Translations under genes and position numbers: made by a program
In this document: positions 1 to 64,000 of the stretch, piece after piece
Numbering within the stretch: the stretch's first letter is position 1
Layout: each line of letters starts with the position of its first letter
Assembly (NCBI GenBank): GCA_019915135.1
Contig: JAHLMK010000020.1
Coordinates: 862,431 to 926,430, forward strand
Source: Strobilurus pachycystidiatus
Lineage: Eukaryota > Basidiomycota > Agaricomycetes > Agaricales > Physalacriaceae
Reading direction: 5' to 3'
Length of the DNA: 64,000 bases
The notes under the pieces: generated by a model
What the model saw: the letters and a program-made list of their open reading frames with translations, nothing else
The model's database searches: none
Told to the model about the DNA's origin: nothing

Positions 1-9
1 ATTGTCAAG

Positions 10-1512
10 ATGCACCACGACTCTCTTGGTCCTGGACACCCTGGACGCTTCAAGACCTACGAACTTCTCAGTCGAGAATTCTGGTGGCCAGGCATGTCTG
101 TCTTTGTTCGCGACTATGTCGATGGCTGTGCTACCTGTCAGATGACGAAACCTAGGAATCATCCGGCACATGTTCCCCTTATACCCAACGAGATTCCCGA
201 GCGCCCTTTTGGGACTATCACCACCGACTTCATTACAGATCTACCCGAGTGCGAAGGGTATAACGCTATCCATTGTGTTGTTGACCGCTTCACCAAGACG
301 GTAATTGTATCTCCATGCCGCAAGACCATTGATGCGGATGGTACGGTTGATATCTTGGTGGATGGTGTTTATCGACGCTATGGTCTCTGGGACAAGATGA
401 TCTCTGATCGTGGTCCCCAGTTTGCAAGCAAGGTCATGCAAGCCGTTCACGCTAAGCTAGGAATTACCTCTGCGCTTAGTACGGCTTACCATCCTCAAAC
501 AGATGGCGAAACCGAGCGTTATAATCAAGAACTTGAACAATACCTCCGCGTTTTCTGTAACTACCGACAAGACGACTGGGTCAAATACCTCCCCTTTGCA
601 GAATTCTCTCACAACAGTCGCATTCACTCCGCCACGGGCAAGTCCCCCTTTGAACTTCTTCACGGTTTCAAACCCCGCTTATACCCCTCTTTGAACCCCA
701 CGTCCAACATTCCCACTGTCGAAGAACGGTTGACCAACCTAGAACGGCTTCGCGAGGAAGTCAAGGCTAGCCTTACCACCGCCGCAGAGATCATGAAGCG
801 GAACAACGGAGATGTCACCAAGAAGGGCATTACGTTCAAAGTTGGTGACAAGGTGTTGCTTGACGGAAAGAATCTCAAGACAACGCGACCCAAAGCTAAG
901 CTCTCAGACAAGCATCATGGGCCTTTTGAAGTCACTGACGTACTTGGACCAGTCAACTATCGTCTCAAACTTCCTCCCACATGGCGTATACACCCTGTCT
1001 TCCACGCCGCCCTCCTCCTTCCTTTTGTGGAGACCGAGGCTCATGGGCCTAATTTCCCATCTAATCCGCCCGACCTCATCGACGACAAGGAAGAGTTTGA
1101 TGTTGAAGCCATACTCGACTCTCGCCCAACTCGTAACAAGCGCGGCATTCAGTACTTGGTGAAGTGGTTGGACTACCCGTCATCAGAGAACACCTGGGAA
1201 CCCAGTTCCAACCTCACGAAGGCACTCCCTTTGATCAAGGAATTCCATCGTACACATCCCACGGCTTACTCCAAACCCCTTCCCCACCTTCGCACTCTCG
1301 GTGTCACCGTTAACGACATCTGGACGGGGACTACTGCGCTCCAGGTGCAAGCGCATCCTAAAGAGGGGGTATTGTCACGAATTGCCTCCATTCTTCTCCC
1401 TCCATCACGTGCTTCCCACTCTCGACACCGTCATATTCTCCCGTCTCTGCATCCACCTCGGCCTGGGCCTAGCTCACCTCTCTCTTTCATCCATCGTCTT
1501 GGCATTGCCTAG
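10..1512 (+). CDS. Ty3/gypsy (chromovirus) polyprotein, C-terminal part: integrase and chromodomain
   Basis: The reading frame enters from outside the window, so only the end of pol is seen. Domains in order: an HHCC integrase zinc finger (residues 1-48, ending CATCQMTK); the DDE core with D in TTDFITDLP and VVDRFTK, D in ISDRGPQF, and E in YHPQTDGETERYNQ; a GPF/Y-type module (HHGPFEV, near residue 305); and a chromodomain around residues 365-410 (FDVEAILDSR, YLVKWLDYP, NTWEPSSNL). Integrase inserts the cDNA, and the chromodomain of chromoviruses is known to bias insertion to marked chromatin. No frameshift or stop interrupts the visible part. The frame runs past the polypurine tract into the 3' LTR before stopping, which is common in this group. 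The first listed ATG is only the first in the window, not the true start. Confidence 0.95.
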   Translation: MHHDSLGPGHPGRFKTYELLSREFWWPGMSVFVRDYVDGCATCQMTKPRNHPAHVPLIPNEIPERPFGTITTDFITDLPECEGYNAIHCVVDRFTKTVIVSPCRKTIDADGTVDILVDGVYRRYGLWDKMISDRGPQFASKVMQAVHAKLGITSALSTAYHPQTDGETERYNQELEQYLRVFCNYRQDDWVKYLPFAEFSHNSRIHSATGKSPFELLHGFKPRLYPSLNPTSNIPTVEERLTNLERLREEVKASLTTAAEIMKRNNGDVTKKGITFKVGDKVLLDGKNLKTTRPKAKLSDKHHGPFEVTDVLGPVNYRLKLPPTWRIHPVFHAALLLPFVETEAHGPNFPSNPPDLIDDKEEFDVEAILDSRPTRNKRGIQYLVKWLDYPSSENTWEPSSNLTKALPLIKEFHRTHPTAYSKPLPHLRTLGVTVNDIWTGTTALQVQAHPKEGVLSRIASILLPPSRASHSRHRHILPSLHPPRPGPSSPLSFIHRLGIA

Positions 1513-1911
1513 ACAGATCACAGGTTCCATCATGGGATGGGTGTCCAAATGCGGACCGTAGATTCCGGCCCGCTGAAGACTGCAAGTCAATGATGTCATT
1601 GCCATACGAGGCGAGGGCAGCCTTTCTCTGGACATCCATGACATCATTTACCCGGGTCCCTCTGCCAAATCTTCGCAAGTACTTCGGTTATGCTACCTTG
1701 GTCCGTACTCTGGATTCTCTGTATATATTCATGGACTCTCTAGTTAGTTCCGCAGTCTGTTCTCTTCGTCTACTCACTGCTCGGTCGCTCCTAGTACTGG
1801 TGTAGCTTGACACACTCCTCCTTCATATCTATATCTATCTCTATCCCTTTCTCCTTGTCTCGTTCGTGTGACTTGGGTGGTTGCCTTAGTATTCGGGCAC
1901 CAGTCTTGACA
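1373..1911 (+). repeat. Putative 3' LTR of the Ty3 element
   Basis: A purine-rich tract (1360-1369, AAAGAGGGGG) lies just before a TGTCAC start at 1373, as expected for a polypurine tract and LTR. The inverted end TTGACA occurs at 1906-1911; an earlier TTGACA ending at 1812 is an alternative end. A TATATA box at about 1722-1727 could start LTR transcription. The 5' LTR is outside the window, so the right boundary and any target duplication cannot be tested here. Confidence 0.55.
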
Positions 1912-2054
1912 CCTGCAACAAACCTTCGAACAATCATGTACGCAGGCTCTGCACCGACGCGGACAACCCGTTTGATTGGACTTTATATATTCAGTAGCGA
2001 CTCCTCCACCTACCCTCTTAGTTTGCTACTTGTGTATTGAACTAACAATATATT

Positions 2055-5000
2055 CTACGTTACAATGTACTTCTTTGCCGACGTTGGCAGTGCTCGCGGA
2101 CCACATCGTGGTCTATGTTTTGCATTTGAATCCCGTCCAGCGCATTCCCGAACACTCTGACTTCCGCAGTCTCGACACGCGTACTGACACATCCAAGACG
2201 ACTTCCGACCTTTACAATCCACTCCTCTCGTGCATCGGGGACACGACCGTGGCTCACGGTCGTGTGTCTTCTGTTTTTTATTTGCTTTGGGAGGTGCCGT
2301 GTCCTGCACACGTTTGCGAGCACGCTGGAGGATAGCATTGGTGGACGGTACGTCGCTTGCTAATGCAGATGGTGCAGAACCGGATGCACCAGAGCCAAAC
2401 GCGCCTGAGTCGGATGCCACGCCAGAGCCGGATGCACCAGAGCCGGATGCCACGCCAGAGCCAGATGCGCGAACAGCACGGGGCACGCCAGCACCTGACG
2501 CGGCGGATGAAGATGCGGCACTATTCTCTAGGGAAGAAAGGCCGCGGGAGGCTGTGTGGGGGCGCAATGGCTCAGACGTTGTTCGAAGAATTTGATTAGC
2601 GCGCGCGGAGTCCTCGATTCGTGCCTGCACCGGTTTTGTCTTGTCAAGAGCGAGGGAGACAGATTGACGGATGTTTGAATTTGTCTGCCAATCGCCATTG
2701 AAGTATGCTGTAAGCTGTTCTGAAAGCTAGAAGGTCTGATAAGTTTCATTCTGTACTGTGCAATGTTTTACTTACCTTGTAATAAACATCCGGACTTGTT
2801 TCCGCTTCTCGATTCCAACGCTTTACCGCTTCATTACTGATCGACCCTGTAGTTGAACGAAACTCGGGAGCGGTCTTCATGAGATGGGAGAAGAGCTTCT
2901 TCTCGGTAACAGAAGCAATGGGAAGAACAGCCTTACGGGTGCCCTGCATTCTGGCGAGGTATGCCTGTTTCTGTTTCTCGTAGGTCCGAGACATGAAAGG
3001 CTGCATCCCTGCTTGAACACGAAGCGCCTCGGATATCGGTACTATGCCCATTTCCTCGGTAGTTTGCTGGTAGAAGTTCCCGTTGACCCATGGAAGTACA
3101 ATCGGAGTTGTATCTGTGTAACGATCACTGAGAACAATCTCGAGCTCCTGTATCTCGTTACGAAGCCAGATCAAGTCATGGCTGAGATACTTTTTGCCAG
3201 TTGAATTGAACGTCCCGACCTTGATTAACGGTTAGAAGAGCCGAGTCTTTGAACAGTCGTCAACATACCAAGAGATTATGGCGAAGAATAAAGTCTAAAA
3301 GACATGCAACCATGTGTCGGACAGAGGCACCTCGACTCGGAAGGCGAGCAAGCAGATGAGTGTGCACACCACCTTCAGTGAAGTTTGTACCACGGAAGCA
3401 GCGATAGATTGCGAGGCCACCCGCTTGAGCATCGAGTCCAATACAGTAATATAGGGAGATTCCGGGTGGGTCAGAAACAAAGCCATTTCGGATAAGCTCA
3501 AGGATATTCTTGGCGGTATTCCATGCGTTCCGATTGAACAGAGGGAGCTGTGTCTTTGCGTCCTTCAATGGCCCCCATGTCTGGAAGAGGTCATGAATGA
3601 GTGGGTAGAGATGTTCAGGTGGTGGAATTGAACGACGACAATGGCGCCAGAGCCAGCGGGGTTTATAGCGAAGCATATCCTCCCATCGAAGGTTCTTGGT
3701 ACGCAGCCATGCCTCGATCCGTGCCTTATCATCTGGATCCGGAATGAAGAGCGCATCTCGAAAGGCATTGGCAAAGGGAACAAGAAGACCGTGGGTGCGT
3801 GAGATGTAGATCATATTGAAGACGTGGAATGGGTCCTTCAAAACGCGACTCCAAATCTGACAGAACTCTGCCTGGGACAGTACCCGAGGTCCCAAGCCTG
3901 CTGCAAGTCCAGCGCTCTCAGGATCATGCTGTGCACTTTCCCTCATCCTTGACACATCGGCAGGATCAAGATCAAAGCCATCATCCTCATCGCTGAGAGA
4001 AAGTAAGTCTCCAAGGCCAACATCTGGCCCAGGATCAAACTCAGAGGGAACGTCGGTATCGTATGGTCCAACAGTAGATGTATCACGAGGGTGTGAAGAT
4101 GACATGGACATAGACGGAGAGCCAGAGTGGGAGGAGCTTGTACGAACATGATTCCGATGACAGATGACCTCAAATGGGGTTTTTCCAAATGCTGCTAGGG
4201 TTTGCTTTCGATGCTGGCCCATTGCTACACGGTACCACAACATCGTCAACACGCACAACAACTCGAGAAGCTGTGATGTGGATATTGTCAACATAGAGCG
4301 ATGGTGGTGTATCTAAGAACCTCCATGAGTATTGAGAGTCAAGAGTATACTCGCATACTTGACTTGTCATAATAATCATGGGTATGACTCATTCTGATCC
4401 GCCGATCAAGAAGAGTCAAGTCAAAGATGGGTCGCAAGTATGAGTTTTGGAGACATGAATTTTCATAATAGGTGTATCATCATATATTCCTTGATTAAAT
4501 GAATGTTTTATGAATCCTCTATGTATATTTGATCAATAACTTCTATATAATAGTCATTCATTATATAAATGAAATGATATACACTTGAAAAGCAAGAGTA
4601 TCCGTGAGTATTGACTCGTTAAACCCATACTCATCTTGATCCGTACCCGTACGAGTCAAGTCAAAGAAGAGTCATGAGTATTGGTTTTGAAGCATGAGTA
4701 CTCGTGTCACGGGTCAAGAGTATACTCGAGTATTGACTCGTGGAGGTTCTTAGGTGTATCGGCTACCACTCCCCGTGCAATGACCCTTGTCTGGTCATCC
4801 GAGAGCACAAGGACAGGTGTACCAGTGGGAGCAGATGATGAAAGGAGATTGGGAATAGGAATGTTGCTCATCTTGTCATAAAGTGCAAGAGAGACGTAGG
4901 CGTCACAAGCGGCATATCTGATCTGTGCCGGTGTGAGATCACGATCAGACCAGTTGGTGGAGATTCGCTCGGCAATGTTCTTAGGTAGACATCGATTGAG

Positions 5001-6215
5001 CACACTGGCCGTCAAGTCCGCAAGTGAGAGATTGGCTCGTGTCACAAGAAAACGATCCTTTGCCATTGTTCCCAGCTCGAGTGCCCCAGTAAATGAGTTC
5101 TTGCCATATCCACAAGCAACTTCAAGCTGCCGTAGATCACCGTTAATCTGCCGGCCAGCCTTTCGAATCCTGGAGTTGCGAAGAAATAGAATGAGCTGAG
5201 CTGGTAAACGCTTCGATGCAAGGAATTCCCCAATCTGTAGATGATGAGTATATACAAATAGTATGAGAGATGGAAACTATACATACCACTAGTACAAACA
5301 CCTGTTTCTTGTAGGCAATCTGAACCACCGCTGTTGACCCGCGCCCAATGACATGGCCAGACGCTGCTGTCTCAACATTCCATTCGGAATCAAATCCAAC
5401 CACGATGTCACCACCGTCAACAGGAAGATCCTCCGAGATGGCATGTAGTGCATTATCGATGTCCGCAACGGACTTCAGGACGGTGATATTGATGTCAGAA
5501 GGAGGCGAGAACTTTGGGAGATGCGAGTTCTTCTCAACAGCAACAACGTCCTCGAGCAATGACTCAAAGATACTCTCGAGCATCCCCTTGTCCGCCATGT
5601 TGTCAGTGTAAAAGACAACCGGCTGCTCGTGTCCATACAAGTGAAGAGACTCAGACATCTTCTTCAATGCATCGACAAACTGCGAGTGAGACTTTGTGGC
5701 AACAAATACACAAACACGGATTTCGCCTCGCTCGTTTGTCACTGTGAGGAGTGCTGTAAAGATAGACACACCGTCAATCTTGAATACGTGCTTTGCGAGC
5801 TGCAAATCATGTTAGAAACACTGCCAAAAAAGTAGAGACCATCAAACCTTATGGCTGTGATCAATTGCAGAGACTCTAGCAGACAGCATGGCTGTGTGTT
5901 GGTTGAGCTCATGCTTGTGCATCTCGATGAAGCTGTCGTAAATATCCCGAAGCCATTGTCCACTGGGTACAAAGCCATGGAACCCACTGTCCGACATATC
6001 ATCAAAGTCGGGAAATGGTTCATAAACTTCGGTTGGGATAGCCATCCGTGCCACTTTGACGTGCAAATATTGCAGGCGAAGCTCGTCATAGCGGCGCAGA
6101 TGCTGCATCCGAAACATGTCCGCCACCTGATGCGCACCCATGCCGTTCTGAATACAAGACCGAACAACACCAAGGGCACCTTTTGACAATGCGCTGCGCC
6201 ATGTAAGATGTGCGG
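2055..6215 (-). pseudogene. 3' part of a disrupted DUF6729 / RNase H-like / 3'-5' exonuclease gene
   Basis: This continues the gene fragment at 12399-13592, cut off by the KDZ element. Minus-strand exons: 6215-5848, 5799-5287, 5234-3269 (holding a MITE), 3219-2776, 2726-2055. Seen in order: a MULE/DDE-like block with acidic residues in IDHSHKL and FYTDNMAD; a DEDDy exonuclease with ExoI FDSEWN, ExoII INGDLRQL and ExoIII YAACDAYVSL; a long conserved tail (EAWLRTKNLRWEDMLRYKP, GTNFTEGGVHTHL, VNGNFY, GTRKAVLP); and a Cys-rich end (CPRCTRGVDCKGR). Apart from the two transposon insertions there is an apparent 1-nt shift in a G run near 4216-4220, between the VVVPCSN frame and the FGKTPFEV frame. 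The exonuclease motifs themselves are intact. The family looks like the DUF6729-exonuclease proteins expanded in mushrooms; its role is unknown to me. Confidence 0.85.
4314..4752. mobile_element. 439-bp MITE with 8-bp target duplication GGTGTATC
   Basis: The ends are inverted: TAAGAACCTCCA at the left matches the complement of the right end TGGAGGTTCTTA. The 8-mer GGTGTATC flanks it at 4306-4313 and 4753-4760. It is AT-rich and carries several copies of motifs such as GAGTCAAG and AGAGTATACTCG near both ends. It has no coding capacity. It sits inside the exonuclease gene; subtracting the element plus one 8-mer restores the minus-strand reading across the site (VVADTP to PSLYVD). The 8-bp duplication suits hAT-like or KDZ/Zisupton-like transposases; the parent family is not identified. 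Confidence 0.88.
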
Positions 6216-6528
6216 AGTAATATGCTCGGACTAGGCACTAACACTGGCGTACACCAGTGTACACCAGTGGTCGGTGGTGTGTAGTGGTGAGCGGCACTGC
6301 CCGGCGTGAGCCGGTGATGTGGTTTGAACACCGGTGGGTGACAGTGTCATGTTACGTGACCGTTCGTTTTCGTTCTCCGTACAATCATCACCGTTCTACA
6401 CCGTAATACACTGGCCTACGCTGTCCTTGCACGCCGCCTCGGCCGATGTTTTTCGATCAGGCTCTAAGCTTTTCCAGGTTTTACACCTCGTCATACTGTG
6501 ACTCGTTGACTCCTTTTGTAAGACTATC

Positions 6529-9315
6529 ATGTCGGAACCGCCATCGACGAAAGCATTCAAGGGCAAAATCACCGACACTAACAAGAAGAAAGCGAACTTT
6601 CTTCTTCCTCTCGCCATTGTTTGGGGCGTTTGCAGCGCCGAGGATGGGGCAGCTCTGCAGCCAAGGGCGCTCCGCCCTCTACTCGCTGCATATTACGAGG
6701 AAAACAGGGAACGATTGAAGCAGGACCCTCTCTACAAGGACATTTGGCTCGATGATGCTGATATCGCCGCCGGAACAGGGTCCACCGCCCTGCCAGGACC
6801 GGCCCCGGCGCCACTAAAGGCTGGCGACACTGGCAAGGCCAAGGACAAGACGAGTGCCGACAAGGCGCGCGAGGATGAGGACGCTGAGATCAAAGATATA
6901 GCAGACGATGTTCAAGCTACCGGGTGCGTAATTCATCCTCTGTCAACCCTTCTTGTACGCCTCCTCAAGCCCGTTGATCAACAGTGCTGCAAGGAAACTC
7001 CTCGATGACCAGATCCCCATCGCTCCCACCCCAGCTTTCTCCAAATTGAATGGCGGCAAAGGTAAGAGAAACCTCCACTCTCAGAGAATCGCATCCATTG
7101 TTCCTTTAGATATGCGGGACATCGATAGTACTCAAGCCCGAGCCGGGACTACCGAGACGCAAGGTCTGTACACCGCCTCACCGACTTCGATTGATGTAAC
7201 ATATACCATCTAGGCAAGCAAAGCAAAGCAAAGGACAACGCCGTTGAGAAGGACGACGACGATGAAGAGGACGACGATGAAGAGGAAGACACAGACGGGG
7301 AGAGCGACACCAATAACGCACCAGACCAAGGAGAACCTGTCGAGCCACTCCCTGATGCGCTGCTCCAGGAGTACAAGGCCGTGAAGATAGCCGGTCGAAT
7401 GCGTGCGCAGTCCTCCTCCACTGATTTCCTGCTACCAATTCACTTGCTTATCCAGTTGTTGTCTCCCTCGAGTATAAGGACAAGGATAACCGTCATCTGC
7501 ACACGGAGGAGATTCCGCTGATTGAAAAGTCATCGCTGTCCTTCTATCAGAAGAAGGGTGACGACGACCTGTATGTCCAGCTCAAACAGGTCATCCCCGC
7601 AATATTCGTGTCTAGCTCTCCGACCAAAGGTACTGGCACGCGCTTCCATCTTTGTCTGCCGTCTGTCTGACTCTCTCCAACAGATCATACAAGCCGCTTC
7701 TTTCGCACAAGTCCTCTGAATGACGCCGGCCTGGTCTATCTTGGCAACACAGAGAACTTTCTCTCCGAAAATCTCCCGGACGCGCTCTCATTCGTGGTCG
7801 TGAATATGTACAAGGTGGAACTCGTTGAGAATATGATGTACTCGTGCCATCTATTCTCCAAGCAGGATCCAACCCGACAACGACCTGTTGCAGTCCCCGT
7901 ATGTTCGCTCTGATCCTACACATATACCTATTGACGCTTGAGTCAGCACTCCGGAGGCGTTACGGCAATCGCCACTACGCTCTTTCCATCTGCTAGTACA
8001 ACGCTAGTCGTTCCGAAGGTTCCAAAGGGCACGGTTACCGATGTGACTGTCCCAGACCCCAAACCTAATCTGACGAGCGCGCAGCAGAAAAAGATGTCGA
8101 CGGATGAGATAGAGGCATATGAACAAGAGCAGGTATGTCTTTGCACAATTCATCGTACTTAGTCGGGAACTGAGCTCCGAGTTAGAACGATCGCCAGGCT
8201 CTCATAGTAGCTCTACGGATCTACAAGTCCGAGGATGGGAAGTTCCCTCACAGTTTCTATGAATTTCTGCGCACAGAAGTTCTCCACATCGATTTTCGCG
8301 ATGACGACTTTCAGATTCTGGATGCTCCCGGCAGTACGCATGATTTATGATTCATCTGACCTGTCTGACGTCCGCTTCAGCCAATCAGCTCGTCATATTA
8401 GAGCGCCGCAAGCTCTTCGAGATACGTGTGCTTGATCAGCTCAAGGCGGAACGGTGGCAAAAGGGCCAAAAGTTCAAGGTCCCCATGGGATCAACCGAGA
8501 AGCGTAAGTTGCTGGCTTCCTCACTATCTCTATGGAGCTAACGACGTCTAGATAATCGCTGGGTTGACACTATCTTTGCGGAGCGCGACCTCTTTGGCAT
8601 GTTCGGATGGAAGAGCTCGCAGGCAATGACCGATAAACGCCATTTCGGTCCTGATGCCCGCAACAACCACTCGGCCATCAAAAAGTGGTGGGACGATCCA
8701 ACCAACGAGGACTGCTTGAAGCGGTTCAGATCTTTGTCGGCACCAAAGTTTGACGAGTGGATGAAGAGCGATACTCTGAAGGGGGAGAAGAAGAAGAAGG
8801 CGGGATCATCGAAGAAAAGTACGGTAAACCAGCATTCAGGACGGCGTGAGCGGTCCAGAGATGTGAGCCGCAACCGGGAACGCTCCAGGGAAAGGGTTCG
8901 AGGAAGGAGCCGTGAGAGAAGCCGTGAGAGAAGTCGAGAGCGGGGACGTGGTAGGAGGCAGAACACATTCCGTAGCCCGAGCCCAGGTGAGCTTACTTTG
9001 TCATCTCGTCAGCTGTATAGAGACTAACTGGAGTGCTTAGATTCCAAGCACAGCCATTCTCGCAACTCGAGAGCGAGTAGCAGTCCACTTCGCGAGGGAA
9101 GCAAGGCACAGGGTAGTACCAAGAGGAAGCATGTCGCATCACACAGCCCGGAGAGACGACGATCCAGGAGTCCTCCCAAGAAGAAGGTGCACAAGGTTGA
9201 GGAGAGAAGACGCGCCAATGATTATAAGGCTACGGGAAGTGATCGGTATGTGGATATCGACTTATTGGAGTCACCAGCTTCTAATGCGTCGTTTTTCGAT
9301 CTTTCGTCGGATTAG
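6529..9315 (+). CDS. Accessory (passenger) protein of the KDZ element, 11 exons, acidic tract and RS tail
   Basis: I do not recognise the family. Exons that keep the frame: 6529-6923, 6985-7061, 7110-7163, 7214-7402, 7456-7629, 7684-7898, 7947-8132, 8186-8333, 8381-8503, 8552-8986, 9041-9315. All introns are GT-AG and 48-61 nt. The product is 756 residues. Visible parts: a hydrophobic N-terminal patch (NFLLPLAIVWGVC), a D/E-rich tract near residue 190 (after a KQSKAK run), a globular-looking middle (about 240-560), then a Lys-rich stretch and an RS/RE-rich tail (SRERSRERSRERG) like those of splicing factors. The RS tail and basic runs suggest a nuclear protein; this is inference. The gene ends only 110 bp before the transposase ATG on the same strand. 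Its translation is the same in both element copies, so it appears to be kept under use rather than decaying. Confidence 0.82.
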
Positions 9316-9425
9316 TGCTAGCGATCACATAGATTCTGACTAGATATATACTTAGAAAGTGTCGTAGAAAATAGATCCTATACATAGCTTTTTTGGACCT
9401 CCTATTTGACGCCTTTCCCTCCTTC

Positions 9426-11667
9426 ATGCCGTCGTCATCGCAGGACCTTATATCGGTTATTTCACTGTTCTTCCCAGCGGGTGTAGGACTCGAGACTGTA
9501 CTGCTCACTCTTTGCACCATTGCGGCACTCTTCCCCATCTATCGTCTCCACGTCAATCAGCCGCGCGATGGCTCGCGTGCACGTCTTCACACTGCCTGGT
9601 TGACTGTCTTTGTTCATATCCTGGGCAAGTCTCTGGCCTCAGAGGACCCAAGCCCCTGGATGGACGATAATGAGCCGTTGGAGCATGCAGCGGCTATGGC
9701 TCGTGATGGGCAAGTCCTGTATAGTCTTCTTGGAATTGATGATATTGCATCGTCTTCCTCATTCATACCCCTTCCACCAGTTGTACTGGTGACTCGTCAT
9801 CTTGCATGCATCCTATGCCCCTTCCTTCCACATCCTACTCTCCGACATCGTGACAAGATTGTGTCTGTTCGTCTTCTTGATGAACAAAGACGGTGGCGGA
9901 CCGGTCATCTGCTGATCGCTCGATGTCTCTCTTGTCAATCGCACTACTATCCGGATCGTATTGTCTCTCCCACAGGAACTCGCAATCGCCGTATCATGAG
10001 ATTTGATTACGATGCACAGTATGTCAGGATTTCGAAACATGGGGTCTGGGTTCATAGATTCCTGGCGTTGGAGCAGGAGAAGGCCGTGGCTCGGTTCAAA
10101 TGCGGCTGGGCCAACTTTGCTGACTGGATGAATGACTCATTGTTGGCGCGCGGGGAAAAGAGAAAAATGACAGCCCGCCAGTCACGACGAATGTTTGTAG
10201 AGCATCTGTCTCGTCGATTACTAGTCTTTCACGGGAAGGCACAAGCCTTTACGTGTCCTTCGAACGCTACCACGGAGATCATGCTCATGTCAGTACGTGC
10301 TGCAATTGGCAACAATGGTGGAGTCCTACCCACAGCCATGCATCATGGCTGCATGGACTGTACGCACATGAAGCGCTACAAAGAAGATCTAGTCAGGGAG
10401 GGTGCTGATCTGGATGCTCCTGCCGATAGCATCGTAGATGATGTGAATGAAGAACTTCAGGTATCTGTATAGCTATGTGGGTGTATTGGGATAGCTTACT
10501 CAACTTTGACGCCAGGGACAACCACCACATCGTGAAGATACTGCAGATGACGAAGAAACAGAGAATCTCATCAGTGCTTATAACCGTCAGCTTCAACGTG
10601 CCGATCCAGCGCCACCTGATGTTGAGCCTCGGGGATACGTACGGTTAGCTGTAATGGATGGAAAAAACACGGGTCACCGAGTGAGTTTGAATTATGAATG
10701 GGAGAAGTGAGCTTGCTAATCAAAATCGCTACAGATTTGCGCTGTTCGGGATTGTAATGCACCGCTCAAGAATTACAAGAATGGGCGGTTCTGTGGGCAC
10801 CATCTCGATGCCGGTCTATCCCACATGTGCGGCCTTGTTGACTGTGGTCGTCCTGTGGCCCAAGGAGCCTTGACGTGCGATTTGCCGGCTCATCGCTCAT
10901 GGTATGCAAAGTATTCCAAGAGGTTCAAGCGGCTAGGTTTTGGAGGCGTTCAGCGTGTTATCAGAAGACAGCAACCTCATCCAAACTCGGACGCTACCAA
11001 TCCTACCCATCCCCCAATTACTCCCTTCACGGTTGAGCTGCCGGCACTCGCTGATCTTCCAGGCTCGCAGGTGCAGCACACCTTTCGCGCACGCACTGTG
11101 TACTGCATTCAGACTGTTCAGTGGTCTTGTGGAATCCCGATCGGATGGGGCAAGTGTTACAATTCGGAAAGCCCTTCTCAGGTTCTGAAAATTGTCGACG
11201 ATCTCTGGAGCGAGTATCCGGATCAGAAACCGGGTTTCCTCGCTTATGATAACGCATGCAAACTCCTTCGCCACATCATTACCCAGGATCGACAAAGTCA
11301 CTGGCTAGAGAGTACCAAGTTCATTGTTGATGCTTGGCATTACATTGGGCACAAAGCATCCGATGCCTTATGTCGCCTGTGGTGCAACCCTACTCCCCGC
11401 AACGGCTCACAGCCTGATCTCATTCAGACTGTTACAGATGATGCTGGCAATGTTCTACTAACACGGGCTTTCAACACGGAGACCGCCGAGCAGCTCAACT
11501 CCTGGTTAGATGGATTTGATTCGCAGTTGAGGCAGATGACAGATGTCACCTTCGACTTTTATCTTCATGTCTTGATGCTACTCTACTGGGATATGATCGA
11601 GGGGCGAATCGAGCAGAAGGATCGCGGTCTTTCGGCGGACTTTTGGGCAGCGGTACTAGGAGAGTAG
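9426..11667 (+). CDS. KDZ superfamily transposase with CxC5/CxC6-type cysteine clusters
   Basis: Exons 9426-10460, 10516-10680 and 10735-11667 give 710 residues. An in-frame stop at 9372 precedes it; ATG 9426 is the first ATG, and upstream residues would need a non-ATG start or another exon. The N-terminal half carries zinc-ligand-like pairs (ARCLSCQ near residue 167, HHGCMDC near 312). A second cluster follows at about 401-470 (CAVRDCN, FCGHH, MCGLVDCG, TCDLPAH). These look like the CxC5 and CxC6 clusters known from KDZ proteins. The RNase H-type core shows FLAYDNACKL (about 570), DAWHYIGH and NTETAEQLNSW (about 647), the usual D and E neighbourhoods. It should cut and paste the element by binding its ends. 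A TATATA at about 9342 could serve as its own promoter. Confidence 0.92.
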
Positions 11668-11818
11668 TCGGGCGGAATGAAAAAGTTGTTGACCATTACG
11701 GTTGTTCTCACAGTGGCGGTCGTGCACACAACCAAGGCCCAAAATGCGGGCTAGTGATGAATGTGACACTGGCAGTATTACTTACGAGGTCAGGGATGAC
11801 CATAAAAGGATAAGGAAA

Positions 11819-11860
11819 CCGTTAACCATATAAGGTCAGTTAACCTTATAGGGATAACGG
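11819..11860. repeat. Hairpin just downstream of the KDZ transposase
   Basis: A 17-nt arm (CCGTTAACCATATAAGG, 11819-11835) faces CCTTATAGGGATAACGG (11844-11860) over an 8-nt loop; 14 of 17 positions pair. It lies 152 bp past the transposase stop and recurs at 33816-33857 in copy 2. It could be a 3'-end/processing structure or a transposase site; the role is unknown. Confidence 0.5.
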
Positions 11861-11879
11861 GTGACTGTACGTGATGCAT

Positions 11880-12398
11880 GAGTGATATTCTCGGTCCATA
11901 CCGGTGCGATGCACTGTGACACAGTGGCTAACGGTGTTGTACACTGTTCGCCATCAGCCCGAATTAGCCTACGGAGGTGATGCGCCAGTGACGAGCAGTG
12001 GATCTCACCGTATCCCAGCACGTTTCCCGCTGTCTTACACCGGATAACACCGCCGAGCACTGGTACAATCGCTCGCAAACCTCGTTGCGAAAATAGCAGT
12101 GCATTCCACTGGTATACAGCACATTCCACCGCATGACACTGGCAGGAATGACACAAAGTGTGCGTCAAGTCAACAGTGCATTACACTGTACTGCGCTGTA
12201 CAGCAGAGCATTGTACAGGTGGAATCAGAGAGTCGCCCACTGGCGTACAGTGTAATGTACTGTGAGACACTGGTAAAAAGGGCGCCAGAATGTGAGCGGA
12301 TGCGACAGTGCATTACACTGTACAGCGGCGGCAGCGCCGCTGCTGTGCACTGTACTCCAGTGCCTCGGACTGTATCGCCTAGTCCGGGCATAAGACTG
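11880..12398. repeat. Subterminal CACTG/CAGTG motif array of KDZ copy 1, right end
   Basis: About twenty CACTG or CAGTG pentamers are crowded here in both orientations, often as pairs (for example CAGTGCATTACACTGTAC twice, near 12174 and 12308, and CCAGTG or CACTGG repeatedly). The left end (6240-6350) has a shorter version (ACACTGGCGTACACCAGTGT). A GC-rich inverted repeat, AGCGGC/GCCGCT, lies near 12323-12342. Such subterminal arrays are usually transposase binding sites; that is inference here. Confidence 0.65.
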
Positions 12399-13592
12399 GA
12401 TGTGCGGGGAACTCAGCCGAAAGGGAACAAGGAAGGTTCCGCAGAACACGCTCGTCCCAGCTCCGCATCTTGAGATTACAGGGCTTGCAGGCATAGCTGT
12501 ACCCAATTAGCCAGTAGGTATGGTCCAGATCAATGACACGTCGAGGGCGTTTGACAATACCGTCGCGCGTCAACCGTTGGCTGCAGTGGGGACAGGCAAT
12601 ACCCGTTGTGAGATGATCTAATGGATCCCAGACAAAGAACAAGGGCGCAAACAGATGTTGGGGACGAAGGTTTGTTTTATTGAGGGAGAAGTATGGGGAA
12701 TGGGAGGGGTACCAGAACGTCCGATGCTTTGCTGCACAAGAGGTGCCGGCTTTGCGCTCCTTTTCGACTTGCGCAATGACAGTGTCAAGTGCGTCCTTGA
12801 ACCAAGACGCATATGGGTGGCGGCGCGGACCGCTCTCCGTCTCCTCATCAACGTCGGGACTGTCTCCATCCTCTCCATCATCTCCGATACCCTCACCCAT
12901 CAACGAGTCCAGATGCCCGTCTGACCCGTCGTCGAAGTCGTCAGAAATGAATTGGAAGGGATCTACATTCCGCATTGCGGCGGAGGCAGCGGGAGTAGGA
13001 GGTGGGGCCGAGGAAGGCGCATCGTGTTCCATAGCACGACGCGTGCTCTCGACAACGGATCGCGCAGAAGTGTTGGCGGGCAACGAGGCGGTGGTGGGGG
13101 AAGCAAAAGCGGTGGGGTCAGAGGAAGATGGAGCTGGCGTGGAAGAGGAAGCTATGGGGCGCGATTCGCGTGCGCCAGTCGGCTCTCGTGTGTGTTGATG
13201 CGCCCGTTGGCCCGAGACGTGCTGGTGTGATATTTAGAAAAGCATTGCACAAAAATGAAACAACTCACCAGTCCTGTTATAGCCGTGCCGCGCTCTTCCT
13301 GATCCCTAATTGCGTTCCGTCGTGCAATCTGGCGATGTCCTGAGCCGGGAGGGCGTCCTACTGGCCGCTTGGCCTCAGCATGAGGTGGCAGCGTGCCCGG
13401 CTTGGATGCATTCTTTGAGCCCTTAGGACGACCGCGCCCCCGAGCTGTTGCAGATGTAGATCGACCGTCGGACAGCGATGTAGACGCTGTCGATAATCCG
13501 CCAGCTACATCGAGAGGTGCCGACGCCGGCGGCTCGACGACGACAAATTGATATTCGAAGTTTGAGCCAAAGGAGGGCGTCGAGCGAGCCAT
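12399..13592 (-). pseudogene. 5' part of the disrupted DUF6729 / exonuclease gene (AT-hooks, DUF6729-like domain)
   Basis: Starts at ATG 13592. Exon 1 is 13592-13269 and exon 2 starts at 13221; the 47-nt intron is GT-AG and phase 0. Two AT-hook-like motifs appear early (GRGRPKGSK near residue 50, KRPVGRPPG near 73), followed by an acidic stretch and then a domain I assign to DUF6729: FWYPSHSPYF, FAPLFFVWDPLDHL, CPHC, a second CKPC pair, and MRSWDERVLRNLP. The frame meets the KDZ element directly after residues SAEFPAH. Reading across GATGTGCGG into 6206 and below continues the same frame (LTWRSALSKG), so the element interrupted a previously continuous exon. What remains can encode only the DNA-binding-like N-terminus. 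Confidence 0.88.
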
Positions 13593-13928
13593 CAGTCAGT
13601 TTGCTGAGATGCTGCAAATGTCGCGAGCGGACGCGACGTGATGATCAACAGATCAAGGTCCAGGACGCGAAGGAAAAGGACGCTGGGAACGATGGACAAG
13701 AAGGGAACCGAGTTCCGGTTCGGCGTCATATTGGACCGAAATGGATATATTACTAATATTCAGTATCCGAGGTCAGTATCTGGCCCACAGCATCAGTATC
13801 TAGCCAGGAGCGTCCGTCAGATGATGCTTGGTAGATCAGATTTGTCAGCAAGGTCTATGCAAGGCCTACCAGGCCGGAATTTTGCTCACACAAGCCGGCT
13901 GCAAGGAAGGATTATATAGATAATTAAA
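13593..13928. other. Intergenic, 336 bp, no gene seen
   Basis: Lies between the start of the DUF6729 gene (13592, minus) and the 3' end of the next minus-strand gene (13929). It should hold the promoter of the DUF6729 gene. I see no TATA box at a convincing distance, and only short scattered open frames. Confidence 0.5.
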
Positions 13929-14855
13929 CTACACATTCTCTTCATCGACTAGCCAAATTTCCTCACTATGAGGATGATCTACAGATTCGTCATACGGTCC
14001 AACAACCACCCCTTCATCCTCCGGTTGAGCCAACCATAACGAGACCTGCCCCTTCTCAGCCGCAGAGGCGGGTGCGTCTGCCAAAGGAATTACGTCTTGA
14101 GACCACCTGCTGAAGCGCGCCTCAAGACCGATATTAGCTGCGCGGACGCTCGCCACAAAGGCGCGCGCATGGTTAGCCCATGTCTGAAGGTGTTTGAAGT
14201 CCTTCGGACCCCCACTGTCGACCGTCAGACAAGCAGGCAGACGTCTGGGCGGAGGGAACTCACCGCTCTCTCAGCCAGAACTGCACCAAATCCGGCGTGT
14301 TGGCTTGGGCGCAGTTTGTCCATTCCCAATCTTGCACAAGCAATTCGTCGTCATCGATATCGTCCGCGGGAAATGACGAATCCCAGTCGGGGGAGCCTAG
14401 CAGGGAAGCCGGAGGAGTGAACGGGTAACGACGCCGAGAGAGAAGGCGATCATGATCCAGCCGAAATCCGAGCATCTGAATGGAAGGAGGTCATCTTCAT
14501 CAGAGGGAGAGGAGGTGTAAACACACACCTTGATCTGACGGTCAGTCAAATTGACCCATACTTCCTTCATGTAAATATCCAGCTGCACAAGAAAGCGAGT
14601 CTTTTCTGCTTCGCCGTTCTCCACGGCGCGTCGGTAGTGGGGACGAAGGAAACGCAAAGTTTCTAGTTGCAGCGGATGAACGTCAGTTGACGCATAGATA
14701 ACATAGCGGGAGTGGAGGTTGTGGTTGAGGGCTGCATCTAGATGCCAGAAGTCGGATGGCGGTATGAGACCAACCGGTACGCGGACCTGAGCAATGAGGT
14801 CGCCGTTGTCGGCGTCCACGTTGATGTCGACCGTATGGCCGCGACGATCAGCCAT
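13929..14855 (-). CDS. Hypothetical protein, intact member of a two-gene family in this window
   Basis: Function not recognised. Exons 14855-14529, 14475-14264 and 14214-13929 (phases 0 and 2, introns 53 and 49 nt) give 274 residues from ATG 14855. The N-terminal third contains LIAQVRVPVGLIPPSDFWH and LRFLRPHYRRAVENGE; exon 2 begins FRLDHDRLLSRRR; the end is acidic (WLVDEENV). The gene at 21480-25362 is a clear relative: AQIHSPTGLVPP, LRHLRPSYRRAIQRGE and FRLQYDRLLSRRW align in the same order, and the first intron is in the same place. The pair faces opposite ways around the LINE. No signal peptide or membrane segment is visible. Confidence 0.8.
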
Positions 14856-15664
14856 GAGCGAAGAAAGAGAGCAATGATTCAGGGGTTGCGCCCAATTTGG
14901 TTGGATTTCGATCTTGTGCCGGACTTGTGATCGATCGCAACTCGCCTCCCGCCACCATGGTCGCGGACTTAGGGCGATCGCTGAACGTAATGGTTGCGCG
15001 CTCTCTTACGGTATTCGCCTACGCTTCGGTCTGGGCCACGTCTTCGCTTCCTTCCCTCACGCTGGGTGTGTTGCAAGGCAACCTGCTCCCTCTCCCGTAC
15101 TTGCACGCCGTTCTCTAGCCTACACTGATCTCTTTCTTGAATGGCATTGGTCATTCTTCCTGATGTCATGCTTCCTCCGGTCGTGCTTCCCATCCCATAG
15201 CCAGCCGACGCTGTATGCTGTGAGGGCCCGCGGCTCATGTTTATGCAGGCTGACGAAGCTTGGTGCGCCTCCTTTACTGGCTGGTGTGCCACGCTCAATT
15301 GCTGACGTCGCCACATCTCTCTGCAGTTGTTGGTTTTCCCGTCCGAGACATTGCGTCAACGATCGTTAAAATTTGCTCGCTCCTTGCCGTGGATACACAT
15401 ATAAAAGGGTGAACAGTGGGTGCCTTTGACTTCACCGGTCTTGAGCCCTACGCCGCTTGCGTGGGACCTCTAAGGTATGCCAGACTTGTGCCGGCTGTAC
15501 GCACTTCCGCTGACTGTGTGCAGTTATTCGTTTGTCGCCTTGCATTCGACTCGTCTTCAGGTGTGCCTGCACACGTTCCGCGTACGTTCATTCCTTTGCG
15601 TTCACTGCCACAACTGACCGGTCGCTGGGAACACTAGTCTGCTCTCTTCCAGCGTCTTTCAAAG
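14856..15664. other. Shared upstream region: promoter of the 14855 gene and 5' region of the LINE
   Basis: No convincing gene. The junction between host DNA and the LINE 5' end is not visible as a repeat or target duplication. The stretch from about 15400 (TATA box) to 15664 is likely LINE 5' UTR. The part near 14856-14950 should carry the promoter of the minus-strand gene. Confidence 0.45.
15400..15406 (+). promoter_or_regulatory. TATA box upstream of the LINE ORF1
   Basis: TATAAAA in the context ACACATATAAAAGGG, 259 bp before the ORF1 ATG. It may drive the LINE or be captured host sequence; the start of the LINE relative to it is unknown. Confidence 0.4.
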
Positions 15665-16969
15665 ATGGTTGCCCAGACTCGTCAAAAACCGATAACTCTC
15701 CAATGGAACGCTGCCATTGGACAGGACGTCGCTCCGCCTGAGGTGAACCATGATGAGCAGATGCAGGAAGTGGATCCGAACGGCAATCTCATTCCGCCCC
15801 CTGCTCCTCCGTCTCGTGAGGCAACGGCTGAGCCTGCAAACGATGGCAACTTCACAGAGGAGGACGCGCCCCCGAAACCAGCGAGGAAGAGGACGGGAGC
15901 AAAAGCCCCTGCTCGCAGGGCGGGAAAAGGCAAAGGAACGCTGGTCGCTGCCGACACTGTGGAGGATTTGGCTTCATCTACCGGTGACGTCGCTGTCGCT
16001 GCTCTATCTCGCCGAGTGCAGACGACAAACACAGACGTTGGGAAGGTCAAATTAGACCTGCAACGACACAGGTCCGAGGTCACTGGCCAGCTCATCACAA
16101 TCCAAAAGTCCATCGCGTCCGCGTCCCCTTCCGCCGAACTAGCGAAAGTCAAAGCCGACTTTACGCGCTACAAATCAGAAATGACCACCGAGCTGGACAC
16201 CATCCGCGCGCTGCTCCCCGGTCCCGACGCTTATCCCGCCGTCAGGAGTGACGATGTCATGCTCACGGCTGTCAAGGCCATTGCCGAGCACGACTTCAAG
16301 CCCGTCATCGAGAGTGTCGTGGACAACTACGATATTGGCGGCAACGCCTCCCTTGCTCAGGCGTTCGATTACGTCCAACGCCTCATCGACGGCCAGACGA
16401 GGCAGAATGACACCAATGAGACAGCAGACAAGCGTATGACAATCCTCGAATCGGACGCCAGAGGGACAAAACGGTCATTTCAGGAACTGAAGGGCGATCT
16501 CGAGAAAACCACCGCACTCGCGAATAAGGTGGATGGGAAGGTAGACGCGAGGCTGCTGGCTGTGCCCGCCAGTGAGGGTAATGTCAGGTCGGGAACCGCG
16601 CCGGTCCTTACGAGGTCGTCCGCTCTTCATCAGCAGTCTAGCCAGGACCCTTACACGGGGGGAAACAAGCGCCCTCGCTGGGATGGTTTCAACCGAGTGC
16701 CCGAGCGCGACGGTTTCGCAGTCGAATACGGGCCCGTCCCCGACGCATTGTCTCTCAAGGCTATTGCAGAATGCTTGGCGGAGGGTTTCGGAGGTTCGAA
16801 GAACGATCTCACCTCCGTCGCTCCTCGTTGGGCATATGGGGTTGCTCGTCACGTCGTGGTACAGTTCCGTACTTACGAGCTGGCTGAGCGGGTTGTCGAC
16901 GGTGTGGCCCGAGGCCTGAACCCCATCCTATCTGGGAGGATCCGCCATGTCGACAGCATGCCGCGGTAA
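15665..16969 (+). CDS. LINE ORF1 protein
   Basis: 434 residues in one open frame. The N-terminal third is Pro/Ala/Lys-rich and basic (ARKRTGAKAPARRAGKGKG near residue 80). Residues about 110-280 look helical with heptad-like spacing (two similar segments, KVKLDLQRHRSEVTGQL and KVKADFTRYKSEMTTEL), consistent with a coiled coil. Residues about 360-430 form a compact segment (DALSLKAIAECLAEGFGG, HVVVQFRTYELAERVV) that could be a small RNA-binding fold. No CCHC knuckle is seen. ORF1 proteins of LINEs package the RNA. It lies 208 bp before ORF2 on the same strand, and the layout is that of a non-LTR retrotransposon. Confidence 0.8.
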   Translation: MVAQTRQKPITLQWNAAIGQDVAPPEVNHDEQMQEVDPNGNLIPPPAPPSREATAEPANDGNFTEEDAPPKPARKRTGAKAPARRAGKGKGTLVAADTVEDLASSTGDVAVAALSRRVQTTNTDVGKVKLDLQRHRSEVTGQLITIQKSIASASPSAELAKVKADFTRYKSEMTTELDTIRALLPGPDAYPAVRSDDVMLTAVKAIAEHDFKPVIESVVDNYDIGGNASLAQAFDYVQRLIDGQTRQNDTNETADKRMTILESDARGTKRSFQELKGDLEKTTALANKVDGKVDARLLAVPASEGNVRSGTAPVLTRSSALHQQSSQDPYTGGNKRPRWDGFNRVPERDGFAVEYGPVPDALSLKAIAECLAEGFGGSKNDLTSVAPRWAYGVARHVVVQFRTYELAERVVDGVARGLNPILSGRIRHVDSMPR

Positions 16970-17177
16970 TTCTCCTCTCTGTTTCTCTGTTTGTCTCTTT
17001 GTCTTACTTTCAACCTCGACGTAGCCTTACAAAAATGTGCCCCCCGACGCGTTCTACAAATACGGTTCAAAATTTGGATACAGATATCCCTACACATACG
17101 TCTTCACATTCGGTATTGCTTCTTCCATAACTATAGACTACGGTTTGCTCAATTGATACACGATGCTCTAGCCCCAA

Positions 17178-20100
17178 ATGAATGGTCGCAACAGTATGAG
17201 GATAGTGTCGTGGAACATCGCAGGCTCCTTGCTGATCAAGATCCGTGATCCTCAAATGCAGGCCCTCATTGCCTCATGTGATATCGTCTTCCTGCAAGAA
17301 ACCTGGCTGAGACCGGGGGATGACGACCATCTGCTGCTACCCCAAGGTTTTGAGGTTTTCTCGTGTCCACGACCAGTCGATGCCCTGTCCTCCGCAGCCT
17401 GTGGGGGGGTGCTCGTGCTGTATCGGATTGAGCTACCGGTGAGCTTCCACACGGCGCTCTGTCGACCAGACATCTTGTGTTTTGATGTTGGCGATGAATG
17501 GACGATCTGCGGGGCGTATCTTGCGCCGGTGGGGTCATCGTGGCTGTCTCATCCCCAGGGCGACATGCCAAGAATTACGGAGGAGGTTTTGGCGGGCTGT
17601 GCAGTGCGAGGCGGCGATAGACATCTGGTTTTCATGTCTGATGTCAATGGTCGCATTGGACACCTCCAGTCAACGGACGGCCCGCTTCGCCTCTCCGAGG
17701 ATGCAGCGGCGAAGAATCCGCGGGGAACTTGGCTGATGAAAACGGCGGAAGAGGCCTCTCTGGCCGTTGTCAATGGGACTTTTCTTGACTGTGACTCTCC
17801 GGGCTTGTACACCTCGCATCAGAGAGGTGTTCGTCGAGGGGGGAAGAGTGTGGTGGATTATCTCCTGGTGTCCAAGTCAGCTCTTTCTCTCCTCCGTCCG
17901 AATACTCTGCGGGCTGTACGCATGGACCCCAGGTGGTCCGACCATTCCGTGCTCCAGTTTCAACTGCCACTGCACATGCCGCCTCCGGATCGCCAGCGTT
18001 TGAGCAGCCCTCTCCCCGACGTTGCCAGTGATGAGATCACCATGCGCGCGCTTCGACCGCTATGGTTCCAGCAACACCCCACCATCGACGTGCTGGCCGC
18101 CTCGGTCAAGACGTCCATGCGCGATGGAATGCATTCTGTGAATATTTTCTACGGGCCTGCCACTCCCAGTGAGAAGACGACAAACACTTACATCACTGCC
18201 TATCGCGCGAGGAAACCTGGCGTCGGGTATGTTGCCGCGTATGCAATGGCCAGGGGTGGTAACACCAGGGCGGCGGCGGGTTCCCTCCTCCCGCAGGGCT
18301 TGGGTACCTCCTTGATCCACGCTTTGCTTGCTGCCGTCATCAAGTCACTGGCGCTCTCTCCCGGAACAACGATTTGTCGGTGTTACACTTCCTCGGAGGA
18401 GCTTGCACATCTCATTGCTTGTGAGATGCCTCGCCGAGCAAATACGGGGTATCTTGGACGCGGGGGGGCTCTCGAGAGGTCGCTGGTGGATGCAATCCGT
18501 GGCCGGAAGGCACAGGTGCAGATATGGGTGATGCAGTCCGATCTGGACCGTCATATCATGCGAGAATTGGAAGGGGTGGCAGAGCGTGTCTGGCGCGCGC
18601 AGTCACCAGTCTTCTGCGTACCACACTCTCCTGCCTCACAAGGATTTCTGCCTTCCTTCCCGCCGGGCTCCTCCGCCAAGGTTTTCTCCAACCTGCCCTT
18701 CCCCGCCAGACCGGCGCGCTCCCTGGACGATTCTGCTCGTCAGATGCTCACTCGCAGCGACATGGCCGATGGTTCTCTCATGGCGAAGAAGACGTCTGCA
18801 GTGGCCCACGAGATGATGCTCGACAATCTATACAAGCTCACCTCCGCGCGCTCTCCTCGGGAATACTGGCAATTTATTGCTATGTGGACAAACCCTCGAA
18901 GGAGGCAATCCCGCGTCGTTAACGCCGTCTTGGCAAAATCGTTCCGTACGCGATTAAACCCCCCCGCCATCCTGCCTGCCCACTTCAACAATGTCGTCAA
19001 GAGCCTCATGATTGGTCTCGCGGATCTTATCCCGGAGATCACCGTGGACATCTCCCCGAAGAAGTCTTTCTCCCGGCCGTTCGCATTGGAGGAGGTCGAG
19101 GGCGCAATGAGGAAGATTAGAACTAGAGCCGCATCTTCGCCTGGTGTCGACGCGGTGACATATCCAATGATTGCGGTCTGCCCAAACGAGTTGATTGTCC
19201 AGCTGTTTCGGGAGTGTGTCGCTCATTGTACGGCTCCGACAGTCTGGTTGGTGACAATGCTCATTGGAATATTGAAAGGCGGGCCGGATAAGCCTGCGAA
19301 TGACCCGGAGAGCTACAGGCTAGTGGGTCTCGAGTGCTGCCTCGTGAAGGTATTTGACCTGTGCCATTAAAGTATGTAATCTGACTTCTTTCAGGTCTTT
19401 ACCCTTCTCGTGGAGGGACGTGCAATCGAATGGGAGGCCGACGTGGGGATTATACCAGATACCCAGAATGGTTTCTTGCGCGGGAGGCGGGGATCAAATA
19501 ATCCCTTCATCTTGCGATGTGCTATAGACAACGCGAAGCGGCTGGGGAGGAAGCTCTACGTCGTGTTCATTGACCTGAAGAACGCCTTCCCCGCGACCGA
19601 CCTTCCTACCCTCTGGGTCAAGCTTTTCCGACGCGGAATGCGCGGCCCTATCTTCGACTGGTTGCGTATGCTCTACGCCCGCATGCGCTATGTCGTGAGG
19701 CATGATGGTCAGAGAAGTGGGGAGTTTAAGTCCCTCATTGGTGTGCTTACGGGAGACTCCTTCTCGCCGTTCCTGTGGAACCTGTACTTCGCTGATGTCA
19801 GCCGGATGATTCCTGCCACGGACGACGACATTGTCTTTGGGACGCGAAGAGTGGGTAATGTGGAGCACGCGGACGACGTCGCTATGTGGTCCACAAGCAT
19901 TGTCTCGTTGCAGAAGAAGGTCGACGCATTCTTCGATTGGTGCAAGACAAACTTCATGATCATGTCCGTGGCCAAGAGTCAGTGGATGGTCTTCAATGGC
20001 ACCTCTGCCCGCGGCGACGCATTGCGCGTCGATGGAGCCATGCTTCAGGAGGTGGACCATTACAAGTTCATTGGCATCCTCTTTGCGTCAGGCCCTGGTT

Positions 20101-21158
20101 CAACTTTCCGCCGCCACTATCGGAAGCAGGCCAAGCAGGCAAAGGCGGTAACAGCGGTTTCGACTACTCTTCAGCAGTTTGTCGGAGTCGTGGCGCCTGT
20201 CGACGGTCTCAACGTCTATAGGGCGATCGTGGAACCTCACTTGTTGTTTGGGGCCGACGTGGTACTGGATGTCGTCAAGAATCACTACCATATGTTGCAG
20301 GTGGCCCAGAATTATCACCTGTGTCGGGCTCTACGGCTCTCCATCCACACACCTTCTTTTGCGCTCTACCTCGAGACCGGGGTGCTTCCCATTCGCTACG
20401 CTCGGGTCATTGCCGCGGTCAAATTCTGTCACACGTCCCTTCACAAGACAAGGATCGCTATTCCTCACGACTGCATGGTGGATGCGCAGCTGTCCATGTC
20501 CTCTCCGTACTCTTGGGTGGCTGACCTCCGCGGCGTGCTGGCCGATCTGCCCGTTGCTGTCCGTCTGAACAACTGGGATTGCGACACGATGGCCTCTCCG
20601 GGTTGGTGCGAAAGTGCCATCGCAGCGATTCGGAAGTCTGCTGACTCTTTCCTCCGCATGGCTGCTCAGGACTCCAAGTGCCACCTCTTGACGGCGAGGA
20701 TCTCCTTGCCGATGAATCACAAGCAGAACGTAATCCAGTTACAGGCCTATCTGCGTATTGGCCCGCCTGCGCACAGGCTCGCACTCACTCGTCTTGCTTT
20801 CAGTGACCACAGACTGGCGGTTGAGGTACTCAGACGTCCTTCGAGGGCTCAGCCCGTCCCGGTCCCTCGCTCCGAGCGTTGGTGTAGGTTTGGATGCGGA
20901 GTAGCGGAAGATGACGTCCATGCTCTTCTGAGTTGTGAAAACGATGAGACAATTGTCGACTTGCGTGAGGACTTCTACGCTGATGTATGGCGGTACTACC
21001 CGGCTGCAAAGCGGGTCATCAAGACGTCTCCGTTGGGAAGTACGCAGGCGTTGACGGCACTTTTCTTCGACGAGGTTGTCATGGGCAGATTTGCAAAGTT
21101 TGTGGCTGAGGTGTTTGCGCGATTCGATTGTTTTCCTGTATATATTCCTTCCATTTAG
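17178..21158 (+). CDS. LINE ORF2: EEP endonuclease, reverse transcriptase, C-terminal zinc knuckle
   Basis: Read from ATG 17178. Endonuclease signatures: IVSWNIAG, FLQETWL, SDVNGRIGH, and SDHSVLQF at about residue 255. The reverse transcriptase follows: KIRTRAASSPGVDAVTY, GILKGG, YRLVGLECCLVK, then FIDLKNAF (motif A), GDSFSPFLWNLYF (motif B) and HADDVAM (motif C, with H in place of the usual Y/F). A C-x3-C-x7-H-x4-C knuckle (CRFGCG...HALLSC) is near the end. An apparent stop at 19368 lies inside a 45-nt GT-AG segment, 19350-19394 (donor GTATTT, branch-like CTGAC, acceptor TTTCAG). Splicing it out gives a continuous 1311-residue protein. The frame is otherwise intact. The clade is not resolved. 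Confidence 0.9.
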
Positions 21159-21479
21159 TCCTCCTGTGTATACTCCTGCCATTCTGTCCTTGTATATTCC
21201 CTCGGCAAACTAATCGGAACCTACATACTCCTGGGTTACATGTACGAATATTGCTGGTGTCAGTGACGTTTCACTGGCTGCCCTGGGCGTCGCCTGGGGA
21301 TAGGCGATGCCCTGTAAATGTTTTGCTGGCTGTGTCACCCGTAGGAGGTCGGTCTACGGGGGGAGACGATACTGCTTACGGTGAGTGACCTGCCGGCCTG
21401 CGAGCGCGTGATTGGGCCGCGCGCGACGCAAACACCTATTTGGTTATCCATGACCTTAGGTTTATCCTCCTCCTCCTCC
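21159..21479. other. LINE 3' UTR and promoter of the following gene, 321 bp
   Basis: Pyrimidine-rich sequence with repeated TGTATA(T/C) motifs just after the LINE stop, then GC-rich DNA before the ATG at 21480. No separate gene seen; the boundary between LINE and host DNA is not marked. Confidence 0.45.
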
Positions 21480-21542
21480 ATGACCTCCGAGGACAACCAA
21501 TTCGTGCACACGATCAACGTTCGTGAACGCCGCACCGTGATC
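21480..21542 (+). pseudogene. 5' fragment (first 21 codons) of the disrupted relative of the 14855 gene
   Basis: ATG 21480 opens a frame whose residues HTINVRERRTVI match the position of HTVDINVDADNGDLI in the intact gene. It stops being homologous exactly at the target duplication CGTGATC (21536-21542), where a 2889-bp element begins. The rest of the gene resumes at 24432. Confidence 0.75.
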
Positions 21543-22301
21543 CCCAGTGAAAAGTCCATGTGTAATTTTCTGTAAGTTTCTGTATTTATCGGGGAATACA
21601 GTTGACCTGCAGGAATACAGCTCAGGAGGTGTAATCTTCGGTTTCTATCTGTATCAAAAAGCACACTAATACAGATGAGATGAAAAAATTGTATTTATTG
21701 TGCTGGTAGTGATACATTTTGTGGATACCTCCGCCTCTGCCGGCGATGGAATGCCCGCGGCCGCCGCCCTGCTTCTCGAACGCTTCTCGCCTCGCCCATG
21801 CATCACTGCACTGAAACGCCCTCGCGTCGCTCTCCCGTCATCACAGCTGTTGCCATGTCGCGCGTCCTTGACGATCTGAGGAATACGGATGAGCTGCTAG
21901 TTAGGAGAGAGAAATGATGACGCACCGCCGCCCTCTCCACGTCATCGCGTCATTCGCCAGTGTCTCGTCGTCGGTGTGGTGTGGTGCCCACAGGGAACAG
22001 GCATTGGTGGCCAGGCCCAGTGTGTCTCCTCGTCCTCGTCTCGTGTCTCTCCTCGTCCGCGTCTAAATGGACACTGTGGTCAAGGTGTCTCGTCCTCGGG
22101 GGGATTCCTCGCAGTAGCCGTCAAAGGGCCAGTCGTCGTCCTTGACTCGGTCGTCCGCGATGTCGTGGGTGTCATAGATGGCCATCGTCCGTTGTAGGCC
22201 ATGTCCGTGGAATGTCCAAGTCCAGTCAATGCTGCAACGCGAAGCTCGAGTGTGGAGGCGGCGTGGAAGGGACGAAAGCTCCGACTGGCAGGCAGTACCG
22301 C

Positions 22302-24052
22302 CAGTATCCAGATCCGGGATCTCAAGTGTCCGGGAAGGTAATTGGACGGGACACTCGAGTGTCCCGGGGTATCGAATACACTGTATATTGAGTCCTACCG
22401 AACAATACATCGAGTAAGCAACCACGATCACTCGGGTAATTCTAAGACTTGAGGGTACTGAAACTTGAATGATGAATACTGGCCATGTTACATGTATGGA
22501 AGGAATACTTGACTCACACTTGAGTAGCTGAGTTCTTGTAAAACTCAAGGGTACCGGATCAGGAAATCGTACACTTGAGGAGGTTAATTACCCGGGATCC
22601 TTAAGGGAACGGAATACTTGTGGGAAGAACACTTGAAGGAATCAAATACTCCTCCAGTAGCAACATTCAAGGATACCGACTATTCGAGCAAAGGGTGCAG
22701 AAAGAAGACACGGTGTCCAATCGTCGCCGAGCAACCGTTGACCCAGGGGAGACGACGGATGCTCACTGGTCAACTTTAGGTGGCTGAACGTTGGTGAGCG
22801 CAATCTGCATGAGTGTGAAACGGTGACGCGCCTTTAGGCCACAAGAAGCGTTACCTCCCTTTCTTCACTGGTGTCGACGGCGTTCCCGGCGCCGCCATCG
22901 TCCAAGATCCTTTGAGCGTTCATGGTAAAGTTGGTCGAGCGGCTCGATCCGGGGAGCGGCCAAGGTAGTTGATTGGCGGTGGTCGAGTGGCGATGGTTGT
23001 GGTAAGTGGACAAGTCAGAAAGGCTCACGTGGTGACTGATCTGAGAACAAAGGCCGCCAAATGTTCTGTTGCCGACAGCCCGAAGATAAGATAGCAAATT
23101 AGAGGGCATGATCAAGTGGCGCGAAACACAACAATGTGATAGAGGACGTCGCGAAGGGAACATTGTTAGGCCTTTGTTCGAGGATCTACACCACGTGATG
23201 TTTTCTCTCTTGTCTTCTTACCACGACGTGTGCCACTGGAGCTCTCTGATTCTTCCCGCTCATGCGCCGTGGGCCTTGGACGTTGGACAGCGTGTTGGAC
23301 AGCGCGTCGGTACGGCATCGACCGGTGGCTACCTAGACAGCAGCGGGTGCGTGCCACTGGAAGTCTGGACCTACCCCCACTCACCCGCCCACAAGACCCA
23401 CGTGTGCCACTGAAGCTCTCTGGATCTCCTGGCCCATATTCCGTGTGCCTTGGACGTCGGACAGCGCGTCAGTACGACTGATGGCGACCTAGACAGCGGT
23501 GTGTGCCACTGAACGTCTGAAGCTACCCCCACTCACCCGCTCACAGGACCCCGACCCGACGCCATAAATCGACAACACATCAAGTTTATCGGTCACGGTG
23601 TCTCGATGCTTTCGACACTGTGGTCGAGACCTCAGGTCGCAAAACTCATAAGTTGACGCGCTCAAGTGCGGGACTCATCAAACAATCTACTCCTCCATTC
23701 CCTCGCTTCGAGTAAACGGACCCTCGAGTCGACGGATACGCAAGTAAAGGTTCTATCGAGTGGTACTTCCTTCTCCTCTTACTTGGAACTCGAGACCCTC
23801 GAGTGTCCTGCTTACTCAAGTGTTTCTAATCCTCAAGTACTTTGCTCACTCAAGGTTTCCGTTACGTTGATGACTCACACACCCAAGGTTGCGGTACCCT
23901 TGAGTGTTAGAATTACTCAAGTGATTGTGGTTACTTAGATACTCGATGAATTGTTCGGTACGAATCAATATACAGTGTCTGATAACCCGGGACACTCGAG
24001 TGTCCCGTCCAAGTACCTTCCCGGATACTTGAGATTCTGGATCTGGGTTTAT
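22302..24052. mobile_element. 1751-bp nested DNA transposon with long inverted ends, target duplication GTACCGC
   Basis: Flanked by GTACCGC at 22295-22301 and 24053-24059. The terminal 120 or so bases at each end are imperfect inverted repeats (CCAGATCC, then ATCTCAAGTRTCCGGGAAGGTA). They include the same perfect 18-bp palindrome GGGACACTCGAGTGTCCC at 22348-22365 and 23989-24006. The inner flanks hold many copies of CTCAAGTG/CACTTGAG and shorter ACTTGAG forms. No coding region is recognised. It is inserted in the larger 21543-24431 element. Confidence 0.82.
23229..23548. repeat. Diverged tandem duplication, unit about 173 bp, inside the nested element
   Basis: GTGCCACTGGAGCTCTCTG at about 23230 recurs as GTGCCACTGAAGCTCTCTG at about 23403, followed in both by GTGYCTTGGACGTYGGACAGCG-like sequence and CTACCCCCACTCACCCGC. 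Two units, the second slightly shorter. Confidence 0.65.
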
Positions 24053-24431
24053 GTACCGCAGCGGGGCAAGTGATGGTAAGAAGACAAGCTGTGTATGCGA
24101 GGCCGATCGCAAGTATGATGACTTTGATGGACTTTATGAAATTTTTCGAGTTGCTTTACGGGAGGACAGAATGAGAACGCCGGGATCGAGCGAAAAACAC
24201 ACAATATTGTTTTCAATCTGGCGAGGATGTGAAAGTTGTCATTGATTTTTCGTCAAAGACTCGATTCCGAGAAACAATATTTTAAAACTCTGAGACTTCC
24301 TAGAAGTTTTCAACTTTCATTTCCTGAATGTGCATATTCTGGCCTGATTTTACTTCTGAATACAGAAGGATACAGAATACAACAGATCGTGCAGATAAAT
24401 ACAGATAAATACATCGGGACTTTTCACTGGG

Positions 24432-25362
24432 CGTGATCGCCCAGATCCATTCCCCAACCGGTCTCGTCCCGCCTATCGACATCATCCACGCCAAAGCCGC
24501 TTTGAACGCCAACTTAGAGTCCCGCTACGCCGCCTACGTTACCACCCCAGTCAAGGCCCTCCATCTGGAGGTCCTCCGCCATCTTCGACCATCCTACAGG
24601 CGCGCCATTCAGCGCGGCGAACGGCGGCTTTTTGTGATGGTGTTAGACAAGCACATTCGGGAGGCTTGGGCGCCTCTATCAGGGGCGCCTCTATCAGAGC
24701 GCTACATCAAGGTGCGCAACCGTCTAGTTGTCATTCACGTTTGTTGACGGACGCCGGCTTCATCATAGATGATTAGCTTTCGCCTACAGTACGACCGCCT
24801 CCTCTCCCGACGTTGGTACTCCGCCACTCCTCCAGAAGCCGTCTGCGCGGGAGCAGAAGGATGGGAGCACGTCCACACCCCACCAGAGGACGACGACGAT
24901 CTTTTGAGACAGAACGTTTCGTGGACGGTCTGCGCCAAGTCTAATTTGGTGGATACCCTCGAGATGCTCCTCCCCGAGCCGTACGTTCCTTCCCTTCCAC
25001 GACCGCCCTCGAACTCATGGCAAAGAACGCCTTTCAGACATGAGGAATCCATATTTACACCCAACCGCATCGAGGGTGACCCCTTCCTCCAGAAATGGGA
25101 AGTGAGAGCCCGCGCTCATATCGCCAAAGTTCACGCCGCCATCGCAGTCGTTGACACCATCTTCTCTAGATGGTCGGACAAGCCAGACGCACCTCCCCTC
25201 TTGGACGCCAACGTTCCTACCCGCCCTTCGAACGCGGCTCGTGGCTTGGCGATGTGGGAGGGGCTTGCAGAAGACAGATTCATCTTCGTCCCTCCTTATG
25301 ACAAAGAGGACGAGCACCAAGACGTGGAGGAGATGTATGTATTATTTGGTTGGAATGGATAG
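24432..25362 (+). pseudogene. 3' part of the disrupted relative of the 14855 gene
   Basis: Resumes after the element with GTGATCGCCCAG. Subtracting the element and one CGTGATC joins it in frame with 21480-21542. Exon 1 ends at 24711 (…ERYIK), the intron is 24712-24768, and exon 2 starts at 24769 (MISFRLQYDRLLSRRW) and runs to a stop at 25362. The second intron of the intact relative has no clear counterpart; the frame simply stays open. An in-frame 15-nt duplication is present (APLSG then APLSE, near 24670-24700). No other stop is seen, so the damage is the insertion alone. Function is unknown. Confidence 0.72.
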
Positions 25363-26561
25363 ATTTGCAGTTCATATCACACCTCTCAACATATCTTGCC
25401 TTGACTCTTAGCTGTATTCAATTGTGTGCATGAATGAAGACTTGAATTGGAAATACTAAATTGACTGAAACAAAAAATTCCCCTCTTTGAAGTCATTGAC
25501 GAAAGCCTTGGACCGGATAGATGTTAACACCTCCTCTACCCAACGTTGTGCTCCTTTCATCTCTCCTCAATGTTGACGTTGTGCTCGAAGAATACAGTGA
25601 TGTTCATGATATTGATCAATGTCATGGCGGTCGGGTCCAAGCAGAAATGGGTGATCACCCACTGGCGATTCCCCGGCTCCCGGCCGATCTCAAACATGGG
25701 CCACTGCAGGGCCACTGTCAGCGTGGACTTGACGGCATTATGTGGGGTTCAGGTATACATTTTCGGCGCATTGTTGTATCATGATTACTTACCTTTATCT
25801 ACTAATATCAATATACGATCTTTTTCATTGATATCTATTCTATCAACGTCTGTCGTTACAAACTTACACAACTCATCTTGTTTCTTGACTCTGTCGTTGT
25901 CGTGTAGACTGGGCATTTCTCGTGGCAAAGATGGCCGTTGGTGAAATAGAATGACCACCAATACGTTACATGTTGCATACGTGTTCCTTACTGCAAGCAG
26001 TGACAGCGTAAACGAGAGGTGAGCGAGTCATCATCGCAATTTCTGTGCTTTCCAATTGCTGACCTGCCAACAGTGCACAAATGACCGTGCATTTGTTGAA
26101 AGACGACCCTCACAGAATGCTTGAATCCACTCCTAGTCAGACAGCGAACACACTTGCGACCACTCCCCACTCGAGCACCCAGGCTCGTACACCCCAAGTA
26201 AAGCACGCTCCGTCCTGCGAGTCATTCACTCTTCGTTATTATCGCACAACGACTCAACGAGGCGAGCAAGTGGATAGCGAGGTTAGTCGCGGAAATACCC
26301 TTTGTTCAGTGTGAAATAGGAATACAGTAAGATGCAAGTTACAGCAAGTACGAGTAGTACGAAGGACAAGATGATTGATACATACTTCGATAGCATCAAA
26401 GAGGGTCAGAAAAGAGCGTCCAAGAATCCCGTTACAGTAAGGGAAAGTCTTGATTACTTGCCCGTGGAAACGCCGTTGGAATTGGGGTGGAGCAAGAATA
26501 GGTTGTGGGCGGGGCCCATGATTGGCTTCGAGGACTCCGTCCCACTAGGGCGCGGACGGTA
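25363..26561. other. Unassigned region, possible gene remnants
   Basis: A minus-strand open stretch at about 25735-25557 reads like real protein (TVALQWPMFEIGREPG, then FFEHNVNIEER and stop), but I could not join it to an upstream exon in frame. On the plus strand 26081-26311 and 26332-26565 are open but show no family. No complete gene is claimed. Confidence 0.3.
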
Positions 26562-28159
26562 CTAGCTGTTTCGGTCTGAAGAGGAGGCAGTCAATACGGG
26601 CGATTTTATGTTTACAGCGATTGTAGGCATGGGCCACGGAAAGTTGGGCTTGGGATGGGCGGGCTTCTGCATGTTGGGCAAGGCCACGGGCGTTGTCGGA
26701 CCTTGGCTCTCCGTGAGCGTCGTGATGGTATTCGCGCCGGAGATGGGAGGAGACGCATTAGAGAGATATGGTGGTAGAGTGGCGGTGCCATCTCCGTCTC
26801 GTCGTCGCTTGACTCCCCGACTAGGCGTAGCTCGAGTCGAACTCTCCTTGAGCCCCAGTTGTGCAGCCTTGATCAGGATTTGGTGTCTAAGGAAGATGTC
26901 GTAAGTTCGGAGGATCAGCAACGAAAAGAGCTATACCTGGTTCTGTCGTTGCCGAACTGAGTCACTACCCAGTCCCAATCGAGTTCTCCGGACGAGAGGC
27001 TGGATTTGCTCTCCTCGACCAGATTCTTGAGATGGTCTGTCTCGGTATCAGACCATGCTCCTTGGTGACCAGCAACACCGGAAATGGTCGCTGTGGGAGG
27101 AGGCGCTGAAGTAGGTGCCGGCTGTGAGCGGGGCGTCGGTGCGGTCGTGGATGGGGGTGCTGGTGCCGACGCTTGCACTGGTGGCGAACTATAGTACGCT
27201 CCGGGCGGAGGAGGAGGCGGATAGGGAGGGTAATGATAATATGGAATCGCCTGGTATGGGGGATACATGGGATACTGAGTCGGACCCATTGACACCACGA
27301 AAGACTGTGGCTGATTGATGACGATCGGAGGAGCAGAGGTTGAAGGAGGCGGATGCGGAGGAGGAGGGGCAGACCCGGAAGGCTGGTAGAGGGCGGGAAC
27401 CACAGGATACATGGGCGGAGGTGGCGTCATTATCAAAGGCGAAGGATTCGCAATCTAGTGTGGGATATTGGCCTCTGTGAAAGGCAGGCTACAATAAAGA
27501 TGCTCACAAGAGTATCGCATACAAGCTTTGCTTCATTGAGCATGACCAGAGGATCGACCTTACTTTCGACTGCAGAGTAGCACTGCGCTATCACCAGAGG
27601 ATTAGCGCCTTTGACAAGTTCCTCAGCCGCACTGTAGAACTCAGCGCAGAGATTTAGCACTCTCCATTGAAACTCGTAGTATTGTTGGAATTGCTGATTC
27701 TGGGCATCGACACTGCGTGTAGGAGAAGGTTGAGGTGGCGGGTACGCAGAGGAAGCAGACTTGGAGGATGTCGGGGGAGGCAGTGATTCGCGTCGTTTGT
27801 TCTTGAATCCCCGGGGTCGGCCTGGGCGGCGTTTCTGCTCGGGCTCATGCTGGTGAATGATAGGCTGATCGTCGGTGGTACTGCAAATGAGAATAAGGAA
27901 TAGAAAGTGAGATAACCCCAGCGAGAACAGACTTTTTGCCAATCTCAGTTGACGGACCACTGGCATCCCGGTTGAGCTGTTGCTCGACGACGTCTTCGCC
28001 TTCGCCCTCGTCCTTCTCTTCCTCGTGGCGGGCCGGCCTCTGAAGATATGTGTGCAATGGCGACACAGTACCACCGGCACCACCCACCGGTAGGCGCAGC
28101 GCATGCGACAGAGGCTGGTTGTGTTGCGGGATGTCCATCATGGCGGGGCCGACGGGCAT
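26562..28159 (-). CDS. AT-hook and Myb/SANT-like DNA-binding protein
   Basis: ATG 28159. Exons 28159-27933, 27880-27508, 27454-26937 and 26886-26562 keep the frame through three GT-AG introns (phases 2, 0, 2) and give 480 residues. Visible parts: an acidic stretch (HEEEKDEGEGEDVVE); an AT-hook (KRRPGRPRGFKNKRR near residue 90); a helical block about 120-200; a long Pro/Tyr-rich low-complexity region (about 215-330); and a Myb/SANT-like module with the expected tryptophans (GAWSDTETDHLKNLV … LDWDWVVTQFG) around 345-395. This is the pattern of a nuclear DNA-binding protein, probably a transcription regulator; target genes are unknown. KDZ copy 2 sits 53 bp before its ATG and has replaced the original near-upstream promoter. 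Confidence 0.82.
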
Positions 28160-28525
28160 GGAAGTAGCCGGGGCGAGCGCGAATGGTGATTGCCCGCGTT
28201 GAGCAGCGCGTGAGTAATATGCTCGGACTAGGCACTAACACTGGCGTACACCAGTGTACACCAGTGGTCGGTGGTGTGTAGTGGTGAGCGGCACTGCCCG
28301 GCGTGAGCCGGTGATGTGGTTTGAACACCGGTGGGTGACAGTGTCATGTTACGTGACCGTTCGTTTTCGTTCTCCGTACAATCATCACCGTTCTACACCG
28401 TAATACACTGGCCTACGCTGTCCTTGCACGCCGCCTCGGCCGATGTTTTTCGATCAGGCTCTAAGCTTTTCCAGGTTTTACACCTCGTCATACTGTGACT
28501 CGTTGACTCCTTTTGTAAGACTATC

Positions 28526-31312
28526 ATGTCGGAACCGCCATCGACGAAAGCATTCAAGGGCAAAATCACCGACACTAACAAGAAGAAAGCGAACTTTCTT
28601 CTTCCTCTCGCCATTGTTTGGGGCGTTTGCAGCGCCGAGGATGGGGCAGCTCTGCAGCCAAGGGCGCTCCGCCCTCTACTCGCTGCATATTACGAGGAAA
28701 ACAGGGAACGATTGAAGCAGGACCCTCTCTACAAGGACATTTGGCTCGATGATGCTGATATCGCCGCCGGAACAGGGTCCACCGCCCTGCCAGGACCGGC
28801 CCCGGCGCCACTAAAGGCTGGCGACACTGGCAAGGCCAAGGACAAGACGAGTGCCGACAAGGCGCGCGAGGATGAGGACGCTGAGATCAAAGATATAGCA
28901 GACGATGTTCAAGCTACCGGGTGCGTAATTCATCCTCTGTCAACCCTTCTTGTACGCCTCCTCAAGCCCGTTGATCAACAGTGCTGCAAGGAAACTCCTC
29001 GATGACCAGATCCCCATCGCTCCCACCCCAGCTTTCTCCAAATTGAATGGCGGCAAAGGTAAGAGAAACCTCCACTCTCAGAGAATCGCATCCATTGTTC
29101 CTTTAGATATGCGGGACATCGATAGTACTCAAGCCCGAGCCGGGACTACCGAGACGCAAGGTCTGTACACCGCCTCACCGACTTCGATTGATGTAACATA
29201 TACCATCTAGGCAAGCAAAGCAAAGCAAAGGACAACGCCGTTGAGAAGGACGACGACGATGAAGAGGACGACGATGAAGAGGAAGACACAGACGGGGAGA
29301 GCGACACCAATAACGCACCAGACCAAGGAGAACCTGTCGAGCCACTCCCTGATGCGCTGCTCCAGGAGTACAAGGCCGTGAAGATAGCCGGTCGAATGCG
29401 TGCGCAGTCCTCCTCCACTGATTTCCTGCTACCAATTCACTTGCTTATCCAGTTGTTGTCTCCCTCGAGTATAAGGACAAGGATAACCGTCATCTGCACA
29501 CGGAGGAGATTCCGCTGATTGAAAAGTCATCGCTGTCCTTCTATCAGAAGAAGGGTGACGACGACCTGTATGTCCAGCTCAAACAGGTCATCCCCGCAAT
29601 ATTCGTGTCTAGCTCTCCGACCAAAGGTACTGGCACGCGCTTCCATCTTTGTCTGCCGTCTGTCTGACTCTCTCCAACAGATCATACAAGCCGCTTCTTT
29701 CGCACAAGTCCTCTGAATGACGCCGGCCTGGTCTATCTTGGCAACACAGAGAACTTTCTCTCCGAAAATCTCCCGGACGCGCTCTCATTCGTGGTCGTGA
29801 ATATGTACAAGGTGGAACTCGTTGAGAATATGATGTACTCGTGCCATCTATTCTCCAAGCAGGATCCAACCCGACAACGACCTGTTGCAGTCCCCGTATG
29901 TTCGCTCTGATCCTACACATATACCTATTGACGCTTGAGTCAGCACTCCGGAGGCGTTACGGCAATCGCCACTACGCTCTTTCCATCTGCTAGTACAACG
30001 CTAGTCGTTCCGAAGGTTCCAAAGGGCACGGTTACCGATGTGACTGTCCCAGACCCCAAACCTAATCTGACGAGCGCGCAGCAGAAAAAGATGTCGACGG
30101 ATGAGATAGAGGCATATGAACAAGAGCAGGTATGTCTTTGCACAATTCATCGTACTTAGTCGGGAACTGAGCTCCGAGTTAGAACGATCGCCAGGCTCTC
30201 ATAGTAGCTCTACGGATCTACAAGTCCGAGGATGGGAAGTTCCCTCACAGTTTCTATGAATTTCTGCGCACAGAAGTTCTCCACATCGATTTTCGCGATG
30301 ACGACTTTCAGATTCTGGATGCTCCCGGCAGTACGCATGATTTATGATTCATCTGACCTGTCTGACGTCCGCTTCAGCCAATCAGCTCGTCATATTAGAG
30401 CGCCGCAAGCTCTTCGAGATACGTGTGCTTGATCAGCTCAAGGCGGAACGGTGGCAAAAGGGCCAAAAGTTCAAGGTCCCCATGGGATCAACCGAGAAGC
30501 GTAAGTTGCTGGCTTCCTCACTATCTCTATGGAGCTAACGACGTCTAGATAATCGCTGGGTTGACACTATCTTTGCGGAGCGCGACCTCTTTGGCATGTT
30601 CGGATGGAAGAGCTCGCAGGCAATGACCGATAAACGCCATTTCGGTCCTGATGCCCGCAACAACCACTCGGCCATCAAAAAGTGGTGGGACGATCCAACC
30701 AACGAGGACTGCTTGAAGCGGTTCAGATCTTTGTCGGCACCAAAGTTTGACGAGTGGATGAAGAGCGATACTCTGAAGGGGGAGAAGAAGAAGAAGGCGG
30801 GATCATCGAAGAAAAGTACGGTAAACCAGCATTCAGGACGGCGTGAGCGGTCCAGAGATGTGAGCCGCAACCGGGAACGCTCCAGGGAAAGGGTTCGAGG
30901 AAGGAGCCGTGAGAGAAGCCGTGAGAGAAGTCGAGAGCGGGGACGTGGTAGGAGGCAGAACACATTCCGTAGCCCGAGCCCAGGTGAGCTTACTTTGTCA
31001 TCTCGTCAGCTGTATAGAGACTAACTGGAGTGCTTAGATTCCAAGCACAGCCATTCTCGCAACTCGAGAGCGAGTAGCAGTCCACTTCGCGAGGGAAGCA
31101 AGGCACAGGGTAGTACCAAGAGGAAGCATGTCGCATCACACAGCCCGGAGAGACGACGATCCAGGAGTCCTCCCAAGAAGAAGGTGCACAAGGTTGAGGA
31201 GAGAAGACGCGCCAATGATTATAAGGCTACGGGAAGTGATCGGTATGTGGATATCGACTTATTGGAGTCACCAGCTTCTAATGCGTCGTTTTTCGATCTT
31301 TCGTCGGATTAG
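28526..31312 (+). CDS. Accessory (passenger) protein of KDZ copy 2
   Basis: Exon structure is that of copy 1 shifted by 21997: 28526-28920, 28982-29058, 29107-29160, 29211-29399, 29453-29626, 29681-29895, 29944-30129, 30183-30330, 30378-30500, 30549-30983, 31038-31312. It gives the same 756-residue product with acidic tract and RS-rich tail. All splice sites and frames are kept. Its presence in two independent insertions shows that it travels with the element and is not a one-time capture. Confidence 0.82.
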
Positions 31313-31422
31313 TGCTAGCGATCACATAGATTCTGACTAGATATATACTTAGAAAGTGTCGTAGAAAATAGATCCTATACATAGCTTTTTTGGACCTCCT
31401 ATTTGACGCCTTTCCCTCCTTC

Positions 31423-33664
31423 ATGCCGTCGTCATCGCAGGACCTTATATCGGTTATTTCACTGTTCTTCCCAGCGGGTGTAGGACTCGAGACTGTACTG
31501 CTCACTCTTTGCACCATTGCGGCACTCTTCCCCATCTATCGTCTCCACGTCAATCAGCCGCGCGATGGCTCGCGTGCACGTCTTCACACTGCCTGGTTGA
31601 CTGTCTTTGTTCATATCCTGGGCAAGTCTCTGGCCTCAGAGGACCCAAGCCCCTGGATGGACGATAATGAGCCGTTGGAGCATGCAGCGGCTATGGCTCG
31701 TGATGGGCAAGTCCTGTATAGTCTTCTTGGAATTGATGATATTGCATCGTCTTCCTCATTCATACCCCTTCCACCAGTTGTACTGGTGACTCGTCATCTT
31801 GCATGCATCCTATGCCCCTTCCTTCCACATCCTACTCTCCGACATCGTGACAAGATTGTGTCTGTTCGTCTTCTTGATGAACAAAGACGGTGGCGGACCG
31901 GTCATCTGCTGATCGCTCGATGTCTCTCTTGTCAATCGCACTACTATCCGGATCGTATTGTCTCTCCCACAGGAACTCGCAATCGCCGTATCATGAGATT
32001 TGATTACGATGCACAGTATGTCAGGATTTCGAAACATGGGGTCTGGGTTCATAGATTCCTGGCGTTGGAGCAGGAGAAGGCCGTGGCTCGGTTCAAATGC
32101 GGCTGGGCCAACTTTGCTGACTGGATGAATGACTCATTGTTGGCGCGCGGGGAAAAGAGAAAAATGACAGCCCGCCAGTCACGACGAATGTTTGTAGAGC
32201 ATCTGTCTCGTCGATTACTAGTCTTTCACGGGAAGGCACAAGCCTTTACGTGTCCTTCGAACGCTACCACGGAGATCATGCTCATGTCAGTACGTGCTGC
32301 AATTGGCAACAATGGTGGAGTCCTACCCACAGCCATGCATCATGGCTGCATGGACTGTACGCACATGAAGCGCTACAAAGAAGATCTAGTCAGGGAGGGT
32401 GCTGATCTGGATGCTCCTGCCGATAGCATCGTAGATGATGTGAATGAAGAACTTCAGGTATCTGTATAGCTATGTGGGTGTATTGGGATAGCTTACTCAA
32501 CTTTGACGCCAGGGACAACCACCACATCGTGAAGATACTGCAGATGACGAAGAAACAGAGAATCTCATCAGTGCTTATAACCGTCAGCTTCAACGTGCCG
32601 ATCCAGCGCCACCTGATGTTGAGCCTCGGGGATACGTACGGTTAGCTGTAATGGATGGAAAAAACACGGGTCACCGAGTGAGTTTGAATTATGAATGGGA
32701 GAAGTGAGCTTGCTAATCAAAATCGCTACAGATTTGCGCTGTTCGGGATTGTAATGCACCGCTCAAGAATTACAAGAATGGGCGGTTCTGTGGGCACCAT
32801 CTCGATGCCGGTCTATCCCACATGTGCGGCCTTGTTGACTGTGGTCGTCCTGTGGCCCAAGGAGCCTTGACGTGCGATTTGCCGGCTCATCGCTCATGGT
32901 ATGCAAAGTATTCCAAGAGGTTCAAGCGGCTAGGTTTTGGAGGCGTTCAGCGTGTTATCAGAAGACAGCAACCTCATCCAAACTCGGACGCTACCAATCC
33001 TACCCATCCCCCAATTACTCCCTTCACGGTTGAGCTGCCGGCACTCGCTGATCTTCCAGGCTCGCAGGTGCAGCACACCTTTCGCGCACGCACTGTGTAC
33101 TGCATTCAGACTGTTCAGTGGTCTTGTGGAATCCCGATCGGATGGGGCAAGTGTTACAATTCGGAAAGCCCTTCTCAGGTTCTGAAAATTGTCGACGATC
33201 TCTGGAGCGAGTATCCGGATCAGAAACCGGGTTTCCTCGCTTATGATAACGCATGCAAACTCCTTCGCCACATCATTACCCAGGATCGACAAAGTCACTG
33301 GCTAGAGAGTACCAAGTTCATTGTTGATGCTTGGCATTACATTGGGCACAAAGCATCCGATGCCTTATGTCGCCTGTGGTGCAACCCTACTCCCCGCAAC
33401 GGCTCACAGCCTGATCTCATTCAGACTGTTACAGATGATGCTGGCAATGTTCTACTAACACGGGCTTTCAACACGGAGACCGCCGAGCAGCTCAACTCCT
33501 GGTTAGATGGATTTGATTCGCAGTTGAGGCAAATGACAGATGTCACCTTCGACTTTTATCTTCATGTCTTGATGCTACTCTACTGGGATATGATCGAGGG
33601 GCGAATCGAGCAGAAGGATCGCGGTCTTTCGGCGGACTTTTGGGCAGCGGTACTAGGAGAGTAG
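31423..33664 (+). CDS. KDZ transposase, copy 2
   Basis: Exons 31423-32457, 32513-32677 and 32732-33664, 710 residues. The cysteine clusters and the YDNAC and TETAEQLNSW core motifs are identical to copy 1. The single base difference found between copies (33532 A) is a silent change in a Gln codon. It appears fully intact, so either copy could supply transposase. Confidence 0.92.
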
Positions 33665-33815
33665 TCGGGCGGAATGAAAAAGTTGTTGACCATTACGGTT
33701 GTTCTCACAGTGGCGGTCGTGCACACAACCAAGGCCCAAAATGCGGGCTAGTGATGAATGTGACACTGGCAGTATTACTTACGAGGTCAGGGATGACCAT
33801 AAAAGGATAAGGAAA

Positions 33816-34395
33816 CCGTTAACCATATAAGGTCAGTTAACCTTATAGGGATAACGGGTGACTGTACGTGATGCATGAGTGATATTCTCGGTCCATACCG
33901 GTGCGATGCACTGTGACACAGTGGCTAACGGTGTTGTACACTGTTCGCCATCAGCCCGAATTAGCCTACGGAGGTGATGCGCCAGTGACGAGCAGTGGAT
34001 CTCACCGTATCCCAGCACGTTTCCCGCTGTCTTACACCGGATAACACCGCCGAGCACTGGTACAATCGCTCGCAAACCTCGTTGCGAAAATAGCAGTGCA
34101 TTCCACTGGTATACAGCACATTCCACCGCATGACACTGGCAGGAATGACACAAAGTGTGCGTCAAGTCAACAGTGCATTACACTGTACTGCGCTGTACAG
34201 CAGAGCATTGTACAGGTGGAATCAGAGAGTCGCCCACTGGCGTACAGTGTAATGTACTGTGAGACACTGGTAAAAAGGGCGCCAGAATGTGAGCGGATGC
34301 GACAGTGCATTACACTGTACAGCGGCGGCAGCGCCGCTGCTGTGCACTGTACTCCAGTGCCTCGGACTGTATCGCCTAGTCCGGGCATAAGACTG
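33816..34395. repeat. Hairpin and subterminal CACTG array of KDZ copy 2, right end
   Basis: Counterpart of 11819-12398: the 17-nt hairpin at 33816-33857 and the dense CACTG/CAGTG motifs up to the inverted terminus. No difference from copy 1 was noticed. Confidence 0.6.
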
Positions 34396-34404
34396 CAGCG
34401 CGTG

Positions 34405-34982
34405 TATCCAAAACCGGAGGTGTGACGTTTCCTGTGCGCCGATAAAAAGATAAAACATACGTATATATCGGATATTGGCTGGCGGACCTTTTTTCGGGAT
34501 GAAAGGGTAAACATACAGAATAAACCAGATAATAGGGTGGCGGACCTGATTTTCAGTTAGAATTGCGGCGCAGTTTGTCAAGACTGGCCACAGATATCAA
34601 TGGGAAAGTTAGAGAGGGGTTTCGGCAGTTATCCGGCAGATTGGCGAGTACGACGTCGACGACAGTGAGAAAGTACGCGAAACCCTGACCCGCTGAGCAG
34701 TAGCGCAGGAAGGGGGGTGGTGTCCGCGGGCGGGCGCTGGATCGATCGTGCTTCTGCGCCTTCCTTTTGCTTCTTTGCTTCTTTGCCCTCCTCACGCTCT
34801 CCTCACCCCCGCGTGTCGCTTTGGGTGCGGCGTTCCTTCGGTGCTGGATGGCAGTGGACTTGCAAGAATGACGCGTCTACCCCGGGTGTCAGTCGCTCAA
34901 TGCGGCTGCTGCCTTTTGATCACTTTCCCTCAAGTTCGCAATCAACTCCAAGTATCTCATTTTCTACGCTATCTACACTCCT
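34405..34982. other. Displaced upstream region, no gene seen
   Basis: Before the KDZ insertion this DNA adjoined the AT-hook/Myb gene start. It should hold that gene's old distal promoter. The motif TGGCGGACCT occurs twice (about 34479 and 34535). Only short open frames are present. Confidence 0.4.
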
Positions 34983-34989
34983 TATATAA
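34983..34989 (+). promoter_or_regulatory. TATA box of the small gene at 35075
   Basis: TATATAA, 86 bp before the ATG, in otherwise GC-balanced DNA. Confidence 0.4.
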
Positions 34990-35074
34990 GCTGTGTGGCC
35001 TCTGGAGCGCTCTTCCCTCTGCTCGAGAGAAGCGCGCAAACACTTTGACGCTTAATTTTCCCTCTCAGCCGGGC

Positions 35075-35377
35075 ATGGCTTCAAACAAAAAAAAACCAAG
35101 TCCCACCCCAAAGAGTGACACTCGGTAGTGTTTAGTGGCTGAGAGAGGTCTTGCTACGAGTCTTGTGTATACGGTCTCAGTTGATTTTTTGTCCAGCAGA
35201 TTCATCACCTCCAGTTCTCCCAATCCCACCAACGCGCTGCCTCTTTGCAAGACGCGCTCGAACGGACGCAGCGCAGCGAAATCGACCCACTTTGACATCT
35301 TGCATCGGGTGACTCACGCGCCCTCGATTGATTTGCCTCGGTATCCGGGAAGGGGGCCGAGTGCTGGATCTCAGTAG
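35075..35377 (+). CDS. Small hypothetical protein, two exons
   Basis: ATG 35075, exon 1 to 35124, intron 35125-35196 (GTAGTG to GTCCAG), exon 2 35197-35377; 76 residues, basic and Ser/Pro-rich (MASNKKKPSPTPKSDTR at the start). A run of nine A in codons 5-7 invites slippage or sequencing error. No family recognised. It could equally be the remnant of a larger gene or of a retroelement ORF1 start. Confidence 0.35.
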
Positions 35378-36762
35378 TGCAGACATCCAGTGACTGTCCG
35401 AACATAAGGTAGGTATTCAAATTTCACGGAGCAGAGGGATGAACTCACTATCAGACCCCGACCAACCGTCTAGGTACGTTTGACGCGTTCCTGGACGTGA
35501 CAGCAGTGATGGGCCTCGACGGCGGGGCGCTGGACTCTGGCTGGACTTGACGCAGAGTCTGTTCAGAAACTTTGCTGATTTCAAAGTCATGTCAATGTTG
35601 GGGTTGAACGACCGACCAAAAGATCAATAGCGATGCTTGAAAGACGCTGGTGCGTTGCCTAACGATAATTGTAGGGTCCCAATAGGGCTAGGAACAAAAT
35701 AAGTACAGATCATAAATGTGGCGCACAGGGAAGAACTTACGATAACCATCGCAGCGCCGATGCCAGAAGCCGCAAGAGCCGAGTTGAACAGGATTGTACT
35801 TGATGGTATGCACGGGCCTCGCCGGCGGGGCGTTCGAGTTGACTCAAGTCCAACCGGAAATGCTGACTTTCAAGTTAGTGGCCATGTTCACGGAACGTAG
35901 AGTTGACCAACTCACCCTACCAATGGTGCCGCTCACAAGAGGCTCGCAGAGGAAACGTGGCACTGATGTTATCAGAGGCCGCGCGAATTCTGGGCTGGGT
36001 CCAATGTAAGTATATATGTTAGCATCAAGGGAGCATAAAAGTGGAGGTCTGCGTACCTTTTGAGCATGCGTGACGTTCGAAAACTCACTTTGAACGGTAT
36101 TAGTATCTTGTTGACAAGATTCAAGATATACATACCTTCTTCGAGTTTCCACCGCGTTGAGTGAGGGCGCTGCCACCGAGCGAGTTCTAGACGTCACAAT
36201 AAATAGTAGGCGAGCGGACAAAATGTGTACTTGTCCATTTGCGTGTTGTCCTTGCGCGCTCGCCGCGTTCTTCTGCACAATTACAGGTTCAACCGTGACA
36301 ATTCAGTAGCAAATCTGTGGAGTGACATGTACGCGCAGCGTGGCGAAGATTCGTTACTGGATGAAGAGAAGACGTCAACAACAATGTAGGATGTCGGCCA
36401 AAGTAACTCACTGTACGGCGTTCAACCTGTGCTTGTAGTCGTTGACCCAACCATATCAAAGGAGAAGGAGCAGGCCGTCGTTGTCCCGATCCTTCAACAA
36501 CAAAAAGGACGGCGCAGTGTGGGTGCTTGACTAATAGTGATGTCAAAGACTTGAATCTGCAAGGTCAGAATGCGTCAATCACACGCACCGGACTTATGGG
36601 AGGCTCCTCGGTGGAGGCGGCTGTTTCCAGAGTTCGGCGTTCACAAGTTAGAGCAAAGAGTGTCCCGATGCGCACGGCTGCTGGACATGATCATGATTTT
36701 TGCCCGACAATACTACAGCATACATCGAACTTCATAGAGTGCCAGGTCAACGTTTCCCATAT
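35378..36762. other. Unresolved region with many minus-strand splice-like sites
   Basis: Several GTGAG/GTATG donors and AG acceptors on the minus strand hint at a short-exon gene (for example around 36140-36050 and 36546-36400), but no combination gave an open frame I trust. The 36527-36946 plus-strand frame overlaps the better-supported minus gene. Confidence 0.3.
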
Positions 36763-37293
36763 TCAAAATATATCTGAGTGGTACCACTGTGGATCATCCG
36801 CACGGTTGAAGAAGGCCTTTGCTTTGGCTATGTACTCCATGTCCTTCGCTAATGCCAGCTCACCTCGCGTTCTGTTGGTTGTAATCTGTACGCGATATGA
36901 TGGGGCGTCGATATTTGGGATGGGTTCCGAGATAATCCTATGGTAAGCTCTAAGTCAAGACACCATGAGTTGAGATTACAGGCAGTATGGTGTGGCGGAC
37001 GTACGTGAGACCCTCTTTCTGCCAGTCATGTGCCCATCTTGCGGAAGAATGGCGCCAAGCCGCCACAAAATCTTGGTCGAGTTCCTCACAGATAGGCTTT
37101 GCAGTAAATTGCCACCCAAGTACATATTTAGGAACGAGAGCCCGCTTTGAGTTGCGATGGTTGGCACACGGTATTCCTTTGTCCAATGCAATTTCCAAAG
37201 GAAAGCCGTGAGGAGACGTGCTCGGATCCCTAAAAAGCGTGAGACTTGGCGGACACGGACCCTATGTGCAACTCACTTGTTCATGCGGCCCAT
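36763..37293 (-). CDS. Hypothetical protein, 142 residues, three exons
   Basis: ATG 37293. Exons 37293-37277, 37229-37005 and 36949-36763; donors GTGAG and GTACGT, acceptors TTTTAG and ACTTAG; phases 2 and 2, all consistent. The product contains FPLEIALDKGIPC, YVLGWQFTAKPICEELDQDF, WRHSSARWAHDWQ and GELALAKDMEYIAKAKAFF. It is rich in Trp and charged residues, with no membrane segment or signal peptide. Family unknown. It starts 187 bp from the divergent gene at 37481, so the two may share a promoter. Confidence 0.55.
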
Positions 37294-37480
37294 GCTGTGA
37301 TTTGCAGCTAGATATAGGGTTGTTGTTGTCGTGTACGTGGTGGTGGTTCAAGGAAAACCCAACTCGAACATGTGGTTCACGTGTCAGTGTGATTGATGAT
37401 CGGCTGTGACGGCAAACCCCGGTCTGCCTGAGGTCTTGCCAGGTGACTCCAGGTCCACAGGGAGCGAGTTCTAGTCAACC
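37294..37480. promoter_or_regulatory. Short divergent promoter region between two genes
   Basis: The 187 bp between the ATGs of the 37293 (minus) and 37481 (plus) genes must hold both promoters. No clear TATA box; one TATAT stretch near 37313. Confidence 0.35.
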
Positions 37481-38716
37481 ATGGTATGTCCAATACTCTG
37501 GAAGCTGATTCAATCTAACCCAAGATCCTAGTGGACGCCACACTGGATTAGGTCGATCCATGATGCTCTTGGAATTACGTACAGTGGCACTTACAACAAA
37601 CGTCGCCTCGAAAACCCCGTTTACGGTGTTTGGATCCCCTTGCTGGCCAACATCACCCACAACTTGCGAGATGATGGACAGGCGCCGCTGCTTATCATGC
37701 CGCAATTCTCCATCTACACTACAACATCGGACTCCGAAACGCCTGCTGACGAGGACGAGGCCGAGGATGATAATGACTGGTTATTGGAATCCCTCGCTCC
37801 CGGAGATACAACAGCTGAGACCGTTGCCGAGCCTACTGCCCGCGGCGTTGCTCTGGATCTTTGTCTCCTCCTGCCAATGGTAAAGATGCGCACTGGAAGC
37901 AGTGACATGGGACGCATTCATGAACCCCTCGACTATCTCGGCATAAACCATATCCCTTATCGTAAAGTCCGTGTCATCAGACTCGACGTCCCCTGCATAG
38001 TCGAGCTCAAAAGACCTCCATCACGACATCCGCGCACTGCGGCGGAATGGTTGAAAGAGCTCTGGGACCTTCTTTCGTACGCCCAACTTCAGTCGGAACA
38101 CCAGGCGCACTGCCTGTTCTCCACTCTCCGCTATGCCCATCAGGACGAGGTTATTTTGATTGCTGGTGCGGGAGAGTGGTTCCGCTGGAGGGTTTGCAGG
38201 CGAGATGACGTCTTTGCCGGTCATGAGGTGTTCAACTTTGTCGAGTATCGAGATTGGGTGGCACGTATGGAGCTGGCACTGGATGAGGATGATGATGAGG
38301 AAAGCGACGATGAGGGCGAAGGCGAAGACGAAGTTGCCATGTCGTCTATCCCCAACCAGCTTCACCGGCCTGGAGACGCCAAGAAAGCACTGCAGAATGC
38401 CATCGAGGAGCAGCAGACTTCCCGCCGTGAGCGCGCCATCGGGCGTGCTCAGCAGAAAATTGTATCGGAGGATGCTGCGAGCGAGCCACCTAGTGCTGTT
38501 CTAGACGGGCCACTATTCTCCGAAGAGATCATCAGCCAAACCATTTTTTCCCTCGGTATCCCACATATCCTCCACGTTCAGGATCCTGCTGGTGATCCTG
38601 AGGACAAATATCGACAATGGTCCGGCTTGATGCAGCTTGGTACCGACACAGCCCAGCACCACTTGGAAGCAATCCAGCGGCGATTGAAGATGGCGTTGGA
38701 TCCTGATCAATCGTAG
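37481..38716 (+). CDS. Hypothetical protein, 395 residues, with an ELK motif
   Basis: ATG 37481 is followed at once by a GTATGT donor, so exon 1 is the start codon alone. The intron is 37484-37531 and exon 2 37532-38716. An in-frame TAG lies 6 nt before the ATG, which supports this start. The protein opens WTPHWIRSIHDALG. It has acidic stretches (ADEDEAEDDND near residue 88, ALDEDDDEESDDEGEGEDE near 257) and a block DYLGINHIPYRK … CIVELKRPP near 155-185. The V-E-L-K sequence resembles the (D/E)xK end of PD-(D/E)xK nuclease folds, but that is a weak guess. Family not recognised. Confidence 0.65.
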
Positions 38717-41700
38717 CAAAGTATTTAGGATTTTGGGAGAATTGATTTCATTTTATCTGTGTTGGCGACGAGTTCTATCCTTTTGGGCCCGTTCCGGCTG
38801 CGAGAATTGGATGACTAGCGAGCATACGCGTACAGTCCCGTAACTCGCGTTGAACTGCCGCCACCGCCGCCCTCATCTGAACGAGGAGAGTGGACTTTCA
38901 CCGTAACGTGCAGAGGCAATAAGCAAAGCAATATTGACAAGAGCACCTTGCACGTCTTCGCTCAAGCCACACAAAGAAAGGGAGATGTAACCATGTATAT
39001 TTTAGATCAAAAACGCACATTCTAAACTGAAAATGGGGAAAATAGGAGCCATGAGAGGGAGATCGTGACATCTGTGAGTAATGCGGCAGTGCGAATGTGG
39101 CGACGACATGAACGGCGTTTAGCCAACCGCCCCTCCTCCTTCTCCTTCCTCTGCGGCGCGACTGACCGGCCCATGTTCATCTCGCGCGGGTACTTGGTCT
39201 TTCTTGGAAGGCTTGAGACTCTTGGTGGGGTGTGAGTATGGCATATATGGAATGGATGACAAAAAGGCGGAACGGCAAGAGGTATGCGGCCATGCACGGC
39301 CCCCGAAGAATCATACTCACCTGGAACGAACATAACAACGTCTCGTGGACCTGATCAATTGTCAGACTCCCTACAAAAATTCGGCACAACCGTATTTCCG
39401 CGCGGATAAAGCGTCGCCAAATGCCGTGTGGCGAAGACCAAAACGAAGAACTCGTACTCGTCCTCGACGATCTGCGAGGTATTTGATCAGCGACCTGACA
39501 GTGGCAGTCAAGGAATGGGATCGATGAGCAATACAGCCACGCCAGAGACGACGATGTGACGACGACATTGACAAGTGCGCATCAAGCCACTCACGGATGA
39601 GAGAGTCCGGCACTCACCTGCGCGACATATCAAATCCATATCATCGAGTATCTCGATACGATGTCCGATCCCTACAAAAAACACCTAGAGTCGTCACGGT
39701 CACTCTGACCTGCCGGCGCGGTGACGTTGGGGTCTGACCATAGGAGATCGCAAAGAGATCTGCATTTGGGGCTAAGCTCATGAGCGGCGACGAGAGGAAG
39801 AAAAGGGCCTACGGCTCAAGAATAAAGAACATAGAGTGAGATAGGAATTCTGCGCGAAAGAGAGCATCACTAGATACGGCGAAGAACTTGTACCCGCCCT
39901 GCGAGGTATTTGGTTAATGATCTGACAAAGCGGCAGACGGACTCGAAAGGCCGTTCAGAGAAAAAGGGCGACTCCAACGCCGCGGGAGTGGTGAACATTG
40001 GCTGCACGCCGAGAGCAACATGAGCGGAAATGATGGCGCGGGCGCCGCCGCAATCAACCCACGTCAGGCCGGTCGAGAAAAGGGCGGTCTCGTTAACAGA
40101 GCAAGGGGAGCGGACGGCGTGTAGAGTCAATACGAGAAGACGAAGACGATCACTGTCGACGTCTGTAGACAAGATACTGTTTAGTCGATAATGCGGATGG
40201 AAAGAAAAATGTAAACGCACCCCAAGGCGGTGGGAATTAGTCGTAGTACGCCATTACCGAGTTGTCAGCTACCATCCTCTGGATCGTTAAACAAGTCAGG
40301 GGAAAGCAGGTGACGACAGTGAAATAAAAATGGGCGAGGGAAGCGAAGAGGTCATGGGCCGGGGTGTAGGTTTGGCTGCTACATGGCGGAAAAGTGGCGG
40401 CGAATCCATGGACCACGCAAGGTCTAGCCAGATGCCCTAGGGGGCGGACGATCGGGATGTCAACGGCGGGGGAACGGAGGATGGGGACAACGCATATACG
40501 GATGCAATTTCAGCGACGACCTTGAGTCGGGGCGTGCTGTGTTGAGCAGATGTGGGTGGGTGCCTCATTGGAGGGCTTAACCCGCGCGTAGATATAGATC
40601 TACAGACAGATCAGCGATGCAAATAGAGGCGTCAGGGCAGAGCTGGCGCATCCAAACGAAAAAAAAAGCTGAACACACCTTTTGCGAGCGCCCGCCCCCA
40701 GACGGCGTACCCGGCTAAGTTGACGGACCCCAACCACGTACCCCGACCACGTACCCATCCATCTGTGGGGCGGGGAGTCGCTACCATCGTCGTCCTCGTC
40801 GTCCAATGGCGTGGTCGTCGTCATCCCGCAGCCCCTAGACCGGCCTGGAATGCGTGCTGCCCACATTGCTGGGGATGACGTGTCTTGTTCAAGTCCGTTG
40901 CCGCGGTAGCCAGCTCCGACGACACGGCGCTGTAAAAAACGCATAGTGCAGTGCGCGACGGCGGCCTGGAATAGGTAGAGACGCAAGACTTGCATCGAGC
41001 AAGTCATGGTCGGATGGCAAGTCGTGCAAGCTAGCACAGCCAGAGCACAGCCACCAATCAGCATTGATCGCAGCGCAAAACCCAGCTTGCTAAGTTGCTC
41101 TGAGTCTCTGCCATCCCTCAGCAACCTCATATACGGACGCCGCGCCAGCTGCGCCGACTCCTTCTCAACGCCGCCGTTCCTTCCGTATTTGCGACGTGGC
41201 ACAACACCAGCTGAACATCGGACTAGCTGAACAGCTTACCGAGGGTTTTAGCGTTTACTTACGCCTTCAGAGCGTGGATCCTTGGGTATCGTAGAACACA
41301 TGGACTAAACTACCCTTTTGCGTCCGTAAAGTATTATTTACACGCTCATACAATGCTCACAACCGCGAAACGAGGCGATTTCGGGGTTGGCCCCGGGTCA
41401 ACGGACCTGGTCCCCGAGGTACCGATCAGAATCTGACATCACCACCTGTCGAGCACCCCATAACTCGAGAACGCCAACAGATATGGACAGACTGCCAACG
41501 CAGGAATGTAGACAGAAGCCGAATGAACACATTAGTGTCAAAAAAAACGACGAAATTTCGGGTGGATATAGTTAAACGCGTAAAGGTGCCCATCAAAGTG
41601 GCAATGGTCCATTACCGATCAGGTATAAAGCTAAGGTTGTGGAGGACGAGTACGAGCTCGTCAAGTGGCATTCAATGGCAGGGCTCTCCGTGCCGAATCG

Positions 41701-42405
41701 CTGTGGGGAGCTTGCAATGCTGAGGCTATGCTGAGCGTCGACGAGACGCGTTCATTTCCAGGTGAGTGCACAGTCAGGGCAAGGTTGGGGTAATGTCATC
41801 CATGGCGATAGGTGCGTTGACGTCTACCGTCAGGCACGGCTGCCCGTCATTGATGCGTTTGAACTCACCGCTATCTTAGCCATGGTCGTTGTGTGACTCG
41901 ATTTCTGTTCGTCGAGCGTCGAGCGTCGTCCGCCGTTCGCCTTCCCGTCAATCACGCCACATTAACCAGGCTTACACCGCATACTCAGATAGTAAAAGAA
42001 GAGGAAGGGGCGGACGGGCTTGTCGCCGTCCCTCACAGTCGTACCGCTATCAATCACGGCTCAGAGTTTTCACCGTGTACGCGTATATAGCGTCAAGAAT
42101 GTGAGATTTAATGTTCAGCGCAGTCTCGTATGACATTCGTCCAACCCAGGACAACGAGGGACGGTAGAGACTCAGGAGCGTGTCTTGTAAACGTTTCCAA
42201 AAGCGTCATGAGTGAGCAAGTCATATACGACTCCTCCATGTCGTTCTCGGGTCGCATAACCTGTGGCGAAACAGCCAGGATCCGGTCAAAAAGCTGCCAC
42301 GCAGTCAGAGGTAGTGTGGGAATTCCGCCTCCTTTTGCATGATTGCTTGACCCAATCATCGCGTCTTGGTAAGTGCCTCGACTTGTGCGGTTTTTAGAAT
42401 GAAGG
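38717..42405. other. Gene-poor region, no confident gene
   Basis: Two minus-strand frames share a motif (SLIKYLADRRGRVRVL at about 39500-39440 and SLTKYLAGRVQVL at about 39920-39880). The DNA around them is a diverged duplication about 436 bp apart, so they may be remnants of tandem exons. A 200-residue minus frame at 41202-40600 lacks an ATG start and has one hydrophobic stretch. I support no complete gene here. Confidence 0.35.
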
Positions 42406-43194
42406 CTAAATGTCTACGGATGTAGGACTGCTATCATCCGATTCCCATTCTCCCGGTAGGCTCCGCAGTCTTCGCAAGGCGTCTCGGTGGATTCCATACA
42501 CGTCTATCTTTGTTCTTCTGTGGGGTTCTGGGTTCTCTTGATTTGCCCCACTCCCCCTCGTGACTGTAGCTGTCTTTGCCCTGAAGTTCACTCTTACACA
42601 ATGCAGAGAACTAGTGTCTTCATCGACCGCTTCCTTTTCTCCCCGAGCCACGTCCACTTTTCCGCTTTTTCGCTGAACTAAGAAAACGGCGACGAGGCAC
42701 TCATCGACATAGGCGCTTCGTGTAACAGGTTCAATATATGAGCATTCCGGCGGCGCGTGATGTTGAGCCGAGGTCTGGCTTCCTTTCGAAGAACGATTAA
42801 CATAAATATGTAGAGGGCATACTACATGGTTGAGGGTAGAGTTACGCGCACATGACATATACCCTAAGTAGTTTACACGATGGTTTAATGATTTTGATGA
42901 ATATATACTTATCGGTTGCCTCTCGTCCGATGACCTGAGCTGTTGAGGTAGGTAGAACTGTCGCGTAAGCTCAAAACTGCTGATCACTCGGTATTCGGTC
43001 GCTACGTGCCCGAGTTTCAGAAAAGACAAATTGGGGCCTCTGTCGTGGACTGCATATCTTCGTGCACCTCTGCCAAGATGGAGCTGAAACAACCGGGTAT
43101 TACCAGCCCCCAGAATGCGACGCATAAGTAGTGGATCTTCTCTGTCTATGCTCGGGAAAGAAAGGGATGAACGGCATGCTGCATTCTGTCCCAT
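42406..43194 (-). CDS. Open frame of 262 codons, doubtful gene
   Basis: ATG 43194, uninterrupted to 42406. The product is Arg/Ser-rich (GAGNTRLFQLHLGRGARR, KIDVYGIHRDALRRLRSLPGEW) with no recognised domain. In a genome where other genes have an intron every 100-200 nt an intronless 789-nt frame is unusual, so it may be a chance open frame. Confidence 0.3.
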   Translation of the reverse strand: MGQNAACRSSLSFPSIDREDPLLMRRILGAGNTRLFQLHLGRGARRYAVHDRGPNLSFLKLGHVATEYRVISSFELTRQFYLPQQLRSSDERQPISIYSSKSLNHRVNYLGYMSCARNSTLNHVVCPLHIYVNRSSKGSQTSAQHHAPPECSYIEPVTRSAYVDECLVAVFLVQRKSGKVDVARGEKEAVDEDTSSLHCVRVNFRAKTATVTRGSGANQENPEPHRRTKIDVYGIHRDALRRLRSLPGEWESDDSSPTSVDI

Positions 43195-43834
43195 ACGTAA
43201 ATCGTCCTACTCTGGTGGAAATGGCGTGATCCAGATAGAAAGACATGGCGCCGTCTGTTTCGATCTAGTCAGCTTACAAAGAGAAGCCCGATGGCGACGA
43301 AGACGTACACGAAACCATCAGGTTGACAGACTGATCCCCCTTCTTTACCCAGCGTCTCCTTGAGCTGGGTGAAAAGCCAATCGCCAGCTGCGTAGCCGCC
43401 AACAAGCAGAACAGTCTATGACGATGAAGCCGCGCGGACGATGTGCGTAAGTTTTTGACCGATATGAGGGAAGAAGCTTCATGCCGTTGAGCACGAATAT
43501 CATTCAGTATGGCCTGCAGAGAGGATTTGAATGCCTCTGCAACAGCGGTTCTGAGTACCATAAGCATAGGCACAGAAACAGGGACGTTTAGGTGGTGGAA
43601 TGGCATGAAGAGGTGTCGGGTCTTGCAGTTGGATATTCATTCCCACTGCACTGCAGAGTATGGTGGGCCTGGTATGCGGCTGCGGAGACGTGTTTTGTTG
43701 ATGGCACGATTGTCGCTGTCGTCTGTGTTGTTATCTACGCGAGGACTGACTTCATAATTAAACAGAAGAAGGCTTCTGCCATGATCAGTCACTGTCGCCG
43801 TTGTATGGACGGTGACTCCAGTCAGCTCACTCAT

Positions 43835-44210
43835 TCAGACAGTCGTCCGCGCGGCGGTGAAGTTCAAACTAGGTGATAGAATGTTATCACTGTCTTGACT
43901 GTGAGATGATCCTTGACCGAATCTTGGAATTTGAGTGTACCACCCTACGCTGGGCGTCCGTATCCGATAGGCGCATTTGAAAGGGCTGACTGAGCAAAGG
44001 CTCGAGTCGAAGAGCGGTGTTCGAGGGATTGTCAGGCGAGGTGCCGCAAGATCGAGTACCCAGAACGTAGAATACTTTTGAAAGTAGTAATTGGCAGCCT
44101 CTGTTACTCACGTAGCAAGGAAATTGAAGAGAGCTTTCTTCTGATATCGTTTGCTCGAAAGATTTGTCTTGAAGACATCCAGGATACAGCGCAATGCGAG
44201 CGGGCTCCAT
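43835..44210 (-). CDS. Small hypothetical protein, 112 residues, two exons
   Basis: ATG 44210, exon 1 44210-44112 (33 codons, MEPARIALYPGCLQDKSFEQ), intron 44111-44075 (GTGAGT to AAAAG, 37 nt), exon 2 44074-43835 containing STFWVLDLAAPRL and SVGWYTQIPRFGQG. No known domain. The intron is short even for this locus; reading through it also stays open for a while in another frame. Confidence 0.42.
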
Positions 44211-44462
44211 CGCCTCCCACGCCTCTAGACAGTTAGCTCAGCTTGCGACGATCCACTGATTCCCATCGATTTAGTTCTGCTTAACCGTCTACGCTGATTC
44301 TGGGGTCTTGTGAGGTAGCGTGGCGAAGCGCCGGTGCTATTCAGAGAAGGTGGTATTCGTGGTTGTATTAAAAAGTACTTATATCAGCTTCAGGGTTGCT
44401 AAAGTCAATCAATCAATCAATTGCGCGACCCTTTAAGTTCTAACTTGTTCTTGTACGACGAC

Positions 44463-44884
44463 ATGCCCCCTGGCGTCGAGGTAAGCACTCAAAGAAAGAA
44501 GAAATATCAATGCTCAGTTCTTTCCTCTGGATCCCAAGATATATGTCGAGACCGATGTGGTTGTGACGGATGCCCCACAGTCATTCACCATTAGACTACC
44601 GACATTCTGCTCACGCGGTCGCTCTTTGAATGGTGTGTGATAAGTGTCAATCTCGCTCAGATGTCGACTGAGAACCAGTAGAATCCGAATTTGACTATGC
44701 GGTCCGGCAGGAGCGAGAAATCGAAAAAGCTGCTACAATTGCAGCAACGACGTTTCGCGCTTCATACGTGACGGCGCTCAAAGAGGCACACCAAGTGAGG
44801 CCTCGAGTAAGGGAAGAGGGAAAAAGAGAACATACTGCATGGAAGCAGGGAAAGAGACTAGTTCGCTTCTTTTGCTCAAAATGA
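44463..44884 (+). CDS. Small hypothetical protein, 94 residues, four exons
   Basis: Exons 44463-44480, 44518-44632, 44679-44794 and 44849-44884; all three introns GT-AG, 37-54 nt, phases 0, 1, 0. The peptide starts MPPGVE and contains FFPLDPKIYVETDVVVTDAPQ and a charged helix, YAVRQEREIEKAATIAATTF. No family recognised. The exact fit of four exons argues for a real gene, but no homology was tested. Confidence 0.5.
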
Positions 44885-45246
44885 CTTATCCCCTATTACC
44901 AGTCCATCAATCTCGTAAGGATTGTCTGGGGCCATTCGCCGTCGTGAACACTTCTTTCTATCCCTTTGCAGTTTGTTGAGATACACCTGGGATATGAATA
45001 TTGTGAATCAGAGTAAATTCAGCACTATTGGTACGCGTTCAGTTGCGTACGGTTCCCTTTCCTTAAGACCAAGAGGAAATCAGACCCGCAAGGTCCAGCC
45101 TGGGTATCGCGACCCTGGCGTTTGCGCCCGAAAAGGCAGGAGGGCGAGTGTGAGCATGTGGTCATGATGTCATGTTGGTTCCCTTCGACCGCCAATGTTC
45201 CTGTGGACTGCTGTGTTGTCCTGACTCACATGAGACAATAACCGCC

Positions 45247-45253
45247 TATAAAT
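45247..45253 (+). promoter_or_regulatory. TATA box of the gene at 45307
   Basis: TATAAAT in CGCCTATAAATTCGG, 54 bp before the ATG; the best-placed TATA box in this part of the window. Confidence 0.5.
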
Positions 45254-45306
45254 TCGGCGCCGACTTGGTGCTCTTCTACCACCTACTCGGCCACGCACTC
45301 TCCCTG

Positions 45307-45956
45307 ATGTCGTCCCCCCCGAACACGTCCGCCGCGCTCAGCGCTGGGCCGCACACTCCACCAGACTCGCCTGCCCAACATTCGTCACTCCCGCCCGAGC
45401 CCGGCGCTCCCAATGCCACCAGAATCGCGCGTCCCGATGCGCAGGTACCTAAATCCACCCTACGATGGGACGACACTCATACTATGACGAAATACCAATG
45501 TAAGGACTACGATCCCTACTTGTTGGAAGACCTCAAGGACCGTGTCTTCCTCGATTACGACAAATTCGCGGAGCGGGTTCTGCACGTACCTTTCCCCACC
45601 GGCAACACGCCCACGGCGCCATTCCGTATCGACGACCAATGCAGGCGCGCAAAACCTTTTGTGTACCATTACTTCGTCTGTAGACGAAGGTGTAGAATAA
45701 GGTTGATAAGTAAAACACCAACTTGTAGAAGTTACGGAATTCGGATGACATTTACGCGTCTAAAGTACGCCACCCAAGCAAGCATATCTTCCTCCGTCAC
45801 AAGCATGATGCCCCTCAAACTCTCTATCAAGAACTTCGTTTCATGTATTTTGAATGTCTACCTTTTCCACCTTGGCATACTGGTTTGACTTATCCTTCTC
45901 CGTCTGGGCGATATCTGCAATCGTTTCAGACGATTCAACCAATTCACGATACGTAG
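45307..45956 (+). CDS. Hypothetical protein, 193 residues, two exons
   Basis: ATG 45307, exon 1 to 45660 (118 codons), intron 45661-45728 (GTGTAC to TTGTAG), exon 2 45729-45956. Exon 1 begins Pro/Ser-rich (MSSPPNTSAALSAGPHTPPD) and then becomes ordered (YDPYLLEDLKDRVFLDYDKF). Exon 2 reads HPSKHIFLRHKHDAPQ and ELRFMYFECLPFPPWHTG. No recognised domain. Reading on without the splice also stays open to 45888, so the intron is an inference. The length is small and a further 3' exon is possible. Confidence 0.45.
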
Positions 45957-46231
45957 TAAGGTGATAATACGTGGCATGATAGCCTAAAGAGGGACATGAG
46001 AGACAATTTTGAATATTCAGCGCGACAACGGACTTCGAATGAAAACTCTCTGCGTGAACCTGACCAGAGCGGGGGTTCTTGCAGGACACATGCATGTGTG
46101 ATGGTCGTTATTGAACGGACGTGACAATGCTATTAGCTCACGTCGTGTCCAGGCAGAGTCAGTTTTACATGACTGCGACCATAGATTAGACTAGGCAGAA
46201 GGCAGAAAGAATACGTACGCGGCAGTGCGCG

Positions 46232-46828
46232 TCAACCAAGAGGTCTGCTGACTGGACTTTGTTGAGGCCCTTCAGAATAGGCGGCAGCTTGACCATTCTC
46301 ATGCGCTCTCTCCCACACGAAGGCGGTCGATCTGGTCATGAGAAATCCTGGCTCGCGCGGCTCATGCGCAGGAGATCCAGCGGCTTGAGGTAAGAGAAGA
46401 TCTGGAAACTGATCGAGAGGCGAGCGGGTCTCCGCCCCTTTGGGCATATGCGCCTCAAGTTCGTCCATGAAGTCATGGTGAAGCCTCTAGATGGTTGGAT
46501 TTCAGTATCGAATTGAAGTCGGTTGCAATGATTGAACAGACACATACTGTGGATTGTGCCGAGTGCGCATACGTGGCCATCACAATGGACGGGGCTTCGT
46601 AAGACTCGGTCGGCTCTGAACCCGACGTCTTCTTCCGCTTTGCCTTGGGGGGTGCGTCGTCGGCGCTGGACTTGTCTTCGACAGCAGGCTTGCGCTTCTT
46701 GACCCGTTGACGCGTGCCGACAGGTGGGAGGTCCTTGTCCTTAACGGGCGCCTTCTTGGTTGTGGGAGGGCGCGTCGGTCTGGCTGATGCGACGGCGGGT
46801 TTGGAGGAGGTGGCTTTGGTGTCAGCAT
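46232..46828 (-). CDS. Hypothetical basic protein, N-terminus unresolved
   Basis: Two exons join in frame: about 46820-46548 and 46486-46232 (intron GTATGTG to TCTAG, phase 0). The first is Lys/Pro/Ala-rich (TKKAPVKDKDLPPVGTRQ, then KKRKPAVEDKSSADDAPPK and KAKRKKTSG), resembling a nuclear localisation region. The second reads HHDFMDELEAHMPKGAETR and FLMTRSTAFVWERA. I found no convincing start codon; an upstream exon near 46880 is likely. Function unknown. Confidence 0.42.
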
Positions 46829-47112
46829 GGGGAAACGGTAATGAATAGATGCGCCCTCACCAGAACAGAGATCATTATATTGACCGGTTTCCCCTCAGAT
46901 ACAAGAGCACGTCTCCTGTTGCGGTCAGTAAGTGTGATTGGGAGGCAGAAGATCACACCTTACAGAGTAGGGGGGTAAGGAGCGGTGGGGGTGAGCGCTT
47001 ATTCGCGCAGACACAAGTTCTGTATGTCTTTCAGTAGGTATGCAAGAACAGAAACAGTGCACCACGGACCAGAACAGGCAGAGGAAGACGCTGACACCGA
47101 CAGGGAAAAAAA

Positions 47113-47159
47113 CAGACGATGAGTCTGTGCGGGGGACAGGACACGGCAATAATCCGTGT
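47113..47159. repeat. Hairpin pair repeat, copy 1
   Basis: CAGACGATGAGTCTG (47113-47127) and ACACGGCAATAATCCGTGT (47141-47159) are both stem-loops, separated by GTGCGGGGGACAGG-type sequence. A relative lies at 49523-49579: CAGAC…GTCTG, GGGGGACAGG, then ACACCGCAATAAGCAGTGT. A third, single hairpin form is at about 49630-49650. Confidence 0.5.
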
Positions 47160-48523
47160 TCTGGAGAGAGTGGTCAATGCAGGTGAAAGAACCTGAACGC
47201 CCGCTATAAGCAGGCCTCGCGGAACGGCGGTGGTGGTATTGAGCAATGGAAGATAGTCTAGGATTTGATGGGACCTTCCACCGAGTCGCCCCATCAGATG
47301 GCGGACTCAGAAAGTTGAGACGGCCCGAGCGCAGGCCGGAGGCAGTAAGGGCAGAACGCGTCGCAAGTCTTTTTCTTACAGTACACATCATTCATTGTTA
47401 CAACACTGTCATGCTTGTTTAAACTTTTCTTTTCTCAAAAGGGATGAACCTTTTTCTTATTGATCCACGAGCCTGGCTCGACCACAGCCTACGGCTGGCC
47501 TGCAGGTCCCAAAGATGCGCGACGCCCAACTGTCTGCCATCGCTGGCGGCAGGTCGCGATCCACACGCCGGCGCTTAGAAAAACAAGTACTGACTCAACG
47601 GAAAGACACTGTCTCCGATATAAGTTGATAAGTTAAATATGATACTGTACTTAGACTAATTGCACACATAGATATCTAGCTTGGTGGCCAAGCTAGTAAG
47701 ACATCCGTGCGCATGAAGGACAATACAGCGTGCAGGAAGCGGGAAACAAGACCAACGAAGATCATAGCCTCTGCATTCCCGAAGGCAACGTCATGGCGAG
47801 TGGCAGGCAGCTGTTATACGTGATCGTGTCAGTACCGGACGCAAGCAAAGACGGCTAACAACTCAGCGAATAGTATCTAGATGACAAGGGCTGGAAACAC
47901 AGCTGCAGTTGGAGGGAGCCTGAACGATGGTGAGTAAGAGGTTGAATCAGATAATGAGACATACTCACCACGATCATTGCGACGACGTCCCGAGGATAAA
48001 GCGGCCAATAGAACATGGCGGAGACTGTCCTCTGTAAGCATTCGTTAGCAGGAAATAGAACGGTGTCAAAGGATGTACCGACTGTGATGATGAGAACGAC
48101 GTCACAGAGACCTCGCCAAGTGCGATGGGCTCGCTCGCGCTGCGACCTTGTCCACTTGAAGTAAGACAAAGAGTGTAATCTTTGGCCTGCTTGTCTTCAA
48201 TCAGCTTCAATGCCGCCCAGCAGCACATCCGCGGCGTGATCACCACTTCAGATGATGAGCATCCATGACTGATATACCCTTGAAAAGCAGCATGGCGTGA
48301 TCCTGGCGTGATCTTCGCCCGCCAGACGTCGATTGATTCACCTATAGTGAGTTGTGAGTGACAACGAATGCGAAAGACGTTTGGAACGACTCACGATAAT
48401 CAAAGATTCGGTGTTCAGCATTGTGTCTTTGCTCATGACTGTGGAGGTGCACTTTCCCCAGAGCAGTGGTTTCTAAACGGTGATTAGGCCGCTGGAAAAC
48501 GTTGAAGAGACATCGAGAAACAT

Positions 48524-49117
48524 ACCATTGGCGACAGTTGGTGTCGAAAGCGCATGCGGATATGATAGTATGATATCTAGGGCGTGTTCCTGTGCAATGA
48601 GGAGAGAGGGTATCGAGCGCACCGCCGGGAACAATGGCCGCACTGTCCGGACAGGTCAGTGTACTGATACATGGCAGCTGGCGTGAAGGCATACAACGAG
48701 CTTGGAGGCATGGGGCGTACACCCAGAAGTCGCCCTGAAGCGTCGCTGAACGACTACCACGGCTTTCGGGGTAGTGGTTGTCGAACTGTGCCGCAATACT
48801 CGAGTCAGAATCATGATGGCTCTTGAAAAGGAGTGACGACGTACGACGCGTCGGTGGAGTGAGCGCAAGCCAAAAATCCATATATGACTGCCCTGCGGAG
48901 TGGTTGCGTTGAGGAGGCTGTACCGACGGAGGAGGCGGCCATAGTCAGTATAGCGGACAACGGTGACGGATTGAATAACTCACCATCCGTGACAGTCGAT
49001 GGCGAGAGCATATGTCCGTGAAACATCTCTAGGTCTACGTCGCGTCGGTAAGCGAGGGCGAAGAAATATATTGAGCGCACCACCGGAAGTGAGGGTCGGA
49101 CTGTCCAGGAAGGTCAG
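48524..49117. repeat. Diverged tandem duplication, unit about 458 bp
   Basis: ACCATTGGCGACAGTTGG…GAGCGCACCGCCGG…ACTGTCCGGACAGGTCAGT (from 48524) is matched by ACCATCCGTGACAGTCGATGG…GAGCGCACCACCGG…ACTGTCCAGGAAGGTCAGT (from 48982). On the minus strand both translate to a similar exon (LT..DS…GGAL…C..W). Confidence 0.5.
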
Positions 49118-50540
49118 TCAAAAGGGCAAACGGCGGAGAGACGTACTGGGAGTATAGAGGGGTATCGCGCTGTTGGAAACGGTACCGAAGCGTTGTTTTA
49201 CGGCCGGTCCTGTGGACTTGAAGGCATAATCGTTTGCCAGCTGTGGCGCATTGACAGCATTAGTCTGGAGGCAAAGGAAAGGACAACGACAGCGCACGGG
49301 GTAGTCAAAAGTGAGGGCGCAGGTCCAGCACACCGGGTAGTGCGTCTTCCTTTGAATTGGTGGTGGTCAGATGTCGTCAACGACGACGGAGACGATGGCC
49401 TAAAAGCAGCCTCAGCGAGTTCAGGAGAGCGTGAACGACGACGAAAACATACTGTGTCAATGCGCACGGCAGCGCACTCCGTAGTCGCCGGCCAGCAGAA
49501 AAACGACCGACAGGGGATAGGACAGACGATAAGACGATAAGTCTGTGCTAGGGGGACAGGACACCGCAATAAGCAGTGTTCTGGGCACTACAGCAAAGAT
49601 AATTCGCCGTAGGAGGGAGAAAGACACGGACACCCGCAATAAGCAGGGTTCTGGGGACAGCGGCGGTCGGACAGTGGTGGGAGGGACAGGATCAGGACTT
49701 CTCGAAAAGTCCGGTCGCCGGGCCGAGATGCCGTGCTTCAGCCACAAATTTGCTCGTGGCTGGTGGCGCGGCAACACGGCAACGGCGGACCAGGGCCAAT
49801 CAAGGCGACGATCCCCCTGCCTTGCTCTCTGCCACAGAACCCTCACCGTTGTCGACGCCGCAGCTAACCAAGCAACGACTTATCGTCGCTGCTCTTTCAG
49901 AAGCGTCTTATTGACGCACTCTGACATCTTCCATCCTCTAGTCGTCGTCTTATCGACTTCGAGTGTTGAAGCGCCCTCTTATTGAGAGCCGCCTACCACT
50001 GTTCTTCCCCAGTCCATCGGAATTCGGGATTCTGCCTGTGACGGCTGCCACAAGTACGGCCCTTGCTTTGATCGAGGTACGTCCCTGTTTCATTTGTCCT
50101 GGGCACTACTGATGTCTGTTGCCGCGCTGGCCAGCGCACCATTAAGCGCCTCGCTTATCGTGAGCCGCTCTACCGCATCGCTCCCAGGCGCAGCGGGATC
50201 CACACCCGACGATTGCAGAAGTTCTGCTTCATAGTATGTATCTGTTCAATTTGACCTGGGCGCGACCGATCTTAATCGCCCTGCCAGCCAGCGCCCCAGT
50301 CTCTCGTACTAGCAAAAGCACTCTTCGGTATTCGCGCATGTACGTGCTCTCACTTGGCCATTTAAATGTTGACTAAGAATTTTGTATAGCAACGGGACCA
50401 ATATCTATCACACCGCCAGCCAGCGCACCAAACCCTCGACTTCGAGCACGCTTTTCCTGCCATCATCTTGCAGGTGTGTACATCCGATATGCGAGGATGC
50501 GCACGCGGCAAGCTGACTTCTTTTTATCCAGTTTGCCATC

Positions 50541-52883
50541 ATGCACTCAACCGCTAGTTCATCCAAATCCTCGCCCATCAAATATGCCCCTCTCAAATCT
50601 TACGAGGGCAAGGTCGGCTATCGCGACGTCGACGAGCAGATGGTGGTTACTTCGCCCAACTGCACGTTCATTGAGTTGCCGCCCCATCCCCGCGAGAACC
50701 ATTTCGTTTGCATGCTCGCAGACCGCCATTTCGGCATCGACGATCCTTTGTACCATCCTCAGCCATTCGACCGCATAGTCGCACATCTCGCCGTCATCCG
50801 TCATCCATCACAGCTCATAGAAACCGACCAGATCCTTTGGTACCTCCCTGGCGAATCCCACTTCACCGGCATTAACGCTGGCGACGCAGCAGGCGGCCTC
50901 GGCACCATCGATGTGAAGATGTGTGATGTCCTCAAAGACCACTGGCGGCGAGTGACAAAGTACCTTGCTGCGGAGCATAAGAAGCAGTTGCAGTCGGGCG
51001 CGGTGGAGGGACAACGGAGTTTGAAGCAGGATCCCTACCTTTGTGATGTCCTCCCCCGTTTGAAGTACATGGCTGGGCGGCTTGACATACCGTCGAGCTA
51101 CGACGAGGCCGTTATGGTCTGGTGCATGTTTCAGCGCCTCATACTAGAGGTTGAGGCTCGAGTTACTTGGCTGATGGAGGTGCGCTCGGTCTTCCTTGAT
51201 GTGACCGCAAAACGTGTCGCTGTGCGGAATGTTGTGGGCGCGGTGACAGATCAGAAGGATGTCGCGGAGGACTTGTATCGTGTAAAAATTCTTTTTATCT
51301 GCCTGACAATTATGTGCTAACACTTAAGCAGGCTGGTATTCCTGTCTGGTTGTGTCGGCCGCTCGGTGGTGAAGTCGGTGTCCGAGTCGACAAGTGGGTT
51401 GAGCATCCACCGACGATGCGACCAAAAGACGTCGCCATCTCTTACGCCCATGCCACGCCTCCCCATCCCGTTATCTTTGAAGGAAGCGTGGCCTCACTAG
51501 AGCGATATCGCGGCATGGCGGGCTATGTCAAGAAACTCGCATCCCCTCCCAATTTTTTTTCCAACAAGCAAGGCACTGCCTTAACCTCGACTACCCCATT
51601 GTCTTCAAACATGTCCGTCTCTCTCCCACCGGCGGCCGGACCATCGCGTAGCCACTCTCGAGGCTCTCCACGAAGTATGCCATGTAAGTATTGGTGCGGA
51701 TTATAGTTTCATCGCACTAATCTATGTTTCTTTTTCTCAGATTCTCTTCCTCATCGCCCATTCCATCCCCTTCCTCCTCGTCCGGCTAGCGTGCTTTCTA
51801 CTGGGCCCATAAAATACAATCCACAGCCGGCATCAAAGACCAACCGCGACAAATTCGTTGACGTCGAATCCCCGCTCATGCCGCGTGCCGTGGATAGCTG
51901 GACCCGCGCTCTTCAGCGCGTCAAATTGGAGTGCGCCAATCCGAAGCCTGCGCCTGGTGTTAACAGTGGCTATGCACTCCCGGATCCCAACGTGCTAGCA
52001 AGTGCTGGCACAGAGCACACTCGCGGCTACATGTTCACAGCATATCTACGACTTCGTCATGTTCTTCATTATCGGCTGCAGTCGTCCGTCTTCGAGCCTC
52101 TGAAGGCAAATTCATGGAGGCGGATCCTGGGTATCGAGTTGCATCCAAGCGATGGCGAAGGGCGTTCGGTGAAGCAGCACCAGGAGATGAAGAGCGATCT
52201 CTGCAAGTGCCTCGAGGATGGCGGCCTTCAGGTATGGCTTTCTTTTTCTACTTACATCTATCTGATTCACACATTTTCTACAGGGAGTCGTGGACCTCTC
52301 TCGCCTCGCCACTGCTCCCATCGATTGGCATGGCCTCATCCTCGAACCGTATCAGGTTCCCAACCCTCGTACTGCGGCACAAATCCTCTGGGAGATCTTC
52401 GAGATCAACTTCCGCTACGAGTTGCTTGCACTCGACCGCCACTGCTATCAACTTCGAACCGACGATGCAGGATCAGTGATGTCCGCCTGCGATCTCGAAT
52501 ACGGCGAGGAAGACGAAAATGCCCTTAACGACATTGACGCCTCATCTCACGGTGATCGGCATATTCTCGTCCTCGGTGCACTATCCTACTGGAACGCCAG
52601 CTTAGTGCCAACGACTCTTGAACCGGACGATCGTGGCCTTGCCTCACCAGATCTACTGGAGCGCCGTATAGCTATCGGAGAGTTGTATCAGATCATGCGG
52701 GGTTGGCGTAAGGTTCCGAAAATGTCTCGAGCGATAATTGCAGCAGCGCAGAAGTGCAATGCGGATGAAGATATGGACTTTTCGGAGATTCAGGTGGCTG
52801 AGGATGGAGTTGTGTATCATTATATCGCGTGTTTTTGCCAAGTTTTTGGACGGCCACCGCTTGTTCCTCATCATCTCGACTGA
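50541..52883 (+). CDS. Large hypothetical protein, 727 residues, four exons
   Basis: ATG 50541; exons 50541-51281, 51332-51683, 51741-52231 and 52284-52883; introns GT-AG, 50-57 nt, phases 0, 1, 0. The frame is open throughout. Conserved-looking segments: KVGYRDVDEQM near residue 20; FHWY-type Trp-rich part (ILWYLPGESHFTG near 95); AGIPVWLCRPLGGEVGVRVDKW right after intron 1; a Ser/Pro-rich linker (about 310-390); a helical block (GYMFTAYLRLRHVLHYR); and a final domain with WEIFEINFRYELLALDRHCY. I think this is a lineage-expanded mushroom family of unknown function, on the strength of the IPVWL-RP motif, but cannot name it. No signal peptide or transmembrane helix. Confidence 0.78.
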
Positions 52884-54087
52884 CATTTTGTGTAGCTTAC
52901 TTTTATTGTTTTCATCTAGCATATTGACATCGTGTAGAATTAAACTACGTACATTGGACCCCTCGCTATCATTTGAGGGAGATTTCATTTCCATTTTTGC
53001 CATTGAATCTAGCAGTGCTACCAAGCTTGTGTGAAGGAAGTCCGGTCAGGCTTGAAACCTATCATTTGGACCGCCGAACACAATCCCTCGAACAAGTGAC
53101 TGGTCATGGGAGGGGCACTCGATGCTGGTGTCATGACGTTTGAACGTGTAGAAGTCTAGTAGAGGTGGCGTCAAGTACAGATGCGGCCGACTCGCCTACC
53201 GGATTCCTATGAATGTAGTAAGCCGTCGCAAAGAGGGAAGAAGTCATGTTTGCATGATTGATAAACAATACTGCACATATGGTAGACTTCATGCCAGATA
53301 TTCCAAGCGGGCGACCGGACTGCGGCGGGAGATCGTCTCTGCGCCACACTGTACCTCCATCATGTGTGATGGTTCTTTTACACTCGTGAAAATTGCTTGG
53401 AGTTTCGCGAACACGACGCCTCCCGAAGAAGCGGCTGGCTTCGTCCAAGTTTTGGCGGGGATCGTCCGCTCGGCATGATGGGGCCTACGACCATTCATAG
53501 CGTCAGTCAACTGACCAACGGAAGCCAGTAATGAGTATGATGAAGATTGGGGCGGAAATGAGCATCTCAGCCTTCTGGCGTGGCGTCTACTCCGCATCGT
53601 GTCCCCAAGCGTGGATTTACCAGTGAGCCGCCACAGAACGATGATCTTACCCGTTTTGAATGTGCATAAATTTTGGATGGAGAGCACCAACGCATATCCC
53701 ACCTCTTGTCCTCTGCAACAGCGAATCATGCCCTGTACGCATTTCGTCCATGGGTCCATGGATCCAACAAGCCGAAGGCCCATGACGTCATGTGTGGGTC
53801 CCAGTACCCGATCTTGTTCTCCAACTAGCCGGTTCTTTGAGATAGGAGTGAAGCTATCACAACTCACGGAGGGACAGTGATGGAGAACAGTGTCTGCATA
53901 TGAAGGAAAGGCGAACAAATGGACTGTTCCGGATCGATGAAGAAGAGGACATGTAGGCGGACGATTTAGGGTAAAAAGCAATGAGAGATATAAGTAAGTA
54001 ATTATATACAGTCAAAAACACAAAGGATACCCATTACAGTTAGATTGTCAAATTGTGCGTGTGTCCAAACCCCATTGAAAGACATTA
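52884..54087. other. Intergenic, no supported gene
   Basis: A 230-codon minus frame (53981-53289) starts in low-complexity sequence and shows no domain. Nothing else of note was seen in these 1.2 kb. Confidence 0.4.
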
Positions 54088-56405
54088 CTACGGATGGTAG
54101 TCCGCCGCCCAGCTCTTGTTCCGCATAAGGTTGACTCGCCGTATCTCGTTGCGCGCCTCGTCCCGCTCCTGCTCGATGGCGCTCCCATCGGGAGCGGATC
54201 CCCGCTTCTCCGTAAGCTTGACCACACTGGGTATTTGGGATATTACCGCGCTGCTCTTGTTCCGCCCATGCATGAGCTGCCTGTCCTGCTGGTGCTGCCA
54301 TAAGAGGTTAGCCCGAACGCTTTCCGACATCTCCGTCCGTAGCATCCACTGGCGCGTAGTGCGCGGAGACACGGGGATGGCGGCAACAGGAAGGTTGTAC
54401 GGGAACGAAGGTACTGTTATCGGTTCAGTCATCGTCCGTTCCAGTGTTGCAGTCGGAGGTTGCTGTTCCTCCGTCGACGTCTGCGACTGATGAGGGGGCC
54501 GTCGCTCCCGGGCCTTTTGCTGCTGCTGATTCTGCGGTCGAAGCGGAGCGTTCGTGTTCGCGTTCGCATTTCCATCCACGCCTCGCAAGTTCCCGAAGAT
54601 GGCGTTCAATCTCTCTTGCGCGACTGATTTGGACAACGGTAGAGAGTTTTCGCCCTCGCCCTCGCTCTCGTCTTCCATCTCATGCTCTTGCGGGCGCCTG
54701 CGTTCCCGCTCGACAGTCCGGATCGTTCCACCATCCCTCACGCTGCCAACAGACACCCGAGCCGCCAACGGAAGCACTGCTGCACTACGGTTGGGATGCA
54801 GACTGGGCGCGCCCGCTCGCCATTGCTCCCTCACATCGGAGCACGAATAACCTCGTCGGTAAACCTTCGGTAACGCCTGAGGATCCGGATGCATGAGTTG
54901 TGTCAAGAGACCAGAGTTGGTCCGGGAGAGATTTGAGTAACTTCGTTTGGGCAACTTGTCGAACGTGAGGGTTTCCTTTTGCCGCGCGGCGTCTTCGAAG
55001 GCGTGATATAGATCGTCCATACGCAGGTCCACTGGCATTGTTCTGCGGTTTCTCGTTGTGCGATGGCAAACTTGCGTGACCGGTGCCGGCGGTGGCGAAT
55101 GAAAAACTGCTTTAAGAGGAGGCTATGATGCGCAATGAGCATCAAGTGCATGGGATCAAAATAATGAGGAACATACCTGGACTTGTGACGGCTCCTCTTC
55201 CCCTTCCTCGTCTTCGTCGGCAGATGTCCATTCCTCGTCGGATTCATCGCCGTCGTCCGACACCAGCATAATCTGGCTAACACCGTTCGTTATGATGCCA
55301 GCCTTCTCCTTCCTTTTGACACTCACTGGCGTTGCCGGTTTGGAGGATGCGCAACTGAGACCAGAGACAGTGTCATTGAGTTTGGGATGGGACGAGTCAG
55401 AGAGCTGGAGACTGTACAGCGCCTCGCTCCGTATCTCTTCTGTAGAGTCGACTATCGTAGAAACCGGTGTGGGAAGAGGGCCAGGCGATTCAGTGCGCCT
55501 CAGCTGTTCGTTCTGCACTTGTTCCTGCTGCTCGTCCCGCTCGCACTCTCGCACTCGATTAATGCGCTGCAGCTCTTTCAAGCTATGCGCCCACAGTTCT
55601 TCGTTCCGCTGCTGCTGCTCCCGTTGAATCTGGCGCTGTCGTACGTGGTGAATGTCGAGTTCCCTGGACACGAGGCGCTCCTTGTTCTGCCGATCTTGTC
55701 CCTGTTTGACGCCCCGCTCGAGTCCCAGCCGGTGAGCCTCTGTGACAGAGCAGTCTTCGGCCTCCATGTGCTCGCGGTCCTTGGCCAATGACGACGACTG
55801 TCGGTTGGGCTTATGTCTGACAAGAACCGGACGCAACAAATACGTAGGAATGTCGGTGGAAGTCGAGGAGGCGGGGGATACGCGCTCTACATCGGGCAGC
55901 GTTGAAGGAGACAAGTTGGAGCCCGCCGAGGATGATGATTCCGACGACGGCGAGCCAGTGTAGAAAATAGACTCTGTGGATTCCAGCGTGGCGGCAAAGA
56001 TGGGGGCGGGCGGGTGAGGTGAATGGCAGAGTGGGGACAGAGCCAGAGGCTGGGAGCAGAAGAGTTGAGTGAGCAATAGGACGATGAGGAAGAAGCGAGA
56101 TGAAGTACTAGGGTGGCAGGAGGTGTCGAATGGGGCGTCGGAATGGCCACAAACACACATTGAAAGCCGAACTCTTCCACGGTGCGTCGGGGCAGCGGCT
56201 TGGGAGGGGGAACATTGGGCCCTACCGCCTGCGCGTTGATGTCAATCCGCGAAATCGTCAGCGAGTTGACCGCATTGTCGGCGCCATCAGCATCGTCGGC
56301 GCCGTACACGCGCTCGTTGGTTCTAGCATGTGGCAAAGAAGAGGGCGCCACTGGCGAGTCTGGTGTCAGCGGGCGGTATGGGTGCCCTTCACCTGCGAAG
56401 GACAT
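54088..56405 (-). CDS. Coiled-coil, low-complexity hypothetical protein
   Basis: ATG 56405 (MSFAGEGHPYRPLTPDSP). Exon 1 ends near 56159-56164; the next intron runs to about 56050, with alternative splice pairs possible. The middle exon ends at 55179 with …EEEPSQVQ, and the last exon starts at 55124 and runs to the stop at 54088. The intron 55178-55125 (GTATGTT to CATAG, phase 0) restores the frame into …VTQVCHRTTRNRRTM. Features: an acidic/Ser-rich N-terminal part; a long Arg/Gln/Glu helix likely to be a coiled coil (HHVRQRQIQREQQQRNEEL); an acidic patch (DDGDESDEEWTSADEDEEG); Arg/Gln-rich linkers; and a charged C-terminus ending NLMRNKSWAADYHP. About 730-750 residues in all. No enzymatic motif; possibly a scaffold or regulatory protein. 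Confidence 0.65.
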
Positions 56406-57490
56406 GGTGTTGTCCTGGTGTTGTCGCAGAAAGCGGGGAAACGAGTTTGATGGGACCTTGCCTGGACCATGCGGCCATGCGGCCCGGATTTCTGTTTCTT
56501 TGCTTCCGACTAAGTACGAACATGCTCAAGCATTGGTTTGCATACTGCAATCTACTCTTGCTAGTCACGTTATCCGTGTACTTCCATTATGCACACCGTC
56601 AATTGCCCGCCTTGGTTCAACATCTTTGAAGAGATTGGCCACCCCCTTGAGTTTGTTCACGCTCTGCACTTCACTATGGTCCACCACCACCCTCCACCTT
56701 CCACATCGCAGCCGCGGCGCACCTGCGAGTACGTGCATCTCTTGCTTGTACTCTTTGTTCCCCCCGCTCTTTTGTTCTATGGACACCGTGCGCTGGGTCT
56801 GTCGACTCCGGACACACCAGCGAACGGTGTCCATGAGTGACCCTTGGCATGCTTACTTTTTTTCCGTTTTTTTGCGCCCTATAGAATCTGACTTGATTGC
56901 TCTGCAAATGTTCCATACGACGCGCTCAGTCGCGTCATTTAGTCCTCCAACTTGGGAGAGACGTCTTCGACCGCGATGCAGTCTCAGACGATCTTCTCAA
57001 GCGTTGCTTCGCCGAACTCGATGCAATCAACGACGCGAAACCCTAGGACGACGACGAGGAACATGAGGATCATCCCTTGGAGACTGAACAGGACCACACC
57101 GTGCGTACATCTTGTTATGAATGCGTACCTTTTTCTCACCCCTTACATGTAGCAGTACGCCACTGTAATCCCGGACGCCGAAGCTGAAAATACAGATCTA
57201 GACGCCCACTCTGACATGCACGAGAGATGGTTCTGCCGACATAACGCAGGCTAGCCGCGCGAAACTGTCCATCGTGTACATTAGAATACGATCGCTCATA
57301 AACGGCTGAACGGTATGAACCAACATGCTGAGTCAAACGTTTAAAAACTCGGAGGTCAAAATGATTCCTAGTGTAAGGATATTATCCCGATGCAAAACCC
57401 CCCCTCGTCATCACCACGCGGGGAACATCTAAGCACACGTGTGGCACCTCAACCCTTGATCGTCTTTGTCTTTTCTGCTTTTGACCCATC
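56406..57490. other. Intergenic, about 1.1 kb, with one inverted repeat
   Basis: Promoters of the flanking divergent genes should lie here. Several plus-strand open frames overlap but none has an intron pattern or domain to support it. The inverted repeat at 56779-56834 is listed separately. Confidence 0.4.
56779..56834. repeat. Inverted repeat, 18-nt arms, 17 of 18 paired
   Basis: ATGGACACCGTGCGCTGG (56779-56796) faces CCAGCGAACGGTGTCCAT (56817-56834) across 20 nt. Both strands begin an open frame with the same residues (MDTVRW) because of it. Confidence 0.65.
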
Positions 57491-60400
57491 ATGGCTCCCT
57501 TGAACATCGTCAAGTTTGTAATTCCCAAGTACACTCTGTGCCAAACTCACTCTCACCTTTCTAGATGCGCTCATCGGGGATGCTCGTATCCATTGTACAC
57601 CGGCAAAAAGGAAACCCACCAGAGGAACATCCACCCCCAACAGGGAAATGTTACGATCACAGACAGTCAGTGCATCCATTGCTTGCTTTGGGCGATCAGA
57701 CTCATGGTTTGAAGAGGATGGCGGATCAAGCACCCGTGTTATCACGCGCGATCCTATCACCAAGCGCTTTCCCTGCATCTGTGGCTTGCCCGAACATGCC
57801 CGCCTCGATATAAACAAAATACGTGCCCTTTACTACCGACACAACAAAGGCCGGGAAATCTCAGCAGAGACTTCCCCCGACGTGGTCTTCTACGACCATC
57901 ACAGCCAGTATTCGGATCTCGTTTTCCCTCCCCCTCCCCCTCCCCGTACGTCGGCAGCCCCAAGCAACATCTCTGAGCCCGACACTAGCAACAATCAGCC
58001 CACGTCTTTGACATCAGATCCACCACTAGTGTCCTTGCCTCCCTCGACTCACGCCTTACCATTGGCTATGTCTTCCACTTCCGCTACACCATTACCGCCG
58101 CCATCTACAGGTCTCGCTGATTCGCCCGCACCCCTCATCTCTTCCGTAGGCGCTGCCGCTTCCAATCATGACGACGACGACGACGCGAATGCTCCCAGAG
58201 ATGATCCAGATTTCTTGCCTTCCGACTCCGGCGTGGAGAGTGACAATTCTGACTCAGATGGCTGGGCGTTCTCTCCTAGACGATTCCGACCTTCTCGTGT
58301 CCAGCCCGACTCAGAGGAGGATATGGGGTTTGCTCCGACTGCCCCCATGGAGCTAGAGCGCGAGGAAGCTCTCTCAGCTGAAGAGCTCGCTCGTCGATTT
58401 CTGATGCGCCAGTCCCTCTTCGTCCACGACGTGTACAAGATCATTGTTTGCACGGAGTGCGAGGTGGCCATGACCCCCGACATGGTACACCCTCATTTGC
58501 TATCCAACGACAATGCCAAGCACCGCTCCAGTGACGGCAAACGGTTGGTGGAGGTGCCGGATCGGGACGAACTTGCCGAGAAGTTGGCCATCCTGGGTAC
58601 TAAAGATTGGCGCCGCCCCCCTCACGGAATCGCACCGATTCCAAGCTTGGCAATCACCACTGGATATCGGTGTCCACTTGACGATACAAGTACAGGTGCT
58701 CGATGCACTAAGTTGTTGGTCAAAGATAAGAAGATCCGCGACCATTACCCAGACCATCCCGAGTACGACAAAGGAGAACGCCGCAAAACCAACCCTGAGC
58801 GCGTCGTCTACCAGCTTCTTGGAACCGGCTTCAGAGGGAACATGAGCGGTATGAAGTTCGTGGTCGAGCCATCCCTCCAAGTCGCGGACGTCCCATCCGA
58901 TACTATCCTTGAGGACGTTCTAGCAGCTTTCCCCCCATCTCCCGCTATCTCCCATCCCTTCACCCCGGAATCCCTGGCATCCGATTTGCTCGTGGTCAAG
59001 GCGTCCTGGAGCAGGATCTTTCTTGGAGTGTGTGCCTCAGATCTGTGTAGGGCAGTCCGTCTTCCCACAACAGACGAGCCCGGACTCTTCAGACTTCACA
59101 GTCGAATAATTGTTCCTTTCTATTTGGAAATTTCCCAGCGTCTTGCGAATGTTTCTGACATTACACTCCGCCACATCAAGTCCAAGTCGCCCGAGTGCGT
59201 ATTTCCATTGGTAACTAATGAAGCAAGCCTCTTGACTTTGGTTCAGATCCAAACTATCGACCAGACCGTTTCAAGCCCTTCCGGAAAGGACAATGATGCG
59301 CTACGCCAAGTGTATGGCCCGTTTCTTGTGCTTTCTTATTCGCTCCCAGGTCTCGCCCATCCCAAACTATGCTGTTCCCCTTGATCCCAGTCTTTGTACC
59401 CACCTTGGTGAGCTCCACAACAGTCTGAACGACCCCACGACTCTGGACGAGGATATCTATGATTCCGTCCAGACCGCTCTTTGGTCTCTTCTCACCTGCC
59501 CATCTCGGGAGTCCTTGCGCCAACCTGACGTTGATCCATTTAACATGTTTCTTGCCGCTTCAGCTCTCAGAGACGACGATGGATCTCTCAAAGGTGTTGA
59601 GCTTCTCACCCCAACCTGTTCGATGATACAGTGGTGTCTTCGTGCCACTGCCACCGAGTTCATCGTTGGCTCAAAAGATGAAGACGGCTCAGATTGTGAC
59701 GACGACATGAGGTACAGTTTTCTTCCCTGGCTCTGAAACCACAACTCACGGAAGCTTTCACCAGTATTTACGACGAGCGTGTCCGTCCCTATCTCACCGA
59801 CAGGCGCCAGACCTTGTATACAGCATTGCGCAGCAAGATCACCCTGTTTCGGATACTCGAAGCTCAATCTCCCCGCCCTCCGCGCTTCCATTGGGACGCT
59901 TCCGAGAACATTCTAACAATGGACGGAACACCCATTCCCGTCATCTCTGTGTACACGACTGTGACGGATGGCATTCTACAGCTTCGAACACTTATCACGG
60001 CCATCTTCCGTGAGGCACCGGGTCTGGATGACATACGGGCATACATCCGCGATCGCATAGACCCTCGCCCTTCGAATGTCAAGAAGTGGTTTACCGACAA
60101 CCCGCGTCACAGAGAGCAGGGCTTCTCAATTTTCGACAGTCCAGACAACGGTCTCAAGCCATGGAGGGACGTCCTCATCCGACACCTTGTTGGGCAAGAG
60201 CAAGGCTTTGTCATCAAGGTTGGAGACAAGCTCGTTCCCCAGCCATGTGAGTATGTCGATCCGGGTCTTCACGTAACTTACAATCTCTCCAGATCATATA
60301 TGGAAGTTCATACGTGAACTCGATGAGATTGTTCAGCTTATCTACTTCATCTTCCTGCTGACGGCAGGAGGCCCAGCTCGGGGGACTGAATCGGCAGTCC

Positions 60401-61121
60401 TTCGTCGCCAAGATACGCCAACAGGTCCGCGCAGCCTTACTTTCCTCACTGGATGGCTGTCGGTTCTCTACCGTGAAAACAAGAATGGTATTCGACTTAT
60501 CCCACGCACCCCGCCTGTGGCCTTGTCCGAGCTCATGCTTCTTCTGTGGGGATGTCTCTTCCCGGCCGCACAGGTGCTCATGACGATGCTTGGGGAGCAT
60601 GAGAAGGCTGCAAATTATTCGCGGCACTTGTGGGTCCGTGGGGGCAAGATAATGGACAGCCCAGTCCTCTCAAAGGCTTTGAAATCTCACTCCGAGCCTG
60701 CATTTGGACTTGCAATCGGAAACAACGGCATTCGCCACTTCATGGATGCGCTTATGAAGAACACGCTTCGAACGTCATTCGTCGGCCTTGACGATCTCAG
60801 TGCAGAGGAACAGGATATCGACGAGTCGGAGGGTCATTCTACCGCCATGGCCAATCGCAACTATGGAGTAGGGGGGCGGGCGTATGAAACGATTTCTGAG
60901 ACCGAGATTAGTGGCCTCCAGCGCACCAGCCAGCGATGGCATCAAGCTCTTGGTCTACTACCACGGGACTATAAGGAAGCTCTCCAGAGCCACATTGCAG
61001 TGAGTGGTTTACAGCTTCTGTACAGTCCTACTGAGAGTTACAATAGGCAGAGGAGGAACGACGCCGAAAGAACGACCTAGACTATATTCGGAGCCAGGCC
61101 AAGGTGGACCTATACCTATAA
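57491..61121 (+). CDS. Subtelomeric zinc-finger protein with a tyrosine-recombinase-like C-terminal domain
   Basis: Exons 57491-57528, 57565-57665, about 57700-59194, 59247-59711, 59765-60246, 60293-60999 and 61047-61121 give about 1120 residues (acceptor 57714 instead of 57699 is possible and gives 5 fewer). C2H2-like motifs: CAHRGCSYPLYTGKKETHQ (start), CTECEVAMTPDMVHPHL (about 280) and CPLDD…C…H…H (about 360); a Pro/acid-rich linker lies between. The last 300 residues resemble the catalytic part of tyrosine recombinases: GIRHFMDALMKNTL in the place of the LRHTFATHLL box, then EGHSTAMANRNYG, where H and Y are 9 apart exactly as in XerD-type enzymes. The first His of the HxxR box is Asn here. 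No RecQ helicase domain follows. The gene is intact, 2.7 kb from the telomere. The function, perhaps in subtelomere recombination or as a domesticated Crypton-like gene, is inference. Confidence 0.8.
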
Positions 61122-61125
61122 GCGG

Positions 61126-61148
61126 GCGTAGTTCGACTCGAACTACGC
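61126..61148. repeat. 23-nt near-perfect palindrome 5 bp after the gene stop
   Basis: GCGTAGTTCGA C TCGAACTACGC: 11-nt arms around a single C. It lies just past the TAA at 61119-61121 and could fold as a hairpin at the mRNA 3' end or be a binding/recombination site. Confidence 0.7.
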
Positions 61149-61312
61149 TTTCCGTCACCGATTTCCTCGGCGGCGCTCGGGCGGGAGGGTCTTAGGGTCA
61201 GGATTCACGTCCCGAAAAAGCTAAGCCGCCCGAGGCCCGTGCGGCCCGCCCGAGCGCCATCTTTACCGCGCCCGGATCGGGCCGCCGGGGCCGGCACCTC
61301 AACCCGATGGCT

Positions 61313-62136
61313 CCGGGGGCTGAATTTTTTCGGGCGCATCCCCCTAGGGTTAGGAAGACTGGGAGGGAAGGTTTCGTGGTCATCGGGTCGCAGGTCGCCG
61401 TACACGAGCGCCATCTCTGATTACGCTCATACCGCGGTGGCTCGGGCGGGAGCAGTGCACGTCCTCGGGACTCGACCTGTATTGGAAAGATGTTTCTAAT
61501 AGCCATTTGAAGGTCCTCAGGTGGCACGAGCCCGGCCCCAATGCCGTACAGCCTGCGGCCGCTGTGCGACGAGGAGCACATGGGCCAACTTGCCAACTAT
61601 ATATACTCGGGACCTGATTTTTGTTGGGCGCATCCCAGTATGATAAGAGAAAATAGGGAAAGAGGCGTTGCGGTCATTGGGTTCCCGGTCGCCGGATATG
61701 AGCGCCATCTGTGATTACGCTCATACCGCGGTGGCTCGGGCGGTTGCAGTGCACGTCCTCGGGACTCAACATGTATGAGAAAAATGCTTGTAATAGTCAT
61801 ATAAAGGTCTCCAAGTGGCACGAGCCCGGCCCCAGCACCGTGCGGCTTGCGGCTCCTGTGTGACAAGGAGCACATGGTCCAACTTGCCAACTATATATAC
61901 TCGGGACCTGATTTTTGTTGGGCGCATCCTAGTATGATAAGGGAAAATAGGGAAAAGGGCTTCGCGGTCATCGGGTTGCCGGTCGCCGTACACGAGCGCC
62001 ATCTGTCATTACGCTCATACCGCGGCAGCTCGGGCGGTTGCAGTGCACATCCTCGGGGCTTGACCTGTATGGGAAAGATGCTTCTAACAGTTATGTGAAG
62101 GTCTCCAAGTGGCACGAGCCCGGCCCCAGCACCGTA
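61313..62136. repeat. Subtelomeric tandem repeat, 294-bp unit
   Basis: GTGGCACGAGCCCGGCCCC recurs at 61521, 61815 and 62109, giving two full units of 294 bp (61521-61814, 61815-62108), a partial unit before (from about 61313) and a short stub after. Shared landmarks are CTATATATACTCGGGACCTGATTTTTG, split here as CTATATATACTC and GGGACCTGATTTTTG, GGGCGCATCC, TACGCTCATACCGCGG and GCAGTGCACRTCCTCGG. Units differ by scattered substitutions. No coding sense; short open frames recur only because the DNA repeats. Confidence 0.85.
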
Positions 62137-62697
62137 GGGCTCATAGCAGATGACCTGCGCACACAGTCACCAAAGTTTTTGGCACAATGTTGAGATCTGA
62201 TGGCATAGTCCAGTATGCCCAAGTGGCTGATGTAAATAGGGTCAGGATAGTCTAGGAACATGGGTGAGTATGACTTATACTGCGGATCCAGTTGCGCATT
62301 GGTTAAATGATACGTAGACGGTGGTATGACTACAAAGTCCATAACTTGACGTTTGTGATAACTACGACTAAACTGACTATATGGCCGCGTAGAGACTGTT
62401 AACAGGCAACAGAAATTTCTTTACCCTTGGATGGAAGTAGTACTGCTACCCAAAATTCTAGCCAAAATTTGTACCGAGGAATTTTCTGCCGGATATTTCT
62501 TTGGGTGTGCTATTAAATTTGGTCTTGTTGAATCAGATCCCCTATAATAACTCAAATTAGGGGATCCAGGTAATTTCCTCCTAAAACATACCACCACCTT
62601 CCCAATTGGGAACATATTCTACGACTTTTGACTATCTTTAGCCCTCACAATGTGCGTCTTTTAACATTTTTTTTTCTTGCATTGTCTGTTCATCCAG
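62137..62697. other. Spacer between the tandem repeat and the last gene, 561 bp
   Basis: Turns AT-rich after 62350. No gene supported. The first exon of the following gene should lie here or just after, but no ATG with a usable donor was found. Confidence 0.4.
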
Positions 62698-63863
62698 CTA
62701 CAGGGGAGGCGTTAGAGCTCGCAAGAAAAAATGCGAGATTTGCGATACCGCAGTGTATCAAGAGCGGCTTTCCCATCACATTACGGATGACCATGACTTG
62801 TCCTATCTCGTCTTTACTTCCGAACCCATCAGTGCGTATTCATTAGGCCTACATTTTTATACTGTTCTCTAAGCTTGTCCTATGAATTAGGGGACGGTGA
62901 GCATCGTATCTTGGAACGCAACTCCCCTACCGGCCAAATCACCTGTCCCGACCTCCTGTGCAACGAACACTTTGTCTCTTTCCCTAAGCTCCGCAGTCAC
63001 TTCAACAAGGAGCATGGTGGCCCTCTCACCAAGTATTCGGACACGCATCAAGAGCTATATCTTGAACGTCTGGCTAACCCTTCTGCTTCTTTGGATGATG
63101 AAGACAATGTGGATGATACCCCTTCCCACACTTCGTCTCCCGGTCTTCGCAGTCTCTTTGATGTTTCGCCCACCCGCCCTCACACCCCCGGTGCCTTTGG
63201 GACCATGCCTGGTCATATTGGCGCCAGGCTCAGTCCTGCTCGCCGAGGTCGTGCCAGTACACCGGTCTCGCCATCCAGGTCTCCCATTGCTCTGGTTGCA
63301 CATGTTCCGCACACTCCTAGTGCTTCCCCGTCCATCCGCCCAAGTCGTGTCGCTTCTCGCAGTGCTTCTCGTCACCACCCGTATCCTGAACCGAGTATTC
63401 TGTTCTCGGGTGGGGACTCTGCCGTCACCCCTCCTCCGACCAGCTTGGAAGCACCGTCCCCACTTGCTTTCAAGCCGCTTCGTTCTTTTGCCCTACGGTC
63501 TGTGCCTGCAACTCCTGTAGTTGTAACCCAAGACGTATACTCGTTGAACTCTCCCCCTGAACAATCCTTGGACGGTGACGATCCCATGTTGCCCACCAAT
63601 GATGGTATGGATGTGGACAGTGACCAAGCACATCAGTCTTCTGCCAACACTCTTCGACTTAATCCCGACTCGGACTATCTCCGTCCCCTTGATTTTTTGC
63701 CCAATCTCTGTGTTCACACAGGACTGCGCTTGATTATCTGTCTCAAGTGTGGGATCTCTGTCTTACCTGGTCATGCATGGAAACACGCCAATGGTCACCT
63801 TCCCGGTGTCACGCTTGCCAGATGTGATGCGGAACTGGATCAATTGGTTGAGCATTCCAATCG
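62698..63863 (+). pseudogene. Gene truncated by the telomere: paralogue of the zinc-finger N-terminus of the 57491 gene
   Basis: Exons 62698-62831 and 62891-63863 (intron GTGCGT to AATTAG, 59 nt, phase 1); the start exon is not found. Finger-like motifs: CEICDTAVYQERLSHHITDDH in exon 1 (split as CEICDTAVYQ and ERLSHHITDDH), CPDLLCNEHF…FNKEHGG early in exon 2, and CLKCGISVLPGHAWKHANGH near the end; the last sits where CTECEVAMTPDM sits in the neighbouring gene. The linker is Ser/Pro-rich. The frame reads LDQLVEHSN and continues straight into telomere repeats, read as RVRVRGLG, with no stop before the chromosome end region. The recombinase-like part is missing. I infer loss of the distal half followed by telomere addition. 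Confidence 0.75.
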
Positions 63864-64000
63864 TAGGGTTAGGGTTAGGGGGTTAGGGTTAGGGGGTTAG
63901 GGGGGTTAGGGGGTTAGGGTTAGGGGGTTAGGGGGTTAGGGTTAGGGTTAGGGGTTAGGGGTTAGGGTTAGGGGGTTAGGGTTAGGGGTTAGGGTTAGGG
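63864..64000 (+). repeat. Telomere repeats, TTAGGG with variable G runs
   Basis: Twenty units running 5' to 3' toward the chromosome end in the correct orientation for a right telomere. About ten are TTAGGG; the others carry 4, 5 or 6 G (for example TTAGGGGG, and one TTAGGGGGG). The first unit is TAGGG, directly after coding sequence ending CCAATCG. The extra G may be real slippage or homopolymer sequencing error. Confidence 0.97.

Follow-up and report, generated by a model that had tools for sequence, protein, structure and literature searches.

A recently active CxC5/CxC6 DNA transposon of Strobilurus pachycystidiatus carrying a second, apparently selected gene

The analysed stretch of the Strobilurus pachycystidiatus genome, hereafter the window, is 64,000 nucleotides long, belongs to contig C20 and contains two near-identical copies of a DNA transposon. 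Copy 1 occupies positions 6215..12398 (+; 6184 bp) and copy 2 positions 28212..34395 (+), with exactly corresponding boundaries and an offset of 21997 bp. Only 1/6184 bases differs, at position 11535, where CAG is exchanged for CAA (both Gln) in the transposase gene. Imperfect 22-bp terminal inverted repeats (TIRs; GAGTAATATGCTCGGACTAGGC / CAGTCTTATGCCCGGACTAGGC) mark the element ends, and the combination of TIRs with an exact 8-bp target site duplication (TSD), characteristic of Zisupton-like elements, is present in 2/2 full copies. The two TSDs are different sequences, namely GATGTGCG for copy 1 (6207..6214 and 12399..12406) and CAGCGCGT for copy 2 (28204-28211 and 34396-34403). Copy 1 splits a minus-strand frame (window 5845-6214 and 12407-13233); when the element and one TSD are removed, the flanks join into a single frame of 399 aa that contains a DUF6729 domain (E 1.5e-22), and two DUF6729 paralogues, on contigs C16 and C9, align gap-free across the insertion site. 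Exact TSDs, near-identical copies and a paralogous empty site establish the element as a DNA transposon of recent activity, which bears out the initial annotation on this point, and the two-gene element is probably autonomous.

The TIR pattern, searched with at most one mismatch, gives six matches, five of which are ends of three copies, comprising the two in the window and a decayed one on contig C35; the remaining match, on contig C14, is a chance occurrence. Both non-coding ends of the element are densely populated by the short motif CACTG/CAGTG, with six occurrences in the 314 bp of the left end (6215..6528 in copy 1) and 20 in the 731 bp of the right end (11668..12398). These 26 motifs in 1045 bp compare with 2.2 expected and a maximum of six in 500 shuffles, and the density elsewhere is 1.8 per kb in the genes of the element and 2.7 per kb in the remaining window (45 kb). 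In the C35 copy, the right end likewise holds 19 such motifs in 473 bp. A lone 62-bp stretch at C9:566756-566817 is 81% like the left end, has neither gene within 1.5 kb, and is possibly a non-autonomous relative of the element.

Other features of the window include frames at 10-1512 and 15665-21158 that resemble, by eye, a Ty3/gypsy integrase with chromodomain and a LINE-like endonuclease/reverse transcriptase. A 294-nt unit is repeated in three head-to-tail copies at 61314-62195 (the other two being 80% and 71% identical to the first), and a 79-nt inverted repeat (22308-22386 and 23968-24046; 86% complementary, 1581 nt apart) possibly represents a small transposon.

The downstream gene of the element (9426..11667, +, in copy 1; 31423..33664, +, with one synonymous difference, in copy 2) has three exons, separated by introns at 10461-10515 and 10681-10734, and encodes a 710-aa protein with the cysteine clusters CxC6 (Pfam, E 2.3e-19) and CxC5 (E 9.6e-13), both of which are associated with KDZ elements. 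The initial annotation assigned the element to the KDZ class, for which Iyer et al. 2014 is reportedly the original paper. The CxC5/CxC6 modules agree with that label, but the KDZ model PF18758 has no match in the 710-aa protein at E up to 10, and among the matches listed by the genome-wide search (150/249 candidates scored) none falls in the window. A profile comparison with KDZ cores of the same genome (6/8 loci) is weakly positive (E 0.0036, probability 9%, vs E 0.24 for a control region), with the motifs of the transposase and the KDZ core in the same order. On these sequence comparisons, the name KDZ is only loosely right.

The protein nevertheless has the features expected of a DDE transposase, in that an RNase H-like fold is accompanied by three acidic residues, D393, D572 and E652, as candidate catalytic positions. 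A Foldseek search with the transposase model returned nothing significant; the DDE assignment is based instead on VIA-align, which re-examined the list that Foldseek had returned, together with the colinear motifs and the conserved acidic residues. The CxC5/CxC6 protein is very likely the element's own DDE transposase. Its closest relatives are mushroom proteins, the best among the matches listed being from Hymenopellis radicata (69% over 87% of the query), and viral contigs scanned for both genes of the element contained neither, as expected of a fungal element. This class of transposon is hardly described in the literature searched.

Upstream of the transposase gene, on the same strand in both copies as the initial annotation had noted, lies a second gene (6529..9315, +, in copy 1; 28526..31312, +, identical, in copy 2), which ends 110 bp before the transposase ATG. 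Its spliced frame remains open across 11 exons, from the ATG at 6529 to a stop codon whose last base is 9315, and all ten introns (6924-6984, 7062-7109, 7164-7213, 7403-7455, 7630-7683, 7899-7946, 8133-8197, 8334-8380, 8504-8551 and 8987-9040, all +) are of the GT..YAG type and 47-65 nt long. The 11 exons in frame proposed initially are thereby retained, whereas the length of 756 residues becomes 752, with an ambiguous intron 4 donor that allows 753 or 750 codons including the stop. Since the introns were picked by eye, the frame could in principle be an artefact of choosing introns that keep it open, a concern to which the ambiguous donor adds, as does a first automatic model that under other settings gave 15 introns and 647 codons. 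In a dynamic program permitting up to 10 introns, however, the real sequence yields a best spliced frame of 786 aa on the plus strand, against 215 aa for the opposite strand, and 120/120 first-order Markov shuffles fall far short of the former (mean 224, maximum 478 aa). A diverged relative on contig C35, which shares two introns and a low ratio of nonsynonymous to synonymous differences (pN/pS), also speaks against an artefact, leaving that explanation extremely improbable. The second gene is real, and its frame is beyond chance.

The C35 relative lies upstream of a broken transposase in a decayed copy that shares its right end with the element; this right end is the only one located, the search for the left end and second TSD having found neither. 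The copy is a pseudogene with stops and frameshifts, and its second gene is in turn split by an AT-rich insert whose inverted ends are similar to TGCATGAAACATA (locus L036, reverse strand 3166-3432). Introns 8 and 9 of the second gene occur at the same positions and in the same phase in the relative. Intron 9 directly precedes a conserved block in the first part of exon 10 (8552..8800, +; about residues 517-599). Exon 11 (9041..9315, +) encodes the last part of an RS-rich tail together with the C-terminal motif RYVDIDLLxSPASNxSFFDLS, which at 76% identity is the best conserved stretch; the tail, including RRRSRSPP, is also kept. The corresponding location and shared introns of the relative indicate that the gene was already in the transposon before the two lineages split.

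The initial annotation took the open frame as a sign that the gene is not decaying and proposed a comparison of substitutions among copies. On this question the two near-identical copies say nothing, but the C35 relative is informative: over 278/752 aligned codons the second gene is 53% identical to it, with pN 0.344, pS 0.793 and pN/pS 0.43 (bootstrap 0.37-0.51), synonymous sites being saturated in this comparison. Leaving out the RS tail gives 0.40 (0.33-0.50) over 207 codons at 54% identity, and the four aligned stretches taken singly range between 0.22 and 0.53. For the transposase, the same comparison gives 69.5% amino acid identity over 341/710 codons, with pN 0.187, pS 0.753 and a bootstrap pN/pS of 0.21-0.30. 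Neutral simulations put through an identical alignment procedure (40 runs) return a pN/pS of 0.84-1.26; they contain no indels, align 648-747/752 codons and reproduce the selection of the best 278 codons incompletely, so that the method is unbiased as such while the effect of picking conserved stretches is not thereby excluded. The stops and frameshifts of the C35 copy imply that part of the divergence is neutral and that the true constraint is probably stronger. As judged from this alignment, the second protein was apparently under selection.

These results also bear on the alternative that a host gene was captured and has been carried along by chance. The protein searches made retrieved no relative of the second protein, as might be the case for a captured gene, and ten introns is a high number for a gene of a transposon. 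The initial annotation had named a host orthologue as the sign of such a capture, but a genome-wide protein search of the 51.8-Mb genome found neither a host copy nor any relative other than that on C35. Moreover, the gene also occurs in the C35 copy, the transposase of which retains about 70% amino acid identity, and the pN/pS of 0.43 points to selection rather than chance capture, which makes the latter very unlikely.

CxC5 sequences occur at 14 places in the genome, and the second gene at three of them, namely the two window copies and C35. At the other 11 places the gene was not found within about 1.5 kb on each side (best E 1.1), with a longer reach at C1:2123304 (about 6.3 kb upstream) and C6:2291333 (over 4 kb more); not all CxC5/CxC6 elements would therefore need the second gene. 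In another CxC5 lineage (C1:4672284 vs C35:67396, 81% identical), similarity sets in some 125 bp ahead of the transposase start, and if this is the left end there is no room for an upstream gene. As far as sequence comparison goes, the second gene marks one CxC5/CxC6 lineage in the S. pachycystidiatus genome. At C1:2117000-2124971, a Kyakuja-like KDZ frame and a CxC5/CxC6 gene are arranged in succession on the same strand; the CxC5 stretch at C1:2028743 is very similar to this one.

The second protein begins with a short N-terminal region, followed by a low-complexity part that includes an acidic tract at residues 188-206 and is itself acidic, a middle region (236-600), a basic RS-rich tail (about residues 605-710; isoelectric point 12) and, at the C-terminus, another acidic stretch. 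Both the acidic tract and the RS-rich tail of the initial annotation are thus present, and from the tract and the very basic RS/K-rich tail we infer that the protein is nuclear. Domain and structure searches, which had been proposed at the outset, recovered no significant match. Pfam scans at E up to 10 found no RNA recognition motif (RRM) and no TET/JBP domain, the latter as had been claimed, and no other recognisable domain. Two candidates were set aside: DNA_pol_phi (E 8.4) corresponds to the acidic tract and is not significant, and DUF6645 (E 0.15, N-terminal 80 residues) is treated as noise. DUF6645 itself has no match in the genome at E up to 1, in a search whose control was also silent, and none in the literature. 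Sequence searches of the PDB gave insignificant matches only, and the exon-10 piece alone produced a poor AlphaFold model (pLDDT 64) and a fold search without a match at E up to 10.

Protein-database searches likewise retrieved no relative of the second protein among 7993 and 289 candidates scored; these searches required shared exact 5-residue words, covered proteins between 0.55 and 1.75 times as long as the query and used no words of the C-terminal motif at residues 713-752, the best conserved one, so that absence from other species is not implied. The transposase, used as a positive control, retrieved 245 relatives among 7994 candidates scored, and those among the matches listed (120) are fungal by name, the database including mushrooms. 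The second protein diverges faster than the transposase (pN 0.344 vs 0.187), and such searches would therefore miss relatives. No report of the gene was found in the literature at the level of titles and abstract starts. The protein appears to represent a new family as far as Pfam, PDB and the protein searches reach.

The RS-rich tail led to the initial suggestion of a link to splicing or nuclear speckles, according to which an RS-rich protein in speckles would aid removal of the 12 introns that the two genes together contain. Retention of the tail in the decayed C35 copy is compatible with such a function. SR splicing proteins, however, have an N-terminal RRM and an RS domain of at least 50 residues with at least 40% RS/SR dipeptides, and the second protein falls just under the latter value, its best 50-residue window having 19/50 residues (38%) in RS/SR dipeptides. 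The lack of an RRM match in the Pfam scans, the ordinary short GT-AG form of the introns, and the use of RS-like tails as nuclear localisation or nucleic-acid binding segments further weaken the suggestion, for which the tail is at most suggestive; a splicing helper is unlikely.

The reading we favour, at roughly even confidence, is that the second protein is a nuclear accessory protein, a stable and selected component of a two-gene CxC5/CxC6 transposon lineage that would serve as a cofactor of transposition or of its regulation. By analogy with TnpA of En/Spm, it would work together with the transposase: it might bind the element ends or help to assemble the complex at the CACTG/CAGTG arrays of the two non-coding regions, or it might control how the element is expressed. 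Arrays of short motifs at transposon ends are typical sites for end-binding proteins, and those found here could be bound by the cysteine clusters of the transposase or by the second protein. Against the cofactor reading, the CxC5/CxC6 clusters might bind the end repeats unaided, no recognisable domain was found by Pfam, the exon-10 piece has no fold match with its low-confidence model, and the 11 CxC5 places without the gene nearby suggest that it is dispensable for some elements of this type. Alternatively, the second protein may be an anti-silencing factor directed at host chromatin, through a biochemistry unlike that of TET/JBP, for example acidic/basic histone or RNA binding. Such protection is ascribed to TET/JBP in other fungal elements and to VANC in the plant Vandal elements, and chromatin proteins often combine an acidic tract with a basic tail. 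According to the available text of PMC12730594, genes that are believed to counteract silencing are carried by KDZ and other elements of fungi, but the Pfam scans of the second protein revealed neither an enzymatic nor a chromatin domain, and this alternative is rather doubtful. We infer that a cofactor is the most probable role, followed by anti-silencing and then by splicing.

Among known systems, En/Spm (CACTA) combines a catalytic protein with the accessory TnpA, has short subterminal motif arrays at both ends and generates a 3-bp TSD. The element described here resembles it in its two proteins, the accessory role of the second being putative, and in its arrays at both ends, but differs in its 8-bp TSD and in the lack of a detected protein relation. 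With SR splicing proteins, the second protein shares the RS-rich segment but neither an RRM match nor quite the RS content. At least one CxC5/CxC6 lineage keeps a second, apparently selected gene without recognised relatives, which bears on transposition or on escape from silencing.

The KDZ transposons Kyakuja and Zisupton with TET/JBP are also fungal DNA transposons with an extra gene, as described in the available text of PMC12730594. A DNA transposon with an accessory gene is a known kind, and it is the accessory family that appears new here. The 8-bp TSD is shared with Zisupton, and two Laccaria Kyakuja families have 7-bp TSDs and no TIRs (PMC12730594, available text). Unlike in the KDZ elements, the extra gene here is not TET/JBP and the transposase has no PF18758 match.

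The closest parallel in size and content is the insert in MSH4 of a sporeless Pleurotus ostreatus strain, which according to the available text of PMC7641404 is 6792 bp long, encodes one CxC5/CxC6 protein (739 aa) and has an exact reversed copy 23 kb away. Its authors suspect a link to a Copia retrotransposon, and the main text contains neither of the words TSD and TIR (PMC7641404). As with the present element, no KDZ core was found beside the CxC5/CxC6 protein of the insert, but no second gene is described in that text (PMC7641404). The comparison suggests that MSH4-type inserts belong to the DNA transposons and encode their own transposase and, more generally, that the label "CxC5/CxC6 cysteine cluster", where it is a protein's only annotation, stands for the DDE transposase of a complete and recently mobile DNA transposon. 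A tentative extension is that a two-gene lineage exists among mushroom CxC5/CxC6 DNA transposons, with a fast-evolving cofactor of a new kind that assembles the transposase on the CACTG arrays of the ends, and that the gene may also be present in the MSH4 insert. The insert of the sporeless oyster mushroom may accordingly be read in another way: it is itself probably a DNA transposon, some 4.5 kb of which is otherwise unexplained.
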